From assembly GCA_019358985.1 (NCBI GenBank), contig JAHHIJ010000012.1, positions 62,001 through 126,000 on the forward strand: 64,000 nt of DNA, given 5' to 3'. This DNA comes from Tolypothrix brevis GSE-NOS-MK-07-07A (GTDB lineage Bacteria > Cyanobacteriota > Cyanobacteriia > Cyanobacteriales > Nostocaceae). Both the position numbers and the translations under genes were made by a program. Positions 1 through 64,000 of the stretch are shown one piece after another; the first letter of the stretch is position 1; each line of letters starts with the position of its first letter. Below the pieces are notes generated by a model. It saw nothing but the letters and a program-made list of their open reading frames with translations. It was not told the origin of the DNA and made no database searches.

Positions 1-126
1 GATGGAGTACCGTAGCTTAACTACCCGGAGGGTGTCGATTTTTTTGCTGCAAAACTGCCTTTGTGTGAGCGTCGCGTCACGCACCATTAAAAATGGTAGG
101 TTCTTAAATTTCCGTTCCTTAACAAC

Positions 127-2736
127 CTAAAACTTCCATGAAATTGTACCTTGAACAGTGAAAGGATCGCCTGAATACACAATTTCTCTAGACCCCCAAG
201 CTGTATAATACTGTACATCAAAGAGATTACGGAAATTTAGGGCAGCGCGGAATCGCTCACGTTCATAGAAAATTGCAGCATCTGTGCGGAAGTAACTAGG
301 TAATTCTACAGTGTTTGCCAAATCTGCATATACCTCACCACCAAAGTAAAATCCTAAACCAAGTCCCAGTCCTTGCAAATCACCTTTTTGAATTTTGTAA
401 GTTGTCCATATGTTAAATGAGTGTTCAGGAGCAGAAAATAATCGATTGCCCACTGGAATTGTATTGTCTTTCGTCACTCTGGCATCGTTGTAAGCATACC
501 CAGCAATAATGTTCCACCCCGGTAAAATTTCGCCACTGATATCCAATTCAATTCCTCGACTTCTTTGTTCTCCAGTTTGAACCGAAAAATTAGGATTATT
601 GGGATCGGATGTCGTCACATTGGAGCGGGTCAAATCATAGAAGGCGAGGGTAGTAGAAAGTTTACTGGTCAAGTCAGCTTTGATACCTACTTCATACTGC
701 GTCCCCCGTCCTGGCTCGAATGCTTCTCCGCCCGCTGATGTACCAATAGTTGGCGTAAAAGATCGAGAAAAACTGGCATAAAGAGAAATCGGTGGGATAG
801 GTTGATAGACAATCCCCACCCTTGGGCTAAATGCAGTGTCTGATTGACTAGTTTCGACGTTTGTGAGTCGATCCGTTGTGCGTTCATCAAATATATCTAC
901 TCGTCCGCCTAGCAAAAGCTTCAAGTTTTCAGCAAGAGTGATTTGATCTTGGAGATAAATACCAAGCGTGTCCGTAGTTCTAAAGTTGACGAAGCTACGA
1001 CCTGTGGAGACAACATTTTGATCGTACACTGGGTTGAAAATATCTATCGGGGCAGCAGTTCCAAATTCAAAGTTTAAATCTCTTGTAGATCGATTCAAAC
1101 TGAAGCCGACTAGGAGTTGATGATTGATGGAGCCAGTGCTGAATTTACCAAGTAGATTTGTATCCAAATAATAATAATTAAAATATTGACTGCCAATTCC
1201 AAACCCTCGGTTCAGAGTGCGATTATCAGCCGCTAGACTAGTAGGGAAAATATCAGGCTTATCATTACGATCGTCGTCATTGTACAATGTATAACGGAAG
1301 GCATTTCGCAACTTCCAGTTTTCATTAAATCGATGCTCTAAGCTATACCCAATTCTGCCATTGATGGTTAGGTTATCTGTTAATGGTCCTGCTGGGCTAA
1401 AACTACGGCTTACTTTTCCATTGGGGTTCAGTAATACAGTACCCACTGTTGGTAATCCTTGTGGTGTCTGTCCATTTCTTTCCAAAATATTGACATCACC
1501 CTCTACAGCTAGGTCTGTATTTTTACCCAGGCTAAAACTCAAACTGGGAGCAATGGAAAAATTTCTAGATTCATTAAAGTCAACAAAGGTTTCGGTGCTC
1601 CGATAACCAGCATTGAAGCGATAGAGAGCCGTTTTAGAATCATTCAACGGTCCAGAGAAATCGATTGTCCCCTGATAGTCATTAAAACTACCAATAGTCA
1701 CGCCGATTTCGTAAAACGGATCGCGCAGTGGTTGTTTCGTAACAAAGTTAATAGTTCCACCTACACCACCCGTTCCACTATCTCCATACAAAACGGAGGC
1801 TGGACCCTTCAATACTTCTAGCCTTTCCAGATTGACAAAGCTACCATCACTAGTTATTTGTGGGTCGGGAAGCCCGTTTACGAGAGCGCCAAAAGCCTCG
1901 AAGCCTCGAATAGTAAAATAGTTTCTACTTCCATACCCAATTGTGGTTACACCGCTAACATTTTCCAGTCCGTCTGTAATGCTTCTTGCTTGACGGTCTT
2001 GCAGCACCTGTCGAGGCACCACCTGAATCGACTGGGGAATATCTCGTAAGGGTGTGTCAGTTCTGGTTCCCACTGAGGTATCTGGTACGCGATAGTTGTC
2101 TTGCTCCCCTGTCACCACCAACTCAATTGGATCGTCCTGGGTTTTTTCAGGTTGTTCCGTGACTGGCTTTTCGTCTACTGGAGGTGTGTCTGGTGGTTTT
2201 GTTGCGGTTTCTGTGGATGCTACAGTAAAAATCAACCCGGTATTATCATCAAATAACTCAACTACTGGTAAAGCTTTCTCCCCAACTACAGTCACCCGCA
2301 CGGTATTCGCATCAACATTTGTAACTGTAATTTCAGTAATTCCCGCAAGCGGTTTTTCCGATTTAAAGGTGAAAGCCTCACCGTTCGCTAATCGCAACTG
2401 CCCACCAGTAATATCTGCAATAAAATTATTACCCGTACTGCGATTGGCGACTTGCAGTTTATCCCCTGCGGTTGTCTCTAAAATCATCTCCACACCCTTC
2501 TCGGTGGGTTTGGCTTTTACTCCCGTAATTGATACTACTTCCCCTGGAGTCGCAGGTGTATTTGTTGGTGTTGGTTGTTGTACCAACATAATTGCGCTAG
2601 TTACGCGAAGTTCGACATCGCTCAGTTGGGGAATATCGAGTATCTTATCCTCAGCTAATCCCGGTTGTGCGAAGTATACCCAAATACCAACGAAAAGCCA
2701 CAAACGCATACCTACGGTCAAGTCACAACGCTTCAT
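127..2736 (-). CDS. TonB-dependent siderophore receptor with AMIN domain
   Basis: Outer-membrane, TonB-energised ferric-siderophore receptor, 869 aa. Residues 1-29 look like a signal peptide (hydrophobic core, end near GLAED). An AMIN domain follows at about 64-175, then an acidic/proline linker, a plug domain at about 215-335 (DTPLRDIPQSI, FTIRGFE, LEVLKGPASVLYGD) and a beta-barrel that ends in an aromatic C-terminus (GTISWKF). An AMIN domain N-terminal to the plug is typical of cyanobacterial siderophore receptors. It lies downstream of an AraC regulator on the same strand, across a 165-bp spacer. Its first 200 codons are almost identical to those of the receptor at 6810-9431, while plug and barrel differ, which suggests a different ligand. 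The siderophore cannot be named from sequence. Confidence 0.93.
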   Translation of the reverse strand: MKRCDLTVGMRLWLFVGIWVYFAQPGLAEDKILDIPQLSDVELRVTSAIMLVQQPTPTNTPATPGEVVSITGVKAKPTEKGVEMILETTAGDKLQVANRSTGNNFIADITGGQLRLANGEAFTFKSEKPLAGITEITVTNVDANTVRVTVVGEKALPVVELFDDNTGLIFTVASTETATKPPDTPPVDEKPVTEQPEKTQDDPIELVVTGEQDNYRVPDTSVGTRTDTPLRDIPQSIQVVPRQVLQDRQARSITDGLENVSGVTTIGYGSRNYFTIRGFEAFGALVNGLPDPQITSDGSFVNLERLEVLKGPASVLYGDSGTGGVGGTINFVTKQPLRDPFYEIGVTIGSFNDYQGTIDFSGPLNDSKTALYRFNAGYRSTETFVDFNESRNFSIAPSLSFSLGKNTDLAVEGDVNILERNGQTPQGLPTVGTVLLNPNGKVSRSFSPAGPLTDNLTINGRIGYSLEHRFNENWKLRNAFRYTLYNDDDRNDKPDIFPTSLAADNRTLNRGFGIGSQYFNYYYLDTNLLGKFSTGSINHQLLVGFSLNRSTRDLNFEFGTAAPIDIFNPVYDQNVVSTGRSFVNFRTTDTLGIYLQDQITLAENLKLLLGGRVDIFDERTTDRLTNVETSQSDTAFSPRVGIVYQPIPPISLYASFSRSFTPTIGTSAGGEAFEPGRGTQYEVGIKADLTSKLSTTLAFYDLTRSNVTTSDPNNPNFSVQTGEQRSRGIELDISGEILPGWNIIAGYAYNDARVTKDNTIPVGNRLFSAPEHSFNIWTTYKIQKGDLQGLGLGLGFYFGGEVYADLANTVELPSYFRTDAAIFYERERFRAALNFRNLFDVQYYTAWGSREIVYSGDPFTVQGTISWKF

Positions 2737-2888
2737 AATTACTCCCTATTTATACTCCTCACATCCCCACCAAAGGAATCCACCCAGGTTCAGTCCTTTG
2801 CTAGACAACTCAAATCAACAATTATTGCGAAAGATTATTAACTTGGGTAACGTGAGTATAAAAGAGAGTTAGCTGCAAAATCTATCAT

Positions 2889-2915
2889 CAAACGGCAATT
2901 ATTATCGCCAAACGG
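2889..2915. promoter_or_regulatory. Direct heptamer repeat, candidate AraC operator
   Basis: CAAACGG occurs twice with a 20-bp period (2889-2895 and 2909-2915), about two helical turns. The site is in the AraC/receptor junction, some 150 bp before the receptor start, and partly overlaps the 3' end of the AraC gene. The same pair is kept at 9584-9610. AraC-family proteins bind tandem half-sites with about this spacing. The assignment to this regulator is inference. Confidence 0.3.
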
Positions 2916-3942
2916 ACAATTTACCAGCCGAGCATTCTCTAGGGGTAATACCAAATTGACGCTTGAAAGCTGCGGTAAAATGCGATGAACTCGAATAACC
3001 CACTATCATTGCCACTTCTGTGATAGAAAATTGACCGAAGCACAATAAGTTCTTGGCTTTTTCCATTCTTTGGTTAGTTAAATAACCAAATACAGTTGTA
3101 TTAAATAATTCTTGAAAACCCCTGCGAAGGGTTCTCTCACTTACTCCTACAGTTTGCGCTAAATCCAGTAATGAGGGCGCATTTTCTAGCCGGGATACTA
3201 AAATTTTCCTAGCTCGATAAATAGAGTCAATGGTTTCTCTACGCAAACGGGGAGATGGTTGGCTTTTCTTTTGCTCGGCAAGAATAGGAGCTAGTTGCAG
3301 TGCCATTAATTCTATAACTTTCCCCTGCAAATACATCCGTTTTGTCATTCCTTCGTAGGGACAATTGATAATTTGCCTGGCAACTAAATCAACTGCCGTT
3401 GTCGCTTCCGGAAAAATTAGTGTTTGCCAATCTTCACCTTTGGCAAACATTGCCAATTCGGGAGGAATTTCTCCATCCTGACCAGGAAAAAAAGTTGCTA
3501 GTAATTGCGGTGGCATCTTGATGTCAACGGAGACTATTTTCTGAGATTTGGGAACACAAACATTCATAGAAGGTTGAATTCCACCACCAGAAATTGATGT
3601 ATAACCGCCTCCCAGTTGTCCAAAACTAGCTCTGTATACTCCTGAAGTCAAAACATTAAATTGCAAAGGGTGTTGTGATTCCGGGTATTGAAATATGACA
3701 TCATCATTGAATTCATATTCCTCTATTGTTAACCAAAGTTCGGGATATAGTTCAATGCTTTGTATATAGCCCTTACCCAGTTGCTTGGGTATTTCCCACC
3801 AAGATTCAAAGGATGGCAACGCAGATTTACATATACTGTTTTGATCTGCCTCTGCATATAGTTCGTTTTCTTCCGCTAGGGTTAGGGTAATAGTCATAAG
3901 CAATATTTTATTTTTAGGTATGGATTTAGGGAGGGAGTGCAT
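2902..3942 (-). CDS. AraC-family transcriptional regulator, PchR-like
   Basis: 346-aa regulator with a C-terminal double helix-turn-helix of the AraC/XylS family (about 240-340; SLLDLAQTVGVSERTLRRGF and ITEVAMIVGYSSSSHFTAAF). The N-terminal half (about 16-220) is a ligand-sensing region like that of the siderophore-responsive PchR group. It lies immediately upstream of a TonB-dependent receptor on the same strand, the usual arrangement for ferrisiderophore-dependent activation of the cognate receptor. An internal ATG at 3895-3897 (MTITLTLAEEN) may be the true start; neither start has a clear ribosome binding site. Its HTH half is almost identical to the second copy at 9597-10637, while residues about 100-140 of the sensor differ. 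Confidence 0.88.
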   Translation of the reverse strand: MHSLPKSIPKNKILLMTITLTLAEENELYAEADQNSICKSALPSFESWWEIPKQLGKGYIQSIELYPELWLTIEEYEFNDDVIFQYPESQHPLQFNVLTSGVYRASFGQLGGGYTSISGGGIQPSMNVCVPKSQKIVSVDIKMPPQLLATFFPGQDGEIPPELAMFAKGEDWQTLIFPEATTAVDLVARQIINCPYEGMTKRMYLQGKVIELMALQLAPILAEQKKSQPSPRLRRETIDSIYRARKILVSRLENAPSLLDLAQTVGVSERTLRRGFQELFNTTVFGYLTNQRMEKAKNLLCFGQFSITEVAMIVGYSSSSHFTAAFKRQFGITPRECSAGKLSVWR

Positions 3943-3963
3943 TTTATCAAGAAACTAATTTAA

Positions 3964-3978
3964 TGATAGTATTTATCA
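3964..3978. promoter_or_regulatory. Inverted repeat upstream of AraC, Fur-like candidate
   Basis: TGATA-GTATT-TATCA is a perfect 5+5+5 inverted repeat in AT-rich sequence just before the AraC gene. It resembles the GATAAT-type arms of Fur boxes. The identical site precedes the second AraC copy at 10659-10673. If it is an operator, the downstream ATG at 3897 becomes the more natural start. Inference only. Confidence 0.28.
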
Positions 3979-4113
3979 ATAATTTTGTATAGTTGTTTGG
4001 GTGTCAGGTATGACGCGATACCTGCGGTAAGCTACGCGATCGCACTTCAAGGGAGCTAATAGCGCACTTTTTCCCATAAAATCAAGATGGTGTAATCTGC
4101 AAGCAATAGTTCC

Positions 4114-4986
4114 ATGCGTCGAGATTCCATATTTTATAAATTATTTCAACAATCCCCTAGTTTGTTATTTGAACTATTGACAAATCCACCAGAAAATGCA
4201 GCCGAGTATATTTTTGATTCGGTAGCAGTTAAAGAACCAAAATTTGAAATTGACGGTGTATTTCTACCACCACAAACTCAAAATCCTGGGGTTGTTTATT
4301 TTGCAGAAGTGCAGTTTCAACGGGATGAAAAACTATATGAACGGGTGTTTGCTGAGTCCTCACTATATTTTTACCGTAACCGACATCGATTTAGTGATTG
4401 GCAAGCCGTAATCATTTACCCATCACGTAATATCGAGCAATCAGATATTTATCCCCACCGAACCCAACTGAATGGAGAACAAGTACATAGAGTTTATTTG
4501 GATGAGTTGGGTGATATTCGTTCCTTACCTGTGTGGGTTGGGTTGATGGTGTTGACTACCCTAGAAGAAAATCGTGCAACCGAAGAAGCAAGGTATTTGC
4601 TAGCTAGAAATCAGCAGGAAGTACCTCAACCAGAAAATCGTGCCATCATAGATTTATTGACGACGATAATGGTTTATAAGTTTGAAGGTAAAAGTCAACG
4701 GGAGGTAGAAGAGATGTTAGGAATTACACTTCAAGAAACACGGGTTTATCGGGAGATTAGCGAAGCTGGAGAAAAAAGAGGACGGGAACAAGGACGAGAA
4801 GTAGAAGCCCGATCGCTCGTTTTGCGTCTATTATCCCGTAGAGTAGGGAAATTGCCTCAAGAGGTGCATCAGCGCGTTGAATCCCTTTCTCTGGAACAAT
4901 TGGAAAATCTGGGAGAAGCGTTGCTTGATTTTACCAGCATGGCTGATTTGGATGCTTGGTTGTCGGGATTGGATGGTAATTCTTGA
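4114..4986 (+). CDS. Rpn-like PD-(D/E)XK nuclease family protein (DUF2887/DUF4351 type)
   Basis: 290-aa protein of the large cyanobacterial family annotated as Rpn-type recombination-promoting nuclease or putative transposase. The N-terminal part (1-190) has a PD-(D/E)XK-like core: FEID (Asp) at about 47-50 and AEVQFQ (Glu-x-Gln) at about 68-73. A later segment (IIDLLTTIMVYKFEGKSQREVEEMLG) and a C-terminal DUF4351-like helical tail (about 225-290, ending SMADLDAWLSGLDGNS) are typical. It is divergent from the AraC gene and has no obvious part in siderophore uptake. A second copy, differing in the charged stretch before the tail, is at 10810-11667. Catalytic activity is not shown by the sequence alone. 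Confidence 0.8.
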   Translation: MRRDSIFYKLFQQSPSLLFELLTNPPENAAEYIFDSVAVKEPKFEIDGVFLPPQTQNPGVVYFAEVQFQRDEKLYERVFAESSLYFYRNRHRFSDWQAVIIYPSRNIEQSDIYPHRTQLNGEQVHRVYLDELGDIRSLPVWVGLMVLTTLEENRATEEARYLLARNQQEVPQPENRAIIDLLTTIMVYKFEGKSQREVEEMLGITLQETRVYREISEAGEKRGREQGREVEARSLVLRLLSRRVGKLPQEVHQRVESLSLEQLENLGEALLDFTSMADLDAWLSGLDGNS

Positions 4987-4989
4987 TGA

Positions 4990-5095
4990 GCGATCGCTCC
5001 CACTTCGGGGGATTTAGTAGGCGATCGCCCGCATAAATCCTTAACCTACAGTCGCTACGGGAGATTGCGTAGTTTATCACCATAGCGATCGCGCT
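4990..5095. repeat. HIP1-rich intergenic repeat, copy A
   Basis: A block of about 106 bp that starts and ends in GCGATCGC octamers, with a third in the middle, and contains TCCCACTTCGGGGGATTTAG and CAGTCGCTACGGGAGATTGC. It recurs twice in full and once in part at 11745-12043. It fills most of the gap between the Rpn-like gene and the DUF1636 gene. Confidence 0.85.
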
Positions 5096-5121
5096 GTCAC
5101 CTGCAACCTATTCCTTACTCC

Positions 5122-5589
5122 CTACTCCCTGGTTTTCTTGCCAGTAACTACGGGAGGAATTGAAGCAAAAATAGCTGATTGTAAAAGTTTAGGAAACTTT
5201 TTCCAAGCTATATTACCTTTACGGCTTTTAATATACATTTGCATAAATTCTAACAATGCTTCCGGACTTTCTTCTGTTGGCAGATTCACAAAAAGATAGG
5301 TGGGTTTTTCTGGGCTTGATATGGAGACTACACAGCCTTGACTACAAGCCCATAAGCATTCAACGGGTTTAATTTCTAAGTCTTCAGATGTCAAATCTTT
5401 GCTGCGTAAACCGTTCAATTTGTCAAGTAAGATAGTGCCGTCGGCGGGTTGATTTTTTGGTCTTTCTTCGGAGGAGCAGTGGCAGGATTTGCAGACAAAG
5501 AGAGTGGGTTTGGTTGTGGAGCGAGGATGGGTTGAATTGGTGTTTTTAGGGGAAATCAATGACTTTATCGATGTTAATAGTTTTTTCAT
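5122..5589 (-). CDS. DUF1636-family putative metal-binding protein
   Basis: About 155 aa from the ATG at 5587-5589 (MKKLLTSIKSL). The reading frame is open back to 5634, but the extra 15 residues look non-coding. Cysteines CKSCHC near residues 35-40 and CLWACSQGC near 80-88 form a ferredoxin-like metal or 2Fe-2S binding pattern typical of DUF1636, a family often found beside iron or cobalamin uptake genes in cyanobacteria. It is the last gene of the minus-strand set AraC, receptor (broken), FecB-like protein, DUF1636, which supports a role in iron homeostasis. The biochemical function is unknown. Confidence 0.75.
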   Translation of the reverse strand: MKKLLTSIKSLISPKNTNSTHPRSTTKPTLFVCKSCHCSSEERPKNQPADGTILLDKLNGLRSKDLTSEDLEIKPVECLWACSQGCVVSISSPEKPTYLFVNLPTEESPEALLEFMQMYIKSRKGNIAWKKFPKLLQSAIFASIPPVVTGKKTRE

Positions 5590-5808
5590 AATTTTATAAT
5601 TCAGCTTTATATTTAATCTTATGCTTTCAATCAACTCGAAATCAACAGGCTTAATTAGCTTCCACAGATATATATTTTATCTCAGTTTTAAACATTGCAT
5701 ACGAAAAACTATGGATCATGAATAGCCGACAGTTTAAAGCTTTGCGTATCGAAAAATTCCCTCATTACACATGATGGTCTGAAAGAACGGATAAATGTTG
5801 ATTATCGA

Positions 5809-6789
5809 CTATTTATCATTAACAAGGTATTTCTCCAAATCATCAAGAATGGCATTAATAGCAAAAATATCTGAACTATGCCAATGTGCGCCGACAAGAT
5901 AAACTTTATTTTTTTGTACAACTTCAAGTTGCGACCACAAAGGGTTTTGTTTGAGCTTCTCTAACGTCTCTTTATCATCTTCCCTTTCCCAAGATACAAA
6001 AAATAGAACATCCCCATCAATATCAGATATTTTTTCCTTGGATATATTATCGATATAAAAGAAATCCCCTCTCTGTGATTTGGGACGTTGGAGACCAATA
6101 TCCTTCAAAACTGACCCAGAAAAATGCTTTTCTCCATAAGACCAAATGCCGTATTCTGAAGATGTATTTGCAATAGATACTTCCATAGTTTTGCGGCGAT
6201 TCTCCTTTGGAGTAGCTGCACCAACCACCAAAGCTTGCTGAAGTTTTTTCACCCGTTGCCAATACTGATCTATCAATTGCTGACCTTCTTTTTCTTTGCC
6301 CAAAACAGTAGCAAGTTCCTTTAGCATATCTTGCCAAGGGGGTCGAGGAAAAGGTGTATTAAGTACGACTGTGGGGGCAATATAAGATAACTGTTTGTAA
6401 ATACCTTTCAACTCCGAACCAGAAATAATTAGGTCTGGCTTAAGCCTCAAAATTTTTTCTATATTCGGGTTGTTATAAGCCCCAACAGATTCGACTATAT
6501 CGACTTTGCCTTGAAGATACTTTGGTATTGGAAAGCCCACAACATAAGTCGATGCAATAGGATGGATACCTAACGCCCAAATATTTGCTGAACCATCAAG
6601 AGTTACTACCCGTTGAGGATTGCGCGGAACGCAAGTGCTACCCATGACGTGTTGCACAATTCGGCAATCTTTCACGGGTTGTTGTTGAAATGTTTGGATA
6701 CTGCTGCGGGAATAACAACTGACAACTAAAATTAGAGTCACGATTCCCAACAGCAGTTTTGTATAACGGTGATGGCAAAAATATCTCAT
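5809..6789 (-). CDS. FecB-like iron-siderophore ABC transporter substrate-binding lipoprotein
   Basis: 326-aa periplasmic binding protein of the helical-backbone FecB/FhuD type. An N-terminal hydrophobic segment ends in a lipobox (LVVSC at about 21-25), so it is probably anchored as a lipoprotein. The body has the two-lobe signature: QRVVTLDGSANIWALGIHPIAS, LRLKPDLIISGSELKG, NPLWSQLEVVQKNKVYLVGAHWHSS, and an end at DDLEKYLVNDK. It would deliver the ferrisiderophore from the outer-membrane receptor to an inner-membrane permease; no permease or ATPase is in the window. It starts only 20 bp after the receptor pseudogene ends, so the two were probably co-transcribed. Confidence 0.9.
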   Translation of the reverse strand: MRYFCHHRYTKLLLGIVTLILVVSCYSRSSIQTFQQQPVKDCRIVQHVMGSTCVPRNPQRVVTLDGSANIWALGIHPIASTYVVGFPIPKYLQGKVDIVESVGAYNNPNIEKILRLKPDLIISGSELKGIYKQLSYIAPTVVLNTPFPRPPWQDMLKELATVLGKEKEGQQLIDQYWQRVKKLQQALVVGAATPKENRRKTMEVSIANTSSEYGIWSYGEKHFSGSVLKDIGLQRPKSQRGDFFYIDNISKEKISDIDGDVLFFVSWEREDDKETLEKLKQNPLWSQLEVVQKNKVYLVGAHWHSSDIFAINAILDDLEKYLVNDK

Positions 6790-6809
6790 GCTTGTTAGTA
6801 ATTAAAAAA

Positions 6810-9431
6810 TTAAAACCGCCAAGATAGTGTACCTTGCACCGTAAATGGAGTTCCTATTTGCACAAAATCACTTGAGCCAAATCTACTGACATAGTTTTCA
6901 ATGTCAAAAATATTACGGAAGTTTAGGGCGGCGCGGAATTGATCTTGCTCGTAAAAAATTGCGGCATCTGTTCTCAAAAAACTTGGCAATTCGATGGTGT
7001 TGGCTGTATCTATGGGGCGATCGCCAAGGTAATATAACCCTAGACCAAACCCAAACCCTTTTAATGAACCAGTTTGTAACCGGTAGGTAGTCCACAGGTT
7101 AAATGAATGTTCGGGGGTGTTAAACAGTCTATTCCCCACAGGGATTGAATTATCTTCTGTGACTTTTGCATCGGTATAGGAATAACCAGCCGTGATGTTC
7201 CAACCTGGTAGAACCTCACCACCGATATCAAATTCGACTCCCCGACTTCTTTGTTCACCTGTTTGTACGGAAAAATTAGGATTAACTGGATCGGTGGTTG
7301 TCACATTGGAGCGAGTTAAGTCAAAAAACGCTAAAGTTGCAGATAATCGCTCGGTCAAGTCTGCTTTCACCCCAATCTCATACTGAGTACCCCGTTCTGG
7401 CTCGAATATTTCTCCACTTGCTGCTGTTCCAATCGTCGGAGCAAAAGAGCGCGAATAACTTGCGTACAGCGAGATGGGTTGTATCGGTTGATAAACAATT
7501 CCCACCCGTGGGCTAAAAGCTGTATCCGATTGACTACTTTCTGTATTTGTTAGTCGGTCGGTTCTGCGCTCGCTGAAGCTATCAAAGCGTCCACCCAATA
7601 AGAGTTTAAAATTCTGTGACAGGGCAATTTGGTTTTGTAGATAAATTCCGAGGATGTCTCTAGTGGTGAAACTAGAGGAGTTGCGATCGCCTGCAACCAA
7701 AGTTTGATCGTACACTGGATTAAAAATATCCACGGGTGCAGCCGGAATCCCAAACTCAAAGCTGAGATCACTTGTATTGCGGCTCAAACTAAATCCTGCC
7801 AAAAGCTGATGCTCGATAGTTCCGGTTTTGAACTTACTGAGTAAATTTGTATCTAAGAGATAATAATTATAGTACTGCTCGCCGACGGAACCATCTCGAT
7901 TCAAAGTGCGGTTATCTCCCTCCAATCCACTTGGAAAAAAATCGATATTACTATCGTCATCTCGATAAAATGTATATCGGAAACTATTACGCAGCTTTCA
8001 GTTATCGTTAAATTGGTGTTCGAGGCGATACCCAACCCGACCATTATAGGTGACGTTATTAGAGACAGGTCCAGTCGGATTAAAGCTACGGGAAATCTTG
8101 CCATTGGGGTTTGGTAGCAGCGTACCTAACACAGGTTGTGGTCCTGGTTGCTGACCATTCCGCTCTAACCGGTTCACATCTCCTTCTACAATTAAGTTTG
8201 TCCTGTCTCCCAGTTTCAAGCTTAAACTCGGTGCAATTGCCAAAGTCCCCGCCGAATTAAAATCTACGACACTATCGTTATAGCGAAAACCAGCAATTAA
8301 ACGGTAAAGTGCGGTTTTATCAGTGTTTAGGGGTCCAGATAAGTCCAGCGAACTTTGCAAAAAGCCGTAATTCCCAGCAGTCGTACTAATTTCAAAAAAT
8401 GGTTCGGAAAGAGGCTGTTTAGTCACATAGTTGATAGTTCCCCCAATACCACTAAATCCCGTATCACCATACAAAACAGAGGCTGGTCCCTTCAATACTT
8501 CTAACTGTTCAACATTGAAAAATATCCCATCGGAAGTAATCTGCGGATCTGGCAACCCATTTACAAGGGAGTTGGCATAGGCTTCAAATCCGCGAATTGT
8601 GAAAAAATCACGGCTTCCCGTACTTCCTGACCCCTGTGAGACAACCCCAGGGACATTTTCTAATGCTTCGGTAATACTCCGCGCTTGGGTATCTTGAATC
8701 ACCTGGCGCGGTACAACGTTAATCGACTGAGGAATATCCCGCAATGGTGTATCTGTTCTTGTTCCTACCGAAGTATCTGGTACACGATAGCTGTCTTGCT
8801 CCCCCGTCACCACCAACTCAATCGCATCATCCGGCTTCTCTTGGGGTTTCTCAGTTACTGGCTTTTCTTCTACTGGGGGTGTGTCTGGTGGTTTCGTTGC
8901 GGTTTCTGTGGATGCTACTGCAAAAATCAACCCGGTATTATCATCAAATAACTCAACTACTGGTAAAGCTTTCTCCCCAACTACCGTCACCTGCACAGTA
9001 TTCGCGTCAATATTCGTAACTGTAATTTCAGTAATTCCCGCAAGCGGTTTTTCCGATTTAAAGGTGAAAGCCTCACCGTTAGCTAATCGCAATTGCCCAC
9101 CAGTAATATCTGCAATAAAATTATTACCCGTACTGCGATTGGCGACTTGCAGTTTATCCCCTGCGGTTGTCTCTAAAATCATCTCCACACCCTTCTCGGT
9201 GGGTTTGGCTTTTACTCCCGTAATTGATACTACTTCCCCTGGAGTCGCAGGTGTATTTGTTGGTGTTGGTTGTTGTACCAACATAATTGCGCTAGTTACG
9301 CGAAGTTCGACATCGCTCAGTTGGGGAATATCGAGTATCTTATCCTCAGCTAATCCCGGTTGTGCGAAGTATACCCAAATACCAACGAAAAGCCACAAAC
9401 GCATACCTACGGTCAAGTCACAACGCTTCAT
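6810..9431 (-). pseudogene. TonB-dependent siderophore receptor with AMIN domain, interrupted by one in-frame TGA
   Basis: The reading frame is continuous over 874 codons apart from one TGA at 7998-8000. There the intact paralogue has a tryptophan codon (paralogue FNENWKLRNAFRY; here FNDN, stop, KLRNSFRY), so a single TGG-to-TGA change explains it. The N-terminal 477 aa carry signal peptide, AMIN domain, linker, plug and first strands. The remainder, 6810-7997, encodes the rest of the barrel and ends in a proper GTLSWRF. As it stands no functional barrel can be made unless the stop is read through or is a sequencing error. The start region is almost identical to the receptor at 127-2736. It sits between AraC and FecB-like genes, an otherwise complete uptake operon. 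Confidence 0.88.
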
Positions 9432-9583
9432 AATTACTCCCTATTTATACTCCTCACATCCCCACCAAAGGAATCCACCCAGGTTCAGTCCTTTGCTAGA
9501 CAACTCAAATCAACAATTATTGCGAAAGATTATTAACTTGGGTAACGTGAGTATAAAAGAGAGTTAGCTGCAAAATCTATCAT

Positions 9584-9610
9584 CAAACGGCAATTATTAT
9601 CGCCAAACGG
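9584..9610. promoter_or_regulatory. Direct heptamer repeat, second copy
   Basis: CAAACGG at 9584-9590 and 9604-9610, the duplicate of the site at 2889-2915, again between AraC and a receptor gene. Candidate AraC half-sites; inference. Confidence 0.3.
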
Positions 9611-10637
9611 ACAATTTACCAGCCGAGCATTCTCTAGGGGTAATACCAAATTGACGCTTGAAAGCTGCGGTAAAATGCGATGAACTCGAATAACCCACTA
9701 TCATTGCCACTTCTGTGATAGAAAATTGACCGAAGCACAATAAGTTCTTGGCTTTTTCCATTCTTTGGTTAGTTAAATAACCAAATACAGTTGTATTAAA
9801 TAATTCTTGAAAACCCCTGCGAAGGGTTCTCTCACTTACTCCTACAGTTTGCGCTAAATCCAGTAATGAGGGCGCATTTTCTAGCCGGGATACTAAAATT
9901 TTCCTAGCTCGATAAATAGAGTCAATGGTTTCTCTACGCAAACGGGGAGATGGTTGGCTTTTCTTTTGCTCGGCAAGAATAGGAGCTAGTTGCAGTGCCA
10001 TTAATTCGATGACTTTCCCCTGCAAATACATCCGTTTCGTCATTCCTTCGTAGGGACAATTGATAATTTGCCTGGCAACTAAATCAACTGCCGTTGTCGC
10101 TTCCGGGAAAATTAGCGCTTGCCAATCTTCACCTTTGGCAAACATTTTCAATTCGGGAGGAATTTCTCCATCCTGACCAGGAAAAAAAGTTGCTAGTAAT
10201 TGCGGTGGCATATGGATGTCAACGGAGACGATTTTCTGGGATTTAGGGTAAAAAACATTCTTAGAACGTTGAATTCCACCACCAGAAATAACTGTATAAC
10301 CGCCTCCCACTTGTCCAAAATTATCTCTACATATCCCTGAAGTCAAAACATTAAATTGCAAGGGGTGTTGTGATTCCGGCGATTGAAATATGACATCATC
10401 ATTGAATTCATATTCCTCTATTTTTAACCAAAGTTCGGGATATAGTTCAATGCTTTGTATATAGCCCTTGCCCAGTTGCTTGGGTATTTCACACCAAGAT
10501 TCAAAGGATGGCAACGCAGATTTACATATACTGTTTTGTTCTGCCTCTGTATATAGTTCGTTTTCTTCCGCTAGGGTTAGGGTAATAGTCATAAGCAATA
10601 TTTTATTTTTAGGTATGGATTTAGGCAGGGAGTGCAT
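9597..10637 (-). CDS. AraC-family transcriptional regulator, PchR-like (second copy)
   Basis: 346-aa paralogue of the regulator at 2902-3942. The C-terminal double HTH is the same residue for residue as far as can be read, so both proteins should recognise the same DNA. Differences cluster in the N-terminal sensor part (CRDNFGQVGG against YRASFGQLGG; RSKNVFYPKSQ against PSMNVCVPKSQ), which suggests a different effector siderophore. It is the first gene of the set AraC, receptor (broken), FecB-like protein, DUF1636. An internal ATG 45 nt downstream (MTITLTLAEEN) is an alternative start, as in copy 1. Confidence 0.88.
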   Translation of the reverse strand: MHSLPKSIPKNKILLMTITLTLAEENELYTEAEQNSICKSALPSFESWCEIPKQLGKGYIQSIELYPELWLKIEEYEFNDDVIFQSPESQHPLQFNVLTSGICRDNFGQVGGGYTVISGGGIQRSKNVFYPKSQKIVSVDIHMPPQLLATFFPGQDGEIPPELKMFAKGEDWQALIFPEATTAVDLVARQIINCPYEGMTKRMYLQGKVIELMALQLAPILAEQKKSQPSPRLRRETIDSIYRARKILVSRLENAPSLLDLAQTVGVSERTLRRGFQELFNTTVFGYLTNQRMEKAKNLLCFGQFSITEVAMIVGYSSSSHFTAAFKRQFGITPRECSAGKLSVWR

Positions 10638-10658
10638 TTTATCAAGAAACTAATTTAA

Positions 10659-10673
10659 TGATAGTATTTATCA
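10659..10673. promoter_or_regulatory. Inverted repeat upstream of AraC copy 2
   Basis: TGATA-GTATT-TATCA, the duplicate of 3964-3978, in the same position relative to the AraC gene. Possible iron-responsive (Fur-like) operator; not proven. Confidence 0.28.
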
Positions 10674-10809
10674 ATAATTTTGTATAGTTGTTTGGGTGTC
10701 AGGTATGACGCGATACTTGCGGTAAGCTACGCGATCGCACTTCAAGGGAGCTAATAGCGCACTTTTTCCCATAGAATCAAGATGGTGTAATCTGCAAGCA
10801 ATAGTTACC

Positions 10810-11667
10810 ATGCGTCGAGATTCCATATTTTATAAATTATTTCAACAATCCCCTAGTTTGTTATTTGAACTATTGACAAATCCACCAGAAAATGCAGCCG
10901 AGTATATTTTTGATTCGGTAGCAGTTAAAGAACCTAAATTTGAAATTGATGGTGTATTTTTGCCGCCACAAAATCAAAGTCCGGGTGCGGTGTATTTTTG
11001 TGAGGTGCAGTTTCAACGAGATGAAAAACTGTATGAACGGGTATTTGCCGAGTCCTCACTATATTTTTACCGTAACCGACATCGATTTAGTGATTGGCAA
11101 GCTGTAATCATTTACCCATCACGTAATATCGAGCAATCAGATATTTATCCCCACCGAACCCAACTGAATGGAGAACAAGTACATCGGATATATTTGGATG
11201 AGTTGGGTGATATTCGTTCCTTACCTGTGTGGGTTGGGTTGATGGTGTTGACTACCCTGGAGGAAGAACGCACGACTGAGGAAGCAAGGTATTTGCTCTC
11301 TAGGAGTCAACAGGAAACTCCGCAACCAGAAAATCGCGCCATAATAGATTTATTGACGACAATCATGGTTTATAAGTTTGAAGGTAAAAGCCAAAGGGAG
11401 GTCGAAGAGATGTTAGGAATTACACTGCAAGAAACGCGGGTTTATAAAGAAATTAAGCAGGAAGGACTACAAGAGGGGTTACAAAGAGAAAAATCGCTCG
11501 TTTTCCGTTTACTAAATCGACGTGTAGGGGAGTTACCGCAGGAAGTGCGATCGCGCGTTGAATCCCTTTCCCTGGAACAATTGGAAAATCTCGGTGAGGC
11601 TTTGCTTGATTTTACCAGCATGGCTGATTTGGATGCTTGGTTGTCGGGATTGGATGGTAATTCTTGA
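10810..11667 (+). CDS. Rpn-like PD-(D/E)XK nuclease family protein (second copy)
   Basis: 285-aa paralogue of the protein at 4114-4986. Residues 1-220 are nearly the same and keep the Asp and Glu-x-Gln residues of the nuclease-like core (FEID, CEVQFQ). The charged linker differs (KQEGLQEGLQREKS here; SEAGEKRGREQGREVEARS in copy 1), and the DUF4351-like tail is conserved. It was carried along in the segmental duplication. The two linkers differ by a short indel, so this is not a simple recent copy. No link to the neighbouring uptake genes is evident. Confidence 0.8.
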   Translation: MRRDSIFYKLFQQSPSLLFELLTNPPENAAEYIFDSVAVKEPKFEIDGVFLPPQNQSPGAVYFCEVQFQRDEKLYERVFAESSLYFYRNRHRFSDWQAVIIYPSRNIEQSDIYPHRTQLNGEQVHRIYLDELGDIRSLPVWVGLMVLTTLEEERTTEEARYLLSRSQQETPQPENRAIIDLLTTIMVYKFEGKSQREVEEMLGITLQETRVYKEIKQEGLQEGLQREKSLVFRLLNRRVGELPQEVRSRVESLSLEQLENLGEALLDFTSMADLDAWLSGLDGNS

Positions 11668-11675
11668 TGAGCGAT

Positions 11676-11744
11676 ACCTAACGGTAAGCTATCTCTTCGA
11701 GACGCTTCGCGGTAAGCGAAGCTATGCCGTAGGCTTTACGCTAA
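11676..11744. mobile_element. 69-bp palindromic repeat inserted in a HIP1 site
   Basis: Copy A reads GAGCGAT-CGCTCCC across this point (4989 onward). Here the same sequence is split after GCGAT (11671-11675) by 69 bp and resumes with CGCTCCC at 11745. The insert contains a perfect hairpin, GCTTCGC-GGTAA-GCGAAGC (11704-11722), and resembles the short dispersed repeats of filamentous cyanobacteria. It has no coding capacity. Confidence 0.65.
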
Positions 11745-12043
11745 CGCTCCCACTTCGGGGGATTTAGTAGGCGATCGCCCGCATAAATCCTTAACCTACA
11801 GTCGCTACGGGAGATTGCGTAGTTTATCACCATAGCGATCGCGCTTAACTTCTAACACAATCGCTAGATGGAAATAGCGATCGCTCCCACTTCAGGGGAT
11901 TTAGTAGGCGATCGCCCGCATAAATCCTTAACCTACAGTCGCTACGGGAGATTGCGTAGTTTATCACCATAGCGATCGCGCTTAACTTCTAACACAATCG
12001 CTAGATGGAAATAGCGATCGCACTTCGGGGGATTTAGTAGGCG
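11745..12043. repeat. HIP1-rich tandem repeats, copies B, C and partial D
   Basis: Copy B begins at 11746 and copy C at 11883, a 137-bp period. A partial copy D begins near 12014 and has lost 4 bp (GCTCCCAC reduced to GCAC). Each unit carries GCGATCGC octamers and the same CACTTC-GGGGATTTAGTAGG core as copy A at 4990. The units fill 11668-11981, where there is no gene, and run into the 3' end of the FecB-like gene. Confidence 0.85.
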
Positions 12044-13184
12044 ATACTGCGATGCTCCGTTGCTTTAGCTTCCCGCAGGGTAGGAGCGGTCTTTGACCAT
12101 CGTACTTGACTTTTAACACAGTCGCTACGGGAGATGGCGATCGCACTAAGTATTTATATAGGTCATCAATTACAGCATCAGCCGCCAAAATGCTTGATCC
12201 AGTCCATGTCCAACCATTGACAAGATAAACCTGACCTTTCTGAACGGCTTTGAGCGTTTTCCATAGTGGTCTTTGTCTCAACCGTTCAAAAATTGCTTTT
12301 CCTTCTTTCCCATAAGCTAAGAAGAATAAAACGTCACCATCTACTAGCTCTAACCTTTCTTCAGAAATTCCATAAATTGCACCATTGGGTGTAACAACAT
12401 TTTGGGCTTCTGGCTGTTGCAGTCCCAAATCACTAAGAATTGAACCTGAAAATGTGCCTTTGGTCAAGGCAAACAACGTATTGATACCTGAGTCTCCAGC
12501 AGTAGAGATGGTTTGCCCTTGATAGCGATCGCCTAGAGATATTTTTAGCTCTTCAATTCGCTGGTAATAATGATTTAAGGCTTGTTGTGCTTTCTCTTCT
12601 TTTCCTAATACTTGAGCGATAAAATAAAAACCTTCTTTCCAATTGAATACTACATCTTTAAACGGGACTGTGACTACAGGAGCAATTTGAGAAAGTAGGG
12701 AATAAACTTGATTATTATAATCTGTAGCAAAAATCAAGTCAGGCTTCAGTCGCAAAATTCTTTCCAAGTTTGGAGATTCTTCTATACCTGTTACCATGAT
12801 CCCTTCAGTTTTATCCCCCAGATAGCTTTGAACATCTAGATAGTTACCACTCGACTGCTCAATTGAACGAACATCGCTGCCAACGGGTTTAACATCCAGG
12901 CTAAGGGTATGACCTAAAATATGGTGTATGAGGGTGACAACCCGTTGAGGGTTATTAGGAACACAGGTTTCTCCCATTGCGTGTTGCACAACTCGGCAAG
13001 GGGTTGAGGTTGGTTTGGCTGTTAGCATATCGCTATGGTTGATCACTGTCCCACTACAGGCTGAGGCAATCATGGCAGTCAAACCCACGCCGAGCAACCA
13101 TTGCCACCAAGCCTGCCATCGTGGGAGTACTTTTTCTAATAGTCCTCTAATTCTCCCCTTAATAAGTTGTAGGAATAGTCTCAT
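11982..13184 (-). CDS. FecB-like iron-siderophore ABC transporter substrate-binding protein with repeat-derived C-terminal tail
   Basis: 400-aa periplasmic ferrisiderophore-binding protein of the FecB/FhuD type. A hydrophobic segment near residues 28-43 ends in ASAC, a weak lipobox. Family signatures include CRVVQHAMGETCVPNNPQRVVTL-type sequence after the signal, LRLKPDLIFATDYN, GTFSGSILSDLGLQQPEAQ and QRPLWKTLKAVQKGQVYLVNG. The normal domain ends at about residue 347 (DDLYKYLV). The last 53 residues (11985-12143) are encoded by the HIP1-rich repeats and look unlike protein, so the native stop seems to have been lost when a repeat entered. It lies 67 bp downstream of the receptor at 13252-16032 and probably belongs to the same transcript. 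Confidence 0.87.
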   Translation of the reverse strand: MRLFLQLIKGRIRGLLEKVLPRWQAWWQWLLGVGLTAMIASACSGTVINHSDMLTAKPTSTPCRVVQHAMGETCVPNNPQRVVTLIHHILGHTLSLDVKPVGSDVRSIEQSSGNYLDVQSYLGDKTEGIMVTGIEESPNLERILRLKPDLIFATDYNNQVYSLLSQIAPVVTVPFKDVVFNWKEGFYFIAQVLGKEEKAQQALNHYYQRIEELKISLGDRYQGQTISTAGDSGINTLFALTKGTFSGSILSDLGLQQPEAQNVVTPNGAIYGISEERLELVDGDVLFFLAYGKEGKAIFERLRQRPLWKTLKAVQKGQVYLVNGWTWTGSSILAADAVIDDLYKYLVRSPSPVATVLKVKYDGQRPLLPCGKLKQRSIAVSPTKSPEVRSLFPSSDCVRS

Positions 13185-13251
13185 GAATTACCACAATACC
13201 TTTATCAACACAAATTTTGCCTACCCTACTTTTAAGGAGGCTTCAGGGGCA

Positions 13252-16032
13252 TCAAAACCGCCAAGAGATAGTTCCTTGCACTGTCAACGGCGCACCAGGG
13301 AAAAGATTATCGAAGCTGCCACCCTCAATGTAATCGACATTGAACAGATTTCTTACATTAATGGCGGCACGGAAGCGATCGCGATTGTAAAAAATGGCAG
13401 CATCCGTCCGCAAATAACTAGGAATTTGAAAGCTATTGTTGAAATCTCCTTGCCGTTCTCCACCATAAAATAAGCCCAAACCAAGCCCAAATCCTTGTAA
13501 GCTACCCTGTTGAATTTCATAGCTAGTCCATAAGTTAAAAGAATTCTCAGGCACATTCACCAAACGATTGCCCACAGGAATACTGTTGTCTTCGGTAACT
13601 TGGGCATTTGTGTAAGCATAACCTGCGATAATATTCCATCCGGGGAGAATCTTACCTGCAACACTAAGTTCAATACCTCGGCTACGTTGTTCACCAGTTT
13701 GAATTGAGAATCCTGAATTGTCCGGATCGGCTGTTAATACATTAGAGCGAGTTAGATCATACAAAGCAAGGGTTGCCGAAAGTCGGTCATTTAAATCTGC
13801 CTTGACCCCGACTTCATACTGAGTACCGCGATCTGGTTGAAATGGGTCGCCTTCAAAGGTCGTGCCCCTGTTTGGGAAGAATGATCGACTATAGCTGGCA
13901 TAGAGTGAGATAGGTTTAATCGGTTGGTAGACAATACCGATACGCGGACTGAAAGCATCTCCTGATTGACTAGTTGTATCACTGCGGAAACGAAAGTCTT
14001 GTTCAAACAGATCGAATCGCCCGCCCAATAATAATTTGAGATTCTCTGTTAGCGTCACTTGATCTTGAACATAAATTCCTAGAGTTCTGGTTAATTGGTC
14101 GCCATCAAAAGCGTTGATAGACGAGCCGGTCACACGTCTATACACAGGATTGAATACGTCTATCGTTGTTGGGATAGTACTAGACCGCTCAAATCTTAAA
14201 AATGAACTGCTTAAGTCGATACCCACAAGTAGCTGGTGTCTAATTGATCCAGTCGAGAACTTGCCTGTCAGGTAGGTAGCCAGGTCATAGTCATCATAAT
14301 CAACATCATTGGTAATTGCCTGACGATTTAAAGTTCGATTATCATCGGCAAGACCATCCTCAGCAATAATATAGAAATCATTTCCAGGACGATTCCTTTG
14401 AATTCTTGCCGAAAAAGAATTTTGTAACGACCAATTATCACTAAACTGATGTTCTAACCGATAGCCTGCTCTAGTAATAGTGTTATTAATAGTGCCGTCA
14501 GGTTCCCCAAGGAAGCGATTGCGTGGGATTTCACCATTTGGATTAGGACGCACTGTACCCACTGATGGTAAACCTTGATAAGCAACAGCGCTTCTCTTTG
14601 TGTATTCCCCTTCTACGGTTAAGCGAGTTCGCTCTCCAAGCTCAACACTCACAACAGGCGAAATCGTAAAGATATTGGTATTAAGAAAATCAACGAAGCT
14701 ACCTCTATCCTGGTAGCCAACATTGAGACGATATAGCACTGTTTTGGAATCATTTAATGGTCCAGACAAATCGATCGCACCCTGATAGAAGTCAAAGTTA
14801 CCAACCGTGGCATCAATAGCATAGAAAGGATCGCGGAGGGGCTGTTTTGTTACTACGTTAATAGTTCCGCCCGGATTGGCATTTCCATAAAGCACGGAAG
14901 CTGGACCTAAAAGAGCTTCGACTCTTTCGACATTAGGAGAAAAGTCTTGTAGTATGTCTCCACCTTCCCTTAGTCCATTTCTCAGAAAACCGCCGCCACT
15001 GCGAGATAAGGTAGTAAAACCTCTAATATTGTATAAAGCGCCTTGGAAAGTTTCTGCACCAAATTCTGAAGTTACCCCAGTTACATTTCTCAAGGCTTCA
15101 TCTAAGCTATTAACATTTTGATCGCGCAACACCTCCTGCGGCACCACCTGAATCGACTGCGGAATATCTCGAATCGGCGTATCCGTCCGCGTCGCCGTAC
15201 TCGAATTCGGCACGTTATATCCATCCTGCTCCCCCGTCACCACCAACTCGATCGCATCATCTGGCTTCTCTTGGGGTTTCTCGGTTACTGGCTTTTCTTC
15301 TACTGGGGGTGTGTCTGGTGGTTTCGTTGCGGTTTCTGTGGATGCTACTGCAAAAACTAACCCGGTATCATCATCAAATAACTCAACTACTGGTAAAGCT
15401 TTCTCCCCAACTACAGTCACCCGCACAGTATTCGCATCAACATTCGTAACTGTAATTTCAGTAATTCCCGCAAGGGGTTTTTCCGATTTAAAGGTGAAAG
15501 CCTCACCGTTAGCTAATCGCAATTGCCCACCAGTAATATCTGCAATAAAATTATTACCCGTACTGCGATTGGCGACTTGCAGTTTATCCCCTGCGGTTGT
15601 CTCTAAAATCATCTCCACACCCTTCTCGGTGGGTTTGGCTTTCACACCCGTAATTGATACTACTTCCCCTGGAGTCGCAGGTGTGTTTGTTGGTGTTGGT
15701 TGTTGTACCAGCATAATTGCGCTAGTTACGGGAAGTTCGACATCGCTCAGTTGGGGAATGTTGTTAATTGGTTTATCCGACTTCACCCGACTCAACAAAT
15801 TTGCTATTTGAGACTGGAATTGTCGAGGTTTTCGGAAACTGGGAACTGATACCGGAGATTTGCCCTGAGCATTTGTAACTGTAAATTTATCATCTATAAG
15901 TTTTTCTATCGTCTGGCTGGAAGGTTGGACTATTCCATCCTCTCGTACTTCCTCGCTTTTTGCAGGAGTACCGACCAAAAGAACAACCGCACTTGTCAGC
16001 AGAAGGCTTTGAAACAATTTGTCTATTTTCAT
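13252..16032 (-). CDS. TonB-dependent siderophore receptor with AMIN domain
   Basis: 926-aa outer-membrane receptor. Signal peptide at 1-26 (MKIDKLFQSLLL to AKSEE), then a unique stretch to about residue 90, an AMIN domain (about 120-230), linker, plug (about 270-390; DTPIRDIPQSIQVVPQEVL, YNIRGFTT, VEALLGPASVLYGNANPGG) and barrel ending GTISWRF. The AMIN-coding DNA is nearly the same as in the other two receptors, but signal peptide, plug and barrel differ. It is the first gene of a probable receptor/FecB pair. No AraC gene is attached; a 19-bp near-palindrome lies 74 bp upstream of the start. Confidence 0.93.
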   Translation of the reverse strand: MKIDKLFQSLLLTSAVVLLVGTPAKSEEVREDGIVQPSSQTIEKLIDDKFTVTNAQGKSPVSVPSFRKPRQFQSQIANLLSRVKSDKPINNIPQLSDVELPVTSAIMLVQQPTPTNTPATPGEVVSITGVKAKPTEKGVEMILETTAGDKLQVANRSTGNNFIADITGGQLRLANGEAFTFKSEKPLAGITEITVTNVDANTVRVTVVGEKALPVVELFDDDTGLVFAVASTETATKPPDTPPVEEKPVTEKPQEKPDDAIELVVTGEQDGYNVPNSSTATRTDTPIRDIPQSIQVVPQEVLRDQNVNSLDEALRNVTGVTSEFGAETFQGALYNIRGFTTLSRSGGGFLRNGLREGGDILQDFSPNVERVEALLGPASVLYGNANPGGTINVVTKQPLRDPFYAIDATVGNFDFYQGAIDLSGPLNDSKTVLYRLNVGYQDRGSFVDFLNTNIFTISPVVSVELGERTRLTVEGEYTKRSAVAYQGLPSVGTVRPNPNGEIPRNRFLGEPDGTINNTITRAGYRLEHQFSDNWSLQNSFSARIQRNRPGNDFYIIAEDGLADDNRTLNRQAITNDVDYDDYDLATYLTGKFSTGSIRHQLLVGIDLSSSFLRFERSSTIPTTIDVFNPVYRRVTGSSINAFDGDQLTRTLGIYVQDQVTLTENLKLLLGGRFDLFEQDFRFRSDTTSQSGDAFSPRIGIVYQPIKPISLYASYSRSFFPNRGTTFEGDPFQPDRGTQYEVGVKADLNDRLSATLALYDLTRSNVLTADPDNSGFSIQTGEQRSRGIELSVAGKILPGWNIIAGYAYTNAQVTEDNSIPVGNRLVNVPENSFNLWTSYEIQQGSLQGFGLGLGLFYGGERQGDFNNSFQIPSYLRTDAAIFYNRDRFRAAINVRNLFNVDYIEGGSFDNLFPGAPLTVQGTISWRF

Positions 16033-16105
16033 TTATTTCCCCACACCTATCTAATCTCACTTGCCCGTAACCGAAGACAAACAACAACTAATAAAAGTTA
16101 TTGTC

Positions 16106-16124
16106 AACTAACTTTAAATTAGTT
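16106..16124. promoter_or_regulatory. 19-bp near-palindrome upstream of receptor, candidate Fur box
   Basis: AACTAACTTTAAATTAGTT is symmetric except for one base pair and lies 74 bp upstream of the receptor start at 16032. A smaller inverted repeat (AATAA-AAG-TTATT, 16090-16102) sits next to it. Length, AT-richness and position fit an iron-repressed Fur operator; there is no direct evidence. Confidence 0.35.
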
Positions 16125-16356
16125 TAATCATAATATAAAGTAACCCAGGGCACAATATAGTAGAGAATATATTTCAATTAGAGGTTGATTATATGGATAC
16201 GAATCACAAGTTATGCTTACGTGAGCTTACTACTTGGTGTACTACTAGGTTATGATATTAGTTATAATTACTTCCTCTACAAGTGTTCGATAAAGCCTAA
16301 GTTGCTTCTCAAATTACGGATTCATGGATAAAAAAGTCAAAGAAGAGGACAAGGGT

Positions 16357-16538
16357 CACATCTTGCTGCTCTTGAGAACCCCATAAATAAATTTAGGGGC
16401 AAGAAAACGGACGCATTATTTAGGAGTGCTGTGCATCTCGCCAATCGAATATTTTTATTTTTGGGCATAAATAAATTTAGGGGCTTGAAACCCTTGTGGC
16501 ACTTTTATTCCAAAATCTTTCAAGAGCAGCAAGATGTG
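16357..16538. mobile_element. 182-bp MITE-like element with perfect 19-bp terminal inverted repeats
   Basis: CACATCTTGCTGCTCTTGA (16357-16375) is perfectly reverse-complementary to 16520-16538. Inside, CATAAATAAATTTAGGGGC occurs twice as a direct repeat (16382-16400 and 16466-16484). No ORF and no clear target-site duplication were seen. It could be a miniature transposable element or a remnant of one. Confidence 0.5.
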
Positions 16539-17411
16539 CTTCCCTGCTCCCCTGCCAATCGCGGTCAGAATTGATTGAGCGACACAAGTATTACGGGACT
16601 GATATTCTGCATATTGTTAATTGATAGTAAATTTTTTAGCATGACATCTGCCTCAAGGTATAGAAATTGCTAAAAATAAGCAAAAGTGATAATTTTTTAT
16701 TTAACCGATAATAAATTGATATGTTTTTCCTATTGCTTAAAGCTACTAATTATCGTTAAGTTAATAAAAGCTAAATGAAAGTTAATTTCAAGAGTATTGA
16801 GAAATACTTTTAGGAAGACTCTTCTCTATTCAAACCTTTGAATGCTGTTAATGCTTCCGAATTGCAGCTAGCATGGTGAATATTGTTCTCCAACTTTGTT
16901 AAATTGATTGGGTTGGTTATTGGATTTAAGTCTTTGAAGTAGGTTTCACAGGGAAATCTTTGTTAGTAGGGGGTGCGTGATGGGAATGTTCCAAACTATA
17001 GTTAACTTAATTAAGATATTCAGTTTCAGGCGTGTTTTCACGATTGTAGATAGGTTTTTGACTGCGTTTCAAGTTGATTACAAAAACGCTTAGTCTAAAG
17101 TATCAAGTTTTTTGTCATAGTAGTATTTAATGTGATATCCAGGATTATGGGATTTGAGACTTGCGTGAAAAACGAAAAGTCTACTCGCCCGCGAGGCTGG
17201 GAACTACTCTACATAAGAGTTTTGGCTTATCTTCGTGCCATTCGTCTCATTATCTAAGTTAATTTCGACTGATTGTTCAAATTAATGTAGGTTCTGTGCA
17301 GATAGTACAGATATTACTGCTTGTTTTTCTATTTATTTTTCTCTCGTCAGATTTATAGAGGAGAGGGGAAATTAATTAGTGCATTAGGGTGCATCTAGCT
17401 GTCTAAAAAAA
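16539..17411. other. Gene-free leader region upstream of the NRPS/PKS operon
   Basis: About 870 bp of AT-rich sequence with no ORF of useful length on either strand. It must hold the operon promoter, but no convincing -35/-10 pair, operator or riboswitch was recognised. The ATG at 17412 follows a run of A residues and has no strong Shine-Dalgarno sequence. Confidence 0.6.
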
Positions 17412-20400
17412 ATGAATCAACATTCTCAAAACTTTCAACAAAGCGATGTCTTCTCTAAGAGAGGCTGTGGCAATGACGGGCTTCGCAACTGTTCTACAGT
17501 TGTTGATATCCTGCGTTTCAGAAGTTCTACCCAAGCAAATCGAGATGTTTTCACCTTTTTATTGGATGGGGAAACCGAGCAAACAACCCTAATCTATCAG
17601 GAATTAGATCGGCGATCGCGCCAAATAGCTGCTCAATTACAAGCGTTGGGTTTGACTGGGGAACGCGCTTTACTACTTTACCCCGCCGGACTAGATTTTT
17701 TGGTTGCTTTTTTCGGTTGTTTATATGCGGGAGTTGTGGCTGTAACTGCCTATCCCCCTAGAAATGAGCGCAACACACCGAGAATAAAAGCTATTTCTAT
17801 AGATGCACAAGCAGCGATCGCTCTCACTACAACAGAAATCCTGCCTACTGTGCGGTCTTTAATGTCACAAAAGACTGACTTAGAATCCTTACTGTGGCTG
17901 ACTACTGATAATCTTGCGGAGGGAATAGAAGATGCTTGGCAAGAACCCTCTATTGATGGAGATACCTTAGCTTTTCTGCAATATACTTCCGGTTCGACGG
18001 GGACACCCAAGGGTGTGATGATTAGTCATGGAAATCTACTGCATAATGCTCAGACAACTTGTCAATTTATGGAGCATTCTGAAGAAAGTAAATTCGTGAC
18101 GTGGCTGCCGATGTACCATGATATGGGTCTAATTGGTGGCATATTACAACCTTTGTATGGAGGTTTCCCTTGTATTATCATGCCTCCAACTTCCTTTCTC
18201 CAACGTCCTTATCGTTGGTTGCAGGCAATTTCCCGCTATCGAGGAACAACAAGCGGAGGACCCAATTTTGCCTACGACTTATGTGTGCAAAAAATCACTT
18301 CCGAGCAAAAAGCAACTTTGGATTTGAGTAGTTGGAATGTAGCATTTAACGGTGCTGAACCAATTCGTCACGAAACCCTGGAACGTTTTGCAGAGACGTT
18401 TGCAGAGTGTGGTTTCCGTAGAGAGGCTTTCTATCCTTGTTACGGAATGGCGGAAACAACCCTGATGATTTCCGGTGTAGATAAAGCTACATCACCGAAA
18501 ATACAAGCGGTTCAGAAATCTGGATTAGCAGCGAATCGAGTTGTAGAATCCTCTGGGGAGGACGGGGATCGATATAATTTTGTCAGTTGCGGTCGAGTTA
18601 TACCACAACAGGAAGTAGCGATCGCTAATCCCGAAACCCTCAGTAGTTGTAAACCTGATGAAATCGGGGAAATCTGGGTATCTGGTCCGAGTGTTAGTCA
18701 AGGTTATTGGAATCGTTTTCAAGAGACAGCAGAAACTTTCCATGCTTATCTATCTGACACTGGTGTAGGTCCTTTTCTGCGGACGGGAGATTTAGGTTTT
18801 TTACAGAATAACGAGCTTTTCATTACAGGTAGAGCCAAAGATTTAATTATTATTCGGGGTAGAAATCTTTACCCGCAAGATATAGAATTAACCGCAGAAC
18901 GCAGTCATTCATCTTTAAATTCCGGTGCTAGCGCAGCCTTTACAGTCGAGGTAGACAACGAAGAACGGCTGGTAATCGTCCAAGAATTGAAGTTTCGTGC
19001 CAAGCCAAATTTAGAAGAAGTCATATCTGCAATTCGACAAGCTGTGACTGAAGAACATGAAGTCCAAGTTTATGCTGTGGTTTTGATTAAACCAGGTAGT
19101 ATTCCCAAAACTTCCAGTGGTAAAATTCAACGTCGGGCAACTCGCACCCAGTTTCAGAATGATGAACTGAATGTAGTTGTCAGTAATATTCTCAAAATTA
19201 GCAATATTCTCAGAGAGGAAACTCGATTACAGCGTTCCGAACTTTTGGCACTTTCTCCAAGGGAATGTCAACAGCTTTTAGAAACCTATCTGATTGAACA
19301 GGAAGCGAGAGTACTGGCGATCGCACCCGATGATATCAATCCTGAACAACCATTAAGCGTTCTGGGGCTTGATTCTTTAAAAGTGTTTGAGTTGAAAAAC
19401 CGGGTTGAGGTTGATTTAGAGGTAGAAGTATCGGTAGCAGACTTCTTTGCAGGGATGAGTACGCGATCGCTCGTCACTAAGATACTTGCTGAGATAACAG
19501 TAGATGGATTACCTTGTTTGTCCCTAACCCAGCAACAGAGGGGTAAATCTGGGAATTCTGCATATCCCCTTTCTTTTAGCCAAAAAGGATTGTGGTTTCT
19601 CCATCAGTTAAATCCCGATACTCCTACATACAATATTCCAATTATTATTAAGTTTCAAGGTTGTTTTAACTTATCAGCCCTAGAGGAAAGTTTAAACGAG
19701 ATTATTAAACGACATGAAGTATTACGCACCAGCTTTGCAGTTATAGATGAGCAACCCGTTCAAGTCATCAATCAAGCTGAACCTTTAAATTTGGTAGTTG
19801 AAGATTTGCGGGAACTACCAGAGAGAGAACGCGAGCGCACAGCAGAAGTTTTAACTCGTGAATTTGCACAGCAACCCTTTGATTTATCAGAGCGATCGCT
19901 ATTGCGGGCAAAATTTTTGCAAATAGATGACAAAAATTATTATTTAATTCTCACTCTCCATCATATAATTACAGATGGTTGGTCTATTGGTGTTTTCATC
20001 AAAGAATTGACTGTGCTATACACAGCATTCTCTACAGCCAAACCATCACCATTAGCTGAATTACCAATTCAGTACGGAGATTTTGTAAATTGGCAGCGAG
20101 AATGGCTGAATGAGCAACGCATTCAACCGTTATTTAACTACTGGAAACAAAAGTTGCAGGGTGAGCTACCCATACTAAACTTACCCACTGACCGTCCGCG
20201 TCCTCCAGTGCAAACATTTAAAGGCGCTCAAGCGAAACTAGTTTTTTCCCAAACCCTGAAAAAACAACTGAGGGATTTGAGCCGTCAACAGGGAGTAACC
20301 CTATTTATGACCTTGCTGACAGCCTTCAAAATCTTACTGTATCGTTACACAGGTCAGACTGACATTTTAGTCGGTTCACCCATTGCCAATCGGAACAAAG

Positions 20401-22841
20401 CAGAAATCGAATCCTTAATAGGATTTTTTATCAACGTTTTGGTATTGCGTACAGACCTTTCTGGGGAATTGAGTTTTCAGGACTTGCTAATGCGAGTGAA
20501 GTCAACCGCACTAGAAGCATACGTTCACCAAGATTTACCCTTTGAAAAATTAGTAGAAGAACTACAGCCCAGTAGAGACTTGAGTTATAACCCACTATTT
20601 CAAGTGATGTTCGTTCTCCAAAATCTTCCCAAACCAAATTTAAGTTTATCTGATGATGTATCTCTGAGTTATGAGGAGGGCTATAACGGTACATCGAAGT
20701 TTGATTTGACATTGTTTATGGAGGATAGGGAAGAAGGCTTGGTGGCAACTTGTGAGTATAATCGGGATTTATTTAATCCAGATACCATTGCCAGAATGTT
20801 GCGACATTTCCAGACTTTACTGGAAAGTATAGTTAGCGATCGCCGGCAAAATATTTCCGAATTGCAACTATTAACACCACCTGAATCCCAGCAGTTATTA
20901 ATTGACTGGAATGATACTCACACGAACTATCCCCAAGATAAATGTGTTCATCAGTTATTTGAGGAACAGGTAGAGAAAACACCAGATGCGATCGCTATTG
21001 TTTTTGACAATCAAAAATTAACCTACCAAGAGTTAAACAGCCGAGCAAATCAGTTAGCACACTACTTACAACACTTAGGTGTGAAGCCTGAAACAATTGT
21101 AGGTGTTTGTATCAAGCGTAGCCCAGAAATGGCGATCGCATTGCTCGCTATCCTCAAAGCAGGTGGTGCTTACGTACCTCTAGATCCAGCCTATCCCCAG
21201 GAACGTTTGGCTTTTATGCTAACGGATTCCCAATTACCCATCCTATTAACTCAAAACCAACTTTTAGCAAAACTTCCTCAACACCAAGCACAAACAATTT
21301 GTTTGGATCAAAATTGGGAAAAATTTGTGGATTACTCTGAAGAAAACCCCAATAGTCAAGTACAACCCGACAACTTGGCTTACATCATTTATACCTCTGG
21401 TTCCACAGGTAAACCCAAAGGAACAATGATTATCCACGGTGGGATGGTAAATTATCTAAGTTGGTGTATAAAAGCCTATAATGTTGCTGCTGGAGAAGGT
21501 TCCACTGTAAACTCTTCCATTGGTTTTGATGCTACTATTACCAGTTTATTTTCTCCCTTATTGGTAGGATGCAAAGTAGTCCTTTTACCAGAAGAGAATG
21601 AAATAGAAGAACTCAAACAAACTTTGTGTTCTGGAACTAAATATAGCTTAGTCAAAATAACTCCCGCTCATTTAGAAATTCTCAGCCATTTATTAGCAGA
21701 CGAACAAGTAAATATTCAAGTCCAAGCATTTATTATTGGTGGAGAAGCCCTATCAGAAAAAGTCACCAATCTCTGGCAAAAAAAAGCACCATTAACTAAA
21801 CTAATTAACGAATATGGTCCCACAGAAACTGTAGTTGGATGTTGTATTTACGAAGTTGAAAAACAAAGCTTTCCTGGAGGAAATATTCCCATCGGTCGTC
21901 CTATCGCTAACACTGAGTTATACATTTTAGATAGCCAATTACAACCAGTTCCCATTGGAGTTGTTGGTGAATTATATATCGGTGGTGTTGGTGTTGCGAG
22001 AGGTTATTTAAATCGTCCCGAATTAACCCAAGAAAGATTCATTGATAATCCATTTAATCATATTGTAGAGATGCTATATGTAACATCTCAATCTATAACG
22101 TCTCCAAAATTATACAAAACTGGCGATTTAGCCCGTTATTTACCAGACGGAAATATAGAGTATTTAGGGCGAGTCGATAATCAAGTTAAAATTAGAGGCT
22201 TTCGGATTGAGTTAGGTGAGATTGAGAATGCATTGCTAAAACATTCAGCAGTGCGAGAGGTCGTAGTTTTAGCGCGAGAAGACAAAGCTGGTGACAAACA
22301 ATTAGTTGCTTATATTGTTTCTGGGCAACATCAAATACCCACAGTTAGCGAACTGCGAAACTATCTCAAAGAACTCTTGCCTGATTACATGATACCCGGT
22401 GTTTTCACTTTCCTAGACACCCTACCACTGTTACTCAACGGAAAAGTAGATCGTCGTGCTTTACCTGTTCCTGGCAGCTTGCGTCCAACTTTAACAACTA
22501 CCTATCAATTGCCTCAGTCACAAATGGAACAGCAGATAGCGAAGCTGTGGCAAGAGGTACTGCACATAGAACAAGTGGGTATTCATGATAACTTTTTTGA
22601 CTTAGGTGGACATTCCCTACTGATTTTGAAAGTAAACAATAAACTACGTGGGATTGTACAGCGAGATATATCAGTAGTAACAATGTTTCAAAATCCCACG
22701 ATTTATTCACTAGCGCAATATTTAAGTAAAGAACAAAAACTTTCTTTTACAGGAACACGCGATCGCGCGAATAAGCAAATTGAAGCTATCAATCGCCAAA
22801 AGCAATTATTGAGCAAACAAGGTAGAAAAAATTATGGTTAG
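17412..22841 (+). CDS. Lipopeptide loading protein: FAAL-ACP-C-A(Asn-like)-PCP
   Basis: 1809-aa starter enzyme. Residues about 30-600 are a fatty-acyl-AMP ligase (YTSGSTGTPKGVM near 187; WLPMYHDMGLIGG; SGGPNFAYDLC). They are followed by an ACP (LGLDSLKVFEL, Ser near 653), a condensation domain (about 715-1140, HHIITDGW near 848), an adenylation domain (about 1175-1690, YTSGSTGKPKG near 1325) and a PCP (DLGGHSLL near 1730). A free fatty acid is activated as acyl-AMP, moved to the ACP and used to N-acylate the first amino acid. The A-domain pocket reads D-A-T-K-I-G-E-V-G-K, close to the asparagine code DLTKLGEVGK. The gene overlaps the next one by 8 bp, which indicates translational coupling. 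Confidence 0.93.
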   Translation: MNQHSQNFQQSDVFSKRGCGNDGLRNCSTVVDILRFRSSTQANRDVFTFLLDGETEQTTLIYQELDRRSRQIAAQLQALGLTGERALLLYPAGLDFLVAFFGCLYAGVVAVTAYPPRNERNTPRIKAISIDAQAAIALTTTEILPTVRSLMSQKTDLESLLWLTTDNLAEGIEDAWQEPSIDGDTLAFLQYTSGSTGTPKGVMISHGNLLHNAQTTCQFMEHSEESKFVTWLPMYHDMGLIGGILQPLYGGFPCIIMPPTSFLQRPYRWLQAISRYRGTTSGGPNFAYDLCVQKITSEQKATLDLSSWNVAFNGAEPIRHETLERFAETFAECGFRREAFYPCYGMAETTLMISGVDKATSPKIQAVQKSGLAANRVVESSGEDGDRYNFVSCGRVIPQQEVAIANPETLSSCKPDEIGEIWVSGPSVSQGYWNRFQETAETFHAYLSDTGVGPFLRTGDLGFLQNNELFITGRAKDLIIIRGRNLYPQDIELTAERSHSSLNSGASAAFTVEVDNEERLVIVQELKFRAKPNLEEVISAIRQAVTEEHEVQVYAVVLIKPGSIPKTSSGKIQRRATRTQFQNDELNVVVSNILKISNILREETRLQRSELLALSPRECQQLLETYLIEQEARVLAIAPDDINPEQPLSVLGLDSLKVFELKNRVEVDLEVEVSVADFFAGMSTRSLVTKILAEITVDGLPCLSLTQQQRGKSGNSAYPLSFSQKGLWFLHQLNPDTPTYNIPIIIKFQGCFNLSALEESLNEIIKRHEVLRTSFAVIDEQPVQVINQAEPLNLVVEDLRELPERERERTAEVLTREFAQQPFDLSERSLLRAKFLQIDDKNYYLILTLHHIITDGWSIGVFIKELTVLYTAFSTAKPSPLAELPIQYGDFVNWQREWLNEQRIQPLFNYWKQKLQGELPILNLPTDRPRPPVQTFKGAQAKLVFSQTLKKQLRDLSRQQGVTLFMTLLTAFKILLYRYTGQTDILVGSPIANRNKAEIESLIGFFINVLVLRTDLSGELSFQDLLMRVKSTALEAYVHQDLPFEKLVEELQPSRDLSYNPLFQVMFVLQNLPKPNLSLSDDVSLSYEEGYNGTSKFDLTLFMEDREEGLVATCEYNRDLFNPDTIARMLRHFQTLLESIVSDRRQNISELQLLTPPESQQLLIDWNDTHTNYPQDKCVHQLFEEQVEKTPDAIAIVFDNQKLTYQELNSRANQLAHYLQHLGVKPETIVGVCIKRSPEMAIALLAILKAGGAYVPLDPAYPQERLAFMLTDSQLPILLTQNQLLAKLPQHQAQTICLDQNWEKFVDYSEENPNSQVQPDNLAYIIYTSGSTGKPKGTMIIHGGMVNYLSWCIKAYNVAAGEGSTVNSSIGFDATITSLFSPLLVGCKVVLLPEENEIEELKQTLCSGTKYSLVKITPAHLEILSHLLADEQVNIQVQAFIIGGEALSEKVTNLWQKKAPLTKLINEYGPTETVVGCCIYEVEKQSFPGGNIPIGRPIANTELYILDSQLQPVPIGVVGELYIGGVGVARGYLNRPELTQERFIDNPFNHIVEMLYVTSQSITSPKLYKTGDLARYLPDGNIEYLGRVDNQVKIRGFRIELGEIENALLKHSAVREVVVLAREDKAGDKQLVAYIVSGQHQIPTVSELRNYLKELLPDYMIPGVFTFLDTLPLLLNGKVDRRALPVPGSLRPTLTTTYQLPQSQMEQQIAKLWQEVLHIEQVGIHDNFFDLGGHSLLILKVNNKLRGIVQRDISVVTMFQNPTIYSLAQYLSKEQKLSFTGTRDRANKQIEAINRQKQLLSKQGRKNYG

Positions 22842-25800
22842 CACTACATCTAATGATGCTCTAGAAGGAATCGCCATAATTGGGATGTCAGGGCGTTTTC
22901 CTGGAGCAAAAGATATTTCTAGCTTTTGGCAAAATTTATGTGATGGTGTGGAAGCAATTTCTACGTTTACAGATGAAGAATTAATTGAATTTGAAGTTTC
23001 ACGGGAATTACTCAATAATTCTAATTATTTAAAAGTTGGTGCAATATTAGAGGATATCGATTTATTTGATGCTTCATTCTTTGGATTTAATCCCAAAGAA
23101 GCAGAAATTACTGACCCTCAACATCGTTTATTTTTAGAATGTGCATGGGAAGCATTAGAAAATGCAGGTTACGATTCCCAAAATTGTAAAAGTCGAATTG
23201 GTGTCTATGCTGGTGCTAGTTTAAATAATTATCAATCATTTAATTTAAACCGTGACCAAATTGGGTCAGCCAACAGTTTCCAAAAAATGATAGGTAATGA
23301 TAAGGATTTTTTAGCTACTCGTGTTTCCTATAAATTAAACCTTACTGGTCCAAGTCTTACAGTACAAACTGCTTGTTCTACTTCCTTGGTTGCAACTTCC
23401 TTAGCTTGTCAAAGCTTATTGAACTACCAATGTGATATGGCTTTAGCTGGTGGAGTATCTATTCGTATTCCTCAAAAAACAGGATATCTGCACCAAGAAG
23501 GAGGAATTTTATCACCTGACGGTCACTGTCGTGCTTTTGATGCCAAAGCAAGGGGGACGATTATTGGTAATGGTGCTGGAGTAGTGGTTTTAAAGCGGTT
23601 GGCTGATGCGATCGCTGATGGGGATCACATCTATGCAGTTATTAAAGGAAATGCTATAAACAACGATGGTTCTGGTAAAGTCGGTTACACAGCACCTAGC
23701 GTTAACGGACAAGCTCAAGTCATTGCAGAGGCGCTTGCTTTAGCTGATGTGGAAGCTGAAACAATCAGCTATATCGAAGCTCATGGAACAGGAACTGTAT
23801 TGGGCGATCCCATTGAAATTTCTGCTTTAACAAATGTTTTTCGAGAAAGTACTGATCAAAAGGGATTTTGTGCGATCGGCTCAGTCAAAACGAATATTGG
23901 TCATTTGGACGCAGCAGCAGGAGTTACAAGTTTAATTAAAACTGCTTTGGCTCTAAAGCATCAGCAAATACCTCCCAGCCTAAACTTTGAACAACCCAAT
24001 CCAGAAATTGATTTTGCTAACAGTCCTTTTTACGTCAATACCAAACTAACAGAGTGGAAAACAACTCATATCCCCCGTCGTGCTGGTGTTAGTTCTCTGG
24101 GTATAGGTGGAACCAACGCTCATGTCATTTTAGAAGAAGCCCCAATCCTTCCAGAGTCTACTTCTTCTCGTCCTTGGCAGTTATTAGTACTTTCAGCAAA
24201 AACAGACTCTGCATTAAAAACCGCAAGTGTCAACCTGGTAAATCACCTCAAACAGTATCCAGACTTGAACCTTGCAGATATTGCTTACACCTTACAGTGT
24301 GGACGACAAGCTTTTGAACATAGACAAACTGTTGTTTGTCGCGATATTGCAGATGCGATCGTTGCGTTTGAAAATCCCAAAAGAGTACTCAGCAACACCC
24401 AAGAAACGCAGGAACTGTCTGTAGCATTTATGTTCCCCGGTCTTGGTACTCAATATGAAAATATGGGTTGGGAACTTTATCAAGTTGAATCTATCTTTCG
24501 CAAGCAGGTTGATTACTGTTGTGAATTTCTCAAACCGCTTCTTGGTCAAGATTTACGAGATATCCTTTATCCAAACAGAAATTCTCCACAAACTCAAGAA
24601 AACCAACAATCGATATCTGAATCTTCAGGTTTGGATTTACGAAAAATGTTGGGTAGAAATGGGGAACAACCAAATGCACAATTGTTGTCTGCAACCTCCT
24701 TACTCAATCAAACCGATCTAGCTCAACCAGCTATTTTTGTCATTGAATATGCCTTAGCACAGCTATTGATGTCCTGGGGAATCCATCCTCAAGCAATGAT
24801 TGGGTACAGTATTGGTGAGTATGTCGCAGCGACTGTGGCAGGAGTTTTATCTCTAGAAGAAGGCTTAAAACTGATTGCCGCAAGAGCGCAGATGATCCAA
24901 AAATTACCAGGTGGAGCAATGCTTGCAGTTCCACTTTCACAAGCGGAAATATCTCCCCTACTCAATCACAAACTCTCACTCTCTGCGGTCAACGGACAAT
25001 CTATGTGCGTAGTTGCAGGTGAAACTAAGGCTGTAGAGACTCTTGAACAACAGTTAATTGAAAGAGGTTTAGCTTGTCGTCGTCTCGAAACTTCCCATGC
25101 TTTCCATTCTCACATGATGGAGGGTACTACCTCTGATTTACGTGAGTTGGTCAAAACATTTAATCTCCAAGCACCAAAAATTCCTTATGTATCTAACGTT
25201 ACTGGAACTTGGATAACAGCAGCAGAAGCCACAAATCCCGATTACTGGGTTAAGCATCTGTGTCAAGCTGTGTTATTTGCTCCGGGTATCCAAGAACTGT
25301 GGAAACAACAGCATCCGATTTTGTTGGAAGTTGGTCCAGGACAAACTCTAGGTAGTTTTGCCCTTCAATGTATAGAAAATAATCCAACAGTCAATCAGAT
25401 TGTCTTACCCTCTCTTAGATATTCCTATGATCGACAATCAGACTTGGCATTTTTACTAAAAACATTGGGTAGGCTCTGGTTAGCAGGACTAGAAATAGAT
25501 TGGTCAGGATTTTATGCTCGCGAACACCGCCATCGTGTTCCTCTACCGACATATCCTTTTGAACGGCAACGCTACTGGAGTAAAAATGATAACAAAATTC
25601 ATCCAGGAGATGAAAGTAAAATTGGTAAAAATTCAAATATTGCTGACTGGTTTTATGTCCCTTCTTGGAAGCAACTCCCTTTAGTAAAAAATGAGCAGGT
25701 AATATCTGCATGTTATATAGTGTTTGTTGACGAATGCGGGGTAGGTTCTAAGATTGTTCAACAATTGCGACAAGCAGAACAGGATGTAATTGCAGTATTA

Positions 25801-27498
25801 ATTGGTGATAATTTTGAACAAATTAATAGTAATACTTATACCATTAATCCTGAAAAGCAAGATGACTATAACACTTTGCTTCAGGCTATTCAGAAGCAAG
25901 AAAAAACACCAAACCTGATAATTCATTTATGGAGTGTGGCTAATTCCTTGAATCATTCGATAGAAACTATTCAAAATAATAGTTTTTGGAGTTTGATTTA
26001 TTTAGTGCAATCTTTAGAAGAACAAAACTTTAGCAAATCTGTTCGGATTTTAGTTGTTACTAATAATCTTTATGATATAACTGGTGAAGAAAAATTATCA
26101 CCAATAAAAGCAACAGTTTTGGGAGCTTGTAAGGTAATACCCCAAGAGTATTTGGGTATAAGTTGTTGCCAAGTAGATATAGTCATTCCTGAATCAAACA
26201 TTGAAAAATTGATAGAAAGTTTGATTGCAGAACAGAGAGTAGACTCTGGAGAATCAATTATTGCTTATCGAGGTAATCATCGTTGGGTGCAGGTATTTGA
26301 GCCTATAAATATAGAAAAACCTATTCACGGTAAAACACGATTACGGCAAGAAGGAGTTTACTTAATAACCGGTGGTATGGGAGGAGTAGGATTAGAGCTT
26401 GCTAAATATCTTGCTCACAAAGCAAAAGCTAAACTTATCCTAATTGGACGTTCGGAAGTACCTAAAAAAGAGTATTGGGATGATTGGCTAACCACTCATG
26501 ATGTGTCTGATGCGATTAGCTGCAAAATTCAAAAAGTGCAAGAATTAGAAAAATTAGGAGCAGAAGTTTTAGTATTATCGGCTGATGTGACTAATGATGA
26601 ACAGATGCAAACGGTAATTGATCTGGGTCTTGAAAGATTTGGCGCAATCAATGGTGTTATTCATGCAGCAGGATTTACCGATTTTGATATTGAACTAATC
26701 CAATATAAGTCATCAGGAAAAGAAAAAAATATTTCTGACCCCAAAGTAAAGGGAACTCTAGTACTTCATAATATTCTCAAAAATATAAACTTAGACTTTT
26801 GGGTACTCATCTCAAGTCTCAGTTCGGTTCTAGGTGGATTAGGAGACGTAGATTATTGTGCAGCCAATAACTTTTTAGATAAATTTGCCCACTTTAATAC
26901 TCGCCAAAATCATCAATTTACAGTAGCTATTAATTGGGATGCATGGAAAGAAGTTGGTATGGCGGTTAAATCAGATGTCTCTGATGAACTCAAAAAATTA
27001 AGAAAAGAAACTATTGAAAATGGTATGCTATCTACAGAAGCAATTGATGCATTTGACCGAATTTTAGGAATTTCTCTCTCTCAAGTAATAGTTTCCACTC
27101 GATACCTACAAGCATTGATTAACAAAAATAGTAAATCTATTTTATCGAATGTTCCTGACTATAGCTTAGATAATTACACTAATTTATCCGATACCAAGTA
27201 TTCACGAAATCTTCAAAACAATACTTACATTGCGCCCCGCAATAAAGTTGAGCAAAGTATTGCAGACATTTGGAAGGAATTGCTAGGTTTTGAAAAAATC
27301 GGTGTTAATGATAACTTTTTAGACTTAGGTGGAAACTCTTTAATGGCGACCCAAATGATTTCCCAACTTCGTAAATTTTTTCAAGTGGAGTTATCTTTGC
27401 GGACTGTTTTTGAAGCACAAACTATAGCTGATTTAGCCTTAGCTATTGAGGATACGATCATTAAAGAATTAGAAGAGCTAACTGAAGATGATAATTAA
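22834..27498 (+). CDS. Type I PKS module KS-AT-KR-ACP
   Basis: 1554 aa. The ketosynthase (about 8-435) has the full triad: TACSTS near 178, EAHGTGT and KTNIGHLDAAAG. The acyltransferase (about 525-845) has GYSIGE near 657 in place of the usual GHSxGE, an extra GLDLRKMLGR segment near 597 and HAFHS near 755, a malonyl-type motif. An intact ketoreductase follows (TGGMGGVG near 1176, catalytic Tyr in DYCAANN near 1338), then an ACP (LGGNSLMATQ near 1498). There is no DH, ER or methyltransferase. It should add a two-carbon unit and reduce the beta-keto to hydroxyl on the Asn-loaded chain. The extender cassette follows directly, so this AT is a candidate user of the alternative extender. Confidence 0.92.
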   Translation: MVSTTSNDALEGIAIIGMSGRFPGAKDISSFWQNLCDGVEAISTFTDEELIEFEVSRELLNNSNYLKVGAILEDIDLFDASFFGFNPKEAEITDPQHRLFLECAWEALENAGYDSQNCKSRIGVYAGASLNNYQSFNLNRDQIGSANSFQKMIGNDKDFLATRVSYKLNLTGPSLTVQTACSTSLVATSLACQSLLNYQCDMALAGGVSIRIPQKTGYLHQEGGILSPDGHCRAFDAKARGTIIGNGAGVVVLKRLADAIADGDHIYAVIKGNAINNDGSGKVGYTAPSVNGQAQVIAEALALADVEAETISYIEAHGTGTVLGDPIEISALTNVFRESTDQKGFCAIGSVKTNIGHLDAAAGVTSLIKTALALKHQQIPPSLNFEQPNPEIDFANSPFYVNTKLTEWKTTHIPRRAGVSSLGIGGTNAHVILEEAPILPESTSSRPWQLLVLSAKTDSALKTASVNLVNHLKQYPDLNLADIAYTLQCGRQAFEHRQTVVCRDIADAIVAFENPKRVLSNTQETQELSVAFMFPGLGTQYENMGWELYQVESIFRKQVDYCCEFLKPLLGQDLRDILYPNRNSPQTQENQQSISESSGLDLRKMLGRNGEQPNAQLLSATSLLNQTDLAQPAIFVIEYALAQLLMSWGIHPQAMIGYSIGEYVAATVAGVLSLEEGLKLIAARAQMIQKLPGGAMLAVPLSQAEISPLLNHKLSLSAVNGQSMCVVAGETKAVETLEQQLIERGLACRRLETSHAFHSHMMEGTTSDLRELVKTFNLQAPKIPYVSNVTGTWITAAEATNPDYWVKHLCQAVLFAPGIQELWKQQHPILLEVGPGQTLGSFALQCIENNPTVNQIVLPSLRYSYDRQSDLAFLLKTLGRLWLAGLEIDWSGFYAREHRHRVPLPTYPFERQRYWSKNDNKIHPGDESKIGKNSNIADWFYVPSWKQLPLVKNEQVISACYIVFVDECGVGSKIVQQLRQAEQDVIAVLIGDNFEQINSNTYTINPEKQDDYNTLLQAIQKQEKTPNLIIHLWSVANSLNHSIETIQNNSFWSLIYLVQSLEEQNFSKSVRILVVTNNLYDITGEEKLSPIKATVLGACKVIPQEYLGISCCQVDIVIPESNIEKLIESLIAEQRVDSGESIIAYRGNHRWVQVFEPINIEKPIHGKTRLRQEGVYLITGGMGGVGLELAKYLAHKAKAKLILIGRSEVPKKEYWDDWLTTHDVSDAISCKIQKVQELEKLGAEVLVLSADVTNDEQMQTVIDLGLERFGAINGVIHAAGFTDFDIELIQYKSSGKEKNISDPKVKGTLVLHNILKNINLDFWVLISSLSSVLGGLGDVDYCAANNFLDKFAHFNTRQNHQFTVAINWDAWKEVGMAVKSDVSDELKKLRKETIENGMLSTEAIDAFDRILGISLSQVIVSTRYLQALINKNSKSILSNVPDYSLDNYTNLSDTKYSRNLQNNTYIAPRNKVEQSIADIWKELLGFEKIGVNDNFLDLGGNSLMATQMISQLRKFFQVELSLRTVFEAQTIADLALAIEDTIIKELEELTEDDN

Positions 27499-27559
27499 TT
27501 ACAAAGTATCAAACTCTGTAGAAGATTTATTAACTATATAAAGGAGATTAATATAAATT

Positions 27560-28414
27560 ATGAACATTCAAACAGTAGGCGTTATTGGTGCAGGTGTAAT
27601 GGGAATAGGAGTTGCCCAAAACCTTGCTCAAACAGGTCATAAAGTTCTTCTTGTAGATACTTCTGAAGATATTTTGGATAAAGCTAAACAGGAAATCAGA
27701 AATAATATCCGCTTTCAAGGCTTTTTCAAAAAAGGAGAACACCCAGGAAGCCCAGATGATATCATCGGTAAAATCGAATTTTCAACAAACTATAAAATTC
27801 TAGAAAATTCAGATTTTGTAGTTGAAAATGTCACTGAAAAATGGGATATTAAAAATAAGGTATATCCGCTACTAGATTCTATCTGTCCAGCAGATTGTGT
27901 CTTTGCCGCTAACACCTCAGCAATTCCCATTACCCGCATTGCTTCTGTTACAAAACGTGCTGATAAAGTTCTTGGCATTCACTTTATGAATCCTGTACCG
28001 ATGAAGCCAATGGTGGAGATGATTCGTGGATATCATACTTCTGAGACTACAATTGAGACAGCAAAAAAAATGCTAGATCAAATGGGTAAAGAATGTATTG
28101 TTGTGAATGATTCACCGGGTTTTGTTTCCAATCGCGTGTTAATGTTAACTATTAACGAAGCTATTTTTCTATTACAAGAGCAAGTTGCAACAGCAGAAGA
28201 TGTAGACAAAATCTTTAAAGGCTGTTTTGGTCACAAAATGGGTCCTTTAGAAACAGCGGATTTGATTGGTCTAGACACCATTTTATTTTCTATTGAAGTT
28301 TTGTACGAAAACTTTAATGATAGTAAATATAGACCATGCTCCTTACTCAAAAAAATGGTAGATGCGGGGTTATATGGGAGAAAAAGCGGTCAAGGATTTT
28401 ACGTATATCAATAA
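27560..28414 (+). CDS. 3-hydroxyacyl-CoA dehydrogenase family protein, FkbK/ZmaG-like
   Basis: 284 aa. N-terminal Rossmann motif GAGVMGIG (about 10-17) and the catalytic region GIHFMNPVPMKPMVE typical of 3-hydroxybutyryl-CoA dehydrogenases, then NDSPGFVSNRVLM and a C-terminal dimerisation domain (KMGPLETADLIGLDT). Alone it could be a primary-metabolism enzyme. Placed before a free ACP, an acyl-CoA dehydrogenase and an FkbH-like protein, it fits the dehydrogenase that oxidises glyceryl-ACP toward the semialdehyde in alkoxymalonyl-ACP synthesis. A good ribosome binding site (AAGGAG, 27541-27546) precedes the ATG. Confidence 0.9.
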   Translation: MNIQTVGVIGAGVMGIGVAQNLAQTGHKVLLVDTSEDILDKAKQEIRNNIRFQGFFKKGEHPGSPDDIIGKIEFSTNYKILENSDFVVENVTEKWDIKNKVYPLLDSICPADCVFAANTSAIPITRIASVTKRADKVLGIHFMNPVPMKPMVEMIRGYHTSETTIETAKKMLDQMGKECIVVNDSPGFVSNRVLMLTINEAIFLLQEQVATAEDVDKIFKGCFGHKMGPLETADLIGLDTILFSIEVLYENFNDSKYRPCSLLKKMVDAGLYGRKSGQGFYVYQ

Positions 28415-28434
28415 ATAGGAATAATCTCATAATC

Positions 28435-28686
28435 ATGAACGAAATTCAAGCTAGAATCAAAAATTTCCTATCAAAATTTTTTGGCAGTCACGATTTACAA
28501 CCAGATGAAGATATTTTTTCTCTAGGCTTTGTCAATTCGATGTTTGCTATGCAACTTGTTCTCTTTGTAGAGCAAGAGTTTCAGATAGTTATTGAGAATG
28601 AGGACTTAGAATTTGAAAACTTCCGCACAATAAATTCTATTGCCAATTTAGCTGAACGTAAAACTGCTATTCTCGTACAGCAATAA
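28435..28686 (+). CDS. Free-standing acyl carrier protein, FkbJ/ZmaD-like
   Basis: 83 aa from the ATG at 28435; the frame is open further upstream but overlaps the preceding gene. The phosphopantetheine site is in GFVNSMFAMQL (Ser near residue 35). The Asn-Ser-Met-Phe-Ala form is characteristic of discrete ACPs in glyceryl/methoxymalonyl and hydroxymalonyl pathways and differs from the LGG(H/D)SL motif of the megasynthases here. It would carry the glyceryl unit from the FkbH-like protein through oxidation and present the finished extender to an AT domain. Confidence 0.9.
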   Translation: MNEIQARIKNFLSKFFGSHDLQPDEDIFSLGFVNSMFAMQLVLFVEQEFQIVIENEDLEFENFRTINSIANLAERKTAILVQQ

Positions 28687-28727
28687 AATGTAAGTCGCCA
28701 TTTTTAATAAGTGGCAGAGATGAGACT

Positions 28728-29912
28728 ATGAAACTCGAACTATCTGCTCAACAAAAAAATCATCAATCTGAATTTAGGGCTTTTGTTAATGAGGAAATAT
28801 ACCCCTATGCTGGGGAATGGGATAGAAAAGAATTTACTCCGCCAGAGCTAATTAAAAAAATAGCGGAACGTGGTTTTCTCGGTGCCATATTACCCCAAGA
28901 ATATGGTGGTAAAGCAATGGATATGATTACCTACGGTATTCTCAACGAGGAAATTGGTAGAGGATGTTCTTCTATCAGGAGTTTGTTGACAGTTCATAAT
29001 ATGGTTTCCCAAGCAGTGTGCAAATGGGGAAATAAATCTCAAAAAGAGTATTGGCTTCCCAAATTTGCATCTGGAGAAATAATCGCTGCTTTTGCATTGA
29101 GCGAGCCTAATGTAGGTAGCGACGCTAAGAGTGTAGAGACAACAGCAACGATTTCTGGTGATGCCTATATTTTAAATGGGCAGAAGAAATGGATTACCTA
29201 TGGACAAATAGCAGATATATTTTTAGTTTTTGCTAAATGCGAAGGTAAACCAGGTGCTTTTTTAGTGGGGAAAAATAGCCCAGGTTTTTCCGTCAAACCG
29301 ATGTCTGGTATTTTAGGTACTAGGGCTTCGATGATTGCGGAATTGAAATTTGATAACTGCCGCGTTCCTCTAGAAAATTTAGTAGGTAAATTAGGTTTTG
29401 GTTTTTCCTACATTGCTTCTTCTGCACTTGATTATGGTAGATATAGTGTAGCAACGGGTAGTGTAGGCATTGCTCAAGCTTGTTTAGAAGCTTGCATCAA
29501 GTACACTAACGAGCGAAAACAATTTGATGTATATTTGAAAGAACACCAGTTAATTCGCCAAAAGATTACTCAGATGATAACTAACGTGAAAGCAGCGAGA
29601 CTGTTATGCTATCAAGCTGGTTATCTCAAAGATATTAACGATCCAAATTCAATTATAGAGACTTCTATTGCCAAGTATTTTGCATCCACAGTAGCAACGA
29701 AAATAGCAAATGATGCTGTACAAATTCATGGTGGTAACGGTTGTAGTAGTGAGTATCCCGTAGAAAGGTATCTACGAGACTCGAAAATTATGGAAATTAT
29801 TGAAGGTAGCACTCAAATTCAAGAAATTACCATCGCCGAGTCAGGTTATCAAGATTATCTTCTTTCAAGCGCCTCTACGAGCTTGAAAAATAAACTAGCA
29901 GAAAGGATTTAA
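28728..29912 (+). CDS. Acyl-CoA (acyl-ACP) dehydrogenase, FkbI/ZmaE-like
   Basis: 394-aa flavin-dependent acyl-CoA dehydrogenase of usual length. Substrate/FAD segments FALSEPNVGSDA and KKWITYGQIADIFLVFAK are present, with a C-terminal signature around YLRDSKIMEIIEGSTQIQ that contains the catalytic-base Glu. In alkoxymalonyl cassettes this enzyme performs one of the oxidations on the ACP-bound C3 unit. It ends 3 bp before the FkbH-like gene, so the two are very likely translationally coupled. Confidence 0.92.
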   Translation: MKLELSAQQKNHQSEFRAFVNEEIYPYAGEWDRKEFTPPELIKKIAERGFLGAILPQEYGGKAMDMITYGILNEEIGRGCSSIRSLLTVHNMVSQAVCKWGNKSQKEYWLPKFASGEIIAAFALSEPNVGSDAKSVETTATISGDAYILNGQKKWITYGQIADIFLVFAKCEGKPGAFLVGKNSPGFSVKPMSGILGTRASMIAELKFDNCRVPLENLVGKLGFGFSYIASSALDYGRYSVATGSVGIAQACLEACIKYTNERKQFDVYLKEHQLIRQKITQMITNVKAARLLCYQAGYLKDINDPNSIIETSIAKYFASTVATKIANDAVQIHGGNGCSSEYPVERYLRDSKIMEIIEGSTQIQEITIAESGYQDYLLSSASTSLKNKLAERI

Positions 29913-29915
29913 GTT

Positions 29916-30986
29916 ATGATTAGCAGTCAGGAACAGGAAATAAATAGCAAACAGAAAGATAAAAAATTCATTAAATGTGTCGTTTGGGATTTAGATAATA
30001 CCCTATGGCACGGTGTTTTGCTTGAAGATGAAAAAATTTGTTTACGAGAAAATATAGTAAATCTTATTCACACTTTAGACAGTCGTGGTATACTACAATC
30101 TATAGCAAGTAAAAATGAAAGTACAACAGCAATAGCTAAATTAGAAGAATTTGGATTAAAAGAATATTTTTTGTATCCTCAAATCAATTGGAATTCCAAA
30201 GCATCTTCCATCAAAGAAATTGCAACATTACTAAATATTGGTTTAGATGCGATCGCATTCATTGACGACCAATTATTTGAACTAGAAGAAGTACAATTTA
30301 ACCTGCCAGAAATTCTTTGTATCAATGCCGATAAAATTAGTAATGTTTTAGACATGTCTGTGATGAATCCCCGTTTTATTACGGAAGATTCAAGTATTAG
30401 AAGATTGATGTACATTAGTGATATGAAGCGGCAGAATGCAGAGAAAGAATTCGTAGGGACATCGGATGAATTCTTAGCTACGCTCAACATGCATTTCACA
30501 ATATCTACTGCCAAAGAAGAAGATTTGCAGCGTGCAGAAGAATTAACATTACGGACTAATCAATTGAATACAACAGGTTATACCTATTCCTATGACGAAC
30601 TTAATCACTTTCGTAAATCACAAAATCATAAGTTACTAATTGCAAGCTTGGAAGATAAGTATGGCAGCTACGGTAAAATAGGTTTAGCTCTAATTGAATG
30701 TCAAGCTGATACATGGATAATTAAGCTTTTACTGATGTCCTGTCGTGTTATGTCAAGGGGAGTAGGCACAATTATGATGAATCATATTATGAGTTTGGCT
30801 CAAAAAAATAATGTCCGTCTTTTGGCAGAGTTTGTCTCAAATGACCGCAATAGAATGATGTATATATCTTATAAATTTGCGGGTTTTAAAGAATTTGATC
30901 AAAGAGGAAACTCAGTTATTTTTGAAAATGATCTAACTAGAATTCAACCTGTACCTTTATATGTCAATTTCAAAGTAATTGATTAA
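29916..30986 (+). CDS. HAD-like glyceryl-ACP forming protein, FkbH/ZmaN-like
   Basis: 356 aa. HAD phosphatase motif I, WDLDNTLW, has Asp25 and Asp27; motif II is near ASKNES and motif IV near AFIDDQ. The C-terminal half (about 190-356) has an acetyltransferase-like fold with LLMSCRVMSRGVGTIMMNHI. FkbH proteins take 1,3-bisphosphoglycerate, dephosphorylate it and load glycerate on the partner ACP. The set dehydrogenase, ACP, acyl-CoA dehydrogenase, FkbH is complete for hydroxymalonyl-ACP. The O-methyltransferase needed for methoxymalonyl-ACP (FkbG) is not in the window. Confidence 0.93.
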   Translation: MISSQEQEINSKQKDKKFIKCVVWDLDNTLWHGVLLEDEKICLRENIVNLIHTLDSRGILQSIASKNESTTAIAKLEEFGLKEYFLYPQINWNSKASSIKEIATLLNIGLDAIAFIDDQLFELEEVQFNLPEILCINADKISNVLDMSVMNPRFITEDSSIRRLMYISDMKRQNAEKEFVGTSDEFLATLNMHFTISTAKEEDLQRAEELTLRTNQLNTTGYTYSYDELNHFRKSQNHKLLIASLEDKYGSYGKIGLALIECQADTWIIKLLLMSCRVMSRGVGTIMMNHIMSLAQKNNVRLLAEFVSNDRNRMMYISYKFAGFKEFDQRGNSVIFENDLTRIQPVPLYVNFKVID

Positions 30987-31030
30987 TTTGCTAGTAATAA
31001 ATTACTAATTAAATTTGTAAGGATAGTTTT

Positions 31031-34000
31031 ATGGAAGGTAAGAATAATGAAATTATTAAGCGGCGTTCTCAACTTTCACCTACTAAACAAGCCATTTTAG
31101 AAAAGCGCTTACGGGGTGAGAGTGAATATAATCAAGCAATATTCATACCTCGTCGTACTCAGCAAAGCCCATGTCCTCTGTCTTTCCCTCAACAGCGATT
31201 GTGGTTTATCCAACAATTAGAACCTCAAAATTCCGCTTACAACGAATTTGCTTGTCTACAGTTAAGAGGTACTGTAAACTTTGCAATTTTAGAGAAAAGT
31301 TTTAATGAAATTCTAAAACGTCATGAATCCTTGCGAACTTCTTTTGAAACTTTAGATGGGCAACCATCTCAAGTCATTCATCCAGCCGTTACTTTAAAAT
31401 TGCCAGTGGTAGATTTGAGAAACTTACCATCGGCATCGCAAGATGTAGAAGTAGAAATGCTGACTGCTGAAATCGCTCAAAAGCCTTTTGACTTGGCATT
31501 CTGTCCCTTGCTGCGAGTGATTTTATTACAGATTAGTGAAGATAAATCTTTACTCTTGTTAGTCGTCCACCACATCGTTTGTGATGGATGGTCAATACAA
31601 TTATTCAATCAAGAATTAGCAGAAATATACAAAGGGTTTTTAACAGAAAAACCTTCTGCACTTGCAAAACTGCCGATTCAATATGCAGACTATTCGATAT
31701 GGCAGCATCAGTGGCTACAAGGTGAGCGAGAAAAAACTCAACTTTCATATTGGAAGCAGCAACTTGCAGATGCTCCAACAACCTTATCTTTGCCAACAGA
31801 CCGTCAACGACCTCTGGTACAAAGTTTCAAAGGAGCAGTAAGACACTTCAAGCTGTCATCAAGCTTGACTGATATGTTGAGGTCTTTAAGCAAGGAGCAA
31901 GGGGTGACTTTGTTTATGACCTTATTAGCAGCTTTTCAAGTACAACTTTACCGCTATACAGGTCAAGAAGATATCTGCATTGGCTCTCCAATTGCTAACC
32001 GCAACCATACTGATATTGAAAGGTTGATTGGCTTTTTTGTCAATACCCTTGTACTTCGTACTGACCTTTCTGGGAACCCAAGTTTTCTGGAATTACTAAA
32101 TCGAGTCCGTGAAGTATGTGTAGGAGCTTATGCTCATGCAGACCTTCCTTTCGAGCGATTAGTCGGGGAACTATACTCTGAGCGGAATCTTAGTCATAAC
32201 CCCCTGTTTCAAGTCATGTTTGTTTTGCAGGAAGATAACGACAAAGATTTGGTATTACCAAACTTGACTCTAAAATGGCTTCAAAACCATAGTGGGAGAG
32301 CCTTGTTTGATTTAACACTGAATGTGGTAGATGCTAAATCTGAACTTTGGGGATACTGGGAGTACAACACAGATTTGTTTGATGCTGGGACTATTGAGAG
32401 GATGGTAGGGCATTTTACTAATTTACTAGAAGATGTTGTTAGCCAGCCAGAGAAGTGTTTATCTGATTTACCATTATTAACAGAACCTGAGCGTCAGGCT
32501 CTTTTAGTTGACTGGAATAATACCGCTACTGATTACCCGCAAGATAAATGTATCCATGAATTATTTGAAACGCAGGTAGAGAAAACACCCGATGCAGTAG
32601 CAGTGGTATTTGAAAACCAACAGTTAAGTTATCGGGAACTAAACACCAAAGCAAATCAGTTAGCACACTACTTGCGATCGCTGGGAGTAAAACCAGAGGT
32701 ATTGGTAGGGATTTGTGTAGAGCGATCGCTTTCGATGGTCATTGGGCTATTAGCCATCCTCAAAGCTGGTGGTGCATACGTACCTCTCGACCCTAACTAT
32801 CCCCAGGAACGCTTGGCTTATATCTTAGAAGACTCCCAGCCAAGCGTATTACTCACACAACAATATCTGTTAGAAAAACTACCAAATAATCAAGCTCAAG
32901 TAATCTGCATCGATAATGACTGGGAATACATAGCTAAAGAAAGTATAGAAAATCCCATATCCAATATTACGCCTGATAACCTTGCTTACGTAATCTACAC
33001 CTCCGGTTCTACAGGTAAACCCAAAGGAGCGATGAATGCCCATAGAGGTATTAGCAATCGCTTACTATGGATGCAAGAAACTTATCAATTAACATTAAAA
33101 GATGCAGTTTTACAGAAAACTCCCTTCAGTTTCGATGTATCTGTATGGGAATTTTTCTGGACGTTAATGACTGGTGCGCGTTTAGTTGTTGCTCAACCAG
33201 AAGGTCATAAAGATACAAATTATCTAGTCAAATTGATTAGACAGCAGCAAATCACAACTTTACATTTTGTTCCTTCAATGCTGCAAGTTTTTATTGAAGC
33301 AGAAGGTTTAGAAAAATGCCAATCACTGGTACGAGTCATTGCTAGTGGTGAGGCATTACCAGCCCAGTTACCACAACGCTTTTTTAACAAACTTGATGCT
33401 CAACTACATAATCTCTATGGTCCAACAGAAACTGCTGTAGATGTGACTTTTTGGCAGTGCAAAAAAGACAATGCGACCAATCAAAACACAGTTCCTATTG
33501 GTCAACCAATTGCAAATATCCAAATATATTTACTTGATAAATATCTCAATCCGGTTCCCGTGGGAGTAACAGGTGAGGTTTATATTGGTGGTGTGGGGGT
33601 AGGAAGAGGTTACTTAAACCGTCCTGACTTGACGGCAGAGAAATTTATTCCTAATCCTTTTAGTCAGCAAACAGAACGTTTATATAAAACGGGGGACAAG
33701 GCACTTTATTTAGCAAATGGAGATATTGAGTATATAGGTCGGATTGACAATCAAGTAAAACTACGTGGTTTCCGAATTGAATTAGGAGAAATTGAGGCAA
33801 TCATTAGCCAATACCCAACAGTGCGGGAAACTGTGGCAGTAGTTAGCGGAGAATCAGTTGATTCTCAACGAATAGTTGCATATATAGTTCCTCAAATAGA
33901 ACAAACGCTGACAGTTTCAGAATTACGGGGCTTTTTAGAGGCGAAGTTGCCAAGCTACATGATACCAGCAGCTTTTGTGACCTTAGAAGCATTACCACTC

Positions 34001-37000
34001 ACACCCAATGGTAAGGTTGACCGCAAAGCATTACCTGCACCTGAATTCACACAAGTATCATCATCAAATATAATTCCTCCTTCCACTACAATTGAGAACT
34101 TATTAGCAGGTATTTGGTCAGAAATACTGGGTATAGAGCAAGTAGGTATTAGCAATAATTTCTTTGAACTAGGTGGTCACTCATTAATTGCAACTCGCGT
34201 GATTTCCCAAATTCGCCAAGTATTTCAAGTTGAGCTTCCCTTACGTTATTTATTTGAAAAACCAACAATAGCAGGATTAGCAAAAGAAATTGAAAAAGCG
34301 ATTAAGGTAGACTCAGCATTTGAAGTCACAAACATTGAGCAGATAGAGCGTACACAGGAATTACCGCTATCATTTGCTCAACAAAGACTGTGGTTTTTAG
34401 CTCAACTAGAACCAGATAGCCCGTTCTACAACATACCTGCTGCTGTTCGTCTACAGGGACAGTTAAATGTAGAAGCATTACAAGAAAGTTTTAACGAAAT
34501 TGTAAATCGCCACGAAGCACTGCGGACTAATTTTCAAACCAGAGAAGGACAAGCAGTAGCCGTTATCTCTCAAGAAAAGCCTATAACGTTGTCGATATTA
34601 GATATTAGCAACCTAGAAGCAAATCAACAACAAGCCGAAATCAAACAACAAGCAGCACAAGCAGCACAACAACCCTTTGACATTAGCAGTGACCACCTAC
34701 TGAGAGTCAAGCTATTACGTCTTAGCGAACAAGAACATATTGTGCTACTGACAATGCACCACATCGTTTCTGACGGTTGGTCAATCGGTGTGTTAGTAGA
34801 AGAATTAGCTACACTGTATCAGGCTTTTTGTCAGGGACAGTTCTCTCCATTGCCTACATTACCAATACAGTATGTAGACTTTGCTGGTTGGCAAAGACAA
34901 TGGCTACAAGGACAAGTACTAGAAAATCAGATATCTTATTGGCTAAAGCAGTTAGAGAACGCACCAAAAGTATTAGAATTACCTACAGACTACCCAAGAC
35001 CAGCAATTCAAACTTACCGTGGTGCAACCTACTCGTTTGAGTTATCAAAAGAATTATCCGCATCCCTAAATAAATTGAGCCAGCAGCAGGGAAGTACCTT
35101 ATTTATGACGTTGTTAGCAAGTTTCCAAATACTGCTATGGCGCTATACAGGTCAACAAGACATTGTGGTTGGTTCACCCATTGCTAACCGCAACCGAGCG
35201 GAAATAGAAGGGTTGATTGGATTTTTTGTCAACACCTTGGTATTGAGAACTAGCTTAGTAGGAAATCCTAGATTTGAGGAGCTACTAAAACGAGTGCGGG
35301 AAGTAGCATTAGGAGCTTATGCACATCAGGATTTGCCTTTTGAATTGTTAGTTGAACAAATGCAACCACAGCGTTCTTTAAGCCATGCTCCACTATTCCA
35401 AGTGATGTTTGTGCTTCAGAATGCGCCAATGTCTGGCTTAGAGTTACCCGGTTTGACTTTAACTCAGTTGGAAAGTGATAGCGGTAGTGCCCAGTTTGAT
35501 TTAACCCTATATATGACAGAAACAGAGTCAGGGTTAGTGGGGAGTTTTGAATACAATACTGATTTATTTGCTCAAAGTTCTATACAGAGAATGGTAGGTC
35601 ATTTGCAGACGTTGCTGGAAGCAATTGTTGCTAATCCACAGCGGCGTTTGTCAGATTTACCACTGTTGACAGAATTTGAGCAGTATCAATTGCTGCGGGA
35701 TTGGAATGATACAGAAATTGAATATCCCCAGGATCAATGTATTCATGAATTATTTGAAGCGCAGGTAGATAAAACACCTGATGCAGTAGCAGTAGTATTT
35801 GAAAACCAACAGTTAAGTTATCGGGAACTCAACCAACGAGCAAATCAGTTAGCACACTACTTGCAAAAACTAGGAGTAAAACCAGAGGTATTGGTCGGGA
35901 TTTGTGTAGAGCGATCGCTCTCTATGATCATCGGACTATTAGCTATCTTCAAAGCTGGTGGTGGATATGTACCCCTAGACCCCAGTTACCCAATTGAACG
36001 TATCGCTTTTATCTTAGAAGAGACTCAAGCACCAGTATTGCTCACTAAAACTTCCCTTGTTGAGCTAATACCCCAACACCAAGCTGAAGTAGTATGTTTA
36101 GATAGTGATTGGCATTTGTTCGCCCAACACAGCCAAGAAAATTTATTCTCCGAACTAACAACTGAAAATCTAGCTTATACCATCTATACCTCTGGTTCCA
36201 CTGGTAAACCTAAAGGTGTGCAAATTCCTCACATTGCTTTGAGCAACTTTTTGCACTCCATGAAGAAAGTGCCAGGGTTAACTTCCGAAGATACTTTGCT
36301 AGCAGTAACTACTTATTCCTTCGATATTGCGGCATTAGAGCTTTTCCTCCCAATCATTGTTGGCGCTCGCTTAGTTATTGGCAGTCGGGAGGTAGTTGCG
36401 GATGGAAATCAGTTGTCAGCTTTACTGGTAGATTCAAAAGCGACGGTCATGCAAGCCACACCAGCGACATGGCAGTTACTTTTAGCAGCAGGTTGGGATG
36501 GTAATCGTCAATTAAAAATTCTCTGTGGTGGCGAAGCTTTACCCGGAAAACTAGCAAATCAATTACTTGGGTTATGTGATTGTGTATGGAATATGTACGG
36601 TCCGACGGAAACCACTATTTGGTCAGCCGCTAGCCAAGTGGAAACAGTGAATAATACCGTACCAATTAGTTCTCCAATTGCAAATACGCAGCTTTATATC
36701 CTCGATAAATATCATCAGTTAGTTCCTGTGGGTGTAATAGGGGAACTGTGTATTGGTGGGGAAGGATTAGCAAGGGGCTATTTCCACCGTCCGGATTTGA
36801 CAGCAGAAAAATTTATTCCTAATCCTTTTAGTGATAAACCAGCACGTCTTTATAGAACAGGGGATTTAGCACGTTATTTAGCGAATGGAGATATAGAATA
36901 TATTGGTCGGATTGACAATCAAGTAAAACTACGTGGCTTCCGGATTGAATTGGGAGAAATTCAAACCCTTATCAGTCAACACCCTGAGGTACGAGAAACT

Positions 37001-37585
37001 GTAGTTGTAGTTCACGCTTCGGAAGCAGATTCTCAACGAATAGTTGCCTATGTAGTTCCAAAAACAGAGCAAGCGCCAACGATTTCTGAACTACGGGGTT
37101 TCTTAGAGGCTAAATTGCCCAGTTACATGATACCAGCAGCTTTTGTGAGTTTAGAAGCATTACCCCTCACACCCAATGGTAAAGTTGACCGCAAAGCCCT
37201 ACCGATACCTGATAGTATACGTCCTCAGTTGGAAGTAGTTTATCAGCCACCTCAAACAGAAATAGAAAAAACTATTGCTGATATTTGGCAAAATTTACTT
37301 AAACTTGAAGATGTGGGAATCCATGATAATTTCTTTGAACTGGGTGGTCATTCGCTACTTTTAGTGCAAGTACATAGCAACTTACGGCAAATTTTTAAAC
37401 GAGATATATCTGTTCTAGACTTATTCAGATATCCAACGATAAATTCTTTGACAAATTATTTTAATCAGACAGAAAATCAACAAATATCTGATGATATAAT
37501 GTTTGATATAAATGAAAGAATAGCAGATGGCAAGGCTCAACAAAGGAAGCGTCTGCAAAAGATTAAGTCTGGTGAGATAATTTAA
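31031..37585 (+). CDS. Two-module NRPS: C-A(Ser)-PCP-C-A(Gly)-PCP
   Basis: 2184 aa. Order: short docking-like N-terminus, C1 (HHIVCDGW near 179), A1 (YTSGSTGKPKG near 655), PCP1 (LGGHSLIATR near 1047), C2 (HHIVSDGW near 1242), A2 (near 1718), PCP2 (LGGHSLLLVQ near 2102). The A1 pocket reads D-V-W-H-I-S-L-V-D-K, which matches the serine code DVWHLSLVDK. A2 reads D-I-L-Q-L-G-M-I-W-K, which matches the glycine code DILQLGLIWK. No epimerase or methyltransferase is embedded. It should extend the ketide chain by Ser-Gly and pass it to the next PKS. The charged tail after PCP2 (RKRLQKIKSGEII) may be a docking segment. Confidence 0.94.
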   Translation: MEGKNNEIIKRRSQLSPTKQAILEKRLRGESEYNQAIFIPRRTQQSPCPLSFPQQRLWFIQQLEPQNSAYNEFACLQLRGTVNFAILEKSFNEILKRHESLRTSFETLDGQPSQVIHPAVTLKLPVVDLRNLPSASQDVEVEMLTAEIAQKPFDLAFCPLLRVILLQISEDKSLLLLVVHHIVCDGWSIQLFNQELAEIYKGFLTEKPSALAKLPIQYADYSIWQHQWLQGEREKTQLSYWKQQLADAPTTLSLPTDRQRPLVQSFKGAVRHFKLSSSLTDMLRSLSKEQGVTLFMTLLAAFQVQLYRYTGQEDICIGSPIANRNHTDIERLIGFFVNTLVLRTDLSGNPSFLELLNRVREVCVGAYAHADLPFERLVGELYSERNLSHNPLFQVMFVLQEDNDKDLVLPNLTLKWLQNHSGRALFDLTLNVVDAKSELWGYWEYNTDLFDAGTIERMVGHFTNLLEDVVSQPEKCLSDLPLLTEPERQALLVDWNNTATDYPQDKCIHELFETQVEKTPDAVAVVFENQQLSYRELNTKANQLAHYLRSLGVKPEVLVGICVERSLSMVIGLLAILKAGGAYVPLDPNYPQERLAYILEDSQPSVLLTQQYLLEKLPNNQAQVICIDNDWEYIAKESIENPISNITPDNLAYVIYTSGSTGKPKGAMNAHRGISNRLLWMQETYQLTLKDAVLQKTPFSFDVSVWEFFWTLMTGARLVVAQPEGHKDTNYLVKLIRQQQITTLHFVPSMLQVFIEAEGLEKCQSLVRVIASGEALPAQLPQRFFNKLDAQLHNLYGPTETAVDVTFWQCKKDNATNQNTVPIGQPIANIQIYLLDKYLNPVPVGVTGEVYIGGVGVGRGYLNRPDLTAEKFIPNPFSQQTERLYKTGDKALYLANGDIEYIGRIDNQVKLRGFRIELGEIEAIISQYPTVRETVAVVSGESVDSQRIVAYIVPQIEQTLTVSELRGFLEAKLPSYMIPAAFVTLEALPLTPNGKVDRKALPAPEFTQVSSSNIIPPSTTIENLLAGIWSEILGIEQVGISNNFFELGGHSLIATRVISQIRQVFQVELPLRYLFEKPTIAGLAKEIEKAIKVDSAFEVTNIEQIERTQELPLSFAQQRLWFLAQLEPDSPFYNIPAAVRLQGQLNVEALQESFNEIVNRHEALRTNFQTREGQAVAVISQEKPITLSILDISNLEANQQQAEIKQQAAQAAQQPFDISSDHLLRVKLLRLSEQEHIVLLTMHHIVSDGWSIGVLVEELATLYQAFCQGQFSPLPTLPIQYVDFAGWQRQWLQGQVLENQISYWLKQLENAPKVLELPTDYPRPAIQTYRGATYSFELSKELSASLNKLSQQQGSTLFMTLLASFQILLWRYTGQQDIVVGSPIANRNRAEIEGLIGFFVNTLVLRTSLVGNPRFEELLKRVREVALGAYAHQDLPFELLVEQMQPQRSLSHAPLFQVMFVLQNAPMSGLELPGLTLTQLESDSGSAQFDLTLYMTETESGLVGSFEYNTDLFAQSSIQRMVGHLQTLLEAIVANPQRRLSDLPLLTEFEQYQLLRDWNDTEIEYPQDQCIHELFEAQVDKTPDAVAVVFENQQLSYRELNQRANQLAHYLQKLGVKPEVLVGICVERSLSMIIGLLAIFKAGGGYVPLDPSYPIERIAFILEETQAPVLLTKTSLVELIPQHQAEVVCLDSDWHLFAQHSQENLFSELTTENLAYTIYTSGSTGKPKGVQIPHIALSNFLHSMKKVPGLTSEDTLLAVTTYSFDIAALELFLPIIVGARLVIGSREVVADGNQLSALLVDSKATVMQATPATWQLLLAAGWDGNRQLKILCGGEALPGKLANQLLGLCDCVWNMYGPTETTIWSAASQVETVNNTVPISSPIANTQLYILDKYHQLVPVGVIGELCIGGEGLARGYFHRPDLTAEKFIPNPFSDKPARLYRTGDLARYLANGDIEYIGRIDNQVKLRGFRIELGEIQTLISQHPEVRETVVVVHASEADSQRIVAYVVPKTEQAPTISELRGFLEAKLPSYMIPAAFVSLEALPLTPNGKVDRKALPIPDSIRPQLEVVYQPPQTEIEKTIADIWQNLLKLEDVGIHDNFFELGGHSLLLVQVHSNLRQIFKRDISVLDLFRYPTINSLTNYFNQTENQQISDDIMFDINERIADGKAQQRKRLQKIKSGEII

Positions 37586-37696
37586 TATTTATCTGATGTT
37601 AGCTGTTGTTTCTGTAAGTGGAACTTACCTCAATTTATAGATACTCAGCGTACTAATCTGAAGAAGTAATTATATTGAAAAAATCAAGGAATTATT

Positions 37697-40600
37697 GTGA
37701 AAATGAGTATCCCAACATCATCAATTTCTACTAATGGTTCAGAAATAGCAATTATTGGATTGGCAGGAAGATTTCCTGGAGCTAAAAATATTGATGAGTT
37801 TTGGAACAACCTTCAAAATGGCATAGAATCAATTTCTTTTTTCAGCGATGAAGAATTGTTGGAAGCAGGAATAGACGAAGAACTGCTTAGTTCCCAAAAC
37901 TATGTTAAAGCACATGGTGTTGTCGAAGATGCCGAATTATTTGATGCTGCTTTTTTTGGATTTAATCCCAGAGAAGCAGAAATCACTGACCCCCAGCACC
38001 GTATTTTTTTGGAGTGTGCGTGGGAAGCTTTAGAAAATGCAGGATATAAATCTGGAATTGAGAAATGTCCAGTAGGTGTGTTTGCTGGAGCTGGATTAAA
38101 TAGCTACTTGCTTAACCTTTATTCAAATCTCAAGGCAATATCGTTAGATGGAAAACAGCTAACGATAGGTTGTGATAAAGATTTTCTTTCTACACGTACT
38201 TCTTATAAACTTAATTTAACTGGTCCCAGCTACACTGTTCAAACAGCTTGTTCAACATCTTTGGTTGCCGTCCACTTAGCTTGCCAAAGCTTACTCAATG
38301 GTGAGTGTGATATCGCTTTAGCTGGTGGTGTGGCTATCAGTGCAGAAAGAAAAGCTGGATATCTATATACAGAAGGGGGAATAGCTTCTCCTGACGGACA
38401 TTGCCGTGCATTTGATGCTAATGCTCAGGGAGCAGTGGGTGGTGAAGGTGTAGGGATTGTAGTATTAAAGCGATTGGAAGACGCTTTAAGCGATCGCGAT
38501 ACGATTCATGCTGTAATCAAAGGTTCAGCTATCAATAATGATGGTTCATTCAAGGTTAGCTATACAGCACCCCGCATCGATACCCAAGCAAAGGCAATTA
38601 GAACAGCCCAACTAGTAGCCGAGGTCGAACCTGAGACTATTAGTTATATCGAAACTCACGGAACCGGAACAGTATTAGGAGACCCGATTGAAATTGCCGC
38701 GCTAACACAAGTTTTTCGCTTAAGTACTCAAAAGAAAGGCTTTTGTGCCATTGGTTCGGTTAAAACTAATATTGGACATTTGGACACAGCATCTGGTGTG
38801 GCGGGATTAATCAAAACCGTCCTAGCCCTCAAGCATCAAAAAATACCTCCGAGTTTACACTTTAATTCCCCTAATCCGGAAATTGATTTTGCCAACAGTC
38901 CTTTCTATGTCAATACCCAACTAGCCGAGTGGCAAAGCAATGGTACTCCTAGACGTGCAGGAGTTAGTTCCTTTGGAATAGGAGGAACTAATGCTCATGT
39001 AGTTCTCGAAGAAGCCCCTATTACCAAAGCTTCTAGCCCCTCTGAACCTTGGCAATTACTAACGCTATCTGCCAAAACCAGTTCTGCACTGGAAACAGCC
39101 ACCAGAAATTTAGCGAACTATTTCCAAGAAGACCCCGATTTAAATCTTGCCGACGCAGCTTACACATTGCAAGTAGGGCGTAAGGCTTTCGACTATCGCC
39201 GCACGGTTGTCTGTCGGGATGTGCAAGATGCTGTCAATGCACTTCAAGACCCAAAACGGGTTTTTACGAATACTCAAAAAATTCAGCAACGTCCTGTTGC
39301 CTTTATGTTTTCTGGACTAGGAACTCATTATTTGGATATGGCTCTTGAGTTTTACCAAACTGAGCCAATATTTAGTTCCTGTGTTGACCAATGTTGCGAG
39401 ATACTCAAACCCCTGCTTGGTCTGGATTTGCGAGATGTGTTGTATCCCCAGAGAAACACCAACAATGGCAATAAGCAAAAACAAGATACCCCCTCAACTG
39501 GGTTGGATTTGCGAAAAATGCTAGGTCGTGGTCAGGAACAAGCAGATGCAGAAACGTTACAGGCAACATCTTTACTAAATCAAACCGTTTTCACCCAACC
39601 AGCTATATTTATTGTTGAATATGCTTTAGCTCAACTTTGGATTTCCTGGGGTATTCGTCCTACAGCAATGATTGGCTACAGCATCGGCGAATATGTAGCC
39701 GCAACTCTAGCCGAAGTTTTGTCTCTAAAAGATGCCTTAACCTTAGTTGCTAGAAGGGCGCAAATGATTGAAGAATTGCCAGAAGGAGCAATGTTGGCAG
39801 TTCCTCTCTCAGAAGCAGAAATACAGCCCCTCCTGAATGAAGATATTTCCTTATCTGCAATCAACGGCTCATCATTATGTGTGATTGCGGGTGCTAAGGA
39901 TGCAGTCGCAGCATGGGAGCAGAAACTAGGGGAGCAAAATTTAATTGGTAAGCGTTTGCAGACATCTCATGCTTTCCATTCCCTAATGATGGAGGCGATC
40001 GCACCTGCTTTTGGTGATTTAGTCAAAACATTTAGCCTTAAATCTCCCAAAATTCCTTATATTTCTAATGTCACCGGCACTTGGATTACAGCAGAACAAG
40101 CAACTGATCCCAATTATTGGGTGAAGCACCTTTGTCAAGCAGTACGGTTTGCTGAGGGTGTACAAAATTTATGGCAAAAAGACAACCCAATTTTATTAGA
40201 GGTAGGTCCTGGTCAAGGATTAATTAGTTTCGCATCCCAATGTCTAGAAAGTGAAGATAGAGCTAAATTAGTAATGCTTCCTACCCTGCGCCATTCCTAT
40301 GAGCAGCAGTCAGATACCGCCTTTTTAATGAATACATTGGGTCGTTTATGGTTGACTGGGGTAGAAGTAGATTGGTCTAGTTTTTATGCCAAAGAACAAC
40401 GCACTCGTATTTCCTTACCAACTTATCCATTTGAGCGTCAGCGTTACTGGATTGAGATGAACAAGCAAGTACAGGGTGATTATCAAACCTCTGCATCTCT
40501 TGGTAAAAAAACTGACATAGCTGATTGGTTCTACATTCCTCGCTGGAAGCAATCCACACCACTTGAGGTTTTCCAGAAAGAAAAATCCTTGAAGCAAAAG

Positions 40601-43600
40601 TTGTGTTGGTTAGTGTTTGTCGATACCTATGGACTGGGAGCAGAGGCTGCCGAAAGACTTAAGAAACAGAATCAGGATGTGATAGTTGTTAGAATCACGG
40701 ATAATTTTGCGAAAATTAATGACAGCACTTATACAATTAATCCCCAACAAAGAGATGATTATGATACCTTGTTGCAATCACTACAAGAAGAGAATTGGAC
40801 ACCACAGGGAATAATCCATTTTTGGAGTGTTGCTCCTGCCGAAAGCTTACCAGACCGAGAATTAGGTGAACAAATACAGTTACAATCACGCTACCAATTT
40901 TTTGAAACCTGTCAGAATCTGGGTTTTTACAGCTTGCTATTTTTGGCACAAGCCTTAGCGAAGCAGAATATAACTGAATCAATCAAGTTGATGGTTGTCA
41001 CCAGCAATATACATGATGTAACAGGCGGTGAGAATTTATGCCCTGAAAAATCAACCATATTAGGACCGTGCAAGGTAATTCCACAGGAATGTCCCAACAT
41101 TATCTGCTGCTGTTTTGATATCGTGCTTCCAGAATCAGGAGCCAAATTACCCAGTAAATTAATAGATTCTCTCATTGGGGAATTTACGGCACAACCAAGT
41201 GAAAATGTTGTCGCCTACCGTGGTCATCATCGCTGGATTCAAACATATGAACCAATCCGTTTAGATAAAAGTAGTGTTGGTAGAAACAAGCTAAGGAAAG
41301 GTGGAGTTTATCTAATTACAGGAGGTCTTGGTAATGTTGGTTTATTATTGGCAGAATATTTAGCTCAGACAGTACAGGCGAAATTAATTCTGCTTGGGCG
41401 GAAATGTCTTCCAGAAAGAGAGCAGTGGCAAGAATGGCTAGCAAATCATGATGGGGATGATAGCATTAGCCGCAAGATTCGCAAAGTGCAGTCACTCATA
41501 GCTTTAGGTGCAGAGGTTCTCGTCATAAGTGCTGATGTTGCCGATGAACAACAAATGCATAATGCAATTGCGATCGCCATTAAAAAATTTGGTGCAATTA
41601 ATGGTGTTATCCACGCTGCGGGAACAGGGTCAGATGGTATTATTGCAGAAACTTCTAAAGCCAAAGCACAATTAGTATTTCATCCTAAAGTGCATGGACT
41701 ATTTGTTTTAGAAAAGGTTCTACAAGGTCAAGAATTAGATTTCTGTCAATTAACATCATCATTATCATCTGTATTGGGAGGTTTAGGATTTACTTCCTAT
41801 TGTGCGGCAAATATTTTTATGGATGCTTTTACCCATAACTACAACAAAACTAGCCCCTCTCCTTGGAGTAGTTTTAACTGGGATGATTGGGTAACTGAAG
41901 AGGAACAGCAAAATGTAGATATTATGGACTCCCATAAATCTTTGTATAAATATGGCATGACATCCAAGGCTAACAGCATAGATGTATTTGAACGTCTATT
42001 ATCGATGTGTGGTTTTCCTCAGCTTGTTGTCTCCAGTGGTGACTTGCAAGCTAGGTTACGGCAATGGATAAAGTTTGAATCTCTAGAAAAGAGTGAGTTA
42101 GAAGGAGAGAGAAACTTATTATCAAAACACTTATTATCAAAACATCAAAGACCTAACCTGGAAATAGCATATATTGCCCCTAGAAATCAAGTAGAAATAT
42201 CTGTTGGTAATATTTGGCAAGATGTCTTAGGTATCGAGCAAATAGGTATCCACGATAATTTTTTTGAGTTAGGAGGAAACTCTGTAATTGCGATTCAAAT
42301 TGCAGCTAAAGCTAACAAAGTAGGTTTGAATTTAAGACCAGATCAGTTTTTTAAACATCAAACAATTGCTGAATTAGCAGCAGATTTATGTATTACCCAA
42401 ACTAACCAACTAGAACAGGATTTAAGTTCAAAAAAATTATACCTCACACCAAGCCAGCATTGGTTGCTTGAACAGAATCAACGTGATATACATCATTGTC
42501 ACCAATCTCTACTGCTGGAAATGGAACAAGTGTGCGATCGTAATTTGTTAGAGCAGACTTTACAATATTTAATTGAACATCATGATGTATTTCGCTTGCG
42601 TTTAATTCAGAAAGAATCTATCTGGCAACAAGTTTATACCAATTATTCTGATAACATTGGATTGAAATGGGTAGATTTATCGGTACTACCAGAAATTGAG
42701 CGAAAATTCGCGATAGAGTCACAAGCGACAGAATTAAAGACAAGTTTGAACTTATTTGAAGGACCACTTGTAAGGTTTGCTTTCTTTGACCTAGCGCCAC
42801 AACAAACTGGTTACCTGTTAATTATCATTCATCATCTTGCAATTGATAGTGTTTCTTGGCGGATTTTGCTAGAAGGTGTGCAAACAGTTTATCAGCAAAT
42901 TAGTCGAGGTGAGGCGATATATTTGCCAGATAACACCACCCCATATATACAGTGGGCACAATTTCTACAGGATTATGCTCAATCTTCAGAAATGAAGCGA
43001 GAGCAAGATTATTGGCTCCAAGAAACAGAAAAATCATTTAGCTGCTTACCTGTTGACTATTCAACAGATGACAATACAGTAGCTAATTCGGATACCGTAT
43101 CAGTTTGTCTAAGCAAACAAGAAACAAAAGCTGTATTAGACGAGATACACAAAGCCTATAATACTGAAATCAACGATGTCTTACTCACAGCTTTGGTGCA
43201 AGCTTTTGCAAAATGGACAGGAGAGCAGAAACTGCGGGTTGATATCAGGGATAATAATAGAGAGAAAATATTTAAAGATGTAGATCAGTCTCGTACTGTT
43301 GGTTTATTCAGCACTTGTTTCCCAACTATTTTAGATACAACGAAACTCTCTGAAGTGGGAGATTCATTAGTAGCAATAAAAGAATACTTACGTGGCATTC
43401 CCAATCGTGGAATTGGTTACGGTATACTACGCTACTTAAGTAGCAAGCAGGAGATACAATCTAAACTGCAAGCCTTGCCTCAGAGCGAAGTAAGTTTTAA
43501 TTACTTAGGTCAGTATGACCAGGTGATATCAGATTCATCTTTATTTGCTCTACCCCAAAATTCTCAAGGTATCGACTACAGTCAGCCTACAAACCGAATT

Positions 43601-43855
43601 TATTTAATAGAGATTAATGCAATCGTGATTCAAGAACAATTGCAATTGCACTGGATGTACAGTCAGTCTATTCACCGTCGAGAAACAATTAAAAGTTTGG
43701 CTAATAATTTTATCGCAGCAATACGTTTTCTCATTGTTCACTGTAAATCAGTTAAAACAACAATGCATACACCCTCTGACTTTCCAAAAGCTAACTTAAA
43801 TAAGCAAAACTTGGATCAGTTCATCACAAAAATTAGCCAAAAGCCAAAAAAGTAA
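37697..43855 (+). CDS. Hybrid protein KS-AT-KR-carrier-epimerization domain
   Basis: 2052 aa from a GTG at 37697 with AAGGA 7 nt upstream; an ATG at 37703 is an alternative. KS (about 10-435, TACSTS near 182), AT (about 525-850, GYSIGE near 658, HAFHS near 757), KR (TGGLGNVG near 1207, SYCAAN near 1368). The carrier at about 1490-1560 has GGNSVIAIQIAAKAN and FFKHQTIAELA, the form of PCPs that precede epimerases. A complete NRPS epimerase follows (about 1580-2020): HHLAIDSVSWRIL near 1711, RTVGLFSTCFPTIL, PNRGIGYGILRYL, FNYLGQ. No C or A domain lies between KR and carrier, so the epimerase seems to act on a ketide-bearing carrier, or a C-A pair was lost. Confidence 0.92.
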   Translation: MKMSIPTSSISTNGSEIAIIGLAGRFPGAKNIDEFWNNLQNGIESISFFSDEELLEAGIDEELLSSQNYVKAHGVVEDAELFDAAFFGFNPREAEITDPQHRIFLECAWEALENAGYKSGIEKCPVGVFAGAGLNSYLLNLYSNLKAISLDGKQLTIGCDKDFLSTRTSYKLNLTGPSYTVQTACSTSLVAVHLACQSLLNGECDIALAGGVAISAERKAGYLYTEGGIASPDGHCRAFDANAQGAVGGEGVGIVVLKRLEDALSDRDTIHAVIKGSAINNDGSFKVSYTAPRIDTQAKAIRTAQLVAEVEPETISYIETHGTGTVLGDPIEIAALTQVFRLSTQKKGFCAIGSVKTNIGHLDTASGVAGLIKTVLALKHQKIPPSLHFNSPNPEIDFANSPFYVNTQLAEWQSNGTPRRAGVSSFGIGGTNAHVVLEEAPITKASSPSEPWQLLTLSAKTSSALETATRNLANYFQEDPDLNLADAAYTLQVGRKAFDYRRTVVCRDVQDAVNALQDPKRVFTNTQKIQQRPVAFMFSGLGTHYLDMALEFYQTEPIFSSCVDQCCEILKPLLGLDLRDVLYPQRNTNNGNKQKQDTPSTGLDLRKMLGRGQEQADAETLQATSLLNQTVFTQPAIFIVEYALAQLWISWGIRPTAMIGYSIGEYVAATLAEVLSLKDALTLVARRAQMIEELPEGAMLAVPLSEAEIQPLLNEDISLSAINGSSLCVIAGAKDAVAAWEQKLGEQNLIGKRLQTSHAFHSLMMEAIAPAFGDLVKTFSLKSPKIPYISNVTGTWITAEQATDPNYWVKHLCQAVRFAEGVQNLWQKDNPILLEVGPGQGLISFASQCLESEDRAKLVMLPTLRHSYEQQSDTAFLMNTLGRLWLTGVEVDWSSFYAKEQRTRISLPTYPFERQRYWIEMNKQVQGDYQTSASLGKKTDIADWFYIPRWKQSTPLEVFQKEKSLKQKLCWLVFVDTYGLGAEAAERLKKQNQDVIVVRITDNFAKINDSTYTINPQQRDDYDTLLQSLQEENWTPQGIIHFWSVAPAESLPDRELGEQIQLQSRYQFFETCQNLGFYSLLFLAQALAKQNITESIKLMVVTSNIHDVTGGENLCPEKSTILGPCKVIPQECPNIICCCFDIVLPESGAKLPSKLIDSLIGEFTAQPSENVVAYRGHHRWIQTYEPIRLDKSSVGRNKLRKGGVYLITGGLGNVGLLLAEYLAQTVQAKLILLGRKCLPEREQWQEWLANHDGDDSISRKIRKVQSLIALGAEVLVISADVADEQQMHNAIAIAIKKFGAINGVIHAAGTGSDGIIAETSKAKAQLVFHPKVHGLFVLEKVLQGQELDFCQLTSSLSSVLGGLGFTSYCAANIFMDAFTHNYNKTSPSPWSSFNWDDWVTEEEQQNVDIMDSHKSLYKYGMTSKANSIDVFERLLSMCGFPQLVVSSGDLQARLRQWIKFESLEKSELEGERNLLSKHLLSKHQRPNLEIAYIAPRNQVEISVGNIWQDVLGIEQIGIHDNFFELGGNSVIAIQIAAKANKVGLNLRPDQFFKHQTIAELAADLCITQTNQLEQDLSSKKLYLTPSQHWLLEQNQRDIHHCHQSLLLEMEQVCDRNLLEQTLQYLIEHHDVFRLRLIQKESIWQQVYTNYSDNIGLKWVDLSVLPEIERKFAIESQATELKTSLNLFEGPLVRFAFFDLAPQQTGYLLIIIHHLAIDSVSWRILLEGVQTVYQQISRGEAIYLPDNTTPYIQWAQFLQDYAQSSEMKREQDYWLQETEKSFSCLPVDYSTDDNTVANSDTVSVCLSKQETKAVLDEIHKAYNTEINDVLLTALVQAFAKWTGEQKLRVDIRDNNREKIFKDVDQSRTVGLFSTCFPTILDTTKLSEVGDSLVAIKEYLRGIPNRGIGYGILRYLSSKQEIQSKLQALPQSEVSFNYLGQYDQVISDSSLFALPQNSQGIDYSQPTNRIYLIEINAIVIQEQLQLHWMYSQSIHRRETIKSLANNFIAAIRFLIVHCKSVKTTMHTPSDFPKANLNKQNLDQFITKISQKPKK

Positions 43856-43867
43856 AGGAAGAAACAA

Positions 43868-45268
43868 ATGAACACAGAAAATATTGAAGATATCTATGAA
43901 CTTACACCTCTGGAAAAAGGTATTCTCTTCCATTGTTTGTATGCGGAAAATGAATCAAAGCTATACTTTTTCCAATTTATCTGTACCCTCCGTAATCTTG
44001 ATACAGATATTTTTGAAAAAGCTTGGCAGTTTTTAGTGGATCGACACACTATTTTACGTACTGGATTTTATTGGGAGGAGATTGAAAATCCACTACAAGT
44101 TGTGTACAAACAAGTCAAAGTACCGATAAATCATTATGACTGGCGCAAGCTAGATTTAATCGAACAAGAAGATAAATTGGAAAGTTTTATTAAGGGCGAT
44201 CGTGAATTGTACTTTGACTTTTCACAACCATGTTTAATGCGTCTAGCTTTAATTCGTCTTACTGATGACTGCTACCAGTTAGTCTGGACTTATCACTTCA
44301 TAATCATAGATGGTTGGACTGATGCACTAATAACTGGTGAGTTTGTGCAAATTTATGAAGCACTTATTCAAAATAAAGAAATATATTTAGCTCCTACTCG
44401 TCCTTATAGGGATTACATTAATTGGTTACAGGAGCAGGATATAGCTAAAACCGAAATTTTTTGGCGGCAGGCATTACAGGGTGTAAGAAGACCAACTCCC
44501 CTTACTTATATAGAGAGGATTGATAAGTCGTCTTCTCACGAACAAAGATACGATGAGGAAATAATCAAAATATCAACAGAAGGAACACGGACGATAGAAT
44601 CCTTGGTAAAAGAATATCGTCTCACCCTAGCAACCATACTTAACGGTATTTGGGCTATCCTCCTCAGTCGCTATAGCGGTCAAAGGGATGTACTATATGG
44701 TTGTACCGTTACCGGTCGTCCGGCGGACTTGGATAATGCAGAATCAATAGCTGGTGTATTTATAAATACATTGCCAATTTATGTAAAAGTAGATACTGAG
44801 CAGTATCTGTTATCATGGATACAAAATTTCCAGACTCAACTGGTTGAGACGCGCAACTATGAATATACTCCACTGACAGAAATTCATAATTGGAGCGAAA
44901 TACCGCGAGGCATGGATTTATTTAATAGTCATGTAGTCTTAGAACAGTTTCCAAGTGCAAAATTTACATACGATTGGGAAAAAATTTTAGGCATTAAACA
45001 TAACAAAACATATTACAGAAATAATTATCCTCTTAATTTAGTTATATATCCAGGTGAAGAATTAGTAATAGCATTTTCCTACGATTCTAGAAAGTTTGAT
45101 GTTAGCACTATTATCGGGATACTCAAAGATATTGAGATGCTTTTGCATCAGTTTATCGCTGACCCTAACATACAGATAAAAGATTTATTATTTTCTACGC
45201 AGAAACAGCGTTTAATCACGTCAATTTTAGAAAAAGAAGTATCAGCTATAGGAATATCTAAGTCATGA
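43868..45268 (+). CDS. Free-standing NRPS condensation domain (post-epimerase DCL type)
   Basis: 466 aa, a complete condensation domain with nothing attached. The N-terminus (ELTPLEKGILFHCLY) is of the type that follows epimerases. The active-site motif is YHFIIIDGW (near 148), so the first His of HHxxxDG is Tyr, but the second, catalytic His is kept. Later motifs are present (SRYSGQRDVLYGCTVTGRP, SIAGVFINTLPIYV). It follows an epimerase-terminated protein, and the next NRPS module (47645-50416) has only the C-terminal half of a C domain. This protein is therefore the likely condensation catalyst in trans between them. AAGGAAG precedes its ATG. It overlaps the next gene by 4 bp. Confidence 0.92.
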   Translation: MNTENIEDIYELTPLEKGILFHCLYAENESKLYFFQFICTLRNLDTDIFEKAWQFLVDRHTILRTGFYWEEIENPLQVVYKQVKVPINHYDWRKLDLIEQEDKLESFIKGDRELYFDFSQPCLMRLALIRLTDDCYQLVWTYHFIIIDGWTDALITGEFVQIYEALIQNKEIYLAPTRPYRDYINWLQEQDIAKTEIFWRQALQGVRRPTPLTYIERIDKSSSHEQRYDEEIIKISTEGTRTIESLVKEYRLTLATILNGIWAILLSRYSGQRDVLYGCTVTGRPADLDNAESIAGVFINTLPIYVKVDTEQYLLSWIQNFQTQLVETRNYEYTPLTEIHNWSEIPRGMDLFNSHVVLEQFPSAKFTYDWEKILGIKHNKTYYRNNYPLNLVIYPGEELVIAFSYDSRKFDVSTIIGILKDIEMLLHQFIADPNIQIKDLLFSTQKQRLITSILEKEVSAIGISKS

Positions 45269-46146
45269 TGATACTATATGAAATAGAAAGAAGATACAAA
45301 CTTTCAAGTGATGAATTTACCAAAAACTATGTTAGTCGAGGAAAACCTGTCATAATTCCTGGAGTTATTCCTAACTGGAATGCTTGTAGTCAATGGTCTT
45401 TAAACTACTTCAAGGAATTAGCACCATCCTTGAATATTTACGCTAAAAGATTTAGCAATAAAGGAATTGAAATATGTAGTCTGACAATGGAAAAGTATAT
45501 AGGATTAATAGAATCTTATGAAGCCGATCCTCTAAATAATCCCTCTCCACCATATTGTCACGACTTACCTTTATTTAGTTTAATTCCTTCATTAATAAAA
45601 GAAGCTCAACCGTTCCCTTTAGATTATTTGCCAGAATGGTATTGGTATAAGTGGTGGCGATACTGTCAGTTCTTTTTGGGTTGTTCTAATAGCGTTACTC
45701 CACTCCATTTTGATTGTCTACTTACTAACAATATTTTTTTTCAAATTGTTGGACGTAAACAATTTACGATATTACTACCTGAAGATGCAAAATATTGTTA
45801 TCGCAAGGGCTGGCGATGGTTTCTTGTGAATCCAGAAAATCCAGACTTCAACAAATATCCTGAATATAAATATGCCAGTCCGATTAAGTTTATCGTTAAT
45901 CCTGGTGAGATTTTATATATGCCACCTGGGACATTACATCATGTTAGAAGCTTAGATATGTCAATTTCTTTTAATATTGATTGGCACACAAAAAAAAGTT
46001 CTTTGAATGCCTTAGCAGCTAGTGTCAAAGGTATGCCTATACAAAACACTTACTATAATTCTTTGCTTGCGATGGGATTAGTATTTAAAATACCATCCCA
46101 AGTAATATTCAAATTTTACAAATCTTATCTGAATTATATCTCTTGA
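45265..46146 (+). CDS. JmjC/cupin-8 type Fe(II)/2-oxoglutarate-dependent oxygenase
   Basis: 293 aa. Family landmarks: RGKPVIIPG (25-33), TPLHFD with metal ligands His148 and Asp150, Lys165 in GRKQFTILLPED as a candidate 2-oxoglutarate contact, and PPGTLHHVRSL with distal His225 or His226. These match cupin-8/JmjC hydroxylases (FIH and TYW5 group). The gene overlaps the free C domain gene by 4 bp (ATGA) and is followed by the DABA aminotransferase gene, so it probably hydroxylates an amino acid or a carrier-bound residue of this pathway. Substrate and position cannot be read from sequence. It is unlike the TauD/SyrP-type aspartate hydroxylases known in several siderophore pathways. Confidence 0.82.
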   Translation: MMILYEIERRYKLSSDEFTKNYVSRGKPVIIPGVIPNWNACSQWSLNYFKELAPSLNIYAKRFSNKGIEICSLTMEKYIGLIESYEADPLNNPSPPYCHDLPLFSLIPSLIKEAQPFPLDYLPEWYWYKWWRYCQFFLGCSNSVTPLHFDCLLTNNIFFQIVGRKQFTILLPEDAKYCYRKGWRWFLVNPENPDFNKYPEYKYASPIKFIVNPGEILYMPPGTLHHVRSLDMSISFNIDWHTKKSSLNALAASVKGMPIQNTYYNSLLAMGLVFKIPSQVIFKFYKSYLNYIS

Positions 46147-46229
46147 TGGCAAGAAGATAATTCTTAAGCCAAACATATAAACCAATATATGTCCAAAGAT
46201 AAAAGTAGTCGTAAAGCGAGATAAATTAC

Positions 46230-47489
46230 ATGAATATTTTTGAACAGTGCGAATCCAACGTTAGAAGTTATTGCCGTAGTTTTCCAGCCATATTTCATCG
46301 GGCTAAAGGTTCGATTGTTTATGCTGAATCAGGTCGAGAATATATAGATTTTTTTGCAGGTGCAGGTGCATTAAATTATGGTCATAATCATGACTATATA
46401 AAACAAAAAGTCATCTCCTATTTAGATGCGGATGGGATAGCACACGGTTTAGACATGTATACTTCTGCGAAGGAGAAGTTTTTAGCTAAGTTTAACGAAG
46501 TTATTCTAAATAAAAAAGGCTTAGATTATCGTATACAGTTCTGCGGTCCCACTGGAACAAATGCTGTTGAAGCCGCTTTGAAATTAGCGAGGAAAGTAAA
46601 GAAAAGACCTGGTATATTTTCCTTTATGGGTGCTTATCATGGAATGACTTTAGGTAGCTTATCAATTACTGCGAATACTTCAATTCGAGCAGGGGCAATT
46701 GGTACATTAAGTAATGTCACATTTATGCCCTATCCCTATGGTTTCATGGAGAGTTTTGATACGATAAAATATATAGAGTCAGTTTTAAATGACGTTAGCT
46801 CAGGAATTGAAAAGCCGGCTGCAATAATTTTTGAAACAGTACAAGCTGAAGGTGGAGTTGTTGTTGCTCCCATTGAGTGGATGCAAAGACTAAGAAACCT
46901 ATGTAACGAGCATGATATCTTGTTGATCTGTGATGATATTCAAGTAGGTTGCGGTAGGACAGGCTCTTTCTTTTCTTTTGAAAGAGCAGATATTGTTCCC
47001 GATATAGTTGTACTGTCTAAATCTATTAGTGGATATGGGTTTCCTATGTCTTTACTTTTGATTAAGCCAGAATTAGACATTTGGGAACCAGGTGAGCATA
47101 ATGGCACATTTAGAGGTAATCAATTAGCATTTGTTGGGGCTACAGCAGCTTTAGAATATAGAGAGAATAGCACTCTTGAACAAGATGTTAAGTCAAAAGA
47201 ACTTTTCTTGAAAAATTTTCTATTCCAACAAATATCACAAATCAACGAAGATATAGCAATACGGGGAATAGGAATGATTTGGGGCATTGATTTGACTAAT
47301 TTTGGCGGTAGTAATTTAGCAAAAAATATCACCATGCGTTGTTTTGAAAAAGGATTAATAGTTGAAAGGGCAGGAAGAAATGACACTGTTATCAAATTAT
47401 TACCTCCTTTAACAATTGAAATGACCACTTTACGAGAAGGTTGCTCAATTATAGAAACGGCTTTTAGTGAATTATTGGAAAATAACTGA
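46230..47489 (+). CDS. Diaminobutyrate-2-oxoglutarate aminotransferase, EctB-like
   Basis: 419-aa class III PLP aminotransferase. The start MNIFEQCESNVRSYCRSFP and FFAGAGALNYGHN are hallmarks of the EctB/diaminobutyrate group. Other landmarks are CGPTGTNAVEAALKLAR (103-121), Asp235-Asp236 in ICDDIQVGCGRTG and the PLP lysine Lys264 in VLSKSISGYG. It makes L-2,4-diaminobutyrate from aspartate semialdehyde and glutamate. No ectA or ectC is near, so ectoine synthesis is unlikely. Its place directly before an NRPS whose A domain has acidic pocket residues points to supply of diaminobutyrate as a building block. Confidence 0.9.
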   Translation: MNIFEQCESNVRSYCRSFPAIFHRAKGSIVYAESGREYIDFFAGAGALNYGHNHDYIKQKVISYLDADGIAHGLDMYTSAKEKFLAKFNEVILNKKGLDYRIQFCGPTGTNAVEAALKLARKVKKRPGIFSFMGAYHGMTLGSLSITANTSIRAGAIGTLSNVTFMPYPYGFMESFDTIKYIESVLNDVSSGIEKPAAIIFETVQAEGGVVVAPIEWMQRLRNLCNEHDILLICDDIQVGCGRTGSFFSFERADIVPDIVVLSKSISGYGFPMSLLLIKPELDIWEPGEHNGTFRGNQLAFVGATAALEYRENSTLEQDVKSKELFLKNFLFQQISQINEDIAIRGIGMIWGIDLTNFGGSNLAKNITMRCFEKGLIVERAGRNDTVIKLLPPLTIEMTTLREGCSIIETAFSELLENN

Positions 47490-47644
47490 ATCAAAGTGCA
47501 ATCAAATATGAAATTTATCTAAATAGTTATTCTTAATTTATGACTAACTGAGAAAGTTATTGCGATAAATAAAAATTTCAACTGTCTACTTAATTTGACT
47601 ATTATTCTACTAGTGTAAGCATTTACTACCAGCAAAAGCAAAAA

Positions 47645-50416
47645 ATGATGACTACTACATTAGACCCTCAAGAGCTATTCTCTCAGAAAATATATTGGTT
47701 AAATCAGCTTTCTGGAGAATTATCAGAAACAAATATTATACAGGACTATGTAAGACCAACCCAGTACACTGGGAAAAATGGAAGTTATTATTTTGAGTTA
47801 CCCAATTATTTGTCCGAGGAAATCACCAAGTTAGGGAAAGGGTCTGATTTTTTATTGTATCTAATCCTTTTATCTGCATTTAAAGTTCTGTTACGAGGAT
47901 ATAGTAGGAATAATGACCTTATCATTGGGATACCAGTTTACAAGAAAATAAATGATGTTAACCTAGATTACTTGGATGATAGTAAACTGATTCCCTTGCG
48001 AACTCAGTTACATAAGGAGATGACATTTAAAGATGTTTTCATTCAAGTTAAAGATAATTTAATTCAGGCATATAGCCATCAGGACTATTGCTTTGATGAG
48101 TTAATTAGTTTATTCGATTTACCTCAAGCAGAGAATCGGAACTCATTATTTGATATAGTTATACTTTTAGAAAGTATTCACAGTAAACATGATGCACTAA
48201 AAAATAATAATGATATCACTATTTCTTTTGCTGTTAAACATGGTAAAATCAATGGCTATATAGATTATAACGAAATCATTTTTAATAACGAAAATATAAA
48301 ATCCATCATTAAATCCTATACGAATACAATAAGGAGTATTGTCAATAATATCAACATTAAGATATCAGACTTTGAGTTTTTGAATGATTTCGATAAGCAG
48401 AAAATAATTCAAGAATTTAATAACAACGCCAAAGAATATCCAATTGATAAGACAATAAATGATTTATTTGAGCAACAGGTAAGAAAAACTCCAAATAATA
48501 TAGCGGTAGTTGATGGACAAATAAAACTAACTTATCAAGAGTTAAATGAAAAAGCTAACCAGTTAGCTGTAATGCTACGTCAACTAGGACTCAGGAAAGG
48601 TGAGTTTGTCGGTATATTTAAAGACCGCGATATAAATTTTCCGATTGCGATTCTGGCTACATATAAGGCTGGTGGTGCTTACGTACCAATTGATAGCAAT
48701 TATCCATCAAACAGAATCGAATATATGTTATCTAATAGCGAAGTTAAGTTTCTTTTTACTGATACTTCATTATTAACTGCTTTAGGGGACTTAAAAGATA
48801 ACTGCTCTCAATTAAAATCGATTATTTGTTTAGACGGGATTATTCCTGAAAGCATAAAACTAAATCAAAATCAGGAATTAACAATATACGATAGGCTTGA
48901 TTTTATTAACCTTCCCACAAACAATCTAGAGTTAATAAATGATGCTAGTGACCCAGCTTACATGCTCTATACCTCCGGCTCCACGGGACTACCCAAAGGA
49001 GCGATAGTTAGACATGATGGTGCAGTTAACCATATTTATGCCCAATTTGATGAGTTGGAATTGAACGAGGAGTTTTGTTTTCTGCAAAGTGCCCCTTCTT
49101 CAACTGATATTTCCGTTTGGCAGTTTTTAGCACCTCTTTTAATAGGCGGAAGGACTGTAATAGTAGATATTGAAACTGTTACTATTCCTGAAAAACTACT
49201 TCAAGTGCTTAAAGCAGAAAAGATAACAGTTGTTGAATTAGTACCAGCATTATTTGGGGGATTGCTTGAACATACTTCGAGGCTACCAAATAAAGAAAGA
49301 GAATTGCCTAATTTGAAATGGATGATGGTTGTAGGGGAACCTGTATCAGTCAATTGGGTAAATAAGTGGCTTGAGATATATCCCGAAATCAAAATTGTTA
49401 ACGCTTATGGTCCGACGGAAGCTGCGGATGATATTACCCAGTTTATTGTTGATCAGCCCTTACTAGAAAATCAGCGAACTATTCCGATTGGGAAACCCCT
49501 AGCAAACTTAAATCTTTATATCCTGGACGAGGAAATGAAATTATTGCCAATTGGTGCTCCAGGAGAGATTTGTGTATCGGGAATTGGTGTAGGTGCTGGT
49601 TACTGGAAAAACGAAGAAAAAACTAAATTCAGCTTTGTTCCGAATCCGTTTATAGATGTTGCAGATGCGAGTAAGAAGTTACCAGCAAATCGTGTTGATT
49701 TAATTTATAAAACTGGAGATTTAGGCAGGTGGCTTCCCGATGGGAATATTGAATTTCTCGGACGCATTGATCATCAGGTAAAAATCCGTGGTTTTCGGGT
49801 TGAGTTGGGAGAGATTGAGGCATTTTTACTGCAACACGATGCTGTGAAAGAAGTTGTGGTTGTAGTTAGGGAGGATGATCCTGGTGATAAACGCTTGGTT
49901 GCTTATTTCGTACCTAAATCTGAGTTTTATCAGGATACCTTAGCAAATAGCGAGCTAGTTCAACAGTTACGTGATTTTCTTCAAGAAAAGCTACCAGGAC
50001 ATATGGTACCTTCTGCGATTGTACAGCTAGAAGTATTACCCTTAGCTCCTAGTGGAAAAATAGACCGCGCTGTATTACCCGTACCAAGTTACAATCAGGA
50101 GTCAAAACTAGGCTTTGTTGCACCTCGCACTCCCACGGAGCAGATAGTTGCTGATATTTGGGGTCAGGTATTAAAGCAAGAGCATATCGGTATTCACGAT
50201 AATTTCTTTGATTTGGGTGGACATTCTTTACTCGCAACTCAAGTCATCTCTCGATTGCGGGAAGCCTTTAAGATTGAGTTACCTTTACGCAGTTTGTTTG
50301 AGTCCCCAACCGTTGCTCAATTGGTAGAACAGATCGAGAAGATGCTGACAGTTCAACAACTACAGATGGTTTCAACGAATGGGTTAGACAATGACCGTGA
50401 GGAGATAGAATTATGA
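47645..50416 (+). CDS. NRPS module: truncated C - A (basic residue, probably DABA) - PCP
   Basis: 923 aa. Residues 1-250 correspond to only the C-terminal half of a condensation domain (W-N-QLSGEL, LLSAFKVLLRGYSRNNDLIIGIP). There is no HHxxxDG, so this half cannot catalyse condensation. The A domain spans about 280-800 (YTSGSTGLPKG near 441, NAYGPTEAADD) and the PCP has LGGHSLLATQ near 856. The pocket reads D-I-W-E-M-V-A-D-D-K. Glu at position 278 and Asp at 331 recall the diaminobutyrate code DVGEISSIDK and suggest a basic side chain. Together with the aminotransferase gene just upstream, diaminobutyrate is the best guess. It overlaps the next NRPS gene by 4 bp. Confidence 0.88.
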   Translation: MMTTTLDPQELFSQKIYWLNQLSGELSETNIIQDYVRPTQYTGKNGSYYFELPNYLSEEITKLGKGSDFLLYLILLSAFKVLLRGYSRNNDLIIGIPVYKKINDVNLDYLDDSKLIPLRTQLHKEMTFKDVFIQVKDNLIQAYSHQDYCFDELISLFDLPQAENRNSLFDIVILLESIHSKHDALKNNNDITISFAVKHGKINGYIDYNEIIFNNENIKSIIKSYTNTIRSIVNNINIKISDFEFLNDFDKQKIIQEFNNNAKEYPIDKTINDLFEQQVRKTPNNIAVVDGQIKLTYQELNEKANQLAVMLRQLGLRKGEFVGIFKDRDINFPIAILATYKAGGAYVPIDSNYPSNRIEYMLSNSEVKFLFTDTSLLTALGDLKDNCSQLKSIICLDGIIPESIKLNQNQELTIYDRLDFINLPTNNLELINDASDPAYMLYTSGSTGLPKGAIVRHDGAVNHIYAQFDELELNEEFCFLQSAPSSTDISVWQFLAPLLIGGRTVIVDIETVTIPEKLLQVLKAEKITVVELVPALFGGLLEHTSRLPNKERELPNLKWMMVVGEPVSVNWVNKWLEIYPEIKIVNAYGPTEAADDITQFIVDQPLLENQRTIPIGKPLANLNLYILDEEMKLLPIGAPGEICVSGIGVGAGYWKNEEKTKFSFVPNPFIDVADASKKLPANRVDLIYKTGDLGRWLPDGNIEFLGRIDHQVKIRGFRVELGEIEAFLLQHDAVKEVVVVVREDDPGDKRLVAYFVPKSEFYQDTLANSELVQQLRDFLQEKLPGHMVPSAIVQLEVLPLAPSGKIDRAVLPVPSYNQESKLGFVAPRTPTEQIVADIWGQVLKQEHIGIHDNFFDLGGHSLLATQVISRLREAFKIELPLRSLFESPTVAQLVEQIEKMLTVQQLQMVSTNGLDNDREEIEL

Positions 50417-53400
50417 GGACTACGGAAGAATTTTTGTCTTACCTTTGCAGTTTGGATATTAAGCTCTGGGTTGAAGATAATCGCCTACGCTGTAGCGCTC
50501 CCAAGGATTTACTGACACCAGTTATCAAGAAAGAACTAGCTGAACGCAAAGAAGATATTCTTACTTTTTTACGTAATAACAGTGTAGATATAGTTGTTGA
50601 TAAGCAGCTTATTCGCCCAGTCAAACGACTCTTAAATTTACCCTTATCATTTGCCCAACAAAGACTGTGGTTTTTAGCGCAATTGGAGCCAGATAGACCA
50701 TTATACAACATACCTGCTGCCGTTCGCCTAGAGGGGCAGTTAAACTTAGAAGCATTAGAACAAAGTTTTAACGAAATTATTAGCCGTCATGAAGTACTGC
50801 GGACTAATTTTCAAACCAGAGAAGGACAAGCAGTAGCAGTCATTTCAGAAGATAAACCCATAACACTGCCAATATTTGATATTAGCGACCTAGTAGACAA
50901 TCAACAGCAAGCCGAAATTAAGCAACAGCTAGCACAAGCAGCACAACAACCCTTTGACATTAGCAACGACCATCTACTGAGAGTAAAATTATTACGTCTT
51001 GGGGAGCAAGAATATATCGTGCTACTGACCATGCACCACATTGTTTCGGATGGTTGGTCAATCGGCGTATTAGTAGAAGAATTAGCAACACTGTATCAAG
51101 CCTTTTGTCATGGGCAGCCCTCTCCATTACCTAAATTACCAATACAGTATGTAGACTTCGCAGTTTGGCAACGACAATGGCTGCAAGGAGAAGTACTCGA
51201 AACTCAGTTATCTTATTGGTTAAAGCAGTTAGAGAATGCACCAAAAGTATTAGAATTGCCTACAGATTACCCAAGACCAGCAATTCAAACTTACCGTGGT
51301 GCAACCTACTCATTTGAGTTATCAAAAGAACTATCCGCATCCCTGAATAAATTAAGCCAGCAGCAGGGAAGTACTTTATTTATGACGTTGTTAGCAGGTT
51401 TTCAAATACTGCTATGGCGCTATACAGGTCAACAAGACATTGTGGTTGGCTCACCCATTGCTAACCGTAACCGAGGGGAAATAGAAGGGTTGATTGGATT
51501 TTTTATCAATACCCTGGTATTGCGAACTAACTTAGCAGGAAATCCCAGTTTTGAGGAGCTACTAAAACGGGTGCGGGAAGTAGCATTAGAAGCTTATGCA
51601 CATCAGGATTTACCTTTTGAATTGTTAGTTGAGCAACTACAACCACAGCGAGATTTGAGTCATGCAACACTATTTCAAGTGATGTTTACGCTTCAGAATG
51701 CGCCTATGTCTACGTTAGAGTTACCTGGTTTAACTTTAACTCCGCTGGAGAGTGATAGTGACAACGCTCAGTTTGATTTAGGACTGGACATGACAGAAAC
51801 AGCGCAGGGAATATCTGGTATTCTGGTGTACAATACTGATTTATTTGCGGAAAGTTCTATACAAAGAATGGTGGGTCACTTGCAAATGTTGTTGGAGGCC
51901 ATTGTTGCCAATCCAGAGCAGCGGTTGTCAGATTTACCATTGTTGACATTTGAGCAGCATCAATTGTTGCGGGAGTGGAATGATACAGAAATAGAATATC
52001 CCCAGCAAAAATGTATTCATGAATTATTTGCAGCGCAGGTAGAGAAAACACCTGATGCAATAGCTGTAGTATTTGAAGATAAACAGCTAACCTATGGGGA
52101 ACTCAACCAACGGGCTAACCAAGTGGCGCATTATTTGCAGCAGCTAGGAGTAAAACCAGAAGTTTTGGTAGGACTTTGCACGCAACGCTCAATAGAGATG
52201 CTCATTGGGTTGTTAGCCATCCTCAAAGCTGGGGGAACTTACGTACCTATTGACCCAAGCTATCCGCAGCAGCGATTGGCAATGGTGTTAAATGATGCTC
52301 AAATAACAATATTACTCACACAGCAGCACCTCTTAGCAAATCTACCAGCACATACAGCAAAAGTTATCTGCTTAGACAAAGATGTTAGTTGGCAATCAGC
52401 AATCCTACAAAATCCTGTTAATCAAACCACCCCTACAAATCTAGCCTATGTGATTTATACATCAGGCTCTACTGGCACACCCAAGGGCGTGACAATCCAA
52501 CATCAGTCTTTAGTAAACTTTGTCCAAGCGGCAATAATAGAGTATGAAATACAAGCACAAGACCGCATCCTACAATTCGCCTCGATTAGCTTTGATGCTG
52601 CTTGTGAAGAAATCTTTCCTTGTTTGCTGCAAGGTGCAACTTTGGTATTGCGAACTGATGAAATGTTAGCTTCCCTGGCAAGTTTCCATGCAAAATGCCA
52701 GCAGCACTGCGTATCGGTTTTAGATATACCTACTGCCTTTTGGCATCAATTGACCTCAGAACTGGCAACATCAGAACAAATGTTACCAAAATCGCTGCGT
52801 CTAGTGATTATTGGTGGCGAAAAAGCCTTGTCAGACAAACTTAAAACTTGGCAACAACAAGTAGATTCACGCATCCGTTTGATTAATAGCTACGGTCCGA
52901 CGGAAACTACGGTGGTGGCGACAATTTGCGATTTGACAACGCTAGAAGGTATAGTGCCGATTGGGAAACCGATCGCCAATGTACTAACTTATGTTTTAGA
53001 TGCTGATTTGCAACCAGTTCCCATCGGTGTTTGGGGCGAGTTGTACATTGGCGGAGTTGGGGTTGCTAGAGGCTATCTGCATCAACCAGAACTCACAGCC
53101 CAAAAGTTTATCCCAAATCTTTTTAGTGACCAAGCAGGTTCTCGTCTTTATAAAACAGGCGATCGAGTACGCTATCGCAGCGATGGTCAAATTGAATTCA
53201 ACGGTCGTGCTGACAATCAAGTAAAAATTCGCGGCTTCCGCATCGAACTAGGAGAAATCGAAGCACTCATTAACGAACATCCATCTGTTCGGGAAGCTAC
53301 AGTGATTTCTCGCAAAGATGTGTCAGACTTCAAACAATTAGTGGCCTATATAGTTGCAAATACATCTGATGTTGTAAAAGAGCAAACATCAGCAGTTGAT

Positions 53401-55179
53401 TTGAATACTCAACAAGCCTCGCAGTGGCAGGCAGTTTTTGATAACCTCTACAACGAGTTAGACTCACAGCAACAGTTAGGTTTTTATACCAAGGGCTGGG
53501 AAAGTAGCTATACAGGCTTACATTTCCCTGATGAAGAAGTTCGTTCTTGGATGAATCAAACAGTTGAGCGGATATCAGCTTTGCAACCAACCCGTGTATT
53601 AGAGATTGGTTCTGGTGGTAGCGGTTTAATGCTCTTACACTTTGCTCCCCATTGCAGACAATTCTGTGCAACTGACATTTCGCAAAATGCTCTCAACATT
53701 CTCCAACAACAACTGAGCAAATTAGAGCAAGATTTGTCAAAAGTAAGTTTCATCCACAAAGGAGCAGATGACTTTACTGGTATGAGTACAGATACTTTCG
53801 ATGCTGTATTTATAGTCTCGGTTGCTCAATATTTTCCCAGCGTTGACTACTTATTTAAAGTATTGGAAGGTGCTGTAGATGTAGTAGAGCCTGGAGGTTT
53901 TATATTTTTAGGAGATGTTCGCAATTTCAGCTTACTAGAAGCTTTTCACACCTCTGTGCAACTACATAAAGCATCAGACTCTCTCTGTCTGACAAATTTA
54001 CAGCAACTTGTACAAAAGCAAATATTGGCAGAGAAACAGTTAGTTATTGATCCTGCCTTTTTTCTCGCCCTAAAACAGCATATACCTAAGATTAGTCATA
54101 TAGAAATTCATCTGGAACGCGGGCATTTCCATAATGAGTTGACTAAATTTCGCTACGATGTGATTATCCATGTCGGACATGAAATTTATCCGACAGTAGA
54201 TATCTCATGGTTAGATTGGCAGCAAGCAAAGTTGACGCTTCCATCTGTCCGGGAATTACTCATAGAGACTGAGCCGGATATTCTAGGAATTGCTAATGTG
54301 CCTAACGCTCGTGTCGCGCTAGATGTCAAGGCTGTGGAATTACTCAATAACTCCCCAGGTTTGACGACTGTTGGAGAACTACGTCAAGCTCTCCAGACAA
54401 AAGCAACTATTGGCGTAGACCCCGAAGAAATATGGGCTTTGAGTACAGAATTACCCTATATCGTCGATATTCACTGGTTAGATGATAGTGTCGATGGTCA
54501 ATACCAAGTAGTATTTAGAAAGCGCACTTTAGGATCACAGATGCAGCAGATGGTGGTGGCTCCTTTGTGTAGTGAAAAAACAACAAGCTCTCAGACTTGG
54601 AGTGATTTTGCTAATACTCCACTACAGCAAATGTCTAATACTCAGGTTGTATCTCTGTTGCGGCAGCATTTAGAGACGAAGCTACCGAACTACATGATGC
54701 CATCAGCATTTGTGATGCTAGATGCACTACCACTCACACCTAATGGTAAGATTGATCGCAACGCACTACCTGCACCTCATACAATCAGACCGCAATTAGA
54801 AGCAACTTATCAACTACCCCAAACCGAGATTGAAAAAACCATTGCTAGTATCTGGCAAAAAATACTGAATGTTGAGAACGTGGGAATCCATGATAATTTC
54901 TTTGAACTTGGTGGTCATTCATTGCTATCAATTCAGGTTCATAGCAAGTTACAACAATTCTTTCAGCAAGATTTAACCTTGGTGAATATGTTTGAATATC
55001 CGACAATAAGCCAATTGGCTAAATATTTGAGTCAGGAATCTATGCCAGAAAAATCTTTGATACAATATTCTCATAGTTATGAAAGTCGGAAAGCTTCGAC
55101 GCAACGCCGGAAACAGGCGAGAAAAGAACATCGAGCAGCGACTAAGGAAAGGGGAGTTTCGTCCCAATCAGACGAATAA
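50413..55179 (+). CDS. NRPS module C-A-N-methyltransferase-PCP with TubC-type docking domain
   Basis: 1588 aa. Residues 1-52 look like a TubC N-terminal docking domain (EEFLSYLCSLDIKLWVEDNR). The C domain has HHIVSDGW near 208. The A domain has YTSGSTGTPKG near 681 and is split before its last motifs by a SAM-dependent N-methyltransferase (about 1000-1400; VLEIGSGGSGLML near 1061, DVIIHVG). The A10 motif NGKIDRNALP and a PCP (LGGHSLLS near 1498) follow. The pocket reads D-A-E-D-I-G-S-V-V-K, sharing D-A-E and I-G-S-V with lysine-type codes such as DAESIGSVCK, but no confident substrate. The product residue should be N-methylated. The basic tail (RKASTQRRKQARKEHRAATK) may be a docking element. 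Confidence 0.92.
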   Translation: MRTTEEFLSYLCSLDIKLWVEDNRLRCSAPKDLLTPVIKKELAERKEDILTFLRNNSVDIVVDKQLIRPVKRLLNLPLSFAQQRLWFLAQLEPDRPLYNIPAAVRLEGQLNLEALEQSFNEIISRHEVLRTNFQTREGQAVAVISEDKPITLPIFDISDLVDNQQQAEIKQQLAQAAQQPFDISNDHLLRVKLLRLGEQEYIVLLTMHHIVSDGWSIGVLVEELATLYQAFCHGQPSPLPKLPIQYVDFAVWQRQWLQGEVLETQLSYWLKQLENAPKVLELPTDYPRPAIQTYRGATYSFELSKELSASLNKLSQQQGSTLFMTLLAGFQILLWRYTGQQDIVVGSPIANRNRGEIEGLIGFFINTLVLRTNLAGNPSFEELLKRVREVALEAYAHQDLPFELLVEQLQPQRDLSHATLFQVMFTLQNAPMSTLELPGLTLTPLESDSDNAQFDLGLDMTETAQGISGILVYNTDLFAESSIQRMVGHLQMLLEAIVANPEQRLSDLPLLTFEQHQLLREWNDTEIEYPQQKCIHELFAAQVEKTPDAIAVVFEDKQLTYGELNQRANQVAHYLQQLGVKPEVLVGLCTQRSIEMLIGLLAILKAGGTYVPIDPSYPQQRLAMVLNDAQITILLTQQHLLANLPAHTAKVICLDKDVSWQSAILQNPVNQTTPTNLAYVIYTSGSTGTPKGVTIQHQSLVNFVQAAIIEYEIQAQDRILQFASISFDAACEEIFPCLLQGATLVLRTDEMLASLASFHAKCQQHCVSVLDIPTAFWHQLTSELATSEQMLPKSLRLVIIGGEKALSDKLKTWQQQVDSRIRLINSYGPTETTVVATICDLTTLEGIVPIGKPIANVLTYVLDADLQPVPIGVWGELYIGGVGVARGYLHQPELTAQKFIPNLFSDQAGSRLYKTGDRVRYRSDGQIEFNGRADNQVKIRGFRIELGEIEALINEHPSVREATVISRKDVSDFKQLVAYIVANTSDVVKEQTSAVDLNTQQASQWQAVFDNLYNELDSQQQLGFYTKGWESSYTGLHFPDEEVRSWMNQTVERISALQPTRVLEIGSGGSGLMLLHFAPHCRQFCATDISQNALNILQQQLSKLEQDLSKVSFIHKGADDFTGMSTDTFDAVFIVSVAQYFPSVDYLFKVLEGAVDVVEPGGFIFLGDVRNFSLLEAFHTSVQLHKASDSLCLTNLQQLVQKQILAEKQLVIDPAFFLALKQHIPKISHIEIHLERGHFHNELTKFRYDVIIHVGHEIYPTVDISWLDWQQAKLTLPSVRELLIETEPDILGIANVPNARVALDVKAVELLNNSPGLTTVGELRQALQTKATIGVDPEEIWALSTELPYIVDIHWLDDSVDGQYQVVFRKRTLGSQMQQMVVAPLCSEKTTSSQTWSDFANTPLQQMSNTQVVSLLRQHLETKLPNYMMPSAFVMLDALPLTPNGKIDRNALPAPHTIRPQLEATYQLPQTEIEKTIASIWQKILNVENVGIHDNFFELGGHSLLSIQVHSKLQQFFQQDLTLVNMFEYPTISQLAKYLSQESMPEKSLIQYSHSYESRKASTQRRKQARKEHRAATKERGVSSQSDE

Positions 55180-55292
55180 AATCTAGAAAATTAATTAAAG
55201 TTTGCTCTCAACTCTATGAGCATCCAAAAAATCATTACTTTACTCACCAATGGTGAAAGAAAAATACATTAGTAGTTATTTAAGGAAGTCAC

Positions 55293-56936
55293 ATGACATT
55301 AAGTGAAAAAGAAATTTTATCTAAAAGGAATTACTCTCGTTCAGAAAAAGTATTGTCTAATGAGATTGGTGAGTATGTAAAACAAATATTTTCGCCTGTT
55401 CAAGGGAAATCAATTGAAACTCAAATAGATGAAATGGTCGAGGATTTCTCTCAAGCATTTTTAATCGCAGACAGTACAAACACCAATATTGAGATTGAAG
55501 CGATTATCAAAAACTTTGGCGATAGCAAAATACCTGCACAACCTACTAATTTTGAAAGTTACTTTCAATCATTAAATGAAAATGTTGTCGCTCATTCAAT
55601 CCACACCTCTGCGCCACAATTTATCGGTCATATGACCTCGGCGCTTCCTGCTTTTGTGCGTCCTTTAGCCAAACTAATGACAGCAATGAATCAAAACGCT
55701 GTCAAAATAGAAACAGCTAAAGCTTTGAGCTTTTACGAACGTGAGGCTTTAGCAATGATGCATCGGCAAATTTATAATTTATCTGATGTTTTCTACACTC
55801 AGCATATTCAAAATAATCAAAGTACATTAGGAATTTTAGTTTCTGGTGGTACAACAGCCAATATTACGGCTCTATGGTGCGCTCGGAATAGGTCTTTAGG
55901 CGCAAATAACGAGTTTTTAGGTATAGAGAAAGAAGGTTTCAATGCAGCTTTAAATTTTTACGGTTACAAAGGATCAGTTGTAATTGGCTCCGAATTAATG
56001 CACTTTTCTTTTGATAAAGCTGCGGATTTAATGGGCATCAGTACTAAAAACCTAATACGAGTCCCAGTCGATTCTAACAATCGAGTTAATATCAAAGTCT
56101 TACGCCAAGCCGTTGCAGATTGTCATGCCCAAAACTTACATATCATCGCCATTGTTGGTGTTGCTGGAACTACAGATTCTGGTAGCGTTGATCCATTAGA
56201 AGAAATTGCAGAGATAGCCCAAGAAAATAATATACATTTTCATGTGGATGCTGCTTGGGGTGGTCCGATGATATTTTCCCGAAAACATCAACGTAAGCTT
56301 GCTGGAATTGAGAAAGCTGATTCTGTTACCATAGATGGGCATAAACAATTGTATTTGCCAATGGGTATTGGTATGGTATTTTTCCGCGACCCTCATATAG
56401 CTTCTTCGATTGAAAAGCAAGCTAGCTATACCATGCGTAAGGGGTCATTTGATTTAGGTAAGCGTTCTTTAGAAGGTTCTCGACCAGGCATGGCTTTATT
56501 TTTACATGCTGGTCTCAAGCTAATTGGTCTTAATGGATATGAGTTTTTGATTGACGAAGGAATCAGAAAAACTCAATACATGGCTGCGATAATTTCGGCA
56601 ATGTCTGAATTTGAATTATTGGCAGAACCTGATACTAATTTGTTGATTTATCGTTATATTCCAGAGCAATTTAGAGAAGAAATTACCAAGAAACAGTTAT
56701 CTGAGGAAGATAATCAACTTATTAATAGTTTCAATGAACGATTGCAGAAAATGCAGCGCAAAATTGGTAAAACTTTTATCTCACGAACCACAAAAACAAC
56801 TATTTGCTTGGATAAAGAAATTCCCGTAATCGCCATGCGTGCAGTAATTGCCAATCCATTAACTACTGAAGCAGACATTGATGTAGTTTTAAATGATCAG
56901 ATTCAGATTGCTTCAGAAATTTCAATTAGATATTGA
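55293..56936 (+). CDS. PLP-dependent aspartate 1-decarboxylase, PanP-like
   Basis: 547-aa group II PLP decarboxylase. HSIHTSAPQFIGHMTSALP (101-119), MNQNAVKIETAKALS, SGGTTANITALW, HVDAAWGG (317-324) and the PLP lysine Lys351 in TIDGHKQLYLPMG match the PanP group that converts aspartate to beta-alanine. Related decarboxylases act on glutamate or diaminobutyrate, so substrate is not certain. The A domain of the last protein in the window (61643 onward) has a beta-alanine-type pocket start (V-D-W), which favours beta-alanine supply. Decarboxylation of diaminobutyrate to 1,3-diaminopropane is the main alternative, given the EctB-like gene nearby. Confidence 0.88.
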   Translation: MTLSEKEILSKRNYSRSEKVLSNEIGEYVKQIFSPVQGKSIETQIDEMVEDFSQAFLIADSTNTNIEIEAIIKNFGDSKIPAQPTNFESYFQSLNENVVAHSIHTSAPQFIGHMTSALPAFVRPLAKLMTAMNQNAVKIETAKALSFYEREALAMMHRQIYNLSDVFYTQHIQNNQSTLGILVSGGTTANITALWCARNRSLGANNEFLGIEKEGFNAALNFYGYKGSVVIGSELMHFSFDKAADLMGISTKNLIRVPVDSNNRVNIKVLRQAVADCHAQNLHIIAIVGVAGTTDSGSVDPLEEIAEIAQENNIHFHVDAAWGGPMIFSRKHQRKLAGIEKADSVTIDGHKQLYLPMGIGMVFFRDPHIASSIEKQASYTMRKGSFDLGKRSLEGSRPGMALFLHAGLKLIGLNGYEFLIDEGIRKTQYMAAIISAMSEFELLAEPDTNLLIYRYIPEQFREEITKKQLSEEDNQLINSFNERLQKMQRKIGKTFISRTTKTTICLDKEIPVIAMRAVIANPLTTEADIDVVLNDQIQIASEISIRY

Positions 56937-56983
56937 GTTATTTGGTATTAGACAAAAAATAATTTATGAACAGGTTTTGATTT

Positions 56984-59900
56984 ATGGACGTAGCTGAAAA
57001 TTTTGTTGATAGCTTAAATGATAGAGACGAAATCGCTATTATTGGGATGGTAGGTAGTTTTCCAGGAGCAAATACAATTGACAGCTTTTGGCAAAACCTT
57101 TGCTCTGGTGTAGAGTCAATTTCTTTTTTCACAGATGATGAGCTAATCTCTGTTGGGTTAGACTCTACATTATTAAACGATCCCAATTACGTCAAGGCAA
57201 ATGGTATATTAGAAAACATAGATTTATTTGATGCTTCTTTTTTTGGTTTTTCTCCTAGAGAAGCAGAAATTACTGACCCACAACATCGGCTTTTTCTAGA
57301 ATGTGCTTGGAAAGCGCTAGAAAATGCTGGTTATAACTCGGAAACTTATAATGGTCAAATAGGCGTTTTTGCTGGTCTTGGTATTAGTGGATACTTACTG
57401 ACGAATTTATATCCTAATCGGGATTTAATGGCATCGGGGGATAATATTGTTATTGGTAATGATAAAGATTTTTTACCCACAAAAATTTCTTATAAATTAA
57501 ATTTAACAGGACCAAGTATCAACATTCAGACTGCTTGTTCTACCTCATTGGTTTCTGTTCATTTAGCCTGCCAAAGTTTACTTAATGGTGAAAGCGATAT
57601 AGTTTTAGCTGGTGGTGTAAACGTTGAAGGACAGCAAAAAACTGGTTACTATTATCAACAGGGAGGAATTCTATCTCCTGATGGTCATTGTCGCGCCTTT
57701 GATGCTCAAGCCCAGGGAACCGTTGGTGGCAATGGTTTAGGTGTGGTGGTTTTGAAAAGATTAGAGGATGCTATAGCTGATGGTGACTATATCCATGCAG
57801 TAATCAAGGGTTCGGCTGTTAATAACGATGGTTCTTTGAAGGTTGGATATACAGCCCCTAGTATTGATGGTCAAAGAAAAGTTATTTTAGAGGCTTTAGC
57901 CTTAGCTGTTGTCGAACCTGAGACTATTAGTTATGTAGAAACCCACGGAACAGGAACCATTTTAGGAGATCCGATTGAAATTAAAGCTCTCACACAAGCT
58001 TTTCGCGCTAGCACCAATAAAAAAGGATTTTGTGCTATTGGTTCAGTCAAAACCAATGTTGGGCATTTAGATGCAGCAGCGGGTGTAACAGGATTAATAA
58101 AAACTGTCCTAGCACTAAAACATAGACAAATACCTCCGAGCTTACATTTTGAAAAGACAAATCCACAAATAGACTTCGCCAATAGTCCGTTTTACGTCAA
58201 CACTAAACTTACCGAATGGACAAGTAACGGCACACCCCGCAGAGCAGGTGTAAGTTCCTTTGGAATTGGTGGGACTAATGCCCATGTGATTTTGGAAGAA
58301 GCTCCAGCCATTAAAACTTCCGATCCATCCCGTCCTTGGCAATTATTACTGCTCTCAGCCAAAACCAGTACCGCTTTGGAAACAGCAACAATCCAACTGT
58401 GTGACTATCTCGAACAAAACCCCAATACTTCCTTCCCAGATGTAGCTTACACCCTACAAGTAGGTCGGCGAGCTTTTGAATATCGCCGCATCATTATTTG
58501 CCAAGACCGAAATGATGCAATCAAATCCTTCAATACTCAAAATCCACAACGCATTTTTAGCCACCAGCACAAACCTGGTCACTTTCCAGTCATCTTCATG
58601 TTTTCGGGACAGGGTTCACAATATACAAACATGGGTCGAGAGTTGTATGAAGTAGAACCGACGTTTAGAAAACACGTAGATATTTGTGCTGCTATTTTAC
58701 AACCCCACCTTGGTCTGGATATCCGCTCCCTAATTTACCCCGACCCAGAAGTAGAAACTGCTGCAAATCAACTCCAACAAACATTCCTGACCCAAAGTGC
58801 ATTATTTGTTACAGAGTATGCTCTTGCTCAGTTACTTATGACTTGGGGAGTGCGTCCAGAAGCGATGATTGGTCATAGCATTGGCGAATATGTTGCTGCA
58901 ACTGTTGCAGGTGTATTTTCTTTGGAAGATGCTTTGAAAATTGTGGCAATCAGGGGACAGTTAATGCAAAGCTTATCCCCAGGGAGTATGTTAGCAATTA
59001 GACTGTCAGAAAAAGAGGTGCGATCGCTACTTTCTGAAAACGAGTTATATCGAGAATCTCTGCAAATTGCAGTCATTAATAGTCCTTCTTCTTGTGTAGT
59101 ATCGGGAACAAGCGATATTGTTGCAGCACTGGAACAGCAATTATCTTCAAGTGAAATTGAATGTCGTCAGTTGCATACATCCCACGCTTTCCATTCGGTG
59201 ATGATGGAACCGATATTATCAGAGTTTGGTGATGCGATAAAAACCGTTAAATTAAATTCACCCAAAATACGCTTTATTTCTAATGTTACTGGCAGTTGGA
59301 TTAGTTCCGAACAAGCAACAAATCCAGATTATTGGTGTCAGCATCTACGACAAACAGTCAGATTTTCAGATGGGATATCGCAATTAATACAACAATTTAC
59401 AGGTGTATTTCTGGAGGTAGGACCGGGACGAACTTTAGCGACGTTAACGACGCAGCATTTAGAGAAAGATGCTCAACAACAGGTATTGACTTCATTACGT
59501 CATGTTAAGGAGCAGCAATCAGATGTTTGCTTTTTGTTGCAGACATTGGGTAGATTGTGGCTTGCTGGTGTAGAAATTGATTGGTCGGGTTTTTATACTG
59601 ATGAAAAACGTCATCGTTTACCCTTACCTACCTATCCCTTTGAACGTCAACGTTACTGGATTGAGCCTAAATCGCGATCGCATTCCGTAAACATTAAACC
59701 TACGACTTTAGATCAAAAGCAAGATATTGCCGACTGGTTCTATGTTCCCTCATGGAAGCGTTCTGTTTTGGCTTCTAGCTCATCCGCAGAAATCAACTCT
59801 ACAAATGAAACAAAATGGCTATTTTTTGTGGATGATTTGGGAGTAGGAGAGCAATTAATTAGTAAGTTAAAAAATCAGGATAAAAGTATAATTATTGTTA

Positions 59901-61618
59901 AGCAAGGGGATGAGTTTAGTAAGCTAAATGAGGGTGTCTATAGAATTAATCCCTGTATAAATGAAGATTATGATAAGTTATTGCAAGAACTAATATCATT
60001 AGGTCAAAGTCCCGAAAAAATCGTTTATTTATGGAGTTTAAGTCATCTGGATAACCGTCCATCGGTAAAATATTCAGAATTTAAAAATCTACTATTTTTA
60101 ACCCAGAGCCTTAGCAAGTTAAAAATTAGTAATCATCTACAACTTAGGTTGATATCAAACAACATTCAAGAGGTTAACGGGAATGAAGAATTAAATCCAG
60201 AAAAAGCTGCAATATTAAGTTTATGTAAGGTAATTTCTCAAGAGTATCCCAATATTAGCTGTCAGTGCATTGATATTAATTTACCTAACACCAGTAATTT
60301 AGGAGAAAAACAACAAAATTGTCATAATCATATTATTGATAAACTTGTAAATGAGTTAAATGTCGTATCTTTTGATACGGTAGTAGCTTATCGCGATCGC
60401 CACCGTTGGGTACAAATATTTGAGCCAGTTCGGGTTGAATCAACAGTTGAGGAAAAAATACCTTTAAGAAAACAAGGTGTTTATTTGTTTCCCGGTGGGT
60501 TAGACACGATTGAGATTGTGCTTGCGGAATATTTAACAAAAACTTTCCAAGCAAAACTCATATTTATTGAAGATGTTAAATTTCCAGAGCAAGATAATTT
60601 CTCACAATGGCTGGAAACTCATCCTCAAGATGATGAAAAAAGTCTCAAAATACAGCAAGTTTCAGCATTAGAGAAATTAGGTGCAAAAGTTTTGTTATTA
60701 CGTGCCGATATCACTAATTACAAGCAGATACATCAAGCTTTTGCATCTGCTAATGTTGAAGAAATTAATGGCATAATTTACTCAACTGGGATTAAGCGCG
60801 ATAACCTATTTGCTTCTATTCCCGAAATTACGGAATTAGAATTTGAGAATCTATTAGAATTACAAAGTAGTAAGGTTCTAGTATTAGAACAAGTCTTAGA
60901 AGATTTTAATATAGATTTTTGTATCATTTTTTCTTCTTTGTCTTCCATTTTAGGGGGATTTGGGTTAGGCTTATATTCAGTAGCGAACCAATTCATCGAT
61001 ACTTTTAGCAATCGGCATAATCAAAAAACTTCTTTGCCGTGGTATGTTATAAATTGGGATAAATTTCAACCGAATGTAAGCCAAGAAAAAATAGCATTAG
61101 AGCGAGTTGTCGGAGAAGGGTTAGCTATTACTCCATTAGAAGCAGTAGAAGTATTTAAGCGGGTGTTTTCCTTAAGGGAAGCAAGTCAGATTATTCTTTC
61201 TACAGTAGACATTAATGCAAGAAAAAATCATACAATTAGCCTAGACTCTCTGGCAAATTCACAATCTAATAATCAGTTAGATTCATCATCGCGCTATTCT
61301 CGACCAAGCCTAAGTAATTCCTATGCCGCTCCCACAAATGAATTGGAAAAACAAATTACAGAGATATGGCAAGAGATACTTGGAATTATGGAAGTTGGTA
61401 TTTATGACAACTTTTATGAGCTAGGGGGTGACTCCCTAATTGCAACTCAATTAGTATCTCGATTGCGAGGCAAATTTCCTGTAGACTTACCACTACGTGA
61501 TTTGTTGTTGGAAGCAATGATACCAATTAAGCAGGCAGAAATAGTTGAGCAACTTTTGTTGGAAAAGATTGAGGAATTATCTGAAGAAGAAGTTTCCGTT
61601 CTTTTAAGTAATTCATAA
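56984..61618 (+). CDS. Type I PKS module KS-AT-KR(degenerate)-ACP
   Basis: 1544 aa. KS active residues are intact (TACSTS near 183, ETHGTGT, KTNVGHLDAAAG). The AT has the standard GHSIGE near 629 and HAFHS near 732 and lacks the GLDLRKMLGR insert of the other two ATs, which fits ordinary malonyl-CoA. The KR keeps Ser and Tyr (SSLSSILGG, LYSVANQF), but the cofactor loop that is TGGMGGVG or TGGLGNVG in its sisters reads PGGLDTIE near 1170. NADPH binding should be lost and the beta-keto group probably survives. The ACP has LGGDSLIATQ near 1480. It follows the N-methylating NRPS and precedes the beta-alanine-type module. Confidence 0.91.
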   Translation: MDVAENFVDSLNDRDEIAIIGMVGSFPGANTIDSFWQNLCSGVESISFFTDDELISVGLDSTLLNDPNYVKANGILENIDLFDASFFGFSPREAEITDPQHRLFLECAWKALENAGYNSETYNGQIGVFAGLGISGYLLTNLYPNRDLMASGDNIVIGNDKDFLPTKISYKLNLTGPSINIQTACSTSLVSVHLACQSLLNGESDIVLAGGVNVEGQQKTGYYYQQGGILSPDGHCRAFDAQAQGTVGGNGLGVVVLKRLEDAIADGDYIHAVIKGSAVNNDGSLKVGYTAPSIDGQRKVILEALALAVVEPETISYVETHGTGTILGDPIEIKALTQAFRASTNKKGFCAIGSVKTNVGHLDAAAGVTGLIKTVLALKHRQIPPSLHFEKTNPQIDFANSPFYVNTKLTEWTSNGTPRRAGVSSFGIGGTNAHVILEEAPAIKTSDPSRPWQLLLLSAKTSTALETATIQLCDYLEQNPNTSFPDVAYTLQVGRRAFEYRRIIICQDRNDAIKSFNTQNPQRIFSHQHKPGHFPVIFMFSGQGSQYTNMGRELYEVEPTFRKHVDICAAILQPHLGLDIRSLIYPDPEVETAANQLQQTFLTQSALFVTEYALAQLLMTWGVRPEAMIGHSIGEYVAATVAGVFSLEDALKIVAIRGQLMQSLSPGSMLAIRLSEKEVRSLLSENELYRESLQIAVINSPSSCVVSGTSDIVAALEQQLSSSEIECRQLHTSHAFHSVMMEPILSEFGDAIKTVKLNSPKIRFISNVTGSWISSEQATNPDYWCQHLRQTVRFSDGISQLIQQFTGVFLEVGPGRTLATLTTQHLEKDAQQQVLTSLRHVKEQQSDVCFLLQTLGRLWLAGVEIDWSGFYTDEKRHRLPLPTYPFERQRYWIEPKSRSHSVNIKPTTLDQKQDIADWFYVPSWKRSVLASSSSAEINSTNETKWLFFVDDLGVGEQLISKLKNQDKSIIIVKQGDEFSKLNEGVYRINPCINEDYDKLLQELISLGQSPEKIVYLWSLSHLDNRPSVKYSEFKNLLFLTQSLSKLKISNHLQLRLISNNIQEVNGNEELNPEKAAILSLCKVISQEYPNISCQCIDINLPNTSNLGEKQQNCHNHIIDKLVNELNVVSFDTVVAYRDRHRWVQIFEPVRVESTVEEKIPLRKQGVYLFPGGLDTIEIVLAEYLTKTFQAKLIFIEDVKFPEQDNFSQWLETHPQDDEKSLKIQQVSALEKLGAKVLLLRADITNYKQIHQAFASANVEEINGIIYSTGIKRDNLFASIPEITELEFENLLELQSSKVLVLEQVLEDFNIDFCIIFSSLSSILGGFGLGLYSVANQFIDTFSNRHNQKTSLPWYVINWDKFQPNVSQEKIALERVVGEGLAITPLEAVEVFKRVFSLREASQIILSTVDINARKNHTISLDSLANSQSNNQLDSSSRYSRPSLSNSYAAPTNELEKQITEIWQEILGIMEVGIYDNFYELGGDSLIATQLVSRLRGKFPVDLPLRDLLLEAMIPIKQAEIVEQLLLEKIEELSEEEVSVLLSNS

Positions 61619-61642
61619 TTGGTTAATCAATAATTATTAGCT

Positions 61643-64000
61643 ATGGATAACAAATACTCTAACTTATCGTCAGGAAAGAAAGCCCTTCTAGAAAAATGGA
61701 AAGCGGGAAAACTTCAAGCTGATGTTATTCCTACACGTCAAGATTGCCAAAATATTCCCTTATCTTTTTCCCAACAAAGACTGTGGTTCATTGACCAGCT
61801 TTATCACGGCAGTTATTTCTACAATATTCCTATAGCTTTTCACATACAGGGAAACCTCAATATTGCAGCACTAGAGCAAAGTTTGAATGAAATTATTAAG
61901 CGTCATGAAGTTTGGCGAACAACTTTTAGACTTGTAAATGGAGAACCAACACAAGAAATTGCGCTCCAATATACTTGGGATTTACCTGTTATTAATCTAG
62001 AACATTTATCTGGTAAAGATTGGGAAGCAGAAGTTAAACAATTTGCAGCAGAGTCAGCTAAAAAACCTTTTAATTTGGCTAAAGGGCTATTAGTGAGGGC
62101 TACTTTACTACGATTGAGTGAAGAAGAACATGTTTTGCTTGTAACTATGCATCACATTATTACAGATGGATGGTCTTGCGGTGTATTCTTGCGCGAACTA
62201 TCATCACTATACGCTGCTTTCTCAAAAAATCAACCTTCCCCCTTACCCAAACTCCCGATTCAGTATGCAGATTTTACCATTTGGCAACGCGATCGCCTGA
62301 AGGGTGAATTCCTTGCAACCCAATTAAATTATTGGAAGCAACAACTTCAAGGTGAACTGGCTGTACTACAATTACCTACGGATCGTCCACGCCCTAACCT
62401 TACTACTTTCACTGGAGCAAAACAATACTTTACATTCTCTGCATCCTTAACTAATGCTCTCAAGCAATTAAGTCAGCGGGAAGACGCTACTTTATTTATG
62501 AGTTTGCTGACAGCATTTAACATATTATTATACCGTTACACAGACCAAGAAGATATTTTAATCGGTTCTCCAATTGCTAACCGCAACCGTCCAGAATTAG
62601 AAGAGATGCTGGGTTTATTTGTTAATACTTTGGTGTTACGTAATAATCTTAGTGGTAATCCTAGTTTTCGTGAACTTTTACATCGAGTACGGGAGGTGAC
62701 TCTAGATGCTTATGCACATCAAGATTTACCTTTTGAGATGATTGTAGAAGAATTACAACCCGAACGGGATTTAAGCAGAAACCCACTTTATGAAGTAATG
62801 TTTGTCCTGCAAAATACTCCTAGTTCTGTTCAGGAAGTGTCTGGTTTAACTTTACGTACTTTGGAGTTTGATAGCGGGACTGCTCAACTAGATATTTTCC
62901 TATCAATGTCTGAATCAGAAGAGGGATTAACAGGTTGTTTAGAATACAACACAGATATTTTTGATACAACAACAATCACCCAATTTACTAACAATTTTCA
63001 AACCTTATTAGAAAATATAGTCGCAAATCCAGAGCAGTATCTAAATGAATTATCGATACTTAGTGGTTTTGAACAAAAAGAATTATTATTTCAGCTAAAC
63101 CAAACTCATGCAGACTATCCTCAAGACATATTTCTGCATCAATTATTTGAGCAGCAAGTTAAACTAACACCTGATTATATAGCATTAATTAGTAATTTTG
63201 AAGAAATAACTTACCTTCAACTTAACCATAGAGTTAATCAACTAGCGCATTATTTACAAAAAAAGGGTGTAACAAAAGAAACTTTAGTTGCTCTATGTTT
63301 GGAACGCGATCTAGACATGGTTGTGGGGATTTTAGCTATTCTCAAAGCTGGTGGTGCGTACATTCCCCTTGATCCAAGTTACCCGGTGGAACGTTTAAAT
63401 TTCATGCTGTCTGATTCCCAAGCATCACTATTAATTAGTAAGCAAGAAATTTTAGAACAACTATCATTATTTGCGGCTAAAACTGTTTGCTTGGATATCC
63501 ACAAAGAAGAAATTGCACAAGAAAGCTTGGAAAATCCCATTAATCTATCTTCCTCAGATAATCTCGCTTATATTATCTATACTTCTGGGTCAACTGGAAC
63601 ACCCAAAGGTGTTCTTGGTACGCATCGCGGTACAGTAAACGGCTTACACTGGTTATGGAAAACCTATCCTTTTAGCGAGGGAGAAGTTTGCTGTCAGAAA
63701 ACAGCTATTAGTTTTGTCGATTCTGTCTGGGAAATTTTTGCCCCTTTATTGCAAGGAATTCCGACAGTAATTATTAGCAATGCGACTGTACTAGACCCAC
63801 AATTATTTATAGAATCTCTAGTACAATATAAAGTTTCTCGGATTATACTTGTACCTTCGTTACTCCGACTACTTTTAGATAATTATAGTCATCTAGTTAA
63901 GAAGTTAAAGCATCTAAAATTCTGGATAACTAGCGGGGAAGCATTATCGGTTAAATTAGTTCAAACTTTCCAAGAACTTATACCCGAAGCAAAACTAATT
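61643..64000 (+). CDS. NRPS, partial at window end: C-A(beta-Ala-like)...
   Basis: Starts at ATG 61643, 24 bp after the previous stop, and is open to the last base (786 codons). Docking-like N-terminus (LSSGKKALLEKWKAGKLQ), C domain (about 45-470; HHIITDGW near 169) and the first half of an A domain (YTSGSTGTPKG near 648). Visible pocket residues are V-D-W-I-I-S. The shift to Val-Asp in place of the usual Asp at the first two positions is the mark of beta-alanine-type pockets (VDWVISLADK), because the extra carbon moves the amino group. The last code positions fall beyond the window. The aspartate decarboxylase gene two positions upstream would supply beta-alanine. Further modules, release domain and tailoring genes are probably downstream. 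Confidence 0.92.
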   Translation, partial: MDNKYSNLSSGKKALLEKWKAGKLQADVIPTRQDCQNIPLSFSQQRLWFIDQLYHGSYFYNIPIAFHIQGNLNIAALEQSLNEIIKRHEVWRTTFRLVNGEPTQEIALQYTWDLPVINLEHLSGKDWEAEVKQFAAESAKKPFNLAKGLLVRATLLRLSEEEHVLLVTMHHIITDGWSCGVFLRELSSLYAAFSKNQPSPLPKLPIQYADFTIWQRDRLKGEFLATQLNYWKQQLQGELAVLQLPTDRPRPNLTTFTGAKQYFTFSASLTNALKQLSQREDATLFMSLLTAFNILLYRYTDQEDILIGSPIANRNRPELEEMLGLFVNTLVLRNNLSGNPSFRELLHRVREVTLDAYAHQDLPFEMIVEELQPERDLSRNPLYEVMFVLQNTPSSVQEVSGLTLRTLEFDSGTAQLDIFLSMSESEEGLTGCLEYNTDIFDTTTITQFTNNFQTLLENIVANPEQYLNELSILSGFEQKELLFQLNQTHADYPQDIFLHQLFEQQVKLTPDYIALISNFEEITYLQLNHRVNQLAHYLQKKGVTKETLVALCLERDLDMVVGILAILKAGGAYIPLDPSYPVERLNFMLSDSQASLLISKQEILEQLSLFAAKTVCLDIHKEEIAQESLENPINLSSSDNLAYIIYTSGSTGTPKGVLGTHRGTVNGLHWLWKTYPFSEGEVCCQKTAISFVDSVWEIFAPLLQGIPTVIISNATVLDPQLFIESLVQYKVSRIILVPSLLRLLLDNYSHLVKKLKHLKFWITSGEALSVKLVQTFQELIPEAKLI

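Follow-up and report, generated by a model that had tools for sequence, protein, structure and literature searches.

A PKS module of Tolypothrix brevis carries an NRPS-type epimerization domain that has lost its catalytic base and may persist as a coupler

Results

The window analysed here, a 64,000-nucleotide stretch of the Tolypothrix brevis GSE-NOS-MK-07-07A genome, encodes a PKS module that ends in a domain of the NRPS epimerization (E) kind. This E-like domain probably descends from NRPS E domains, performs no epimerase chemistry, and is retained as a coupler without catalytic function. In this view, a T-E unit would have been joined 3' of KS-AT-KR: the PKS domains would extend a glycyl chain with malonyl and then reduce it, leaving on the carrier (T) a 4-amino-3-hydroxybutanoyl group with no acidic stereocentre at the alpha carbon. 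The E-like domain would receive the carrier, and its TPSDF tail and last helix would dock the PKS protein to a separately encoded DCL-type condensation (C) domain that would serve a Dab-type half-C-A-T module (Table 1). At the level of sequence, this reading draws on the architecture, the lost base, the kept docking tail and C partner, and purifying selection; docking and hand-over as the selected trait, the module order, and the identities of extender and amino acids are what we infer from these.

Architecture of the KS-AT-KR-T-E protein

The protein is encoded by a single open reading frame of 2052 amino acids with a GTG start codon, and a Pfam search returned, in order, KS, AT, KR, carrier and a C-family domain. 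The NCBIfam profile TIGR01720 places the last domain in the E kind (144.6 bits, above the curated cut-off of 74.2), bearing out the domain order proposed in an earlier note on this DNA, in which the KR leads straight to a carrier and an E domain. Its top matches among solved structures are the E domains of PvdL and of the bacitracin, tyrocidine and gramicidin S synthetases, and its predicted structure (pLDDT 85.8) reaches TM-scores of 0.79-0.87, normalised by query length, against solved E domains; as judged from profile score and model, it is an NRPS epimerization domain by descent and fold. The earlier note would have been undermined by a cryptic adenylation (A) domain between KR and carrier: such a domain, or a methyltransferase, is ruled out by the Pfam search, which found neither type in the protein, and by a KR-to-carrier gap of 73-101 amino acids across 63 PKS-linked E (PKS-E) proteins.

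Table 1. Features of the biosynthetic locus in the window
Feature	Position	Strand	Basis
First PKS, KS-AT-KR-T	22834..27498	+	Pfam, AT identities
HCDH, ACP, ACDH, FkbH: hydroxymalonyl-ACP type cassette	27560..30986	+	profile matches
Cassette ACP (start inferred, named by eye)	~28435-28686	+	
C-A(Ser code)-T-C-A(Gly code)-T, presumed donor to PKS-E module	31031..37585	+	
KS-AT-KR-T-E protein (PKS module, E-like domain at C-terminus)	37697..43855	+	ORF list, Pfam
KS domain, ~aa 16-440	37742..39016	+	Pfam
AT domain, GYSIGEY and HAFH	39302..40363	+	Pfam, AT alignment
KR, structural and catalytic part	40652..41890	+	Pfam
Carrier (T), FELGGNSVIAI	42209..42382	+	Pfam
E-like domain, catalytic base gone	42431..43798	+	Pfam, NCBIfam, alignment, model, structure matches
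HHLAIDSVSW, E2 motif; His pair and Asp retained, Gly to Ser	42830..42859	+	alignment
IRDNNRE in place of comparison LEGHGRE (motif 4); base Glu to Arg, His to Asn	43244..43264	+	alignment
FNYLGQ, E7 motif, retained	43496..43513	+	alignment
TPSDF and terminal helix, COM-donor-like docking tail	43769..43840	+	helix 466-478 of model; tail alignment; PMC11546977
Standalone C, DCL-type N-terminal signature YELTPLEKGILFH	43868..45268	+	profile match, alignment
Cupin_8/JmjC-like protein, candidate hydroxylase	45265..46146	+	profile match
Diaminobutyrate aminotransferase	46230..47489	+	profile match
Half C (C-terminal lobe only), A (code DIWEMVADD), T; presumed acceptor module	47645..50416	+	

The KR has Lys (HPKVHG), Tyr and Asn (SYCAAN), and because all three are present, a set that we take from the KR tetrad, it is predicted to be active. 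The HAFH signature of the AT is presumably of the malonyl type. A codes were assigned by alignment and their amino-acid meanings are our assumption, DIWEMVADD being read as Dab. Given a malonyl-type AT, no methyltransferase and a Gly-code A domain upstream, the module should offer no stereocentre at C-alpha, so that a substrate suited to a competent E domain is predicted to be missing.

Distribution among related genomes

A search for further KS-AT-KR-T-E proteins returned at least 68 matches (67 full length and one partial, at E <= 1e-170) in 58 of 217 genomes of the same family, a recurrence that marks the architecture as more than chance; the count is a lower bound because four candidates were scored per genome. 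Context was fetched for 63 of the 68, on which, or on named subsets of which, the trees, dN/dS values, tail counts and C-domain counts are based; the other five served for motifs only and were assigned to clades by motif and identity rather than by tree. Clade I comprises 20 proteins with context, under eight genus codes and all of the PKS form. For comparison we used 76 E domains (36 + 40), high-scoring matches that stop short of any KR: an A domain was seen upstream of nine in fetched loci and of one in locus L254, the others being included without this check, and one of the 76 (L221, in L254) is a dead E domain. One scan kept the best 80 of 522 matches, and a 38-bit E fragment (L201) was left out.

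Loss of the catalytic base

The earlier note had described a complete E domain with all its motifs. HHLAIDSVSW, FNYLGQ and PNRGIGYG are indeed present, but motif 4 is replaced, the Gly of HHxxxDG has become Ser (as in 2 of the 76 comparison domains), and the GWF of E domains reads GLF. The Glu in motif 4 (LEGHGRE) is the catalytic base. It is gone from all eight members of the window's branch (seven by the main alignment, the eighth being L072), compared with its presence in 74 of 76 comparison domains, and by this measure the window's E domain is predicted to be catalytically incompetent. Other losses extend to all PKS-linked E domains of this set: the motif-4 His occurs in none of 68, against 74 of the 76 comparison domains without a KR, and the Gly of HHxxxDG in none of 68 against 70 of 76. 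Conservation of at least 93% among the comparison domains defined 97 columns; when these were scanned in the PKS-E clades of 20 and 43 proteins, the motif-4 His alone fell below 30% in both. Because 8 of 15 members of clade Ib and 45 of 45 of clade II retain a His plus Glu/Asp dyad, the term "dead" is used here of the window's branch. A dead site lacking conservation among homologues would have told against the earlier note, and this holds in part: members of the window's branch have a dead site, but the domain itself is conserved.

Extender unit and the hydroxymalonyl-type cassette

The first outcome offered by the earlier note, a C2 epimerase that is active on an alpha-hydroxy ketide, here one derived from hydroxymalonyl, now seems barely credible. 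The cluster does contain an HCDH/ACP/ACDH/FkbH cassette, and in three relatives (L075, L077 and L078) such a cassette directly adjoins a PKS-E gene with a truncated AT of its own that has no active-site Ser; however, the base Glu is missing from the window's E domain and from exactly those three. Moreover, the AT of the window's PKS-E protein is intact, with HAFH, and is nearest to other PKS-E ATs with this signature (up to 97% identity, L092), whereas the AT of the cassette type is found in the first PKS, with whose AT those beside the cassette share 78% identity in L078 (a discrete AT) and 80% in L075 (where the edge of the stretch truncates it). For this reason the cassette probably feeds the first PKS. 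The earlier suggestion that it supplies an alpha-hydroxyl to the PKS-E module is disfavoured by the same AT identities.

Docking tail and condensation partner

E is the last domain found in all 63 PKS-E proteins, and the tail carries TPSDF or TPSDY in 56 of them and a one-letter variant in the other seven. In COM pairs of the TycA/TycB type, as set out in the accessible part of PMC11546977, TPSD at the end of an E domain is matched by L(T/S)P(M/L)QEG at the head of a C domain. The window resembles such pairs on the donor side, with TPSDF and helix 466-478 of the model, and its acceptor, LTPLEKG, is close but not identical to the pattern; it differs from TycA/TycB in that the domain bearing the donor tail is catalytically degenerate and PKS-borne. 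Judged by alignment, the motif is not special to PKS-E proteins: among nine NRPS-linked E domains of the same loci, TPSDF occurs once, with looser forms or none in the others.

In 61 of 63 loci, the domain that follows 3' of PKS-E is a C domain whose nearest counterpart is the standalone C of the window, the exceptions being L114, with a cupin gene in between, and L120, which ends at the edge of its stretch; the distance between the two genes exceeds 300 bases in 10 of the 61. C domains differ in their heads, which are of the DCL type or read LSFAQxRLWF. By alignment, the window's standalone C has a DCL-type head, as do 59 of 60 aligned partner C domains (the remaining one, L086, is cut there); the LSFAQ type is found in all but 3 of 43 C domains that follow an A-T module, and the DCL type in 7 of 8 that follow an NRPS-linked E domain. 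The earlier idea of a structural relic that recruits a DCL-type C domain is thus largely supported, as far as adjacency, docking tail and selection can indicate. HHxxxDG in the window's standalone C reads HFIIIDG, with the second active-site His lost, and HF also occurs in the standalone C domains of L074-L076. The HH pair of the partner is changed in 7 of 7 loci of the window's branch; all 13 from clade Ib and 39 of the 40 from clade II retain it.

Selection and phylogeny

Nine clade-I pairs, not independent of one another, give dN/dS values of 0.18-0.35 for the E domain, which by this estimate is under purifying selection. The KS of the same pairs shows 0.08-0.20, and comparison E domains 0.04-0.22 (seven pairs, three with dS >2); as the PKS-linked E values lie above KS and above most comparison pairs, constraint on the domain appears partly relaxed. 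This relaxation, the loss of several motif residues, and a partner C domain that is itself degenerate in the window's branch would suit a neutral relic, a leftover E domain decaying slowly with no present role. We nevertheless regard such a relic as unlikely: dN/dS is still 0.18-0.35, a TPSDF-like tail is kept in all 63 proteins, and the aligned E domain has no internal stop in any of 68 (63 from stop-free frames and 5 added), with one stop listed somewhere in the match in 5 of the 68 match rows.

In a free quick tree of 99 E domains, the fusion requires two changes, but the best tree with all 63 PKS-E domains constrained together has a likelihood 30 units higher (p-AU 0.877), and the fusion may have arisen once or twice in these cyanobacteria. 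When 40 comparison domains and two outside rows were added, one dead NRPS-linked E domain grouped with clade I (a starred set of 21), and the two outside rows, from Archangium and a betaproteobacterial MAG, formed long branches of unsure placement.

A related locus with an NRPS module in place of the PKS module

L254 carries an Ala-code C-A-T-E module at the position of PKS-E, followed by the same standalone C, aminotransferase and half-C-A-T. Its E domain is dead (TLVVDD, MKGNVRE) and groups with clade I, and since it precedes the same standalone C, the loci have the T-E/C joint in common and differ in the chemistry upstream of it. It is therefore likely that C-A and KS-AT-KR were exchanged in front of a T-E block, and, because this dead E domain sits on an Ala module, the absence of a stereocentre is not the sole setting in which E decays. 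The C-A loss raised in the earlier note finds an echo in L254, where a related cluster has C-A-T-E at this point, but a simple loss of the pair by this strain is very improbable: all 20 clade-I proteins with context, under eight genus codes, have the PKS form, and KS-AT-KR and T-E lie in one uninterrupted frame.

The locus also bears on whether the E domain might be a recruitment platform for trans-acting tailoring enzymes, here cupin_8, much as the X domain of glycopeptide synthetases recruits P450s. There is precedent for dead C-family domains acting in this way (PMC8949500, in the portion available), and cupin_8 and aminotransferase genes lie 3' of the standalone C in 16 of 20 clade-I loci. 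However, in L254 no cupin intervenes among the dead E, the standalone C and the aminotransferase, and among clade-II loci a cupin match directly follows PKS-E in L114 alone; we consider this role quite unlikely.

Discussion

In favour of the coupler we counted the lost base, the fold, dN/dS, the tail, the adjacency of C, its DCL head and the joint shared with L254; against it stand the relaxed constraint, the changed HH of the partner C in 7 of 7 loci of the branch, the intact dyad in other clades, the decay on the Ala module of L254, the docking motif on NRPS-linked E domains, and the 10 of 61 gaps above 300 bases.

NRPS E domains (PvdL-E2, TycA, TycB3, GrsA, bacitracin synthetase 3) are alike in fold, length, E2/E6/E7 motifs and TPSD tail, and the solved PvdL and bacitracin entries are, by their titles, E-C units; the window's E domain differs from them in lacking the motif-4 Glu and His, in its place on a PKS module, and in a donor predicted to have no alpha stereocentre. 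In linear gramicidin synthetase (LgrA), an inactive E domain reportedly follows a glycine module. Its retention despite inactivity is described in the available part of PMC8150014, but LgrA is a single case of an NRPS C-A-T-E, whereas the window's E domain is one of a PKS-linked family whose members have lost the same residue. Glycopeptide NRPSs likewise have X domains, C-family members that lost catalysis and were kept as binding platforms (PMC8949500, same portion), but these are of another subtype, position and partner. No KS-AT-KR-T-E module was seen in the accessible portions of the literature on cyanochelin B, fatuamide A, lusichelins, floridanemamides and minutumamides, nor is one described in the titles and abstract openings of the open-licence literature searched.

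The family suggests a natural, repeated solution for chain transfer between a PKS module and an NRPS condensation domain, which is difficult to engineer. Should coupling be all that the E fold is kept for, T-E/DCL units could be usable as joints behind PKS modules, and genome-mining tools that read each E as "D-residue here" would misread this family.

Most KRs of clade II, the sister branch, lack the Lys and Asn, while the E domain retains its His/Glu dyad. The contrast between branches, KR intact with E decayed against KR degenerate with E dyad kept, makes a link between substrate and E chemistry testable. PKS-linked E domains could even be a functional class of their own, pure couplers in the window's branch and, in clade II, repurposed enzymes by which a beta-keto gamma-amino acyl thioester would be enolised or epimerized at C-4, a proposal that we hold to be unlikely and speculative; C-4 would be what had been the alpha carbon of the amino acid, and the thioester would stand in for an alpha-amino acyl substrate. 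Separate cases of PKS-linked E domains were observed in Archangium and a betaproteobacterial MAG and, if these are truly separate, PKS-linked E would have arisen and changed several times.

Architecture and motifs of the terminal domain

The KS-AT-KR-T-E architecture proposed earlier for a single protein is confirmed: a reading frame of 2052 aa encodes KS, AT, KR and T domains followed by a condensation-family domain, whose epimerization (E) kind is indicated by profile TIGR01720 and backed by PDB sequence matches. An AlphaFold2 model of this domain (35 sequences; pLDDT 85.8, pTM 0.87) was matched by Foldseek to the E domains of PvdL and of the tyrocidine, gramicidin S and bacitracin synthetases. 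The earlier description of a complete epimerase with all its motifs holds for HHxxxD (followed by Ser in place of Gly) and FNYLGQ, but fails for motif 4, which carries the base and reads IRDNNRE here versus LEGHGRE in comparison E domains (76 domains whose match did not reach into a KR). Work on GrsA and TycA is said to have identified the catalytic pair: the motif-4 Glu and, in HHxxxDG, the second His. We file the window's domain as E by descent and fold and, judging by its motifs, not as a competent epimerase.

Coordinates of the features discussed
Feature	Sequence	Position	Strand
KS-AT-KR-T-E protein (PKS-E)	window	37697-43855	+
KR of PKS-E	window	41303-41890	
Standalone C (separate 466-aa protein)	window	43868-45268	+
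C-terminal lobe of C domain before A-T	window	47645-48500	
First PKS (KS-AT-KR-T)	window	22834-27498	
HCDH/ACP/ACDH/FkbH cassette	window	27560-30986	
TonB-dependent receptor plug and barrel (two adjacent ORFs)	window	6810-9431	-
Discrete AT	L078	620-2044	
C-A-T-E	L254	9550-14118	

Scored in all 68 PKS-E proteins against the 76 comparison domains, the motif-4 His is present in 0/68 versus 74/76, the Gly of HHxxxDG in 0/68 versus 70/76, the E7 Asn in 11/68 versus 76/76, the second His in 58/68 versus 75/76 and the base, as Glu, in 56/68 versus 74/76. An intact His and Glu/Asp dyad occurs in none of the eight members of the window's branch (clade Ia, window included), in 8 of the 15 of clade Ib (with Ia, clade I) and in 45/45 of the sister branch, clade II. 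Among 97 strongly conserved columns scanned in 63 PKS-E, 66 are at least 80% kept in clade I and 81 in clade II, and the motif-4 His is the sole column kept below 30% in both. By our own NG86 script, dN/dS of the E domain ranges from 0.18 to 0.35 across nine pairs of clade I and from 0.09 to 0.35 across five of clade II, compared with 0.08-0.20 for KS in the same nine pairs and 0.04-0.22 in seven comparison E pairs (dS >2 in three of them); these comparisons suggest a domain that is constrained, but less tightly than working E domains.

Distribution of the family

A KR-T-E search covering 388 class-level genomes, two candidates being scored in each, gave full-length matches in three (the window's genome, G375 and G225), all of the window's own family. 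Within that family, four candidates were scored per genome, making counts lower bounds, and other KS-AT-KR-T-E proteins did turn up: at least 68 matches in 58 of 217 genomes, 67 spanning the whole of KR-T-E and one partial. Motifs were read in all 68 and context was fetched for 63. The best 80 of 522 loci in a scan of named genomes included 19 cyanobacterial ones with KR and E in one frame, under names including Nostoc, Calothrix, Fischerella, Scytonema, Tolypothrix and Anabaena, all of which we take to be Nostocales. Four genomes carry two KS-AT-KR-T-E genes on the same contig, separated by about 15-17 kb: both are clade I in G425 (L078/L092), and one is Ib and one II in G465 (L081/L128), G486 (L091/L129) and G490 (L090/L115). 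Beyond the cyanobacteria, a betaproteobacterial MAG (L192) has KR-T-E-C with HHLVADVIAL, EGHGRE and FLYQG, keeping base and motif-4 His; in Archangium lansinium (L176) KR is followed by a stretch that looks DH-like by eye, then by T and E with HELVLDAASW, VRSNGRE and FQHLG, repeating the window's Glu to Arg and His to Asn changes. The literature search listings described no family of PKS modules that have a degenerate E at their end. Between the window's KR and the KRs of the nearest relatives, L074-L076, identity is only 52-55%, against 82% for L074 and L075 with each other, which hints at KR exchange. PMC12184294 describes mosaic exchange among the NRPS and PKS clusters of cyanobacteria.

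The substrate on the carrier

The AT signature is HAFH in the window's PKS-E, as in 56/60 aligned PKS-E ATs (three others are truncated, one reads HGFH). Because the protein also has no methyltransferase and a KR that looks intact, and the A domain upstream has a Gly code by alignment, its carrier would be expected to hold an intermediate with a beta-hydroxyl centre only. The earlier suggestion that the cassette supplies an alpha-hydroxyl to this module is not borne out: the first PKS has an AT 78-80% identical to the cassette-adjoining ATs of L078 (a discrete ORF) and L075, and the cassette more likely serves that PKS. Alpha-epimerization of a cassette-derived unit by the window's E is very unlikely, the base Glu being gone and no alpha centre expected. 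In L075, L077 and L078, PKS-E sits beside an FkbH/ACDH/HCDH cassette and its own AT is truncated, with loss of the active-site Ser, which makes an alpha-hydroxy unit plausible there; their E domains also lack the base.

The catalytic tetrad of KR domains includes Lys and the Asn of YxAAN. Both are kept in 20/20 clade-I proteins, whereas clade II has lost Lys in 39/43 and Asn in 41/43 (e.g., RANGHG and AAYPAAH; loci such as L044 and L100-L111), so that the chain on its carrier may be of the beta-keto, gamma-amino kind. This loss coincides with the fully kept E dyad of clade II, an association over few lineages and no proof.

Docking and a proposed role

No domain was found behind E in any of 63 PKS-E, whose tail reads TPSDF/Y in 56 and a one-letter variant in the remaining 7. 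TPSDF also occurs once among 9 NRPS-linked E domains of the same loci and thus seems to mark E tails competent for docking in general rather than those of PKS-E. Tail and C head resemble the docking motifs of the COM pair, which, as treated in PMC11546977, would account for them. In 61/63 the next downstream domain is a C domain that, within the domain library of this analysis, matches the window's standalone C best; a cupin gene intervenes in L114, and L120 stops at the stretch edge. Spacing exceeds 300 bases in 10/61, and the four intervening stretches read each contain a gene coding for about 300 aa, one also a 664-aa frame. The head is DCL-type in 59/60 aligned C domains after PKS-E (the other is cut there) and in 7/8 after NRPS-linked E; after A-T modules it is LSFAQ type in all but 3 of 43. 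In the module behind the standalone C, the A-T is preceded by a C domain reduced to its C-terminal lobe, and this half-C-A-T is listed in 17/20 clade-I loci.

On the reading that a C-A module was lost here, one homologous cluster with such a module at this point is L254, and its E is dead too (no HH pair, Glu to Lys). This Ala-code C-A-T-E, whose E groups with clade I (tree; starred set of 21), precedes a standalone C 60% identical to the window's, an aminotransferase and a half-C-A-T, which suggests that the T-E/C joint is common to PKS and NRPS forms.

Judged by what is conserved, the window's E is most likely a coupler, its fold kept for accepting an E-type carrier and for docking the PKS protein to its DCL-type C partner. 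Without its base it resembles the E of LgrA, inactive according to a figure legend in PMC8150014, and in its proposed non-catalytic role the X domain, cited in PMC8949500 as a dead C-family domain that can be a platform. A weak point of this proposal is the C partner: the window's has HFxxxDG for HHxxxDG, losing the second His, as do three relatives, and the HH pair is changed (HF, NF or NH) in 7/7 of its branch. Since mutating that His does not always abolish condensation, as stated in a review (PMC11546977), the HF-type partner may still form the amide.

The surrounding hybrid cluster looks like a siderophore type. Its upstream part encodes TonB-type receptors together with a periplasmic binding protein; the assembly line then runs FAAL-ACP-C-A-T, KS-AT-KR-T, cassette, C-A-T-C-A-T and PKS-E; then standalone C, a cupin_8 protein, diaminobutyrate aminotransferase, half-C-A-T and C-A-methyltransferase-T; and further on, partly beyond the window, a PLP decarboxylase, KS-AT-KR-T, C-A-T-thioesterase, P450, SDRs, PPTase and MFS transporters. 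Four A-domain codes are, by alignment, presumably Asn-like, Ser and Gly, then Dab after PKS-E; two further codes were given no assignment. The plug and barrel of one TonB-dependent receptor occupy two adjacent ORFs, like one interrupted gene.
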